From: a virus | Length of the DNA: 28,673 nucleotides | Reading direction: 5' to 3' (one strand) | IMG/VR virus record: IMGVR_UViG_3300049216_000646 | Coordinates: 1-28,673 of that record | Part shown: piece by piece, positions 1 through 28,673 of the stretch | Numbering within the stretch: the first letter of the stretch is position 1 | Layout: each line of letters begins with the position of its first letter | Position numbers and translations under genes: made by a program | Notes under the pieces: model-generated | Databases searched by the model: none | What the model was told of the DNA's origin: nothing | What the model saw: only the letters and a program-made list of their open reading frames with translations

Positions 1-186
1 GGCCTGCCAGTTTTCACTCTGGGGCTGCGGCTGAGGCGGGGGCGGCGGCGGGGGTGCGGGCGGCTGAGGTGCCGGTGCAGCAGGCGGGGGTTCCGGTGCT
101 GCGGGTGGCGTGTTGGCGGCCAGGATTTCCTGGTCGATCGCTGCCATCTGCTCGGCTTGTGCCTGTACCTGTTTGGGGAGTGCCAT
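1..186 (-). CDS. Scaffold-like head assembly protein, N-terminal fragment
   Basis: The gene starts with ATG at 186 and runs off the left edge, so only 62 residues are visible. They begin MALPKQVQAQAEQMAAIDQE and continue into a Pro/Ala/Gln-rich linker (about residues 27-56) ending SENWQA. From memory, phage scaffolding-type proteins encoded just after the portal often start with MALPKQV, followed by an acidic or Pro-rich linker and a W-x-x-(K/R) segment. The position downstream of portal and endolysin in the late operon fits. The core of the protein is missing, so the call is an inference from N-terminus and context. Confidence 0.55.
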   Translation of the reverse strand, partial: MALPKQVQAQAEQMAAIDQEILAANTPPAAPEPPPAAPAPQPPAPPPPPPPQPQPQSENWQA

Positions 187-231
187 TGTGTTCCTTGCTC
201 CGCTCATCGCGGTATGCTGTGGGGGTTGTGC

Positions 232-447
232 CTAGCGACGCGCGATCTTCTCGATGTCAATCACATCTTGCAGAGCGGTTGCCGCGCCTTGTAACCTGTT
301 GATCTTGTGGGGCGTTTCCGTCTCGACCAACATGTTTTTAAGGAGTTCCAACTCAGTGGTCAGAGCCTCCTTAAACTTTGCCCACTCTGCTGTCCCCGCG
401 AGTAACTTGATCGCTGAGGCTTGGCCGGGCGTAAGCTTTGTTAGCAC
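232..447 (-). CDS. Small helical protein of unknown function
   Basis: A 71-residue protein with GTG start at 447, preceded by GGAG with a 7-nt gap. It has no membrane segment and is predicted helical (TPGQASAIKLLAGTAEWAKF, then LQGAATALQDVIDIEK). Short proteins of this general look (GQA, a W-x-x-F segment, an LQG segment) are common between portal and scaffold genes of phages, but I cannot name a function. The start codon lies in one arm of an inverted repeat whose loop holds the Shine-Dalgarno sequence, and a promoter-like sequence lies just upstream. It may therefore be controlled separately from the rest of the late operon. Confidence 0.7.
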   Translation of the reverse strand: MLTKLTPGQASAIKLLAGTAEWAKFKEALTTELELLKNMLVETETPHKINRLQGAATALQDVIDIEKIARR

Positions 448-471
448 ACTATTTCTCCATACGTGCTAACA
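439..471 (-). promoter_or_regulatory. Inverted repeat enclosing the ribosome binding site of the 71-aa gene
   Basis: TGTTAGCAC (439-447) and GTGCTAACA (463-471) form a perfect 9-bp inverted repeat with a 15-nt loop. On the minus strand the loop carries the GGAG Shine-Dalgarno sequence and the GTG start lies in the 3' arm. The repeat could be an RNA hairpin affecting translation, a protein operator, or both. The same TGTTAGC/GCTAACA word recurs at other junctions with different spacings, which favours protein binding. Confidence 0.55.
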
Positions 472-485
472 CATTGACGTGTCAA
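456..485 (-). promoter_or_regulatory. Putative sigma70-type promoter
   Basis: On the minus strand, TTGACA (complement of 480-485) is followed after 18 nt by TATGGA (complement of 456-461). The spacer contains TGTTAGCAC, the operator-like word also found in the spacers of plus-strand promoters. It would drive the 71-aa gene and the scaffold-like gene from within the end of the endolysin gene. Confidence 0.4.
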
Positions 486-954
486 GCGTTGTGTTATCGG
501 GGGTGAGGAATTTTTGTTTCTCGGCTTCGCGGCGGCGCAGCAGCCCAGCAATGACCTGACCTCCCGCCTCATCCCAGAGGAGTATCTGGTCAGCCGCGCC
601 AGCGTAGTCCTTGGCGTTCAACAGCTTGAGGAGTGTAGACCGCGCCAAGCTACCCGCGCCGAGGTTATACACGAAGTCGGTTATGGCGGCTGCTTCATTG
701 TACGTGAGCGGCACCGTCACATCGGCGAGCACGCTGCGCACCGCCCGGCCCAGATCGCGCTGGAGCAGGAAGTCTGCTTGTGCCTGCGTGATGGGTGGTG
801 TGGCTGCGGTGATCGGGTTCCCGGCTACGTCGCGCGTCGAACCCCATCCGATCGTCCAGACACCGGCATCGTCCTGGTAAGCGTGGAGTATGCAGCCCTC
901 GAAAGACTCTACGAGCGGCATTGTATCTTCTGCAATTTGATCTGGGTCCATCAT
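466..954 (-). CDS. Endolysin, GH24 lysozyme (T4-type)
   Basis: This 162-residue muramidase would cut the NAM-NAG bond of peptidoglycan at lysis. It has the GH24 signature near the N-terminus: SFEG with Glu19, AYQDD with Asp28, and W-T-I-G-W-G with Thr34. The Glu-9-Asp-6-Thr spacing equals that of T4 lysozyme (E11, D20, T26). The later segments NEAAAITDFVYNLGAG and GLLRRREAE are also typical. There is no N-terminal signal or SAR-like hydrophobic stretch, so export should need a holin. The start at 954 overlaps the portal stop in ATGA; no clear Shine-Dalgarno is seen, so translation is probably coupled. Its place between portal and scaffold, about 4 kb downstream of the holin-like gene, is unusual. 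Confidence 0.93.
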   Translation of the reverse strand: MMDPDQIAEDTMPLVESFEGCILHAYQDDAGVWTIGWGSTRDVAGNPITAATPPITQAQADFLLQRDLGRAVRSVLADVTVPLTYNEAAAITDFVYNLGAGSLARSTLLKLLNAKDYAGAADQILLWDEAGGQVIAGLLRRREAEKQKFLTPDNTTLDTSMC

Positions 955-3305
955 ACTTTATGCGGTGAGAAGTGATCGGTGATGTTGTGGCCGGTTGCGA
1001 GAACCTGCTGGTTCGTCGCCGGGTTGGCTGCCGGTGGGACGCTGCCGGGGATACCTGGTGCGCCGCCGCCAACGGGCATCCCGTTCGGTCCAGGCGGTGG
1101 TGCCGGTGAAGCGCCAGGAGTTCCGGGGGTGCCGGGGCCACCGGGGCCACCAGGGCCGGGCGGCTGGGCTGCCTGCTGTTGCGCCGCTGCTTCCGCGGCG
1201 AGTTTCTGGGTAAGCACTTCGTCCGGCGGGACCACCTGATCGGCATCCATGTCTAGGGTCTTGACGGTCTCGCGAAGCACGGCGGCGCGGCCAGTGACCC
1301 CGACGATGCTCATGTCGATGGGGTTGGCGGTGGCGGCCAGGAACTCGGTGCGGCGCATCTGCGCGTTCTCTTTGGCGATCATGCTGTCCGCGCCATGCGC
1401 TGTGATGGACGCCGCGCCCTTGAGGTCCGGGTCATCAGAGTAGCGCATGTTGTAGATGTACAACCGCTCGATCACCGGCTTGATGAGGCTGTTGTCGATA
1501 TTGGCGATGACTTGCTTTATCGCCTTGCCGGCGTTGCCCATGAGCATGGACAGGCCCGATGCTGTGCGCCCTGCCCCGCCTGCGCTGTCGCCGGTCATGA
1601 ACCGGGGCACGCCGGAGTATTCGTCCGCGAGGTTTGAGAACTGGTTGTATATAGCAGCGAGTTCTTGGACGTTGCTCTGCGGCTGGAAGAACGTGATAGG
1701 GTTGCGCACACCATCGCCGTAGGAGTTGCCGGAGATTTGCCAGATGCGCCACGGCGTGATCTGCGAAAGGTCTTCACCATCCGCCAACATGCTGACATCC
1801 ACAACAACCTGCGGCCCGGACGCCATTGCCATGTTGTTGACCAGCGAGCGCGCTGCGGCGTTGCACACGATCTGCACGTCACGCACGATGTCGGCAACCG
1901 AGCGGCCCCAGAAACTACCGGGGACATTTTCATAGGACGCTTTGTAATACGGCCGGCGGTGCATCGGGTCGGGGTTGAGCACGGCCTTGATAACCTGGTC
2001 GCCGATCAGCCAAGCCTCGACATCGTACTCCTGGGTCGGGTCGGGAACATCCTTGGCTTCCATTCCCCAATCGAGGAGGTCTTGACCCATGATGCTTCCC
2101 CAATACTGGAGGGCGTCGATGAGATCGTCCGTGTTGTTGGCTATCTGCATCGTGCTCTGGCCCTTGGCCGCGGCGTAGGCCACGTCGTTGGTCAGCCAGG
2201 CGCGCAGCCCGTTCTGACCGTACTGCTCCAGCACGGCTTTGATGGCGGTGTCGTTGTACCCCGCGACGCCTATCAGGTCGTTGAGGTCTTGGCGCGAAAG
2301 CTGGTGGCGCTCGATCAGATACCCATCGTTCGGTGTCACGGCCGCTGGTGACGGGTAGATGTTGAACGGGTCCACGCGGTCCCACTCCAGCACGAAGGTC
2401 TTCTGGATGTCGGGGGTGTAGTTGCCGTCCTGGCCTTTGACCCACTGGAGCCGGTTCTTGTTGCGCACGATCGGGCCTTTGAGCACCGCGCTCGGGAACG
2501 TGGTGAGGTCATCGACGAAAGCGTCCAGGGCTTCGAGCCAGCCGCCTTCGAGGAGTTGGGTCTCCATCTTGGCTTCCATCCGGTTCGCTGCCTTGCGGGC
2601 CTCGGACCTGATCTGGTTCATCGCCATGTCTTTGATGTTGCGCATCAACTGGTCGCTGGTGTCCTGGCTCGGCGGCTGGCCGTTCTGGATCAGTGTCTCA
2701 AGGATGCTCTGGGTTTTCTGCACGATGTCATTGGTGACTTCGGGAGACACGTCCGGGTCATCTACCGGGTCCACGCTCCAAGGCTTCTCGTCGCCCTGGC
2801 CGAGCATCACGTCCCTGATCCACGAGCCCGCCGAGCGGCACTTGATGCCGGTGATCCCGACATAGATATCTGAGCCGCCGAACTTGCTGATCTCGGATAG
2901 GCGTTCGGGGTCGTACTTGCCTTGCCGGGCACGGAGGTTCTGCAACATGCGGTCATCGACCGTGTTGATGCGCGCCGTCCAGGCGGTCATGAATTTGTTC
3001 TTGATGAGGGCGGCGATGCCGGTGATGAGCGGGGACGCCTGCACCTGGTCGTTGGCCGCAGCCTGCCGCTCGCGCTCCATCTCCAGCGTCTTGCCCAGCG
3101 TGACGCCCTGGATCGTACCTAGGGAGTAAACCGGCATGTTCGGCTGCGCCATCATCTGCGGCGTCTGCACTTGCGGCGCTGGCTGAGCAGGCTGGCCGGG
3201 GCCGGGCGCCGCACCCAGCGGGTTGCCTATACCCATCGCGCCAGCTAGCCCCAGGCCCGATGACGGACCCTGAGAAGGGTTAGGTGGTGTGATGGTCTGG
3301 CTCAT
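951..3305 (-). CDS. Portal protein (head-tail connector), long podovirus type
   Basis: A 784-residue protein expected to form the dodecameric portal through which DNA is packaged. The central region (about residues 150-680) has portal-like traits: a DPFNIYPSP segment, EVWL-type strands, the Y-ENVPGSFWGRSVADIVRDVQ region, and ARSLVNN followed by the long helical NIDNSLIKPVIERLY stretch. The first 60 residues and the last 85 are Pro/Gly/Gln-rich. The C-terminal tail contains collagen-like Gly-Pro-Gly and GTPGTPGAS repeats, unusual for a portal. Position after terminase and before scaffold fits. The subfamily is uncertain (P22-like or other long podoviral portal). Confidence 0.85.
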   Translation of the reverse strand: MSQTITPPNPSQGPSSGLGLAGAMGIGNPLGAAPGPGQPAQPAPQVQTPQMMAQPNMPVYSLGTIQGVTLGKTLEMERERQAAANDQVQASPLITGIAALIKNKFMTAWTARINTVDDRMLQNLRARQGKYDPERLSEISKFGGSDIYVGITGIKCRSAGSWIRDVMLGQGDEKPWSVDPVDDPDVSPEVTNDIVQKTQSILETLIQNGQPPSQDTSDQLMRNIKDMAMNQIRSEARKAANRMEAKMETQLLEGGWLEALDAFVDDLTTFPSAVLKGPIVRNKNRLQWVKGQDGNYTPDIQKTFVLEWDRVDPFNIYPSPAAVTPNDGYLIERHQLSRQDLNDLIGVAGYNDTAIKAVLEQYGQNGLRAWLTNDVAYAAAKGQSTMQIANNTDDLIDALQYWGSIMGQDLLDWGMEAKDVPDPTQEYDVEAWLIGDQVIKAVLNPDPMHRRPYYKASYENVPGSFWGRSVADIVRDVQIVCNAAARSLVNNMAMASGPQVVVDVSMLADGEDLSQITPWRIWQISGNSYGDGVRNPITFFQPQSNVQELAAIYNQFSNLADEYSGVPRFMTGDSAGGAGRTASGLSMLMGNAGKAIKQVIANIDNSLIKPVIERLYIYNMRYSDDPDLKGAASITAHGADSMIAKENAQMRRTEFLAATANPIDMSIVGVTGRAAVLRETVKTLDMDADQVVPPDEVLTQKLAAEAAAQQQAAQPPGPGGPGGPGTPGTPGASPAPPPGPNGMPVGGGAPGIPGSVPPAANPATNQQVLATGHNITDHFSPHKV

Positions 3306-3321
3306 TCGGGGGTGCTTTCAG

Positions 3322-3984
3322 TTAGGCTGCAACGAGGTCGAGTGCATACGCGCCAAGCACGAAGCCCTGATCGAAAAAGCTGCGGTCGATCGCCTGATCC
3401 TCGCCCCAGGTGGTTGCGCGGGTGAGCGCCCCCATGAAGCTATCCGCCCAGATGGCGTGACGCCCCCAGGTGCCGGGATAGCCTGACGCCATCCAAGTGC
3501 CGGGAGCCTGCTGCTGGATGGCGAGGGCGACAAGCAATAGGACGCCGCCGCGGGTGGAGATCATCCTGCGGATGCCGTCCTCGTCGGTGCCGGCGATGGC
3601 GGTGGCCTGGCCCAGCTTGTATCCGAAAATCGGGTTGGCCTGCCACCAAGCGAACCCTGCGGTCGGGTCGGTGCCCTGGTCGGTGGTAGGGTCGTGCGGA
3701 CTGTAGCCGGTCATGCCTGAGTAGGCGTCCACGGGAACCTGGTCGTTAATCGGGACAGTGATGCCTTTGGACCGCGCTAGGAAAGTCTGCACCGCGTTGG
3801 TGCAAGCGGTCGGGAAACAATCCCCGATCACGTCGTTGTGCCCTGTCACGCGCGGCGTGCCGCCGATGCGGGCGTATGATCCGTCTGGCTGAGGGGTTGC
3901 TCCGAACAGCTTGGCTGGAGCGAAATTCTCATCGCTCCAGCGAAGCCCCAGCCGCATCGCGGCACGCTGCGCGTGGGTCAGCAT
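3322..3984 (-). CDS. Papain-like cysteine peptidase-fold protein, role unknown
   Basis: A 220-residue protein with no signal peptide. A motif VIGDCFPTACTNAVQTF places Cys56 at the start of a helix, as in papain-like enzymes. A later GTWGRHAIW gives His176, and TTWGEDQAI (Trp193-Gly194) could mark the third catalytic region. The middle has a conserved-looking DAYSGMTGYSPHDPTTDQGT stretch. From memory, proteins of this kind occur in many phages of proteobacteria near lysis or head genes and lack an assigned role. It could be a peptidoglycan-processing or capsid-associated peptidase, or an inactive fold. Its start overlaps the lipoprotein stop in TAATG and the portal gene follows. Confidence 0.6.
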   Translation of the reverse strand: MLTHAQRAAMRLGLRWSDENFAPAKLFGATPQPDGSYARIGGTPRVTGHNDVIGDCFPTACTNAVQTFLARSKGITVPINDQVPVDAYSGMTGYSPHDPTTDQGTDPTAGFAWWQANPIFGYKLGQATAIAGTDEDGIRRMISTRGGVLLLVALAIQQQAPGTWMASGYPGTWGRHAIWADSFMGALTRATTWGEDQAIDRSFFDQGFVLGAYALDLVAA

Positions 3985-4517
3985 TAGGGCGCTTTCACAC
4001 CCAGGACAGCAAGCGCCGTGTCGGCTGGCATCGGCGTTTCCACCGCGCCCACGTTGGCGATCGTCAGGGCGTTGACCAAAGACACGATGGTCTGGAGCGC
4101 CAGGAGCGCCTGGGACACCGCCGCCGGGACGGCCGCGCCGATACCCTCGGCCACGGTCTGGAACCCGGCGAAGATCGTCGAGGCATCCGCCTGGAGGCTA
4201 AGCAGCGCCGCCGGCACGTTGGTCGCGTCGAACGAGAATGAGATCTGCCCGGCGTACTCTTTGTCCAGCGCAGCGATGGCTGTGCCGACCGCCGCCTGGG
4301 CTGCCTTGATAATAGTGGCTGCCGGTGCCGGGATCGCCGCAGCGATCAGCGGGTTGCTAGTCAGCAGCGTCACTGAGTTCTCGACCGCCTGCGCATAGGC
4401 GTTCACGGCTGCGAGGTTGACCGTCAAGGTCGTTACCCCGTTGACGGTGGAGACGGCGCACCCGGCCAGGGCCAGGGCGGTGAAGGCGGAGGTAAGTAAA
4501 AGCTTACGACGCTGCAT
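3984..4517 (-). CDS. Phage lipoprotein of unknown function
   Basis: A 177-residue protein starting MQRRKLLLTSAFTALALAGC: a basic n-region, a hydrophobic core and a lipobox LALAGC with Cys20 as the acylated residue. The mature part is Ala-rich with long helical stretches (NPLIAAAIPAPAATIIKAAQ and AAVSQALLALQTIVSLVNAL). I chose the ATG at 4517 because it has AGGAG 8 nt upstream and gives an intact signal; upstream starts add an unstructured extension. Located among lysis-type genes, it could be an outer-membrane spanin-like partner or an exclusion lipoprotein. It is longer than typical o-spanins, so this remains open. Confidence 0.75.
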   Translation of the reverse strand: MQRRKLLLTSAFTALALAGCAVSTVNGVTTLTVNLAAVNAYAQAVENSVTLLTSNPLIAAAIPAPAATIIKAAQAAVGTAIAALDKEYAGQISFSFDATNVPAALLSLQADASTIFAGFQTVAEGIGAAVPAAVSQALLALQTIVSLVNALTIANVGAVETPMPADTALAVLGVKAP

Positions 4518-4731
4518 TGGTTTTCTCCTGTTGAACTTCGCGGATGACGATCTCGTTGCCGTCCCAGACATGCAGGGCATGTGCGGTCTCGCCGGGCTTG
4601 ATTTCGGCAAGCTGGGTGTCGGGGCTGGCGGGGGTGTTGCTATCTGCCGGAGCCGGGTGGCGGTGGTAGACCCGCACGACGTGGCCCTCACCGGGGGCGC
4701 TCTCGTTGGTGATCTTGACCTGCGTGGTCAT
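4504..4731 (-). CDS. Small soluble protein of unknown function
   Basis: A 75-residue protein (MTTQVKITNESAPGEGHVVR...) predicted to be mainly beta, with a loop rich in Pro, Ala and Asp around residues 25-40 and a C-terminal strand HALHVWDGNEIVIREV. No membrane segment or catalytic motif. Its ATG overlaps the upstream holin-like stop (ATGA), and its own end overlaps the lipoprotein start by 14 nt. It is thus embedded in the presumed lysis cassette. I do not recognise the family; similar small proteins with a Lys-Pro-Gly-Glu turn occur among phage structural accessory proteins. Confidence 0.65.
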   Translation of the reverse strand: MTTQVKITNESAPGEGHVVRVYHRHPAPADSNTPASPDTQLAEIKPGETAHALHVWDGNEIVIREVQQEKTNAAS

Positions 4732-5150
4732 TGCGCGACCTCCTGGGCGGATGGTGAGGATAGCGGTATCTCCCCGGCCAAGCCCGCGCCACCGGGCTGT
4801 GCCTGCACGGCTGGGGCCGGCGGGTCCACTGTCTGGATGATGGCAGGCTCAAGGGCCTGCGCCACGTCCTGGCCGTCCACGAACAGCGCCGGGAGCGAGG
4901 AGCGTAGCTGACGGGTGACGACGGCTTCGGTCGTGTCTTTGACCAGCTTCTCAAGGCTGGTGTCGGCCGCCGTGTTATCCGGCAGCACGAGGTTGACCAG
5001 GGTGTAAGCTGCCGCCCCGGCGGCGGCCGCGATATCGGTCTGCTTGGTCAGCAGGTTGGCGAGGACGGCCGCGATGGAGCCCACCGCTGCGCCGATCCCA
5101 TGGATCGTGGTGGGTTGTGTCACCCACCGCTCGAACGCTGTTTCGGTCAA
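4728..5150 (-). CDS. Holin-like membrane protein
   Basis: A 140-residue protein with TTG start at 5150, preceded by AGGAG with an 8-nt gap and overlapping the upstream stop in TTGA. Two hydrophobic segments occupy about residues 15-34 (TIHGIGAAVGSIAAVLANLL) and 41-56 (AAAAGAAAYTLVNLVLP), followed by a soluble tail with Pro-rich stretches. The W-x-x-x-P-T-T-I-H-G opening and the LPDNTAAD after the second segment resemble phage holins of two-TM type. A holin would form the membrane lesions that release the endolysin. The soluble tail is longer than usual, so another membrane role is possible. Confidence 0.6.
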   Translation of the reverse strand: MTETAFERWVTQPTTIHGIGAAVGSIAAVLANLLTKQTDIAAAAGAAAYTLVNLVLPDNTAADTSLEKLVKDTTEAVVTRQLRSSLPALFVDGQDVAQALEPAIIQTVDPPAPAVQAQPGGAGLAGEIPLSSPSAQEVAQ

Positions 5151-5557
5151 TTAAAATCTCCTGTCAGTAGGTTGATAATCAAACGCACCAGGCTCCAGAC
5201 GGCGAACAGCCCGAGGGCGAACGCCACGCCAGCCCGGACCCAGGTGGACCAGTGTGTCGGCCCTGGTTGGAACTGGAGGCGGCAATGGTCCTTCTGGACC
5301 ACGACATCGAGGAACTTGCAGAAGAAGCACCAGCCATCGTGGCGCGGCCCGGTCTGGCCGTTCTTGGTCCATCCTGCGCCGATCGCCGTGCGCTTGCTCA
5401 AGGTCATCCCGGCTTTACCGCCGGTCAGGACGTTGATGCTCTCGTCGAACGAGATGCCGTTCTGGTCGATCTGCTTGAGGTTGTTGACGACCCACCACTT
5501 CACCGCGCGTACCAGCTTCTCCCTGCGCGTCAGCGGGGTGAAGGGTTTGCGGATCAT
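5147..5557 (-). CDS. Membrane-anchored protein with Cys-x-x-Cys motif, unknown function
   Basis: A 136-residue protein; the ATG at 5557 overlaps the preceding stop in ATGA. The N-terminal two thirds contain KQIDQNG, GMTLSKRTAIGAG and a Cys-rich segment WCFFCKFLDVVVQKDHC. The last 30 residues include one hydrophobic helix (about 106-131, VRAGVAFALGLFAVWSLVRL). The pattern of an LSxR segment followed by a DHC segment resembles small phage proteins often found near lysis or packaging genes whose function is not known. The tail-anchored topology could suit a holin antagonist or spanin helper, but this is only a suggestion. Confidence 0.65.
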   Translation of the reverse strand: MIRKPFTPLTRREKLVRAVKWWVVNNLKQIDQNGISFDESINVLTGGKAGMTLSKRTAIGAGWTKNGQTGPRHDGWCFFCKFLDVVVQKDHCRLQFQPGPTHWSTWVRAGVAFALGLFAVWSLVRLIINLLTGDFN

Positions 5558-5865
5558 TGGCTGAACCCCGCGACTAGGAACATGTTGGTCTGGGCTGTGG
5601 TCCCGTTGGTGTAGGTGATCTGATACCACGGCGCGATCGCCTTGATGCTGGCAGTGAGCGGGACGCCCGCAGCCACGGTAGCCTCGTAGACCGGGTGAAA
5701 GTTCGTGCCGTCCAGGGACGCCGAGACCACCAACCCGTTGGTAGCGGACGCCTGCGCGCTCTCTACCTCGATGTTCAGGTTCGGCCCAAGCTCTGAGGCA
5801 GCGTTGATCTTACCACTGGTGAAGACGCCGTTGGCGGCCAGTAGCGCGGTGGTCTGGAGTTGCAT
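5554..5865 (-). CDS. Small beta-rich protein, possibly structural
   Basis: A 103-residue protein with ATG at 5865 and AGGA six nt upstream. The sequence is rich in Asn, Thr, Ala and alternating beta patterns (LNIEVESAQASATNGLVVSA, SLDGTNFHPVYEATVAAGVP, WYQITYTNGTT), typical of a compact beta-sandwich. No catalytic or membrane features. It lies directly downstream of the large terminase and could be a virion decoration or tail accessory protein; the family is not recognised. Confidence 0.7.
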   Translation of the reverse strand: MQLQTTALLAANGVFTSGKINAASELGPNLNIEVESAQASATNGLVVSASLDGTNFHPVYEATVAAGVPLTASIKAIAPWYQITYTNGTTAQTNMFLVAGFSQ

Positions 5866-5884
5866 CTGATTTCCTGTGCTGCTG

Positions 5885-5917
5885 TGTTAGCGGCTTAGGC
5901 GTGATTAGGTGCTAACA
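5885..5917. promoter_or_regulatory. Operator-like inverted repeat TGTTAGC/GCTAACA
   Basis: TGTTAGC at 5885-5891 and GCTAACA at 5911-5917 face each other across 19 nt in the only gap between the large terminase and the next late gene. The same word occurs at 439-471, 15333-15367, 21194-21215 and 24074-24108 and in promoter spacers, so it is probably a protein-binding site. Confidence 0.4.
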
Positions 5918-5921
5918 GATA

Positions 5922-7340
5922 TCAGGTCCACCCACGAGATGCAATAGGTTTTACCTCACGCCGCGCGGCCTTGGTGCTCATCTCGGAGCCGAATGTGCGG
6001 CCTCCATCTGCATACAGGCATAGGTACTGGAGCGCGTCGGCGATGTGGGACGAGGCGTTTTTGTCCGGCCTGTCGTCAGCCTGCCCTGTGCGCTTGACCC
6101 GATAACGATATCCGCCACGCAGCGCCCGCACGGTCTCGGGGCACGCCTTGGCGTCGATGAGCATCCGGGGTTTGCCGTCCACATAGCCGTTAAGAAACGC
6201 ATCCACCGCGGCGATCCGGGCGACGGTGGCGTTCGTGGCGGCCGGCACGACCCGGAACCCCTCAGCCCGCAGGATGTCGAACACGGTGCGCTCGTCGGTC
6301 TGAGCACGTTGTGCCCCCGCCGGGTCGCCAATCACGATGGCGCGGGTATTGGGGAACCGGGAAGCTAACAGGGGCTTAAGCCGCTCACGGATAAACCGCA
6401 GCACGCCCATGTCCTCGCTCACCGCCTCGGCAAGTACCAGCAACCTGCCACCTGGATATATCTGGCCAATCACAGCCGCCGGGGTGAGGCCGAAGTCGTG
6501 GCCGATGATAAGCGGGGTATCGAGCATGGATGATACATGGCGTAGCTCGCTCTTGGCGACATGGACATCGAGGTTGAATGAGGGGAACACCGGGCGGCCG
6601 GAGAGCGACTTGCCGAACTTGGCGTGGATGTACACGTCGATCCAGTCCTGGCTCTTACCCTCCATCAAGTTGCCGTAATAGTTCGCCGGCAGGTACTCGG
6701 TCCAGTCGGCCTCCTCACTGAGCCCGCTCGGCTGGAAGAACACCTCGGCATTGTTGGGCGGCTCAGATAGATACCCCTCCCAGAACGTATCCATGTCCGG
6801 TGGGTTAGACATCCCCCACAGGTGTTTGTTCTCCTCACCATCGTCGGTCACGCAGCCCACGCCGTTCTCCAGCTTGGACGGGAACCGCCCGAGCCGCCCT
6901 TGCAGCGCCTCGAAGATGTCCTGGTTGATCTCGCGGAACTCGTCGAGGATGCCGAACGATGCCTGCAATGAGAGAAGTTTCTTCACGTCGTCCGCGTCGT
7001 CGAGCCCGCGGAACATGATCTCGCACTCGACATCACCGAACCGCAACATGAACTTGCCGTAGGTCTTTTCATATTCACCGAACAGACCAGGCTTGTACCA
7101 CTTGAGCACGTCTGGGATGGAGGTATCGCGCAACTGCTCGCGGGTGTTGCGCACCCAGATGGCACGGGACCGGCGCACCCCGTCGTGGCACTTAGCCATC
7201 TTCGCTGCGTGATATGCGATCTTCATTATACCCGCCGTGGTCTTCGTTGAGCCGAGCGGCCCGACGATCAGCGAGATGAAGCTGTTGGACAACAGGAACG
7301 GTGTGACGCTCTTTGGCGGGTTATACTCAATTTTACTCAC
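5922..7340 (-). CDS. terL: Terminase large subunit (DNA packaging ATPase/nuclease)
   Basis: A 472-residue motor protein. The ATPase half has a Walker A-type loop GPLGSTKT (residues 27-34) and Walker B with catalytic Glu, FGILDEF (Asp133-Glu134). The C-terminal RNase H-like nuclease shows IIGHDFGLTP, the second acidic strand AIVIGDPAGAQ and the final SSHIADALQYL. Length and motifs match podoviral (T7/P22-like) large terminases. The start is GTG at 7340, with GGAG about 10 nt upstream. It lies downstream of a TerS-like gene and starts the head of the late operon. Confidence 0.95.
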   Translation of the reverse strand: MSKIEYNPPKSVTPFLLSNSFISLIVGPLGSTKTTAGIMKIAYHAAKMAKCHDGVRRSRAIWVRNTREQLRDTSIPDVLKWYKPGLFGEYEKTYGKFMLRFGDVECEIMFRGLDDADDVKKLLSLQASFGILDEFREINQDIFEALQGRLGRFPSKLENGVGCVTDDGEENKHLWGMSNPPDMDTFWEGYLSEPPNNAEVFFQPSGLSEEADWTEYLPANYYGNLMEGKSQDWIDVYIHAKFGKSLSGRPVFPSFNLDVHVAKSELRHVSSMLDTPLIIGHDFGLTPAAVIGQIYPGGRLLVLAEAVSEDMGVLRFIRERLKPLLASRFPNTRAIVIGDPAGAQRAQTDERTVFDILRAEGFRVVPAATNATVARIAAVDAFLNGYVDGKPRMLIDAKACPETVRALRGGYRYRVKRTGQADDRPDKNASSHIADALQYLCLYADGGRTFGSEMSTKAARREVKPIASRGWT

Positions 7341-7368
7341 CGCCCAGACACTCCAGGCGGCGAGGCGT

Positions 7369-7449
7369 TTACCTGCGCAGGAGAGCAGTCACCCAGCAGC
7401 AGATCGCAAACGCATCGAACATCAACCAAAATATCTGCTCGCCGCTCAT
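7369..7449 (-). CDS. Putative 26-residue membrane peptide
   Basis: ATG at 7449 with a GGAG Shine-Dalgarno about 9 nt upstream opens a 26-codon frame beginning MSGEQIFWLMFDAF and ending in a hydrophobic stretch AICCWVTALLRR, giving one possible transmembrane helix capped by basic residues. It fills most of the gap before the terminase start. Small single-TM peptides are common in phage lysis regions. Support is limited to the start context and composition. Confidence 0.35.
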   Translation of the reverse strand: MSGEQIFWLMFDAFAICCWVTALLRR

Positions 7450-7617
7450 GGTCCCTGCTCCGACTTGCGTGTGTTGAGAACACCATCATGCACCCGATCC
7501 ACCACGAGGGCAATCATTACGTTTACAGGTGAGGTTCGACTCTGGTGTGGGGGGCATCGACAACGGCGGAAACATGTCACGAGTTCCTGTGGGTTGATGG
7601 CGCCGGGGTGGCGATCG

Positions 7618-8457
7618 TCAGAGCGTGGTAAAGTGCCGGTTCCCGTGGATCGAGAACTCCGGCATCTTAAGGTCTTTGATACCCGCGGCCCCGGTGCGAT
7701 CCCGCTCTTTCCTTGCGGCGATGGCATCGGTGAGTTCCTGCGGCGAAATTTTTATGCGCGGCGTGTCGAGGGGTGGCGGGGCCGCGAGCTTATCAAACCC
7801 CGCCAGGATATCCTCCATGGAGATGTCGGCCGCGCTGGGTGTGATGGGTACTCCGGTATGCGACGAGCCTGCCGGCATGGGTGCCACTCCGGCATCGTCT
7901 TGCGGGTCGATGAGGATCGTTTCGTCCCGGCTGGCGAGGATATGCGTGGGTGCCTCGCCGAGATCACCCAATGCGTCCGGTGCCTGGTCGGGCAGGGCGA
8001 TGCCTTCAAGGGTGATGGTGGGCGATGGCGGGGTGGCGGGTGCTGCGCCAGGCCCGAGCGTCACCGTCACCTGGTTGGGTGTGGTAGCGCCTGGGTCGAA
8101 GTTGAACACGATGCTCGCGGTGTTAGCGACGTTCTGCGCTGGGGGTTTGAGCTTGTTGCGGCGATGGTCGAGGGCTTCGTATGCGGACTTCTTATCGCGC
8201 ACCTCGATAGACTTCATCGCGGCGACGTAGATGCTGTCCGTGATGTTGTCGATCTGGAGGTCGAGGATGGCGACGCGCTTGTCGATCCCATCGGTAGCGA
8301 GAGACTGCGCAACCGCGGCATCACGCAGCGTTTGCTCCAAAATGGTTGGGTCCAGGCCGTACTGGTGGGCGAGCAGGCGCAGGTTCGCATCCGCTGTGAT
8401 CTTGTCGATCAGGGCTTGGGGGGTTTGGGCCGGCGGAGGTGCCAGGGTTTGGGACAT
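7618..8457 (-). CDS. Terminase small subunit-like protein
   Basis: A 279-residue protein if it starts at the ATG at 8457 (MSQTLAPPPAQTPQALIDKI). A longer version would use TTG at 8499, but neither has a clear Shine-Dalgarno. Residues about 20-110 are helical (LRLLAHQYGLDPTILEQTLR looks like a helix-turn-helix), followed by a long Pro/Gly/Ala-rich linker and a helical C-terminus (PQELTDAIAARKERDR). It is first in the late operon, directly before terL, the usual place for a DNA-recognition subunit. Assignment is by position and the N-terminal HTH-like segment; sequence identity to known TerS families is not evident. Confidence 0.55.
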   Translation of the reverse strand: MSQTLAPPPAQTPQALIDKITADANLRLLAHQYGLDPTILEQTLRDAAVAQSLATDGIDKRVAILDLQIDNITDSIYVAAMKSIEVRDKKSAYEALDHRRNKLKPPAQNVANTASIVFNFDPGATTPNQVTVTLGPGAAPATPPSPTITLEGIALPDQAPDALGDLGEAPTHILASRDETILIDPQDDAGVAPMPAGSSHTGVPITPSAADISMEDILAGFDKLAAPPPLDTPRIKISPQELTDAIAARKERDRTGAAGIKDLKMPEFSIHGNRHFTTL

Positions 8458-8468
8458 GGGTGGTGAAG

Positions 8469-8494
8469 TGTTAGCGGGGTTTTGGGGTGTTAGC
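8469..8494. promoter_or_regulatory. Direct repeats of TGTTAGC upstream of the late operon
   Basis: TGTTAGC occurs at 8469-8475 and 8488-8494, immediately upstream of the ATG of the TerS-like gene. They are probable binding sites for the regulator that recognises the same word elsewhere. No convincing minus-strand promoter could be picked out between 8458 and 8640. Confidence 0.35.
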
Positions 8495-8640
8495 AACAAA
8501 ATGTAGTGATGTATCTTATGTTACGGGGGTTTGAAAATGGCCTTCGCACTCACGGGCTGCCGTTATGATGACCTGGGGTGCCGACGCGCTGGTCCGATAT
8601 GACCACCCCGCCACCATGTAACATGGCACGTTGCGCGTTT

Positions 8641-8658
8641 GATTAACTGCGGTTAATC
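8641..8658. repeat. 18-bp palindrome, copy 1
   Basis: GATTAACTGCGGTTAATC, one mismatch in the inner arm. It lies 8 nt upstream of the -35 box of the rightward promoter at 8667, in the divergent control region. Confidence 0.8.
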
Positions 8659-8666
8659 GCTCTTGT

Positions 8667-8695
8667 TTGACATACAAGCTAACACGTGCTAACTT
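8667..8695 (+). promoter_or_regulatory. Putative rightward promoter
   Basis: TTGACA at 8667-8672, 17-nt spacer, TAACTT at 8690-8695 with an extended TGC just before it. The spacer and -10 carry GCTAACA (8678-8684) and GCTAACT (8688-8694). The -10 match is weak, but the same arrangement (TTGAAA-N17-TAACTA with TGC) recurs at 10396. It would drive the 25-aa peptide and the 222-aa gene. Confidence 0.45.
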
Positions 8696-8747
8696 GTTGT
8701 TGCGTGACTACTTCAGCGCACTAACTACTAACTTGTTAGGTGATAAC

Positions 8748-8825
8748 ATGTTTCATCATGTTGTTGGCTTGTTCATTATCGGACTAACCATTGCTGGCAT
8801 GTGCCAGTTAATCGGTATCTATTAA
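8748..8825 (+). CDS. Putative 25-residue membrane peptide
   Basis: ATG at 8748, preceded by AGGTG, opens a 25-codon frame: MFHHVVGLFIIGLTIAGM followed by CQLIGIY. Nearly the whole peptide is one hydrophobic helix. It lies between the rightward promoter and the 222-aa gene. Peptides this small are hard to confirm from sequence alone; the start context and composition are the only support. Confidence 0.4.
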   Translation: MFHHVVGLFIIGLTIAGMCQLIGIY

Positions 8826-8852
8826 CTCACTCACACATAAGGATGTTTACAT

Positions 8853-9521
8853 ATGTCTAACGTTGCAAAAACGCCCCATGCCAATGCCATGGCGCAAGCC
8901 CCTGTTACTTATAACCCTGAAAGCTTTGTGATAGGCGTTGCCGGGGTTATCAAGGCTGACGCACAAGCGGGCTTGTCATTTGTGCAGGGAGTTGTGAAGC
9001 AGATTAAAGCTTGCCAGCTTCCAGCACTAAGCCCGGCCAGATATGACGCGGAATTATCTCCCGTGTTCAAGAAACTCATTGCGGATAAAACCGGGCTTTC
9101 TGAACAATCGGCGCGTATCTATCAGGCGGTGATTAAACCCATGGTCATTGCGCTGACCAATGGTTTCGTGCTGCCAGATGATGCGCGCTCTAAGAACGCT
9201 GCCGCCAAGGCTTGCGTGGCGTTTATCAGAACAAAAGGCTGGGGCACGACGCACGGCCGCAAAGCCCGTCAGCCCGGCGCAGGCGGCGCAGGAGGGGTAG
9301 GCGATGTCGGGGGCGGCGATGATAAAGACGCTGAGCCCGTCACGCTGCAAGATATCGCTGATTTATTGTTTGGCGATAATCCGGCCGCGCGTAATGCCTT
9401 TGTGTTGCTTGCTAAGAAACCCGAAGCTTTGGGCAAGCTGCTGATAGATGAGGCTGCAAAGCAAGCGCCCGTTGCTAAGCCTAGCGTGACGCCTCGCCGC
9501 TATAAGATGCTGTCCGCGTGA
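8853..9521 (+). CDS. Unrecognised 222-aa protein at the divergent control region
   Basis: ATG at 8853 with AAGGA about 9 nt upstream. The N-terminal half is helical (ESFVIGVAGVIKADAQAGLS, SPVFKKLIADKTGLSEQSAR); the LSEQSARIYQAVIKPMV part could be an HTH-like helix pair. A Gly-rich linker follows at about residues 138-155 (GAGGAGGVGDVGGGDD). The C-terminal part is helical with a basic end (TPRRYKM). No family is recognised. It is the first gene of the right arm, is isolated by a strong terminator, and has its own promoter with operator-like words. That is the place where a temperate phage often keeps a regulator, so a regulatory role is a reasonable guess but unproven. Confidence 0.75.
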   Translation: MSNVAKTPHANAMAQAPVTYNPESFVIGVAGVIKADAQAGLSFVQGVVKQIKACQLPALSPARYDAELSPVFKKLIADKTGLSEQSARIYQAVIKPMVIALTNGFVLPDDARSKNAAAKACVAFIRTKGWGTTHGRKARQPGAGGAGGVGDVGGGDDKDAEPVTLQDIADLLFGDNPAARNAFVLLAKKPEALGKLLIDEAAKQAPVAKPSVTPRRYKMLSA

Positions 9522-9553
9522 GGTAAACCCCCTCACACATACTAACCTACAAC

Positions 9554-9586
9554 AGCCCCCTAGGCGAAAGCCTAGGGGGCTTTCTT
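9554..9586 (+). terminator. Strong Rho-independent terminator
   Basis: GCCCCCTAGGC (9555-9565) and GCCTAGGGGGC (9570-9580) form an 11-bp perfect stem closed by a GAAA tetraloop, extended by an A-T pair, and followed by TTTCTT. It lies 33 nt after the stop of the 222-aa gene and should insulate it from the downstream region. Confidence 0.9.
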
Positions 9587-9602
9587 GTGTCTGTAGCTTG
9601 CC

Positions 9603-9733
<131 letters not shown>

Positions 9734-9850
9734 GACACAAAAGACACGGTAACACGGCGCGGCCATAAACCATTGAACGCGCTACATATTTTAGGGGGGT
9801 ATAACAAAACCGATGCGGGGTGTTAGGAGCACTGTACAAAAACGCTGCGC

Positions 9851-9868
9851 GATTAACCATGGTTAATC
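9851..9868. repeat. 18-bp palindrome, copy 2 (perfect)
   Basis: GATTAACCATGGTTAATC, a perfect palindrome. The central ATG (9859) opens an 18-codon frame that ends just before the hairpin at 9917; no ribosome binding site precedes it. Confidence 0.85.
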
Positions 9869-9915
9869 ATCGCGAGGGCGACTTACTCCAGGTTTTAGCG
9901 GGCGAGAATAAGTAA
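9859..9915 (+). CDS. Possible 18-residue leader peptide
   Basis: The ATG is the centre of palindrome copy 2 and the frame reads MVNHREGDLLQVLAGENK, then TAA two nt before the terminator stem. The arrangement palindrome, short frame, terminator looks like an attenuator, but there is no visible Shine-Dalgarno and the frame is very short. Confidence 0.2.
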   Translation: MVNHREGDLLQVLAGENK

Positions 9916-9916
9916 G

Positions 9917-9941
9917 AATGGCGGATATCCGCCATTTTTTG
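9917..9941 (+). terminator. Rho-independent terminator or attenuator
   Basis: AATGGCGG and CCGCCATT pair around ATAT (9917-9936), followed by a run of T. Outside it, AAGTAAG (9910-9916) and CTTACTT (9943-9949) could extend the structure. It ends any transcript that passes palindrome copy 2. Confidence 0.8.
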
Positions 9942-9958
9942 CCTTACTTAACCCATTG

Positions 9959-10360
9959 AAGAACAAGTTGTCATTACGCTATGGCGACGAATTTGTTTAG
10001 GTTTTTCAAGGTAGTTAGTTATAGTTATCGAGTAATAATAATTTAACTTGTTCTTGACCTAGACATATAGGAGCCGTCGTGACGACCCCTTGTGGGGATT
10101 CCCACCGAGCCGCCTGTTTTTGAGAGGTATATATTTTGGCTGGAAGAACAAGCTTAGTAATGTTTCATCCACCCACCACACAAAACCCCACAACCCATTG
10201 ATATATATAGTTCACATACCCCCTTTTTTCATTACGAAACCGTACTATCAACTCACTCTCTGTACGATACCGGAACAAGAACAAGTCAACATTTACGCAT
10301 AGTTTAACGGACAAGCGGATAATATACTAAAGAAAACAGCCGATAATATCGTACATCCCG
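9959..10360. other. AT-rich non-coding region with GAACAAG repeats, candidate origin or control region
   Basis: No credible gene is seen here. AAGAACAAG occurs directly at 9959-9967, 10144-10152 and 10277-10285, and inverted at 10047-10055 (CTTGTTCTT). The 9959 and inverted copies share 11 bp (AAGAACAAGTT/AACTTGTTCTT). Other features are a palindrome GTGGG-gatt-CCCAC (10092-10105), CGATAATATCG (10341-10351) and long A/T runs. A frame at 10079 (GTG after AGGAG) stops after 14 codons. Repeated short words in AT-rich DNA fit iterons of an origin or binding sites, but neither is proven. Confidence 0.4.
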
Positions 10361-10395
10361 CTAAAGCTCCCTTGAAACTAGCTGTAAACTAACTA

Positions 10396-10424
10396 TTGAA
10401 AAACCCGCTCACACCTGCTAACTA
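10396..10424 (+). promoter_or_regulatory. Putative promoter of the small-gene operon
   Basis: TTGAAA (10396-10401), 17-nt spacer, TAACTA (10419-10424) preceded by TGC. Its layout matches the promoter at 8667. It precedes palindrome copy 3 and the first HTH-like gene. Confidence 0.4.
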
Positions 10425-10453
10425 GTTTAACGGGTGTATTCCCACCTAAAACC

Positions 10454-10471
10454 CATTAACCACGGTTAATC
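10454..10471. repeat. 18-bp palindrome, copy 3
   Basis: CATTAACCACGGTTAATC, ending 13 nt before the ATG at 10485 and directly followed by the GAGAGG ribosome binding site. Confidence 0.85.
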
Positions 10472-10484
10472 GAGAGGTAAAACC

Positions 10485-10943
10485 ATGAGTTCAAAGCTTC
10501 ACACACATTTGCAGAAGTCTGCGATACTGAATTTAATGCTGGAGGTTACGCAAATACCTGTTACGAAACTAGCTAAACTCTTAGGGACCGATCGAGCACA
10601 TCTGGAACGGTGCCGGTTTGGCCGTGAGGTCTTGCCGGACGATGTGCTGGCATGGTTACAGGCAATGGCTGAACTCGCCAGCCGCGCGCCTACGCTCGCC
10701 CCCTCGCCGGCCAAGATTACGCAAGAGCTATCGGCACGCTCGCCGCATACCGCGCAAGCAACCCCTCACACCTCGCCAGAGGATGCAGCCGAGGCGGAAT
10801 TTTTGGCGGCGTGTGCGGCGTTCTCGCAACCCGCACCGCCACCACCAAAGTACGATGGCGCGGAATTTGCGGAAGCGATGGTCCAGCGCACGCCCGAGCA
10901 AGAGGAATTACTCCAGAGCGTATTGGATGAGTTAAATGATTAA
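10485..10943 (+). CDS. Putative HTH DNA-binding protein with acidic tail
   Basis: A 152-residue protein; ATG at 10485 has GAGAGG seven nt upstream. Residues about 20-65 (IPVTKLAKLLGTDRAHLERC, then RFGREVLPDDVLAWLQAM) look like a Cro/CI-type helix-turn-helix. The same pattern of conserved positions is found in the 76-aa protein at 11143 (PxKxAxL...LxRxRxxRE...LAWL). The remainder is Ala/Pro-rich and ends in an acidic helix (TPEQEELLQSVLDELND), as in regulators with a partner-binding tail. It is the first gene after the repeat region and might bind the palindromes; that link is an inference. Confidence 0.65.
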   Translation: MSSKLHTHLQKSAILNLMLEVTQIPVTKLAKLLGTDRAHLERCRFGREVLPDDVLAWLQAMAELASRAPTLAPSPAKITQELSARSPHTAQATPHTSPEDAAEAEFLAACAAFSQPAPPPPKYDGAEFAEAMVQRTPEQEELLQSVLDELND

Positions 10944-10973
10944 CCTCCCGCATGACTACACGGAGGGGTTGGG

Positions 10974-11146
10974 GTGCCAGGTAAGCCCGGCCAACACCCC
11001 ACCCCCACCCCCACCCCCACCCCCACCCCCACCCCCACCCCAAGATCGTTAGCCATGCGGGCCAGGAGCTAGAGGTGGACGCGCGTAGCATGTTCTGGGA
11101 CGCCAGCGCGTTGCGAGATAAGCCATACACGGAAGCAAAGCCGTGA
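10974..11146 (+). pseudogene. Small gene split by a frame change in an ACCCCC repeat
   Basis: GTG at 10974 has a strong GGAGG seven nt upstream and reads MPGKPGQHPTPTPTP through six ACCCCC hexamers (11001-11036), but this frame soon stops at 11070-11072. The -1 frame after the repeat reads KIVSHAGQELEVDARSMFWD, then ASALRDKPYTEAKP, and stops at 11144-11146. That stop overlaps the GTG of the next gene as in normal operon junctions. One extra C in the tract would join both parts. The flanking C runs (10997-11000 and 11038-11041) have four C, the internal ones five. It may be a slippage-controlled gene, a programmed frameshift, a sequencing error or a decayed gene. Confidence 0.5.
11001..11036. 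repeat. (ACCCCC)6 simple repeat
   Basis: Six exact ACCCCC hexamers flanked by partial units (45 nt of C/A-only sequence, 10997-11041). The unit length keeps a frame, but loss or gain of single C residues would shift it; see the split gene at 10974. Confidence 0.9.
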
Positions 11147-11373
11147 CGCCGTTTGAGCTAAGCCAAGCGCGCGAACTGCGCGAGGCGTTGGATGTTATAC
11201 CGATGCAGCCAGCGAAGATCGCGCGGCTTATAAACGCCACACCCCAACAACTCACACGTTGGCGCATGGCGCGCGAGCCAGTCGATGAGCGGATACTTGC
11301 TTGGCTCGTGCGGCTCGCACGCCTAATAGAAAAACGTCCCAAACTCAGGCGCGTAACGTCACGCACAAGCTAA
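11143..11373 (+). CDS. Small HTH DNA-binding protein
   Basis: A 76-residue basic protein, GTG start at 11143 overlapping the preceding stop (GTGA). The core MQPAKIARLINATPQQLTRW and RMAREPVDERILAWLVRLAR reads as a compact helix-turn-helix with the recognition helix around TPQQLTRWRM. It lines up with residues 20-65 of the protein encoded at 10485, so the two are probable paralogs. The C-terminus is basic (KRPKLRRVTSR). Probably a phage transcription regulator; the target is unknown. Confidence 0.65.
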   Translation: MTPFELSQARELREALDVIPMQPAKIARLINATPQQLTRWRMAREPVDERILAWLVRLARLIEKRPKLRRVTSRTS

Positions 11374-11390
11374 CATACACCCACAACAAG

Positions 11391-11419
11391 TTGACATAAG
11401 CTAACGGATAAGTTATGTT
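11391..11419 (+). promoter_or_regulatory. Sigma70-type promoter with GCTAAC spacer element
   Basis: TTGACA (11391-11396), 17-nt spacer starting TAAGCTAAC, TATGTT (11414-11419). The 15-mer TTGACATAAGCTAAC is identical in the promoters at 14332 and 16551. It drives the genes from 11508. Confidence 0.75.
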
Positions 11420-11476
11420 AGGTGAGATGAATGGGAAGCACCACTCATCACACCCACACAACACTTAAACTTAAGC

Positions 11477-11494
11477 GATTAACCGTGGTTAATC
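11477..11494. repeat. 18-bp palindrome, copy 4
   Basis: GATTAACCGTGGTTAATC, fused to the AGGAG ribosome binding site of the gene at 11508. Confidence 0.85.
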
Positions 11495-11507
11495 AGGAGA
11501 TTGGACA

Positions 11508-11747
11508 ATGAAGCTGTATATGGTGGAGGGCGACTCCAGAGAAGGCCATAGGCATAAGGTGTTTATCGTCGCCAACGACGAGCATGAGGCGGTGTCTCAT
11601 GCGGCGGAGATGCTGACCATCGCGCCGCCGGAGCATGTCTATGAACTGCCCGCGCCGACGAAGGCCAACGCGGGGTGGAACGATCTGTTCAACATGAAGC
11701 AATGGCGGGCACGCCGCACAACGGGTGGCGAATGGTACGCCATCTAA
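11508..11747 (+). CDS. Small protein of unknown function
   Basis: A 79-residue protein with ATG at 11508 and AGGAG eight nt upstream. It begins MKLYMVEGDSREGHRHKVFI, a beta-strand start followed by a helix (NDEHEAVSHAAEMLTI) and an aromatic C-terminus (GWNDLFNMKQW, GGEWYAI). The fold resembles small ferredoxin-like or Gp-type accessory phage proteins, but no family is recognised. Its N-terminus resembles the 17-residue frame at 13014 (KLYFIES), which also follows a palindrome. Confidence 0.75.
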   Translation: MKLYMVEGDSREGHRHKVFIVANDEHEAVSHAAEMLTIAPPEHVYELPAPTKANAGWNDLFNMKQWRARRTTGGEWYAI

Positions 11748-11751
11748 CAAC

Positions 11752-11769
11752 CATTAACCACGGTTAATC
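11752..11769. repeat. 18-bp palindrome, copy 5
   Basis: CATTAACCACGGTTAATC, immediately before AGGAG; ends 11 nt before the ATG at 11781. Confidence 0.85.
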
Positions 11770-11780
11770 AGGAGATAGCG

Positions 11781-12155
11781 ATGTTTGATGCAACATTTAC
11801 GCCGCATGAACGCGAACTGTTCCGCAAGTCGAATGATACGCGGCGCGCCATGTTCGCGTATCACCTAATGACGCACCTGCAAGTCGAGGCGCAAGCCTTG
11901 AAAACGTCAGTGGATTGGCACGCCAACAGTCACGACTACATGCTCGCCCAGATCGCCGTCGTCGAGGCCATACACGACGCGGTGCTTATCAGCCGGGAAT
12001 ACTTCGAGCTGTTGTGCGCGAACCACGCAGCGCCGCCTGTGCCCGTCGCCGGGAGCTGGCTCGCAACGGATAGGTCGGAGGACGCTGCGACGGCAGAGGA
12101 AGAAACGGATAAGCTCGTCGCCGAGGCAGGGCTACCGAACGGCAGCAATCAGTAA
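11781..12155 (+). CDS. Helical protein of unknown function
   Basis: A 124-residue protein, ATG at 11781 with AGGAG six nt upstream. Mostly helical (ERELFRKSNDTRRAMFAYHL, IAVVEAIHDAVLISREYFEL) with an acidic, Ala/Glu-rich C-terminus. Several His residues are spread through the helices (MTHLQVE, WHANSHDY) but no metal motif is clear. It is one of a series of small genes each led by a palindrome and AGGAG; the TAA stop overlaps the next palindrome. Function unknown. Confidence 0.75.
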   Translation: MFDATFTPHERELFRKSNDTRRAMFAYHLMTHLQVEAQALKTSVDWHANSHDYMLAQIAVVEAIHDAVLISREYFELLCANHAAPPVPVAGSWLATDRSEDAATAEEETDKLVAEAGLPNGSNQ

Positions 12156-12171
12156 TTAACCACGGTTAATC
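12154..12171. repeat. 18-bp palindrome, copy 6
   Basis: AATTAACCACGGTTAATC. It overlaps the TAA stop of the upstream gene (12153-12155) and abuts AGGAG of the next gene. Confidence 0.85.
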
Positions 12172-12182
12172 AGGAGATTAAT

Positions 12183-12491
12183 ATGCAAGGACCAAACAAT
12201 AAGGACCGCGCACAATGGGCGCGTGATGCTGTGCATAGCTTTATGGGAGACACCGGCTTAAACCCACGCATCCGCGAAGACTACGAGTGCGGCGTGCGCG
12301 ACCTGCTCGCCGACCTGCGGCACCTGTGCGCCGAAGACGGGTTTGACTTTGAAGCGTTCGTCGAAGGGTCGGCCAGCGTGTTCAATGAGGAAGTGCAGGA
12401 GGAAGCCGAAGAGGCAGCCGAGATATCCGGCACGGGGCGCTGGGCGGTCTCTCACGTCAACCCGAAGCAGGAGATAACCCATGACCGATAA
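12183..12491 (+). CDS. Acidic protein of unknown function
   Basis: A 102-residue protein, ATG at 12183 with AGGAG seven nt upstream. It is rich in Asp and Glu (EDYECGVRDLLADLRHLCAED, then EEVQEEAEEAAEI) and predicted helical. Acidic small early proteins of phages often mimic DNA or bind host factors, but nothing specific can be claimed. Its end overlaps the start of the DUF6948-type gene by 11 nt, so the two are probably co-translated. Confidence 0.7.
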   Translation: MQGPNNKDRAQWARDAVHSFMGDTGLNPRIREDYECGVRDLLADLRHLCAEDGFDFEAFVEGSASVFNEEVQEEAEEAAEISGTGRWAVSHVNPKQEITHDR

Positions 12492-12774
12492 AAAACACCC
12501 GATGCTTGGTCGCCACTGTATTATCCGCACCTACTCGGCAGGCGTTCATATCGGCATCGTCAACTATGTCGAAGGCATGGAGGTTCACCTCACAGACGCG
12601 CTGCGTTTGTGGTCCTGGGAAGGCGGCGGCTTGTCGCTGTCCGCCATCGCCCAGGTCGGTATGAAAGGTGGTCGGGTCGATCGGACGCGCGAGGTTTACC
12701 TCACGAACGTTATCGAGATCATCCCGACAACTGAGGATGCGCGCAAGACATACGGGAGGTTCATAGAGAAATGA
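12481..12774 (+). CDS. DUF6948-type protein
   Basis: A 97-residue protein, ATG at 12481 preceded by GGAG. The segments RHCIIRTYSAGVHIGIVNYV, ALRLWSWEGGGLSLSAIA and EIIPTTEDARK match what I remember of DUF6948, a family found in phages: an 'R-T-Y-S-A-G-V-H' strand, a 'LW-x-W' turn, a Leu-Ser helix and a final 'EIIP-T-E-A' helix. Function is unknown. The stop overlaps the next start in ATGA. Confidence 0.75.
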   Translation: MTDKKHPMLGRHCIIRTYSAGVHIGIVNYVEGMEVHLTDALRLWSWEGGGLSLSAIAQVGMKGGRVDRTREVYLTNVIEIIPTTEDARKTYGRFIEK

Positions 12775-12995
12775 GTACGCGCGGCGCACATCACAACGAC
12801 CCGCCGAACGCCGGACACGGACACGGACACGGACACGGACACGGAGACGGAGACGGACACGGAGACGGACACGGACACGGAGACGCTCACCGCCTGCAAG
12901 AGCAGCAGGCGGTGAGCGTCGTGGCGCGAGCGTTCTTCCAGCGCCAGTGGATGGTCGAGCGTTTGACGAACACCCAACCAATTAACCACAGTTAA
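12771..12995 (+). CDS. His-Gly/Asp-Gly repeat protein
   Basis: A 74-residue protein starting in an ATGA overlap at 12771. Residues 15-38 are pure HG and DG dipeptides encoded by GGACAC and GGAGAC hexamers, then AHRLQEQQAVSVVARAFFQR and a C-terminus ending INHS whose TAA lies inside palindrome copy 7. A His-rich run could bind metal ions such as nickel or zinc, but the repeat may be a product of slippage alone. The repeat is followed by a perfect 16-bp hairpin within the coding sequence. Confidence 0.6.
   Translation: MSTRGAHHNDPPNAGHGHGHGHGHGDGDGHGDGHGHGDAHRLQEQQAVSVVARAFFQRQWMVERLTNTQPINHS
12813..12884. repeat. Twelve GGACAC/GGAGAC hexamers
   Basis: Twelve consecutive in-frame hexamers (eight GGACAC, four GGAGAC) encoding His-Gly and Asp-Gly. 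Variation between copies could come from slippage; the number of units would set the length of the HG stretch. Confidence 0.9.
12882..12920 (+). other. Perfect 16-bp hairpin inside a coding sequence
   Basis: GACGCTCACCGCCTGC (12882-12897) pairs exactly with GCAGGCGGTGAGCGTC (12905-12920) over a 7-nt loop. No T run follows, so it is not a standard terminator. It could slow translation or transcription of the HG-repeat gene, act as a processing site, or be a protein site. Confidence 0.8.
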
Positions 12996-12997
12996 TC
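12980..12997. repeat. 18-bp palindrome, copy 7
   Basis: AATTAACCACAGTTAATC, one mismatch. It contains the TAA stop (12993-12995) of the HG-repeat gene and lies 16 nt before the ATG at 13014. Confidence 0.8.
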
Positions 12998-13013
12998 AAC
13001 AGGAGAATGTGCG

Positions 13014-13067
13014 ATGAGCACCCACAAGCTTTATTTCATCGAGAGCGCAGACTACCCCGAGGCCTGA
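13014..13067 (+). CDS. Short frame, possibly a truncated copy of the 11508 gene
   Basis: ATG at 13014 with AGGAG upstream opens 17 codons, MSTHKLYFIESADYPEA, then TGA; the same frame continues five codons to TAG. The start context equals that of the neighbouring genes and KLYFIES resembles the KLYMVEG start of the protein at 11508. It is either a real micropeptide or the remains of a gene. Confidence 0.35.
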   Translation: MSTHKLYFIESADYPEA

Positions 13068-13094
13068 GACCACCTGCTCGTCTAGCGTTTTCAC

Positions 13095-13119
13095 TAGCGT
13101 GAGGCTCGCTCTCACGCTA
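13095..13119. other. Hairpin between operon segments
   Basis: TAGCGTGAG (13095-13103) and CTCACGCTA (13111-13119) form a perfect 9-bp stem with a 7-nt loop. There is no T run, so it may be a weak terminator, an RNA-processing site or an operator. Confidence 0.5.
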
Positions 13120-13139
13120 ACCTCCTAACACCCCCTCAC

Positions 13140-13157
13140 CATTAACCACGGTTAATC
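13140..13157. repeat. 18-bp palindrome, copy 8
   Basis: CATTAACCACGGTTAATC, ending only 5 nt before the ATG at 13163, so it replaces the usual ribosome binding site. Confidence 0.85.
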
Positions 13158-13162
13158 ACCCC

Positions 13163-13291
13163 ATGAACCTACATATAATCGGAGAGCTATACCTGCTCTC
13201 CCAACTGGCGACCCTGGCGCTGATCCTCACTGTAGGGTGGCACCACAACCTCAACAACCCCCACTTCGACAGAGAAGGAAACAGGCTATGA
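13163..13291 (+). CDS. Putative small single-TM protein (42 aa)
   Basis: ATG at 13163; the TGA stop overlaps the ATG of the next gene. Residues 5-24 (IIGELYLLSQLATLALILTV) form one hydrophobic helix, followed by a polar tail WHHNLNNPHFDREGNR. No Shine-Dalgarno is visible between palindrome copy 8 and the start. The ATGA junction and the composition support it as real. Confidence 0.5.
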   Translation: MNLHIIGELYLLSQLATLALILTVGWHHNLNNPHFDREGNRL

Positions 13292-13674
13292 GCGCACACA
13301 ACCACGACACCCAAACATCCAGCGATATCTTGTCACCCGCTGACAGGGATTTTCTGGAGCGGATCGGCGACGACAAAGAACTTCTCAACGAGTTGGTCGA
13401 GAAGACCATCGAGGTGTGCAACCTGTGTGGGATGCTCAAGTCCCAGGGAGCTATTCTTTCTGACACCATGGAGGCCGTCCACCAGAAACTCCACCACATG
13501 GTCGAGGCCAAGGTCGCCGATGGCGCGCTTATCCGTATCGACGTGGACGGCCAGAGCGTCCTGGCGCTCGCCGGCTGCGACGTGGAGGTGGTCAAGGCCG
13601 ATGTCCGCAAAGCCATGGCTGAGCAGGATATGGGTGGCGCGCAGAACGCCCCCTCGTCCGGGGCCGTCCAGTGA
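13288..13674 (+). CDS. Protein of unknown function (128 aa)
   Basis: I chose ATG at 13288 because it follows GAAGGA and overlaps the preceding stop. The N-terminal half is helical (PADRDFLERIGDDKELLNEL, VEKTIEVCNLCGMLKSQGAI), with a Cys-x-x-Cys (CNLC). A beta-rich part follows (GALIRIDVDGQSVLALAGCD) and the tail is Gln/Gly/Ala-rich. A single CxxC is too little for a zinc site. It is part of the coupled small-gene operon; function unknown. Confidence 0.7.
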   Translation: MSAHNHDTQTSSDILSPADRDFLERIGDDKELLNELVEKTIEVCNLCGMLKSQGAILSDTMEAVHQKLHHMVEAKVADGALIRIDVDGQSVLALAGCDVEVVKADVRKAMAEQDMGGAQNAPSSGAVQ

Positions 13675-13985
13675 TCTGGACGAAGGACTTCACATGTAGC
13701 GTCTCCATGACACGCCCCGAGAGGGGTGCTGTCAGAGGCGGGTGGAAGGACAGGCTGGCATGGCGGCTGCGGTTCTGGGCCGACAAGCTGGACGGCTGGG
13801 CATCTTATGGTGTGATCGTCAAGGCGAGCGAGACGATCGCATGCGAGGAGTGGCGGGAGGCCATGGTTTACGGGGTGTGGGGGATGCACGCACACCTTAA
13901 AGCCCAGCTACAAGATCGCCTCACCGAGTTTGAGGTTGTGGGTGATGATGGCTGGGATAATCGCCGGAGGAACGCCCATGATTAA
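13671..13985 (+). CDS. Protein of unknown function (104 aa)
   Basis: GTG at 13671 overlaps the upstream stop (GTGA). The protein is Trp-rich and basic at the N-terminus (GGWKDRLAWRLRFWADKLDG), followed by helices (SETIACEEWREAMVYGVWGM). The amphipathic Trp/Arg stretch could contact membrane or nucleic acid. No family recognised. It overlaps the next gene by 8 nt. Confidence 0.65.
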   Translation: MIWTKDFTCSVSMTRPERGAVRGGWKDRLAWRLRFWADKLDGWASYGVIVKASETIACEEWREAMVYGVWGMHAHLKAQLQDRLTEFEVVGDDGWDNRRRNAHD

Positions 13986-14292
13986 CTGGATACATCGCAA
14001 CGTCGGAAAGTGGGGGATAACGTGTGTCCCAGATTTCTGGCCCGAGGAATACGATAAGGTCGCAGTCTCCGAGGGATGGTTCATGTTCTTCGGTGAGGAG
14101 AGCTCCCGGGCTGTCGTGCAGCGCATCGACCACCCGGATGAGTGGCTGTTTGGGGCACCCGTTGAGCCGATCATCGAAAGCGATGAGGAAGCAATGGCGT
14201 TGATAAAGCGGAAGGCTGCCGAGGGTAGCCAGATGCACAAGTGCGCGCTGAGGGTTGTGGCACAATTCAAGATGTGGGAAGCCGTGACATAG
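13978..14292 (+). CDS. Protein of unknown function (104 aa)
   Basis: ATG at 13978 is chosen because GGAGG lies seven nt upstream. The product begins MINWIHRNVGKWGITCVPDF and shows a mixed alpha/beta pattern with a helical C-terminal half (SDEEAMALIKRKAAEGSQMH). It ends the first small-gene operon; a promoter follows within 45 nt. Function unknown. Confidence 0.7.
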   Translation: MINWIHRNVGKWGITCVPDFWPEEYDKVAVSEGWFMFFGEESSRAVVQRIDHPDEWLFGAPVEPIIESDEEAMALIKRKAAEGSQMHKCALRVVAQFKMWEAVT

Positions 14293-14331
14293 GGCTGAGG
14301 CGGAGTAACACCTAACACTTGTGTCAGCAAC

Positions 14332-14360
14332 TTGACATAAGCTAACCGTTACGCTATCAT
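14332..14360 (+). promoter_or_regulatory. Sigma70-type promoter with GCTAAC spacer element
   Basis: TTGACA (14332-14337), 17-nt spacer starting TAAGCTAAC, TATCAT (14355-14360). Best -10 match of the three identical-spacer promoters. It drives the genes from 14426. Confidence 0.8.
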
Positions 14361-14394
14361 ACTAACACTACCCGAAAACCTAACACCACCAACC

Positions 14395-14412
14395 CATTAA
14401 CCATGGTTAATC
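14395..14412. repeat. 18-bp palindrome, copy 9
   Basis: CATTAACCATGGTTAATC. Its central ATG (14403) opens an 8-residue frame whose TGA overlaps the ATG of the gene at 14426 (ATGA), so it could act as a coupled leader frame. Confidence 0.85.
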
Positions 14413-14425
14413 GGAGATCACACAC

Positions 14426-14620
14426 ATGAAGAACACTAGCTACAACGTCGCCGGAAGTATCCGGCCCGGCACACTATACGAGCCGCGCGCCAAGCGTAAC
14501 GCTCGTCAGCAGAAACGACACCTCAAGCGCGTCGCCATGTGGCGGCTCGTTGACACCGCACTTATCATTCTCGGCCTATGCGCCCTGGTGGGCGTTGGTC
14601 TTATTGTGGAGAGCATCTGA
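14426..14620 (+). CDS. Small membrane protein with basic N-terminus
   Basis: A 64-residue protein: residues 20-40 are very basic (EPRAKRNARQQKRHLKRVAM), then a single C-terminal transmembrane helix (VDTALIILGLCALVGVGLIV). The layout predicts a tail-anchored inner-membrane protein with a positively charged cytoplasmic part. GGAG lies upstream. Function unknown; early phage membrane proteins may act in exclusion or host takeover. Confidence 0.75.
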   Translation: MKNTSYNVAGSIRPGTLYEPRAKRNARQQKRHLKRVAMWRLVDTALIILGLCALVGVGLIVESI

Positions 14621-15324
14621 TGGCACGCGAAAAGATTGTTCACTCGTCCTATACCACGTTCTTTCAGTCGTGGCGTAAGAACCCCTTGGGGCGAGGTGAG
14701 TACCGAGGCAGGGCGTCGTTCGCGAACGGCGTGTTCTGGTCATACCGCACGGTGATCGGGAGATTGTTTCCAGAGCGGGGCGTGTATTTATCAACCACCT
14801 ATAGCTACTCGAACACCGTATGTGGCCAGCGGAACTCTGCGGAGTCGGCCATGCGGGGGTATGGTGCGAAGGTGCTGAGCGTGCCGGAATTGGAAGGGGA
14901 CTCGACGAGCCACGCACGCAACGAGGCGTATTTTCGTCAGGGGTACGCTCAGTTTCTTGCCATGAGATATATCTCGGATGGGGCGCGCGAGCGGTTTTAT
15001 CTCAAAGGGGGTGAATTGGCGATGCGTCTCGAAGGTTTGCGCGACCAGATGGCGGCGTACAGCCAAGCGTTTGATCTTGCGTGGTCGCTACCTGACGCCG
15101 AGGGCGATGCAGCCCGCAAGATCGCCGCGCACTTCGACCCGAAACGTCAGGCTCGCCTCGCCGCATCACGTGAGAAAGCCCGCAAGATACGCGAGCGGAA
15201 GATGATGGTCGAGATGATCCAGGGTAAGCGCGCGATGGGTGACACCCGGCCGAGGCGCGTCGTGTTCGGCGAACGCATGGTGCATACCAAGTATGGGTGG
15301 ATGCCAGACGACCAAGCGGCCTAA
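14620..15324 (+). CDS. Protein of unknown function (234 aa)
   Basis: ATG at 14620 overlaps the preceding stop in TGATG; an in-frame upstream start would overlap the membrane protein further. The N-terminal half has a beta-rich pattern (SYTTFFQSWRKNP, GVFWSYRTVIGRLF, GVYLSTTYSYSNTVCGQRNS) seen in phage proteins that, as I recall, carry a similar 'Y-S-x-T-T-x-x-H' region and have no known role. The C-terminal third is long basic helices (KRQARLAASREKARKIRERK). It ends with an inverted repeat 9 nt after the stop. Confidence 0.7.
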   Translation: MAREKIVHSSYTTFFQSWRKNPLGRGEYRGRASFANGVFWSYRTVIGRLFPERGVYLSTTYSYSNTVCGQRNSAESAMRGYGAKVLSVPELEGDSTSHARNEAYFRQGYAQFLAMRYISDGARERFYLKGGELAMRLEGLRDQMAAYSQAFDLAWSLPDAEGDAARKIAAHFDPKRQARLAASREKARKIRERKMMVEMIQGKRAMGDTRPRRVVFGERMVHTKYGWMPDDQAA

Positions 15325-15332
15325 GATGGGGT

Positions 15333-15367
15333 GTGTTAGCAGTTAAATAATCGTTGACTGCTAACAC
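15333..15367. promoter_or_regulatory. Inverted repeat GTGTTAGCAGT/ACTGCTAACAC
   Basis: A perfect 11-bp inverted repeat with 13-nt AT-rich loop between the 234-aa gene and the next. It contains the TGTTAGC/GCTAACA word in both arms. It may be an operator or a terminator without a T run. Confidence 0.6.
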
Positions 15368-15425
15368 CTCCCTGCGTACTCTCCCTCACCGGCATCGTGC
15401 CGTGATATATGAGGAGTCCACACAC

Positions 15426-15725
15426 ATGACTACCAAAAGCCCGCGCGTTCAGATCGAAGATTGGGGTCAGTTTCTTACCGAGGCAGACCAGACCACGTTC
15501 TATGGGCTGAACGCCGAGATTGCGAACCTGGAGAAGAAGCTCAAGGAACGCATGGCGCTGCGTCGCAAGCTGCGTACCAAGGCGCAACACGCTGCGCGTA
15601 ACATCGCGCTGCACAAGCTGGCTGCGCACCTCAACACCCCAACCGAGGAAATCCCGACCGAGGAACCTGTGGAGGAGATGCAGGACGACACCCAGGGCGA
15701 CCTGTTCGAGCACGCCGCCGAGTAA
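15426..15725 (+). CDS. Coiled-coil protein of unknown function (99 aa)
   Basis: ATG at 15426 with AGGAG about 10 nt upstream. Residues 15-60 are a highly charged helix (LNAEIANLEKKLKERMALRR, KLRTKAQHAARNIALHKLAA), probably a coiled coil, followed by an acidic tail (PTEEIPTEEPVEEMQDDTQG). Its TAA overlaps palindrome copy 10. A dimeric scaffold or DNA-associated role is possible, not shown. Confidence 0.75.
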   Translation: MTTKSPRVQIEDWGQFLTEADQTTFYGLNAEIANLEKKLKERMALRRKLRTKAQHAARNIALHKLAAHLNTPTEEIPTEEPVEEMQDDTQGDLFEHAAE

Positions 15726-15741
15726 TTAACCGCGGTTAATC
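15724..15741. repeat. 18-bp palindrome, copy 10
   Basis: AATTAACCGCGGTTAATC; overlaps the TAA stop of the coiled-coil gene (15723-15725). A hairpin follows before the next gene. Confidence 0.85.
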
Positions 15742-15756
15742 GCGTAGTTTATAGCA

Positions 15757-15781
15757 ACGGCCAGGATGTTCTCCTGGCCGT
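15757..15781 (+). terminator. Hairpin, possible weak terminator
   Basis: ACGGCCAGGA (15757-15766) and TCCTGGCCGT (15772-15781) pair perfectly over a 5-nt loop; the following AGTTGTTTG is only moderately T-rich. It lies between palindrome copy 10 and the first of three paralogs. Confidence 0.5.
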
Positions 15782-15799
15782 AGTTGTTTGGAGAGAGTG

Positions 15800-16024
15800 A
15801 TGCCGAAATACACCTACCTCAGCAGCCCCACCGAGATGTTCTCTGTCACCGCGCCAGATCGTCGCACGGCTCTCGCCATGGTCAGGTTCAAGCGCCCCAA
15901 CTACACGCTGTATGAACTGGCGAAGTGGATGTATGTCGGCGAGTACCGTGGGACGGCTATTAATTGGGCCTACACCTCAGATGAGGTTCTGATGATCTTG
16001 GAGGCGGGCAATGCCAAGATATAA
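15800..16024 (+). CDS. Small paralog family protein, copy A
   Basis: A 74-residue protein; ATG at 15800 has GGAGA upstream. It reads MPKYTYLSSPTEMFSVTAPD, then a helix RRTALAMVRFKRPNYTLYEL. The layout (short strand pair, helix with an Ala-rich start, 'P-x-T' turn, second helix) matches the next two genes. Function unknown; the three genes overlap or nearly overlap, so they form one translational unit. Confidence 0.7.
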   Translation: MPKYTYLSSPTEMFSVTAPDRRTALAMVRFKRPNYTLYELAKWMYVGEYRGTAINWAYTSDEVLMILEAGNAKI

Positions 16025-16310
16025 AGTCCACACCTACATCTTTGAAGCCGCATCTGATGAAGGTGCGGTTGCCACCATGAAATTCCACTCACCCGAAACC
16101 CCGACAGAGTTGATACAAGACCTCCTCTGGAGGTTCTACGATGGGGGATGGAGGCGCGTCTGGCCGCACGAGGACAATAAAATTAAAAGCCTAATGCCAG
16201 GTGCGGCGCTTAAATCTTACATGGCGCTGACTACTAAGTGTGACTACCTAGCAGCAACCAACATCCTACGTAATGTCAAAGCCATGTATTTCGAGAGGAC
16301 AAAAGAATGA
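16011..16310 (+). CDS. Small paralog family protein, copy B
   Basis: A 99-residue protein; ATG at 16011 with GGAGG six nt upstream, overlapping copy A by 14 nt. It reads MPRYKVHTYIFEAASDEGAV, then ATMKFHSPETPTELIQDLLW. The GAV-helix and SPxTPxxxI match copy C closely and copy A more loosely. The C-terminal half (KIKSLMPGAALKSYMAL, NILRNVKAMYFERTK) is an extension absent from A and C. Confidence 0.7.
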   Translation: MPRYKVHTYIFEAASDEGAVATMKFHSPETPTELIQDLLWRFYDGGWRRVWPHEDNKIKSLMPGAALKSYMALTTKCDYLAATNILRNVKAMYFERTKE

Positions 16311-16543
16311 ACACCTACCGATGCCACGACTACGAGTTCCAAGCGAAGGACGATCGCGGCGCAGTAGCGCACATCAGGATCCTGTCGCCGGGCACACCGA
16401 TTGACATCATCCGCTGGGAGCTAACGGTGAAGTGCAACACAGGCCGTTTCGCTAGCGTCTTCTATACGCGCGGCGTGTCGATGAACAACGGAGATATACC
16501 AACCCTCCGGAAGCGCATGAGGGAGCTAAGCAAGACCTCCTAA
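16307..16543 (+). CDS. Small paralog family protein, copy C
   Basis: A 78-residue protein, ATG at 16307 overlapping the stop of copy B in ATGA. It reads MNTYRCHDYEFQAKDDRGAV, then AHIRILSPGTPIDIIRWELT. Shares the Y-x-F-x-A-x-D-x-x-G-A-V and SPxTPxxxI pattern with copy B. It ends the operon 7 nt before a new promoter. Function unknown. Confidence 0.7.
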   Translation: MNTYRCHDYEFQAKDDRGAVAHIRILSPGTPIDIIRWELTVKCNTGRFASVFYTRGVSMNNGDIPTLRKRMRELSKTS

Positions 16544-16550
16544 CAACAAC

Positions 16551-16579
16551 TTGACATAAGCTAACACATTTGGTAATAT
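16551..16579 (+). promoter_or_regulatory. Sigma70-type promoter with GCTAAC spacer element
   Basis: TTGACA (16551-16556), 17-nt spacer starting TAAGCTAAC, TAATAT (16574-16579). It shares its first 15 bases with the promoters at 11391 and 14332. It drives the AAA+ operon. Confidence 0.7.
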
Positions 16580-16631
16580 GTTTATGTTAGATGAGAGATG
16601 CGGTTGCTCACCTAACCCTTCCGACCCAACC

Positions 16632-16649
16632 GATTAACCGCAGTTAATC
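16632..16649. repeat. 18-bp palindrome, copy 11
   Basis: GATTAACCGCAGTTAATC, one mismatch; 38 nt before the ATG of the AAA+ gene, within its leader. Confidence 0.8.
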
Positions 16650-16687
16650 ACTTCACAAAACCCCAACATTCATCAGGAGCTAAACCA

Positions 16688-17683
16688 ATGAAAGCCTCAC
16701 AGCTTGCACAGACCATTCGCGCGTACATCGAGAACAAGAACACGCTCATCATTCAGTCCGAGCCGGGCGTGGGCAAGACCCAGATCGCCAGCGACGTGAC
16801 GAGGGAGATAGGGTTGCAACTCATTCATATCCATGTGCCGTCGAAGGGCGTGGAAGATTTCGGTCTGCCGACATTCAGCGCGGACAAACTCTACCACAGC
16901 TTCTCGCGCCCCGACTTCCTGCCCATCGAAGGGAGCGATTACCCCGACGAGGGCGTGATCCTGGCGGATGAATTGTCGCAGGCCGCCGGGGCTGAGCAGA
17001 AGGTTTGGGCGAACATCATCCAGGCCAAAGAGGTCCATGGACACAAGATCAAACCCGGCTGGTCGGTCATCGCCACCGGCAACCGCTCAACCGACCGGGC
17101 CGGTGCCAGCAAGCTGCTGAGCCACCTGGCCGGGCGCGGCACCATCGTCACGCTCGACCCGGACCTGGACGATTGGTGCAGGTACGCGCTGGCACATGGT
17201 GGACGGCCGGAGGTGGTGTCCTTCCTGCGGTTCAAGCCGGGGCTGCTGGTGGACTTCGACCCGAAGCGCGAGATCAATGCATCGCCGCGCCAGTGGTTGG
17301 AGCGCGTCTCGCCGATGCTAGGCAAGCTGTCGAAGGACATCGAGCATGAGGTGTTCCAGGGTAGCGTTGGCGAGGGGCCGGCGGCGGAGTTCGTGGGGTA
17401 TCTCGACCTGCTGCGCAAGCTGCCTAGCCCGGACGTTATCCTCACCCAGCCGGACAAGGCGGAGGTGCCGACCGAGGCGGCGGTGCGCTATGCCATCTGC
17501 GGGGCCATCGCGTACCGGGCGACCGAGACCAACATGGACCGGGTTCTCACCTATGCCCGCCGGCTGCCCGCCGAGTATGCGGTGCTGGTGATGCGTGATG
17601 CGCTGGGCCGGAACCCAGACCTGGCTGGCACCGCGGCGGCGATCGACTGGTTCTCCACCGATGGTGCGGAGATCATGCTCTGA
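16688..17683 (+). CDS. MoxR-type AAA+ ATPase
   Basis: A 331-residue ATPase. Walker A is SEPGVGKT (residues 24-31); Walker B is GVILADEL with Asp94-Glu95; a sensor-1 type strand WSVIATGNR follows, with the typical MoxR 'N-R' ending and a basic patch. ATG at 16688 has AGGAG eight nt upstream. In bacteria, MoxR ATPases work with VWA-domain partners as chaperones that mature or insert metal cofactors in other proteins. Here the partner candidate is the HExxH/VWA protein at 19657, about 2 kb downstream in the same block. The C-terminal third (DLDDWCRYALAHGGRPEVVS) is a helical lid with no clear relatives. Confidence 0.85.
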   Translation: MKASQLAQTIRAYIENKNTLIIQSEPGVGKTQIASDVTREIGLQLIHIHVPSKGVEDFGLPTFSADKLYHSFSRPDFLPIEGSDYPDEGVILADELSQAAGAEQKVWANIIQAKEVHGHKIKPGWSVIATGNRSTDRAGASKLLSHLAGRGTIVTLDPDLDDWCRYALAHGGRPEVVSFLRFKPGLLVDFDPKREINASPRQWLERVSPMLGKLSKDIEHEVFQGSVGEGPAAEFVGYLDLLRKLPSPDVILTQPDKAEVPTEAAVRYAICGAIAYRATETNMDRVLTYARRLPAEYAVLVMRDALGRNPDLAGTAAAIDWFSTDGAEIML

Positions 17684-17841
17684 TGGCCGGCCTGCGGGCG
17701 TATCAGAACTTGTTGCTGAGCCCGAAGATTGCCAAGGGTGCGCGTGACGCCATCCTCGACATCGCGACCAACGCGCAGAACGTGCGACCCCTCGATGTGT
17801 GGGAAGTCGGTGCGCTCTGCGAAGCAATTAACCATGGTTAA
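17683..17841 (+). CDS. Small protein of unknown function (52 aa)
   Basis: ATG at 17683 overlaps the AAA+ stop in TGATG. The product reads MAGLRAYQNLLLSPKIAKGA, then RDAILDIATNAQNVRPLD and VWEVGALCEAINHG. It is helical and has normal composition for this operon. The last codons and TAA lie inside palindrome copy 12. It may be a small adaptor of the ATPase, by position only. Confidence 0.65.
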   Translation: MAGLRAYQNLLLSPKIAKGARDAILDIATNAQNVRPLDVWEVGALCEAINHG

Positions 17842-17843
17842 TC
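17826..17843. repeat. 18-bp palindrome, copy 12
   Basis: AATTAACCATGGTTAATC; encodes the last residues and stop of the 52-aa gene. Its central ATG (17834) opens a 7-residue frame that stops just before the ATG at 17859. Confidence 0.85.
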
Positions 17844-17858
17844 ATAGGAGATTTTGAA

Positions 17859-18719
17859 ATGAGCCTATCAACCAAGACCATGCTCACCACCCTGAACATC
17901 TCTCAATGGTCAGCCCGCAAGCTCGACAAGCGGGAGACTGAGGCAGTCACCATCAAGCATGGCACCAGCGATAACGTGGCAAGGGTGAGCAAGACCATCC
18001 TCCCGAGCGCGGTGTCGCTGGAGGCGATCCACAAAAAGACCAACGACGTGCGGAAGTTCTTCTACGACAACACCCTGCCATGGCAGGCCGATGGCGTGGC
18101 GATCCTCAAGGCCACGCACTATATGAAGTTCGCAGAGGAGATGGGCAAACTCATCCGCGAGTGGGGAGGGCTGGTCAGCAACTTCCTGCATGACTATCCC
18201 ACCCTGCGCAGTCAAGCTGCCGTCGCCATGAACGGACTCTACAACCCGGACGACTACCCCGACGAGTACGACCTGGAGAAAAAATTCCAGATCGGCATCC
18301 GGTTCATGCCGATGCCGGATGCCGGGGACTGGCGCGTGGATATCGCCGACGAGGAGGTGGTGAAACTCCGCGACCACCTGGAGGAGCAAACCAAGGCCGG
18401 TGTGCAGGAGGCGATGAAGGAAGTCTGGAGCCGGCTCTCGCTCATCGTGGAACACGCTGCTGAAAAACTCTCGCAGCCTGACGCCATCTTCCGCAACTCG
18501 CTGGTGGAAAATGCCAGGAAGTTGTGCGAGGTTCTGCCGTCGCTCAACATCACGGATGATCCGAACCTGACCCGTATGGGTGAGGAGTTGAAGGCGAAGC
18601 TGGCCGATGCCGACCCGGACTTGTTGCGCACCCGGCCGACCGAGCGCGAGAAGGCGGCGCGCGACATGCAGGATATGATGTCGAAGATGGCGGGGTTCTT
18701 TGGGCCGGGAGGGAAGTAA
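17859..18719 (+). CDS. Third component of the AAA+/VWA cluster, unknown function (286 aa)
   Basis: ATG at 17859 with AGGAG upstream. A largely helical protein: residues 1-60 contain TTLNISQWSARKLDKRETEA and a VSKTILPSAVSLEAIHK region, the middle has a short aromatic stretch (QIGIRFMPMPDAGDWRVDIA), the rest is long helices ending in KAARDMQDMMSKMAGFFGPG. From memory, phages that carry a MoxR ATPase and a VWA protein often have a helical protein of this size between them (DUF3150-like), but I cannot confirm the family. It might bridge ATPase and VWA protein or be their substrate. Confidence 0.65.
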   Translation: MSLSTKTMLTTLNISQWSARKLDKRETEAVTIKHGTSDNVARVSKTILPSAVSLEAIHKKTNDVRKFFYDNTLPWQADGVAILKATHYMKFAEEMGKLIREWGGLVSNFLHDYPTLRSQAAVAMNGLYNPDDYPDEYDLEKKFQIGIRFMPMPDAGDWRVDIADEEVVKLRDHLEEQTKAGVQEAMKEVWSRLSLIVEHAAEKLSQPDAIFRNSLVENARKLCEVLPSLNITDDPNLTRMGEELKAKLADADPDLLRTRPTEREKAARDMQDMMSKMAGFFGPGGK

Positions 18720-18720
18720 G

Positions 18721-18936
18721 ATGGTTGAGAAAACCTTAAAGGACTACAACCTCTGCTGCCCAAACTGCGGCAAGGATAGCGACTTGCGGGTATCTATGAG
18801 CGTGCGGGCACGTATCACTGATAACGGCCCAGAAGAACTGGACACTGGTTGGGATTGGACTGACGACCACGCCGCATATTGTGGCGACTGTAATTGGTCT
18901 GGAGTGGCCTCACACCTTACACCGGGAGGGAAGTGA
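18721..18936 (+). CDS. Small zinc-ribbon protein
   Basis: A 71-residue protein; ATG at 18721 has GGGAGG about 8 nt upstream. Two Cys pairs, CPNC (Cys13, Cys16) and CGDC (Cys54, Cys57), form a classical zinc ribbon; the sequence between is acidic with Trp residues. Zinc ribbons of this size bind nucleic acids or other proteins. It lies inside the AAA+/VWA block and is followed by a 212-aa gene with a similar GGGAGG ribosome binding site. Confidence 0.8.
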   Translation: MVEKTLKDYNLCCPNCGKDSDLRVSMSVRARITDNGPEELDTGWDWTDDHAAYCGDCNWSGVASHLTPGGK

Positions 18937-18937
18937 T

Positions 18938-19576
18938 ATGACGAAGGAAGAATATAGTTCCGCGTTTATCGACCAACACCGTTACACCAACGTGGAGTTT
19001 GGTGATTGGTATCAGAGCACGCTCGAATGGTTCGAGGACATGCTCACCGATCACGGGCTCAACCTCAACAAATTTCGCCGAACCACAATCAAAGGCAAAA
19101 CCTGCACCGAATCCGAAATTTATTTCGAGGATCGGTATGGTTGGGACTGTTGGTTCGCCGGGTACTTCCTGTCGTCCCACCAGGCTTTGCGCGAGATCGG
19201 AGCCTCGCGCAAAGACTTCCCGATCACCTACAAACTTATGGAGAGGGGTGAAGTTATCGAGTTCAAGACGCTAGGCGACGACGAGCGCCGCAGAAGTTTG
19301 ACCGAGGTAAATGCGGAGGAGGCCGAGGGTGAGTTGGATGATCTGCCGGAGATGATCGTCAAACCATACAAGGCTCTATTCGCAAAGGAGCATGCTAAGT
19401 TGGAGGCATTGCTTCAAGACTGGTACGACGACGTGCGTTCCGAGTTCGCCAGCATCTTGGAGGATGAATACGATTACCTGACGAGTGATGAGGCGGTGAT
19501 CGAAAGCCTTGAAGGGAACGGGATCGTGGAGGAGCGCGAGGAGGATGAAGATGAGTCCTGCGAGTTCGCCGATTAA
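18938..19576 (+). CDS. Protein of unknown function with conserved phage motif (212 aa)
   Basis: ATG at 18938 with GGGAGG about 9 nt upstream. The segment TESEIYFEDRYGWDCWFAGY sits where, as I recall, a common phage family has 'F-S-G-F-W-S-Q-G-D-G-A-x-F-x-G-x-Y'. The C-terminal EYDYLTSDEAVIESLEGNGI also matches that family. The rest is highly acidic (EEREEDEDESCEFAD). Function of the family is unknown. The stop lies in palindrome copy 13. Confidence 0.65.
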   Translation: MTKEEYSSAFIDQHRYTNVEFGDWYQSTLEWFEDMLTDHGLNLNKFRRTTIKGKTCTESEIYFEDRYGWDCWFAGYFLSSHQALREIGASRKDFPITYKLMERGEVIEFKTLGDDERRRSLTEVNAEEAEGELDDLPEMIVKPYKALFAKEHAKLEALLQDWYDDVRSEFASILEDEYDYLTSDEAVIESLEGNGIVEEREEDEDESCEFAD

Positions 19577-19588
19577 CCACGGTTAATC
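19571..19588. repeat. 18-bp palindrome, copy 13
   Basis: GATTAACCACGGTTAATC; carries the TAA stop of the 212-aa gene and lies 11 nt upstream of the -35 box at 19600. It is the last clear copy. Confidence 0.85.
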
Positions 19589-19599
19589 AACACAATCAT

Positions 19600-19628
19600 T
19601 TGACGTAAGCTATTAGCAGTATTAAAAT
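19600..19628 (+). promoter_or_regulatory. Sigma70-type promoter
   Basis: TTGACG (19600-19605), 17-nt spacer TAAGCTATTAGC..., TAAAAT (19623-19628). The spacer is a variant of the GCTAAC element. It drives the VWA gene, which starts 29 nt downstream. Confidence 0.75.
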
Positions 19629-19656
19629 CTCTACAACATAACAGGAGCTAACCAAA

Positions 19657-20850
19657 ATGAGCAACCTCACCGCCGATCAGAAGATCGCCAAAGCCAGAGC
19701 AGCTATCATTCTCAGCCAAGCGTTCTTCGCTACCATCCTCTGCTCGCTGGAGATGGTCGAAGAAACGAGTAAGTCAAACCCCACCATGAAGGTGAACGGC
19801 GAGCGCATCGCGTGGAACCGAGAGTTCGTGGACAGTCTCTCTTTCGACGAGACCAGGTTCGTACTGTGCCACGAGGTGCTGCACTGTGTCTTGGAACATC
19901 CGTTCCGGCTCAAGGGCCGCAAACACAAGCTGTTCAACATCGCTGGGGATTACATCATCAACGACATTCTCACCCAGGAAAAGATTGGCACCATGCCGAA
20001 GGGCGGCTGCTACGATCCCGCACTCGTCGCCGCCGGCAAATGCACGACGGACGGCGTGTATAACATCCTCGACAAGCTGGATGATGGCAACGATGATGGG
20101 AACAACGAAGGCGAGGGCGGGGGCTCGGGCGGCTCGGGCAACCCCCACAACCCGAACCAGCGCGCCCTCGACGAGTGCGAACCCGAGGGATCACCTCAGA
20201 GTTCCGCGGCGGAGGAGGCTGCAAAGTCCAAGATGAAAGTGTTGGCCGGTCAGGCAGCGCAGGCTGCGAAGATGTGCGGTCAGCTTGGGGCGAACATGGA
20301 GCGTATCCTTAGCAGCGTCATGCAGCCGGTGGTGGATTGGCGCGCGGTGTTGCAGGACTTCATGCAGACCCGCTCGAAGGACGAGGTGAGTTTCCTCAAG
20401 CCGAACCGCAGGTTCCTGGCGCATGACATCTACTTGCCGTCGCGGACTGGCGAGCGGCTGGGTAAGATCGGCGTGGCCGTGGACTGCTCAGGCTCCGTCA
20501 ATGATAAAGAGATCGCGGAGTTTGCAGCGGAGATCATCGACATCAAGGCCAGGCTCGCGCCATCCGAGATGCATGTCGTGTACTTTCACCATGAGGTGAG
20601 CAAGCATGACATCTTCTCGCAGGATGACGACCTGGACATCAAGCCGAACGGGACCGGCGGCACGGCGTTCTCGCCGATCTTCCGTGCCCTGGAGCCTTAC
20701 GCTGGGGAGCTAGACGCGGTGGTCGTGCTGACCGATCTCTGCTGCTTGGACTTCGGGCCGGAGCCGGAGTACCCTGTGTTGTGGGTATCCAACGCCTACG
20801 ACCAAGCCCCGTGGGGTGAGATCGTGATGATGAAGCCAGGGAAGGTGTGA
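19657..20850 (+). CDS. HExxH metallopeptidase-like protein with VWA domain
   Basis: A 397-residue protein; ATG at 19657 has AGGAG about 10 nt upstream. The N-terminal domain has HEVLHCVLEH (His72, Glu73, His76, His81), a zinc metallopeptidase-type motif. A Gly/Asn/Asp-rich linker follows (about residues 146-170). The C-terminal VWA domain has the MIDAS loop DCSGS (Asp276, Ser278, Ser280), Thr336 in GTGGTAF, and VVVLTDLC. This is the architecture of DUF2201-type proteins, which pair with MoxR AAA+ ATPases. With the ATPase at 16688 it should form a chaperone or processing machine; the target is unknown. Confidence 0.85.
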   Translation: MSNLTADQKIAKARAAIILSQAFFATILCSLEMVEETSKSNPTMKVNGERIAWNREFVDSLSFDETRFVLCHEVLHCVLEHPFRLKGRKHKLFNIAGDYIINDILTQEKIGTMPKGGCYDPALVAAGKCTTDGVYNILDKLDDGNDDGNNEGEGGGSGGSGNPHNPNQRALDECEPEGSPQSSAAEEAAKSKMKVLAGQAAQAAKMCGQLGANMERILSSVMQPVVDWRAVLQDFMQTRSKDEVSFLKPNRRFLAHDIYLPSRTGERLGKIGVAVDCSGSVNDKEIAEFAAEIIDIKARLAPSEMHVVYFHHEVSKHDIFSQDDDLDIKPNGTGGTAFSPIFRALEPYAGELDAVVVLTDLCCLDFGPEPEYPVLWVSNAYDQAPWGEIVMMKPGKV

Positions 20851-21206
20851 TGGCGATGTCGGGCTTGAGCGCGAGCGAAATCGCAAAGTTCCGCACAGCC
20901 TGGCGCAGCTTCGTGGCGATAGGTGGGGTACGTCGGATGGCACAGTACATCGCCGCCGACATCGCCGAGCACGGTCCTATGGTGGTCGGGGTAACCGAGC
21001 CGGGGGGCCGGTGGCAACTCCCGCCTCGGGCCGCTGACGACTACGGGGAGCGGGACCGCATCGCTCGCGAGGTGGACCTGCGAGCAGCCGCTAAGCTGGC
21101 GCTGTACGTGGAGGGGTTCTTCGCAGACCCGACAGAGCGCCGGTGGCAATGGGCGGAGATTGCCGGCGATGACATAGTGCTGGCGTGCTACGCGCTAACA
21201 AGCTAG
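20850..21206 (+). CDS. Protein of unknown function (118 aa)
   Basis: ATG at 20850 overlaps the VWA stop in TGATG; ATG at 20856 is an alternative with a better spaced GGGAAGG. The protein is helical (ASEIAKFRTAWRSFVAIGGV, RRMAQYIAADIAEHGP) with a C-terminal helix around AAAKLALYVEGFFADP. It is co-translated with the VWA protein and closes the operon. Function unknown; inverted repeats begin inside its last codons. Confidence 0.65.
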   Translation: MAMSGLSASEIAKFRTAWRSFVAIGGVRRMAQYIAADIAEHGPMVVGVTEPGGRWQLPPRAADDYGERDRIAREVDLRAAAKLALYVEGFFADPTERRWQWAEIAGDDIVLACYALTS

Positions 21207-21353
21207 GCTGTTAGCACCCCCGGCGGGTTTGCCAGTTTTCCCTGCCGGGGCGGGCCAATGCAGGCAAGAGGCGTCATATCCCTCGCAGCATGTGATGGCT
21301 TCTCCTAGCCGGGCACCTGCCGTCGTTGGCTGGCCGACGTTAACTGCCAGCCA
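21194..21353. promoter_or_regulatory. Junction with three inverted repeats before the replication block
   Basis: No gene lies between 21207 and 21370. GCTAACA (21194-21200) faces TGTTAGC (21209-21215). CCCCGGCGGG (21218-21227) pairs with CCC and GCCGGGG (21240-21250) with one bulge. TGGCTGGC (21327-21334) pairs with GCCAGCCA (21346-21353), followed by CTTTTC. The last could be a weak terminator or a leader hairpin just before the GGAGG of the next gene. Confidence 0.5.
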
Positions 21354-21370
21354 CTTTTCAGGAGGCTACT

Positions 21371-21565
21371 GTGAACAAGATGAAGAAACGTCGAGAGCTT
21401 ATCGAGCAGGCCAGACAACTAGGCTACGAGCCGGGCCTGACCGCCAGCGGGCACCTGCGGTTCACCCACCCCCTCACCCGCCGCGTGGTGACGTGCAGCA
21501 CCAACACGGGCAAGAGAGCCACCCAGAACGCGCTCAGCGACCTGCGCCGGTACGCCCGCACATGA
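21371..21565 (+). CDS. HicA-like small protein
   Basis: A 64-residue basic protein, GTG start at 21371 with GGAGG five nt upstream. It has the look of the HicA/YcfA fold: GLTASGHLRFTHPLTRRVVT followed by NALSDLRRYART. His27 could be the catalytic residue of an mRNA interferase. No HicB-like antitoxin gene lies next to it, so it may be an unpaired relative; such solo proteins are common in phages. Its stop overlaps the polymerase start in ATGA. Confidence 0.55.
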   Translation: MNKMKKRRELIEQARQLGYEPGLTASGHLRFTHPLTRRVVTCSTNTGKRATQNALSDLRRYART

Positions 21566-23421
21566 AGCTCATCGGCTTCGATGTGGAGACCCAGGGCGAC
21601 CATCCGACCTGGGCGCTGGAGCCTTTCCGGCTTATGTCCGGCGGGGCGCGAGTAAGCTCCAGTGCGTGGATGAAACCTGACAAGAGCTATCAGCGCCTCA
21701 CAGAGTTCCCATCGGCTGAGTACCTGGCCAGCGAGGTCGAGCGGTGGACAGATGAGGGTTACTACATTGTGGGCTGGAACACCGCGTTCGACGTGGCGTG
21801 GCTCATTGCCATGGGTCTGTGGGACTTGGTGAGCCGGGCCAACTGGATCGACGGGCTGCTCATCCTAAAGCACCTCACCCAGCAACCTACCTTCCTCGGC
21901 CGCCAAAGCTTCGGCCTCAAGCCTGCCGTGGCTGCGCGCTACCCGCAGTTCGCCGGCTATGGCGACGACATAGACTTTGCGGACAACAGCCCAGAGATGC
22001 GGCGCAAGCGCCTTGCATATAACGGACTCGACGCCATCTTGACCGCCCGGATCGTCGCCGACATGCTCGACGATATGCCGTACCGCATGAAGCGCAACGC
22101 GCTCATCGAGGCGCGGAGCATACCTTTGGTGGCGCGAACACTGGTCGAGGGTATCCGCGGCGACGAGGCGGCGGCTAAGGCACTCAGCGAAAAGCTAGAA
22201 CACGAGGCCAAAGTTGCTGAGATGGTCCTGCGGTTTCAGACGCACAACCATGTGATGGGCGAAACCCTGCGCAGCCCGACGCAGCTACGCAAGGTTCTCT
22301 ATGTGGATTGGAACCTGACCGCGACTCGGTTCACCCAGAAGGGTGTACCTTCAACCGATCGCGCAGCACTGATGGTGCTCGCCGATAAGGACGCCCGCGC
22401 AGCCAAAGCCAATGATTACCGGGAGGCGTCGAACAACAAGACGAAGTTCGCAGACGGGATGCTCAACAGCTTGGCGTATAATGGCGACGGCTTCGTCCGC
22501 CCCGCACCCCGCCTGTACGGCACATACACGGGCCGCATGACCTACTCGTCAAAGGTGGGACGCAACAAAGACGAGATGCCGCTGGGCGTTCCGCTTCACC
22601 AATGGAAGCGCGACCCCGAGTACCGCGCCCTGATCCCGGCCCCGGAGGGCTATGACCTGTGCGAGTTTGACTTCTCGGGTCAGGAGTTCCGGTGGATGGC
22701 GGTCGAGAGCAACGACCCCACCATGCTCGCACTCTGCCAGCCGGGCGAGGACGCCCATGCTTTCATGGGGGCGCGCATCTCCGGCGAGGATTACCGCCGG
22801 GTGTGCGAGATGGTGGCGGCACAAGACAAGCACGCCAAGTCTATGAGACAGTTAGGGAAAATCGGGAATTTGTCCTGTCAGTATAAGGTATCTGCTGCAC
22901 GTTTGCGTGAGGTATCGAAGACACAGTACCAGCTTGAGCTAACTGAGGCCGAGGCGACGGCGATATGGCAGGCATACCGTGATACTTACCCTGGCGTCCC
23001 AGCCTACTGGCGCAGGCAGGTCAACTTCGTTCGGCAGCACGGCTTCGCTCAAACCCTCGCCGGTCGCAAAGTGTACGTCGGGCCTAGTAACACTTGGAAA
23101 CAAGAGTTCCGCTGGAGCTATGAACTAACAGGCATCAACTTCCCCATACAAGGGGTGGGCGCAGATCAGAAATACCTAGCACTCGCCTGCTGTCAGCCGC
23201 TCCTAACCAAACACAACGCGAGGTTTTACTTCGAGTTGCACGACGGTATGTTCTTTGTTGTGCCCAAGCAACACACCTTGAAATTCGCACACGAAATGAA
23301 GTTCGTCTTATCTAACCTACCATACAAGCAAGCGTGGGACTTAGATTTGCCTATCAAGTTCCCTGTTGATGCAAAGGTAGGAGCCACATGGGGGGCGCTT
23401 AAAGATTTAGATCACATTTAA
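21562..23421 (+). CDS. DNA polymerase, family A with 3'-5' exonuclease
   Basis: A 619-residue polymerase; ATG at 21562 overlaps the preceding stop (ATGA), while the open frame extends upstream without a good start. Exonuclease motifs: FDVETQG (Asp7, Glu9), WNTAFDVAWL and YNGLDAILTARI. Polymerase motifs: A, CEFDFSGQEFRWMA (Asp370); B, RQLGKIGNLSCQY (Arg429, Lys433, Tyr441); C, LHDGM (His560, Asp561). In motif C the usual Glu after HD is Gly562, as in some phage enzymes. From about 22840 to the end the DNA is more AT-rich than the first two thirds, possibly a recombination joint. No helicase, primase or SSB is seen in the window. Confidence 0.95.
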   Translation: MKLIGFDVETQGDHPTWALEPFRLMSGGARVSSSAWMKPDKSYQRLTEFPSAEYLASEVERWTDEGYYIVGWNTAFDVAWLIAMGLWDLVSRANWIDGLLILKHLTQQPTFLGRQSFGLKPAVAARYPQFAGYGDDIDFADNSPEMRRKRLAYNGLDAILTARIVADMLDDMPYRMKRNALIEARSIPLVARTLVEGIRGDEAAAKALSEKLEHEAKVAEMVLRFQTHNHVMGETLRSPTQLRKVLYVDWNLTATRFTQKGVPSTDRAALMVLADKDARAAKANDYREASNNKTKFADGMLNSLAYNGDGFVRPAPRLYGTYTGRMTYSSKVGRNKDEMPLGVPLHQWKRDPEYRALIPAPEGYDLCEFDFSGQEFRWMAVESNDPTMLALCQPGEDAHAFMGARISGEDYRRVCEMVAAQDKHAKSMRQLGKIGNLSCQYKVSAARLREVSKTQYQLELTEAEATAIWQAYRDTYPGVPAYWRRQVNFVRQHGFAQTLAGRKVYVGPSNTWKQEFRWSYELTGINFPIQGVGADQKYLALACCQPLLTKHNARFYFELHDGMFFVVPKQHTLKFAHEMKFVLSNLPYKQAWDLDLPIKFPVDAKVGATWGALKDLDHI

Positions 23422-23491
23422 TTAACTGCGCTAAGTTTGATTTCGTTATGTGATGTATGTATTAGTGTCCTGGTAATAAAAGGCCAAGGAC
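23422..23491 (+). promoter_or_regulatory. Leader with a degenerate palindrome and weak promoter-like boxes
   Basis: ATTAACTGCGCTAAGT (23421-23436) has the same left arm as palindrome copy 1 but a degraded right arm. TTGATT near 23437, with TATTAG 17 nt later, is a weak promoter candidate for the gene at 23492. Confidence 0.25.
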
Positions 23492-24031
23492 ATGCAGCCA
23501 CCTAAAACAACACCACCGAAAGTATTAAAGGACGCGATCGCATACCTCATCACATCTGACGCAGCCCGTGCAGAGATCAGCGCGCTGCTTAAGATAGTCG
23601 ATGAGTTTGCAGAGCAGCCCAAAAAGTTCGATGGACATCTTGCTGTGCTGAACCCGCTCATTACCATAGGTGTTGCCGACAAGATATCCCTAGACAAAAT
23701 GCTGGCCTTCGTCGCTAGCGTGCGGGCCAGTCCTGCGGGCGATGCCCGCAAGGCTTACCAACGGGATTTGATGGCCGACCGCCGCCGCCGCATGTACAAA
23801 GCCATCGACCTTCACGAGCTTACGAGTGGTCGGAGGTTGCGCGGAGATGAGCGCAAGCAGTACGGCCGGGATGCGCATGAGCGGTGGATGAAGGCGCTCG
23901 ATGCTGAGCTAGAGGAGAACCGGGGCGAGGACTACTTCACCAAGATGCTGGTCCGTAAACAGTTCTGGGAACGCATCGAGAAACAACTCGATGCAAACAT
24001 CGCTGCCGCGAAGAACAAAGGCAGGGTCTAG
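23492..24031 (+). CDS. Basic protein of unknown function next to the polymerase (179 aa)
   Basis: ATG at 23492, preceded by AAGG. The protein is helical and strongly charged; the middle is basic (KAYQRDLMADRRRRMYKAID) and the end has alternating charges (HERWMKALDAELEENRGEDY, FTKMLVRKQFWERIEKQLDA). It might bind DNA, but no motif is recognised. It is followed by a promoter-containing gap. Confidence 0.75.
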   Translation: MQPPKTTPPKVLKDAIAYLITSDAARAEISALLKIVDEFAEQPKKFDGHLAVLNPLITIGVADKISLDKMLAFVASVRASPAGDARKAYQRDLMADRRRRMYKAIDLHELTSGRRLRGDERKQYGRDAHERWMKALDAELEENRGEDYFTKMLVRKQFWERIEKQLDANIAAAKNKGRV

Positions 24032-24047
24032 CGACCAACAAAACAAC

Positions 24048-24108
24048 TTGACGCATCGGTGCTCACAGCTATAGTGTTAGCAGGTCTGAGATTGCCTGCA
24101 CCTAACAC
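24048..24108 (+). promoter_or_regulatory. Promoter with overlapping operator-like inverted repeat
   Basis: TTGACG (24048-24053), 16-nt spacer, TATAGT (24070-24075). GTGTTAG (24074-24080), which overlaps the -10, faces CTAACAC (24102-24108); inside it CAGG and CCTG also pair. Binding there would block the promoter. It drives the genes from 24127. Confidence 0.6.
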
Positions 24109-24126
24109 ATCACACTGGAGACACCT

Positions 24127-24735
24127 ATGGCTGTTAAGAGCAAGCCCGCCAAGCGCGCGGCTGTAAAGAAACCCGTATCGAAACCGCACCACAGCCCCGC
24201 CCGTCCGCGGCATAAGCCGAAGCTGGAAGTCCACGCTTTCGGGCGCGGAGATAATGGTTGGACGCAGTTGACCGTCGATGATCTGGCCGCGGCGGTGGCC
24301 AGGGTGCAGGAAAGTCTGTCGAGCCCCTACGGTGTCGCCGACCTGAACCTGATCACGGCGGGCTTCGGCTCTGGAAGTGTGGGCTCAGCTTCCGTAGGCA
24401 TGACCTCCAACAATCAAGGCGTAGCCCCCGACAACCACCCGCTCCCCACCTGCCTCGCCGCCTCGATCTTGCGTGAAGCCGCCAACGTCGTTGAGGGTTC
24501 CCGCGAGAAAACCCACGGCCAGAAAGAGCGCAGCTTCATCGCCATCGCTGGCGCGTGGAACGCCTACCTCGCCGCCCGCCGCGACCCCACCGCACCCATC
24601 ACCGCGACAGACGTTTGCTGGATGATGAATTGGATGAAGACCGTCCGCTCCGTGCAGGGCGAGTTTGTGCGCGACCACGCCGTCGATGCTGCCGGTTATG
24701 CGGCGATCGCTGGGGAAGTTGGGTTTGCCGTCTAA
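24127..24735 (+). CDS. DUF6378-type protein with basic N-terminal extension
   Basis: A 202-residue protein; ATG at 24127 with GGAG upstream. The first 35 residues are very basic (AVKSKPAKRAAVKKPVSKPH). The C-terminal part, AASILREAANVVEGSREKTH, IAGAWNAYLAARRD, TATDVCWMMNWMKTVRS and DHAVDAAGYAAIAGE, matches my memory of DUF6378, a domain of unknown function common in phage DNA-metabolism regions: 'ILREA-x-x-V-x-G-x-R-x-x-x-H-G', 'IA-x-x-W-x-x-Y', 'D-V-x-x-M-M-x-x-x-K-x-x-R', 'D-x-AGYAA-IAGE'. Confidence 0.8.
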   Translation: MAVKSKPAKRAAVKKPVSKPHHSPARPRHKPKLEVHAFGRGDNGWTQLTVDDLAAAVARVQESLSSPYGVADLNLITAGFGSGSVGSASVGMTSNNQGVAPDNHPLPTCLAASILREAANVVEGSREKTHGQKERSFIAIAGAWNAYLAARRDPTAPITATDVCWMMNWMKTVRSVQGEFVRDHAVDAAGYAAIAGEVGFAV

Positions 24736-24916
24736 GCGGCACCGGACCTCGAAGTTCGAGGTTCTGTTGAAGCTACCCGTTGGCGGCAAGGCTAGGATAC
24801 CTAACAGGACTTATGCCTTCGTCGCCAACGGCGTGAAACGTATGCACGCACGCGGCGATGCTCACTTCAAATTAAAAACGATCGGCGATGATGTGCTGGT
24901 GGAGAGGTTAAGATGA
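24725..24916 (+). CDS. Small basic protein of unknown function
   Basis: A 63-residue protein if it starts at TTG 24725, which has GGGGAAG six nt upstream; it overlaps the previous gene by 11 nt. It reads (M)PSKRHRTSKFEVLLKLPVGG and continues RIPNRTYAFVANGVKRMHAR, very basic and beta-rich. The stop overlaps the next start in ATGA, which supports it as a gene. Function unknown. Confidence 0.6.
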   Translation: MPSKRHRTSKFEVLLKLPVGGKARIPNRTYAFVANGVKRMHARGDAHFKLKTIGDDVLVERLR

Positions 24917-25341
24917 CAACTATTCTTTGGGACGGTCATAACTTGATCGGCGACAAACAAGCCGGTGGTGGCTCGGGCATTATCCGCGTCACCAAAATCT
25001 GGCGGCTCAGCGATGGTCGCCTCGTCGGCGCGAGCGGCTGGTTCGGCTCGGCCATACAGTGGCGCGATTGGTTGGAGCGCGGCGGGGAGCGGCCGGCGGT
25101 GCTGGGGATCGAGGATGGTTCTATCCGCGGCCTCGAAGTGCTGCCCGACAGGTCCGTGCTCATGCACGACACCTACGGCGCGTACCCGGTCGAGAGCGCC
25201 TTCGTTGCGATCGGCTCGGGATCGCCCTTCGCTATGGGAGCCATGGCTGCTGGCGCGACCGGGATGGAGGCGATGCGGATTGCGGCGCGGCTCGATGAGG
25301 GCACCAGTGCGGAGGTTGATGTGTTGGTGCTCGCGCCATGA
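24913..25341 (+). CDS. Ntn-hydrolase, proteasome/HslV-like
   Basis: A 142-residue protein beginning MTTILWDG, with Thr2 as a candidate N-terminal nucleophile after Met removal, as in HslV (MTTI). A short LIGDKQ strand corresponds to the 'A-x-D-x-R' strand, VTKIWRL to the Lys33 region, and FVAIGSGSPFAMGAMAAGAT to the Ser129-type 'G-S-G' helix; the end EGTSAEVDVLVLA matches 'G-G-x-v-d-v-x-x-i'. It is shorter than HslV (about 175 aa). Phage members of this type are known without an ATPase partner. Role could be processing of a phage protein, or the fold alone. Confidence 0.7.
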   Translation: MTTILWDGHNLIGDKQAGGGSGIIRVTKIWRLSDGRLVGASGWFGSAIQWRDWLERGGERPAVLGIEDGSIRGLEVLPDRSVLMHDTYGAYPVESAFVAIGSGSPFAMGAMAAGATGMEAMRIAARLDEGTSAEVDVLVLAP

Positions 25342-26000
25342 GTTTTTTCACGTGGAGCTACAGCAAACTCACAGCCTACGAGACTTGCCCCCGCCGGTTC
25401 TACCTTCTCCAGATCGCAAAGGTCGTGAAGGAACCAATGAGCGATGAGTTGCTGTATGGCAACCGCGTGCATAAGGCGTTCGAGGAGCGGCTCAAAGAGG
25501 GCACGCCCTTTCCTAACACCATGACAACCTTCGAGCCTTACGCGAAGGCGGTCCTCGCCAAACCAGGGCAGCGTCTCGTCGAGCAGAAGTACGCCATCAC
25601 CAACAACTTTGAACAAACCACCTGGTTCGGCCAGGCGGTATGGGCGCGCTCGGTTGCGGACGCTGTGATTATCAACGGCGACAAGCTGGCCGTACTCGAC
25701 TGGAAGACCGGGAACAAGAAACCAGACAGCGCCCAGCTTCGCATGTCCGGCGCGATGATGTTCCACATCTACCCGTTCGTTCAGCAAGTCACGACGGCGT
25801 TCGTGTGGCTGAAAGAGAACGACATCACCAAAGAGACGCTAACACGTGATGACATCCCGGTGGTGTGGAACGAACTTCTACCGCGCGTCGAGCGGCTGGA
25901 GATTGCGAGCAACGAGAACAAGTTTCCGCCCAAGCCCAGCGGCATCTGCCGCAAGTGGTGCCCGGTTGGGAAACATAATTGCGAACATCACGGGAGTTGA
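25338..26000 (+). CDS. PD-(D/E)XK nuclease, RecB/Cas4-like
   Basis: A 220-residue exonuclease-type protein starting in an ATGA overlap at 25338. Motifs: WSYSKLTAYETCPRRFYL at the N-terminus, His45 in GNRVHKAFE, Asp108 in SVADAV, and Asp121-x-Lys123 in VLDWKTG. Four cysteines, Cys17 and Cys204, Cys208, Cys215 (GICRKWCPVGKHNC), are placed as in the Fe-S cluster of Cas4 and AddB. This supports a 4Fe-4S nuclease that would trim DNA ends during replication or recombination. No cas gene or repeat array is near, so a CRISPR role is not suggested. Confidence 0.85.
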   Translation: MSFFTWSYSKLTAYETCPRRFYLLQIAKVVKEPMSDELLYGNRVHKAFEERLKEGTPFPNTMTTFEPYAKAVLAKPGQRLVEQKYAITNNFEQTTWFGQAVWARSVADAVIINGDKLAVLDWKTGNKKPDSAQLRMSGAMMFHIYPFVQQVTTAFVWLKENDITKETLTRDDIPVVWNELLPRVERLEIASNENKFPPKPSGICRKWCPVGKHNCEHHGS

Positions 26001-26001
26001 A

Positions 26002-26193
26002 ATGCCAACCATCACCTATCGCGGCGACCGTAACCTCTACATACGCGACGTGAATACGGTCGCCGAGTTGGGTGAACTCATCATCGAGATTTGCGTGGCT
26101 GAGGGCTACGACACGACCAAGCGACAAGAGATCGAGATGGATGCGCTGCGCGCGTTCCAGCAAGCCGTTCTGCCCAAACATCTTCAAAGGTAA
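26002..26193 (+). CDS. Small protein of unknown function (63 aa)
   Basis: ATG at 26002 with GGGAG five nt upstream. It begins MPTITYRGDRNLYIRDVNTV and continues with a helix AELGELIIEICVAEGYDT and RQEIEMDALRAFQQAVLP. It is located between nuclease and DHH genes with almost no gap. Function unknown. Confidence 0.7.
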   Translation: MPTITYRGDRNLYIRDVNTVAELGELIIEICVAEGYDTTKRQEIEMDALRAFQQAVLPKHLQR

Positions 26194-26198
26194 AAACA

Positions 26199-27077
26199 AT
26201 GAAACCTCTCTGCATCTATCACGGGAATTGTGCTGACGGCTTCGCCGCGGCATGGGTTGTTAATCGCTTCTTCAAAGGCGAGGTTGATTTCCACCCTGCC
26301 ATCTACGGCCAGGAACCGCCCGACGTTGCAGGGCGCGTCGTTATCATGGTTGACTTTAGCTACAAGCGCCCGGTGCTGGAGGCGATGGCCCCGCCAGCCG
26401 ACTCGATCATCATCCTCGACCACCACAAGACGGCGCACGAAGACCTCATAGCCTTCGACGTATCTGATCGCGAGGATGGTCCGGTGACATGGTTGAAGGC
26501 CCACGACATTCTGAATTGGGACAAGAACGTTATTGCCCTATTCGACATGGAGAGGTCAGGCGCAACGATGACCTGGGATTTCTTCTACCCCGACACCCCG
26601 CGCCCCCGGCTTCTCAACCACATCGAGGACCGCGACCTGTGGCTGTTCAAGCTGGAGGGCACGCGGGAAATCCAGGCGAACGTCGTCTCGTACCCACATG
26701 ACTTCGAGGTCTGGGATCGCCTCATGTCGATGGATTGCGCCGACCTCATCGCTGAGGGTCGCGCCATCGAGCGCAAACATTTTAAAGACATCGGAGAGTT
26801 GGTCGCTGTCACCAAGCGCACGATGATTATTGGCGGCTTCGCGGTTCCTGTAGCCAACCTACCCTACACGTTGGCGAGCGATGCCGGAAATAAACTGGCG
26901 CAGCATGAACGGTTCGCGGCGACCTACTACGATGTACCTGGTGCCCGCGTATTCAGCCTGCGCTCGGCCGGTGACGAGGGCCTGGACGTGTCGGTGATCG
27001 CCAAGATGTACGGCGGCGGTGGGCACAAGAACGCGGCGGGGTTCCGCGCGCCGGCTGGGTGGGAGGGAGATGTCTAA
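26199..27077 (+). CDS. DHH/DHHA1 family phosphoesterase
   Basis: A 292-residue protein with the DHH signature: Asp13 in HGNCADGFAAAW, Asp52 in VDFSY, LDHHKTA (Asp74-His75-His76), and a fourth acidic site in HIEDRDLW. The C-terminal DHHA1 part ends GGGGHKNAAGF (His276). Relatives include RecJ exonuclease and NrnA-type oligoribonucleases that need Mn2+ or Mg2+. Length fits NrnA-like rather than RecJ. In a phage it may degrade short oligonucleotides or act in recombination. It is coded with nuclease genes on both sides. Confidence 0.85.
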   Translation: MKPLCIYHGNCADGFAAAWVVNRFFKGEVDFHPAIYGQEPPDVAGRVVIMVDFSYKRPVLEAMAPPADSIIILDHHKTAHEDLIAFDVSDREDGPVTWLKAHDILNWDKNVIALFDMERSGATMTWDFFYPDTPRPRLLNHIEDRDLWLFKLEGTREIQANVVSYPHDFEVWDRLMSMDCADLIAEGRAIERKHFKDIGELVAVTKRTMIIGGFAVPVANLPYTLASDAGNKLAQHERFAATYYDVPGARVFSLRSAGDEGLDVSVIAKMYGGGGHKNAAGFRAPAGWEGDV

Positions 27078-27079
27078 CC

Positions 27080-27376
27080 ATGACACCCGAGGGCATCGTT
27101 AAGAAACAAGTCAAGGCGTTTCTTAAAACAATCAAAGCCTATTTCTTCATGCCCATGCAGAATGGGTTTGGGGTTGTAGGCGTGCCCGACCTCATCTGCT
27201 GCGTGAAGGGTAAATTCCTCGGCATCGAAACCAAAGCACCCGGCAAGCGTTCGACCGTGACTGCTAACCAGCAGGTGCAGATCGACGCCATTCATGCGGC
27301 GGGCGGTTATGCTGTGGTAGTCACAAGTGTCGAGGAACTTATCGCCTACATGCGCGAGAACGGTTTGTTGGATTAG
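27080..27376 (+). CDS. VRR-NUC domain nuclease
   Basis: A 98-residue nuclease; ATG at 27080 is chosen, with GGAGGGAG about 10 nt upstream. Motifs: Glu4, GVPDLIC (Asp37), GIETKAP (Glu50, Lys52) and Gln64, the usual VRR-NUC order, with the final AAGGYAVVVTSVEEL. Small phage members act as Holliday-junction or structure-specific nucleases. It overlaps no gene but follows the DHH gene by 2 nt and precedes the excisionase. Confidence 0.85.
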   Translation: MTPEGIVKKQVKAFLKTIKAYFFMPMQNGFGVVGVPDLICCVKGKFLGIETKAPGKRSTVTANQQVQIDAIHAAGGYAVVVTSVEELIAYMRENGLLD

Positions 27377-27381
27377 TTAGC

Positions 27382-27705
27382 ATGTCAGAACCCGTCATCC
27401 TATCACTTCTGGAGGCTGCTAACTTCCTCGGTGTTCACCGCAACACCATCAACAGCCTCGTCCTGAAACATAAACTTCCTGCAAGAAAAATTGGTCGCCA
27501 GTGGCGCTTCGTGCGTGACGATCTTGTCTCGTACATCCAGCATGGTTACACACCTGCGAGTACACAAAATCAGCAGGAGGCACTATGCTCTATTCCCGCG
27601 ACGGTATCTGGTACGTCAAACTCTCAAAGCCGGACGGAGGAGTTGTTAGACACTCTGCTCGCACGGCCGACCGCAAAGCGGCGCAAGAATACCACGACCG
27701 CCTGA
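27382..27705 (+). CDS. Excisionase-type HTH protein
   Basis: A 107-residue protein, ATG at 27382, just after TAGTTAGC. Residues 6-55 form a winged HTH of the excisionase/MerR type: LSLLEAANFLGVHRNTINSL, LKHKLPARKIGRQWRFVRDD. The C-terminal half is polar with Ser/Thr/Gln and a basic end. It overlaps the integrase gene by 121 nt, longer than usual for the pair. It would direct excision together with the integrase. Confidence 0.85.
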   Translation: MSEPVILSLLEAANFLGVHRNTINSLVLKHKLPARKIGRQWRFVRDDLVSYIQHGYTPASTQNQQEALCSIPATVSGTSNSQSRTEELLDTLLARPTAKRRKNTTTA

Positions 27706-28673
27706 AAGTAAAACTCTGGGAGGTGGCCCGCCTCGGCGTCAAGCCTACCTATACCTGGGACGCCGCGGCGCTGCGATGGCTGCAAGAGCGGGACAGCAAG
27801 GCGAGCATTAGAGACGACAAGCAGCGTATCCGATGGTTGACTACTAAGTGGCGAGGCAAGACCCTGCAACAGATCACGCGCGATGAGGCCCACCAAACCA
27901 TAGCATCTTTAGAGGGTGTGACTGACCGCACCCGTGACCTCTATGTGGCGCTCGTCCGGGCCATCATGCGCCGGGCGATGCGCGTCTGGGAGTGGATCGA
28001 CACGGTGCCCGCCTATCAGACCTACGCCCCATCGAACGTGCGACGGGTTCGGTTCATTACACGGGACCAGTTCGACAACCTGCTGACCCACCTGCCACCC
28101 CACCAGCAGGATATAGTTCTGTTCGCAGTTTCGACAGGGCTGCGCAAAGCAAACATCACCGGGCTGCGATGGCCGGCAATCAGTCTTAACCACAAGCATC
28201 TGACGGTTGCCGGGGACGAGTCGAAGAACCGCGAGCCGCTGGGCATACCCCTCAACGACACCGCCATCGCTGTGCTGAGGAAGATGTATGCCGCGTACCA
28301 GGCCCGGTTGGAGAAAGACCCCAAAGCCCACAACTACGTGTTCACCTACCGAGGTAAGCCGATCTCGGAGGTCAACACTCGCGCGTGGAGTGTGGCGCTC
28401 CGCAAGGCAGGCATCGAGGATTTCCGGTGGCACGACTGGCGGCACACCTGGGCCTCATGGCACCGGCAGAGCGGCACCCCGACCTGGGCGCTGCAAGAGA
28501 TGGGTGGGTGGAAATCGGCCGAGATGGTGCGCCGGTACGCCCATGTGGCGACCGATCACCTGGCCGGTTTCGCCTCGAACGTGGAGTGGAAAAGTACACA
28601 GCCAGAGAAAACCGATACCCAAAAAGATACACACCCCTCTGAGGAGGCTCAGTCTGAGGTCGGGGTTCCTTGA
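27585..28673 (+). CDS. int: Tyrosine recombinase (phage integrase)
   Basis: A 362-residue integrase; ATG at 27585 has AGGAG six nt upstream. An N-terminal arm-type domain and a core-binding helical part (about 55-135) precede the catalytic domain: Arg187 (STGLRKANI), Lys214 region, His283-Arg286 (HDWRH), Trp309 (GGWKS) and nucleophile Tyr318 (RRYAH). The polar C-terminal tail (KTDTQKDTHPSEEAQ) is extra. It catalyses attachment-site recombination. The TGA stop is the last codon of the window; the attachment site is probably outside. Confidence 0.95.
   Translation: MLYSRDGIWYVKLSKPDGGVVRHSARTADRKAAQEYHDRLKVKLWEVARLGVKPTYTWDAAALRWLQERDSKASIRDDKQRIRWLTTKWRGKTLQQITRDEAHQTIASLEGVTDRTRDLYVALVRAIMRRAMRVWEWIDTVPAYQTYAPSNVRRVRFITRDQFDNLLTHLPPHQQDIVLFAVSTGLRKANITGLRWPAISLNHKHLTVAGDESKNREPLGIPLNDTAIAVLRKMYAAYQARLEKDPKAHNYVFTYRGKPISEVNTRAWSVALRKAGIEDFRWHDWRHTWASWHRQSGTPTWALQEMGGWKSAEMVRRYAHVATDHLAGFASNVEWKSTQPEKTDTQKDTHPSEEAQSEVGVP

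Follow-up and report, generated by a model that had tools for sequence, protein, structure and literature searches.

Within a viral DNA of 28,673 nucleotides (IMG/VR record IMGVR_UViG_3300049216_000646, hereafter the window), a MoxR-type AAA+ ATPase, a HExxH/VWA protein and a 286-aa DUF3150-type protein form the core of a gene block. This core is probably a three-subunit ATP-driven protein-remodelling machine of mobile elements, namely a DUF3150-type MoxR-VWA ternary system. Since scores of viruses and dozens of bacterial plasmids keep the trio as a unit, it very likely represents one protein-remodelling machine. Judged by sequence, the MoxR/VWA pair is already known from phages and is of the N4 gp24/gp25 type, while DUF3150 as its third partner was previously unnoticed.

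Genes and motifs of the block

All seven open reading frames of the first-pass annotation exist at or near their proposed places on the plus strand, and identities beyond chance were obtained from PHROG and Pfam. The MoxR-type ATPase (331 aa, 16688..17683) matched the PHROG ATPase family phrog_1297, the N4 gp24 type, over nearly its full length (E 7e-68). Sequence and homologue alignment place its Walker A motif SEPGVGKT at residues 24-31 (16757..16780, plus strand). Walker A and B, sensor-1, sensor-2 and arginine-finger residues were invariant or nearly so in 87 MoxR homologues, namely G27, G29, K30 and S/T31 of Walker A, D94 of Walker B, N132 of sensor-1, and R150 and R201. The nearest solved relative of the AAA domain is midasin (E 4e-31). 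When viral contigs were scanned using the MoxR sequence as query, no relatives were returned.

The HExxH/VWA protein (397 aa, 19657..20850, plus strand) is of the N4 gp25 type. It matched phrog_1314 over nearly its full length (E 3.5e-95) as well as the Pfam models DUF2201_N, a metallopeptidase domain (E 1.1e-44), and DUF2201 (E 1.7e-24), and its tblastn matches carry the annotation N4 gp25-like. The PHROG name of the family, 'HNH endonuclease', seems to be a misnomer, as there was no HNH match and the Pfam family is DUF2201. The putative metal-site motif HEVLH (H72, E73 and H76; 19870..19884, plus strand) lies in the N-terminal part and the MIDAS motif DCSGS (D276, S278 and S280; 20482..20496, plus strand), completed by T336 and D360, in the C-terminal part. 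The predicted structure resembled MDN1-MIDAS/UBL of midasin in a fold search (E 3e-3, probability 0.99). Its N-terminal part resembled selecase, a minimal metallopeptidase, with a Foldseek probability of 0.87-0.99 on 4qhi chains, but at E values of 0.013-0.06. DUF2201_N is not known to have a measured activity.

The five MIDAS residues were invariant in 79 of 79 VWA proteins and HExxH was present in 75. The window protein and every viral member of this set have HExxH, H81, N94, D98 and N102 intact. In a plasmid clade of three Paraburkholderia proteins HExxH had disappeared together with N94, D98 and N102, as one unit, and in a Variovorax plasmid protein the site was altered; these plasmid members retained MIDAS, MoxR and DUF3150. 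The pattern indicates the parts of importance, with MIDAS never lost and the protease-like site lost in some members.

The probable third subunit and the accessory genes

The 286-aa protein (17859..18719, plus strand) was assigned by family search, linkage and an AlphaFold2 model. On sequence grounds it probably belongs to the DUF3150 group, a family without prior study; the term DUF3150 was found in none of the 5.39 million papers of the literature library searched. The Pfam model PF11348 did not match the window protein itself and matched five out of seven relatives, at best with E 1.7e-4. NCBI gives the name DUF3150 to a plasmid relative (33% identical) and a phage relative (28.5% identical). 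The AlphaFold2 model (mean pLDDT 87, pTM 0.80) predicts a small N-terminal alpha/beta part followed by a C-terminal helical bundle, and with it Foldseek returned generic helical bundles alone, none of them significant (best E 0.19). The protein alone found no relatives in a viral-contig scan. A genome scan with a DUF3150 alignment yielded one 7-kb MAG contig that also bears a VWA gene; it relied on a single pattern, which would miss the plasmid type, so that absence from chromosomes is not implied. The protein was present in none of 198 other genomes of this MAG's phylum.

The first-pass annotation had grouped the remaining proteins as uncharacterised partners. This description proved apt for the 286-aa protein, which is a conserved part of the predicted machine, but p52, the zinc ribbon and p118 were not conserved and had no counterparts beside the trio in the nearest relatives. 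The p52 frame (52 aa, 17683..17841) overlaps the MoxR gene in TGATG, and p118 (118 aa, 20850..21206) overlaps the VWA gene in the same way. The zinc-ribbon-like frame (18721..18936) encodes 71 aa from its ATG with the pattern CPNC...CGDC. For the acidic protein p212 (212 aa, 18938..19576) a single weak relative was found, downstream of the trio in viral locus L021 (27%, E 1e-5). All four frames are on the plus strand. In aquatic viruses the trio is followed by two more uncharacterised families (54/85 and 33/85 loci), neither of which the window contains. In a Planktothrix phage, a gene labelled 'anti-CRISPR AcrVA2' adjoins the trio.

Linkage and co-evolution of the trio

Among 85 viral loci, nearly all of which were found through the DUF3150 protein, 69 contained the complete trio and the remaining 16 were cut by contig ends. 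The complete trios were arranged as DUF3150-MoxR-VWA (56), MoxR-VWA-DUF3150 (9) or MoxR-DUF3150-VWA (4), and in the tree the gene order shifts while the linkage stays. The distance matrices of the trio members correlated with r values of 0.90, 0.91 and 0.95, which none of 2000 permutations reached. About 40 large plasmids, the majority from Burkholderiales, had the operon too. A VWA gene accompanied DUF3150 in 41 of 42 plasmid records, nearly always within about 100 nt, and MoxR lay directly upstream in most plasmid regions inspected; on a Simplicispira plasmid it is about 3.6 kb away from the other two genes. Sixteen of the 42 plasmids with DUF3150 were typed as conjugative and eight as mobilizable, and T4SS genes adjoin the trio on several plasmids.

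The first-pass annotation had read MoxR and the VWA protein as a chaperone pair and had named conservation of the Walker and HExxH residues and co-occurrence of the genes as checks. Motif conservation and the joint occurrence of MoxR, VWA and the 286-aa protein in viruses and plasmids support that reading. A specific role in cofactor insertion, which it had named as one use of bacterial pairs, found no support. There were 768 MoxR and 403 VWA phage records versus three DUF3150 records. In hundreds of phages the MoxR-VWA pair is thus present while no DUF3150 can be recognised, and DUF3150 is therefore not universally required.

Position and regulation

The trio lies on the plus strand in the early or replication arm and is closely followed by the DNA polymerase gene, whereas the portal, terminase, endolysin and structural genes are on the minus strand. 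A matching order of trio, polymerase and exonuclease was observed in three relatives (L003, L004 and L006). The earlier proposal that the block has its own promoters holds in part. Promoter-like sites precede MoxR (TTGACA-17-TAATAT, 16551..16579, plus strand) and the VWA gene (TTGACG-17-TAAAAT, 19600..19628, plus strand), but the number of such sites in the region (4) does not exceed that expected by chance (3.8). The -35 context TTGACATAAGCTAAC recurs at 11391 and 14332. An operator-like palindrome with 13 copies across the phage occurs three times inside the block, as ATTAACCGCAGTTAAT (16633..16648), as ATTAACCATGGTTAAT before the DUF3150 gene (17827..17842) and as ATTAACCACGGTTAAT before the VWA gene (19572..19587). 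From the shared -35 context and the three palindrome copies, the block seems to belong to an early regulon that extends across the phage.

Comparison with known systems

The genes of N4 gp24/gp25 were described in 2014 and 2020 as Schitoviridae core genes without known function (PMC4193335, PMC7650795), and the MoxR/VWA pair is core to the whole N4-like phage family. The window pair belongs to the same two families (phrog_1297 and phrog_1314), and its genes likewise share one strand of the replication arm, next to or near each other. It differs in that the proteins are about 26-31% identical and that the window phage is not N4-like but temperate, with an integrase. No DUF3150 partner was recognised in the Schitoviridae record examined or by tblastn of cultured phages.

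Kaur et al. 2020 described MoxR-vWA ternary systems with VMAP, iSTAND, FtsH or a beta-propeller as third partners (PMC7159879). Like them, the trio combines MoxR and vWA with a single constant third protein, but this protein is DUF3150 and none of those four, and a HExxH domain is fused to vWA. Moreover, the trio is found on phages and plasmids and not mainly in multicellular bacteria, and no effector domains were seen in it. The VMAP-type MoxR motifs WxhapG and PsWRxa (PMC7159879) were not found in the window protein, in which 23 residues precede Walker A, with no tryptophan. MoxR p618 and VWA p892 of the archaeal virus ATV interact and were assigned to extracellular tail development (PMC4124505). 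They are the sole experimentally studied pair encoded by a virus that was found, and are likened to the trio by description; the review that covers them (PMC4124505) describes neither a HExxH domain nor DUF3150.

Both the AAA and the VWA/MIDAS domains have midasin (Rea1) as nearest solved structure. Midasin carries its six AAA domains on a single chain of almost 5000 residues; its MIDAS grips the client and the AAA ring pulls. The trio has its parts on individual proteins and adds a HExxH domain and DUF3150. That two different subunits each have a part of midasin as closest solved relative was counted in favour of a machine. RavA-ViaA, CbbQ-CbbO and NorQ-NorD follow the same two-protein MoxR/VWA chaperone logic. 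Their clients belong to bacterial housekeeping, and to our knowledge they have no DUF2201_N or DUF3150.

Proposed function and alternatives

We infer the following mechanism from the families and their known relatives. The MoxR protein would form a hexameric AAA+ ring, as its family does. The VWA protein would capture a client through the MIDAS metal site, again by analogy with its family, and dock it on the ring, while the DUF3150 protein would serve as a dedicated third subunit, probably an adaptor or a part that is itself remodelled. With ATP cycles the client would be pulled or released in an altered state, comparable to midasin, RavA-ViaA and CbbQ-CbbO. The HExxH domain would provide an extra metal site, which in viral members may cleave the client and in some plasmid members appears dispensable. 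The position in the early plus arm, shortly before the DNA polymerase gene, points to early action, and judged from this position the target is probably a replication complex of the phage or a protein of the host and not the virion.

This placement bears on the idea of a virion or tail assembly chaperone, for which the interacting ATV proteins p618 and p892 are the precedent (reviewed in PMC4124505). A location in the replication arm, on the strand opposite to portal, terminase and endolysin, argues against it, as does the occurrence of the same trio on plasmids, which make no virions, and we regard it as very unlikely. Even less credible is a role in cobalamin synthesis, with the viral proteins as CobS/CobT parts of a cobaltochelatase completed by CobN of the host, although similar AAA+/vWA pairs were read in this way in cyanophages and in tailed viruses of haloarchaea (PMC8651126, PMC9503304) and the general architecture is alike. 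The window proteins had no CobS or CobT match with NCBIfam models at E up to 0.1, and the MoxR of a marine trio reached 13 bits with the CobS model, whose cut-off is 559. Furthermore, a HExxH domain with a conserved site makes up the N-terminal half of the VWA protein, the constant partner is DUF3150 and not CobN, and no CobN was seen in the window. The cobaltochelatase reading is thus disfavoured. Environmental surveys are tallying related viral pairs among the genes for vitamin B12.

Two alternatives are closer to the preferred remodelling machine. In an ATP-dependent metalloprotease, the MoxR ring would unfold clients held by MIDAS and DUF3150 and the HExxH domain would cut them, as in FtsH or Lon, except that the peptidase would here sit on the adaptor. 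The complete site of all viral members, including the general-base Glu, the Pfam metallopeptidase match and the selecase-like N-terminal model are consistent with this. However, the site is lost or altered in the four plasmid proteins while MIDAS, MoxR and DUF3150 stay, and proteolysis is therefore not the common function; we consider this alternative possible but rather unlikely. Slightly less probable is a role in counter-defence or host takeover, in which the remodeller, shortly after the DNA has entered, disassembles an immune or transcription complex of the host. Such a role is a special case of the remodelling machine in which the target class is named. It would explain the common possession by phages and large, often conjugative or mobilizable plasmids, and the adjoining T4SS genes and the early-arm position in the phage agree with it. 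All this fits the general remodelling machine as well, though; PADLOC gave no full-length match but P-loop fragments alone (E 1.7e-4 or worse), and no defence locus was seen linked to the trio.

A doubtful extension of the remodelling machine would make it a fifth, hitherto undescribed MoxR-VWA ternary kind, defined by DUF3150 and a metallopeptidase-like domain, with which phages and large plasmids dismantle a host complex after entry, a 'split midasin' with its own protease. If true, this complex would be one of defence or transcription. The constant third partner, the gene unit common to phages and plasmids and the list of residues that can be mutated turn the function of the trio into a testable question.

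Linkage of the trio in viruses and on plasmids

Seven genes lie on the + strand at 16688-21206, as the first-pass annotation had described. The window, an IMG/VR virus record of 28,673 bases, carries portal, terminase and endolysin genes on the - strand; its + strand holds genes for polymerase, exonuclease, DHH phosphoesterase and a tyrosine integrase. It therefore represents all or part of a temperate tailed phage genome. Within the block, the MoxR-type ATPase (331 aa), the HExxH/VWA protein (397 aa) and the 286-aa protein are a real conserved three-subunit module, and the evidence for this unit is strong. The 286-aa protein has no Pfam match of its own; DUF3150 was matched in five of its seven aligned relatives, and a plasmid protein 33% identical to it carries the NCBI label DUF3150, a term for which a literature search found no paper.

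Viral contigs were scanned with an alignment of this protein, which gave 219 loci. The best 80 of these and five loci reached via the VWA protein were analysed with HMMs built here for gene calling. The trio was complete in 69 of the 85 loci, a count that, nearly all loci being chosen by DUF3150, measures the pair's presence with DUF3150 and not that of DUF3150 with the pair. In the other 16, the absent gene would fall past the end of the available sequence or at most 0.7 kb from it, and none of the 85 loci examined contradicted the linkage. The co-occurrence on which the first-pass annotation had made its reading depend was thus observed for the 286-aa protein. DUF3150-MoxR-VWA was the most frequent order (56 of 69 trios), followed by MoxR-VWA-DUF3150 (9) and MoxR-DUF3150-VWA (4). 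The last is the order of the window and also occurs in a Planktothrix phage and on plasmids. In aquatic viruses, the trio is regularly followed by two more unknown families (~318 and ~338 aa; 54/85 and 33/85 loci; 5933-8027 in viral locus L003).

Large plasmids of Cupriavidus, Burkholderia, Paraburkholderia, Variovorax and Rhodovastum also carry the trio as an operon; on several of them, PRTRC and type IV secretion genes lie nearby. The VWA gene accompanies DUF3150 in 41 of 42 DUF3150-bearing plasmid records; the odd one is a Manganitrophus plasmid with a distant DUF3150 close to an AAA ATPase. At least 70 further plasmids encode the VWA protein without a DUF3150 match, with MoxR adjoining in both of the two that were read.

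Among 30 non-redundant trios, distance matrices were correlated with r values of 0.95 (MoxR-VWA), 0.91 (DUF3150-VWA) and 0.90 (MoxR-DUF3150), which 0 of 2000 permutations approached; common ancestry of co-travelling genes suffices for such correlation, and co-travel is the claim itself. In a concatenated tree, the window groups with the trios of plasmids, of the Planktothrix phage and of loci L020 and L023. Gene order switches between clades, and the L029 trio is nested among differently ordered ones.

Of the partners that had been called uncharacterised, the 286-aa protein stands as the constant third member. No relatives of p52, the zinc ribbon (71 aa) and p118 were found beside the nearest trios, and the acidic p212 had a single weak relative downstream of the L021 trio. 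Relatives carry different small genes or HNH genes between trio members. The four window genes are best seen as passengers.

Families and conserved residues

The ATPase belongs to PHROG ATPase family 1297 (E 7e-68). The VWA protein matched PHROG family 1314 (E 3.5e-95) and Pfam DUF2201_N, a putative metallopeptidase (E 1e-44), as well as the VWA-like DUF2201 (E 2e-24). The label of phrog_1314 is HNH endonuclease, yet its window member (19657-20850) is the HExxH/VWA protein; HNH genes within the L020 trio may be the origin of this label.

Conservation of the Walker and HExxH residues, the other point on which the earlier reading hinged, was borne out in viruses. ATPase residues were invariant across 87 MoxR proteins, apart from 12 with Asp in place of the Walker B Glu, and a few changes at P200. 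Across 79 VWA proteins, the MIDAS residues showed no variation, and HExxH with N94/D98/N102 was intact in every viral member. Three plasmid proteins from Paraburkholderia (L018, L102, L103), where MIDAS and operon are intact, have the whole set of HExxH and N94/D98/N102 exchanged for other residues, and one Variovorax plasmid protein has part of it changed. The three are natural versions without the protease-like site. We read HExxH and N94/D98/N102 as a single metal site, apparently kept by viral members and losable in some plasmid members, while MIDAS gripping and ATPase pulling would persist where it is lost.

Genomic position and putative regulation

The trio lies upstream of the DNA polymerase gene in the window, on the strand opposite to the structural genes. 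In L003, L004 and L006 it precedes polymerase and then exonuclease. Sequence extended 3 kb or more past the trio in 49 viral loci, and 18 of these had a polymerase there. A HicA-like ORF (64 aa, 21371-21565; Pfam E 0.02, below cut-off) directly precedes the window polymerase gene.

Four + strand sites in the early arm, at 11391, 14332, 16551 and 19600, carry the promoter-like sequence TTGACATAAGCTAAC, exact in three of them and with 3 changes in the remaining one; the sites before MoxR and before VWA share a 15-base sequence with two others. The palindrome ATTAACCNNNGTTAAT is present in 13 copies with at most one mismatch, at 8642, 9852, 10455, 11478, 11753, 12155, 12981, 13141, 14396, 15725, 16633, 17827 and 19572 (span 8642-19587), corresponding to 26 strand matches observed vs 0.11 expected. 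Each copy is followed immediately by C, and most lie between the preceding stop and the next ribosome-binding site. No copy of the core was found in the other loci examined at that stage, and the palindromes look like a phage-wide operator set. Because the 15-base sequence recurs and three of the 13 palindromes are within the block, the block probably belongs to a phage-wide early regulon. We infer site and time of trio action from polymerase proximity, strand and shared sites. A 152-aa protein (10485-10943) without Pfam match, helix-turn-helix-like by eye and with a palindrome copy immediately upstream, is a candidate regulator of the 13 sites. Short-repeat runs at 9363-9860 and 12457-12990 read as poly-TH and SVSVSV... 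on the - strand.

Structure models and comparison with known systems

In the DUF3150 model (pLDDT 87, pTM 0.80), the N-terminus forms a small alpha/beta part and the C-terminal region a bundle of helices; a fold search gave no significant match. In the VWA protein model (pLDDT 81, pTM 0.60), a disordered linker (residues 147-181) separates a metallopeptidase-like N-terminal part, with selecase as nearest, weak match, from a VWA domain. Many chains confirm the VWA fold (Z 11-13, rmsd ~3 over ~130 residues). The top Foldseek match of this model was the midasin MIDAS in complex with a ubiquitin-like domain of a client (E 0.003). A separate comparison with the ATPase profile likewise placed midasin first among solved relatives (E 4e-31), whose MIDAS thus resembles the VWA domain, and its AAA part the ATPase. 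As midasin is the nearest solved match of both, a grip-and-pull mechanism is proposed, in which the MIDAS would grip and the ATPase would pull.

MoxR relatives were detected by tblastn in 768 phage records and VWA relatives in 403, many of both N4-like, and the pair is already known from phages. In N4 it corresponds to gp24/gp25, core genes listed without known function, gp25 with a vWFA domain (PMC4193335; PMC7650795). Acinetobacter phage Presley has a single 174-aa gene between the pair members and a DNA helicase after them. Viral AAA+/vWA pairs have been read as cobaltochelatase CobS/CobT (PMC8651126; PMC9503304). This identity is disfavoured for the window proteins, to which the comparison applies rather than to the viruses of those reports: they fail to match CobS/CobT models, and their constant partner is DUF3150. 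Among virus pairs studied by experiment, ATV p618/p892 comes closest (reviewed in PMC4124505). Four MoxR-vWA ternary systems were reported by Kaur et al. (PMC7159879); unlike these, the trio has DUF3150 as third component, and the MoxR motifs of their VMAP-type system are absent from the window MoxR. The mechanism of the trio can reasonably be inferred, and the trio extends the MoxR-VWA kind as a new form.
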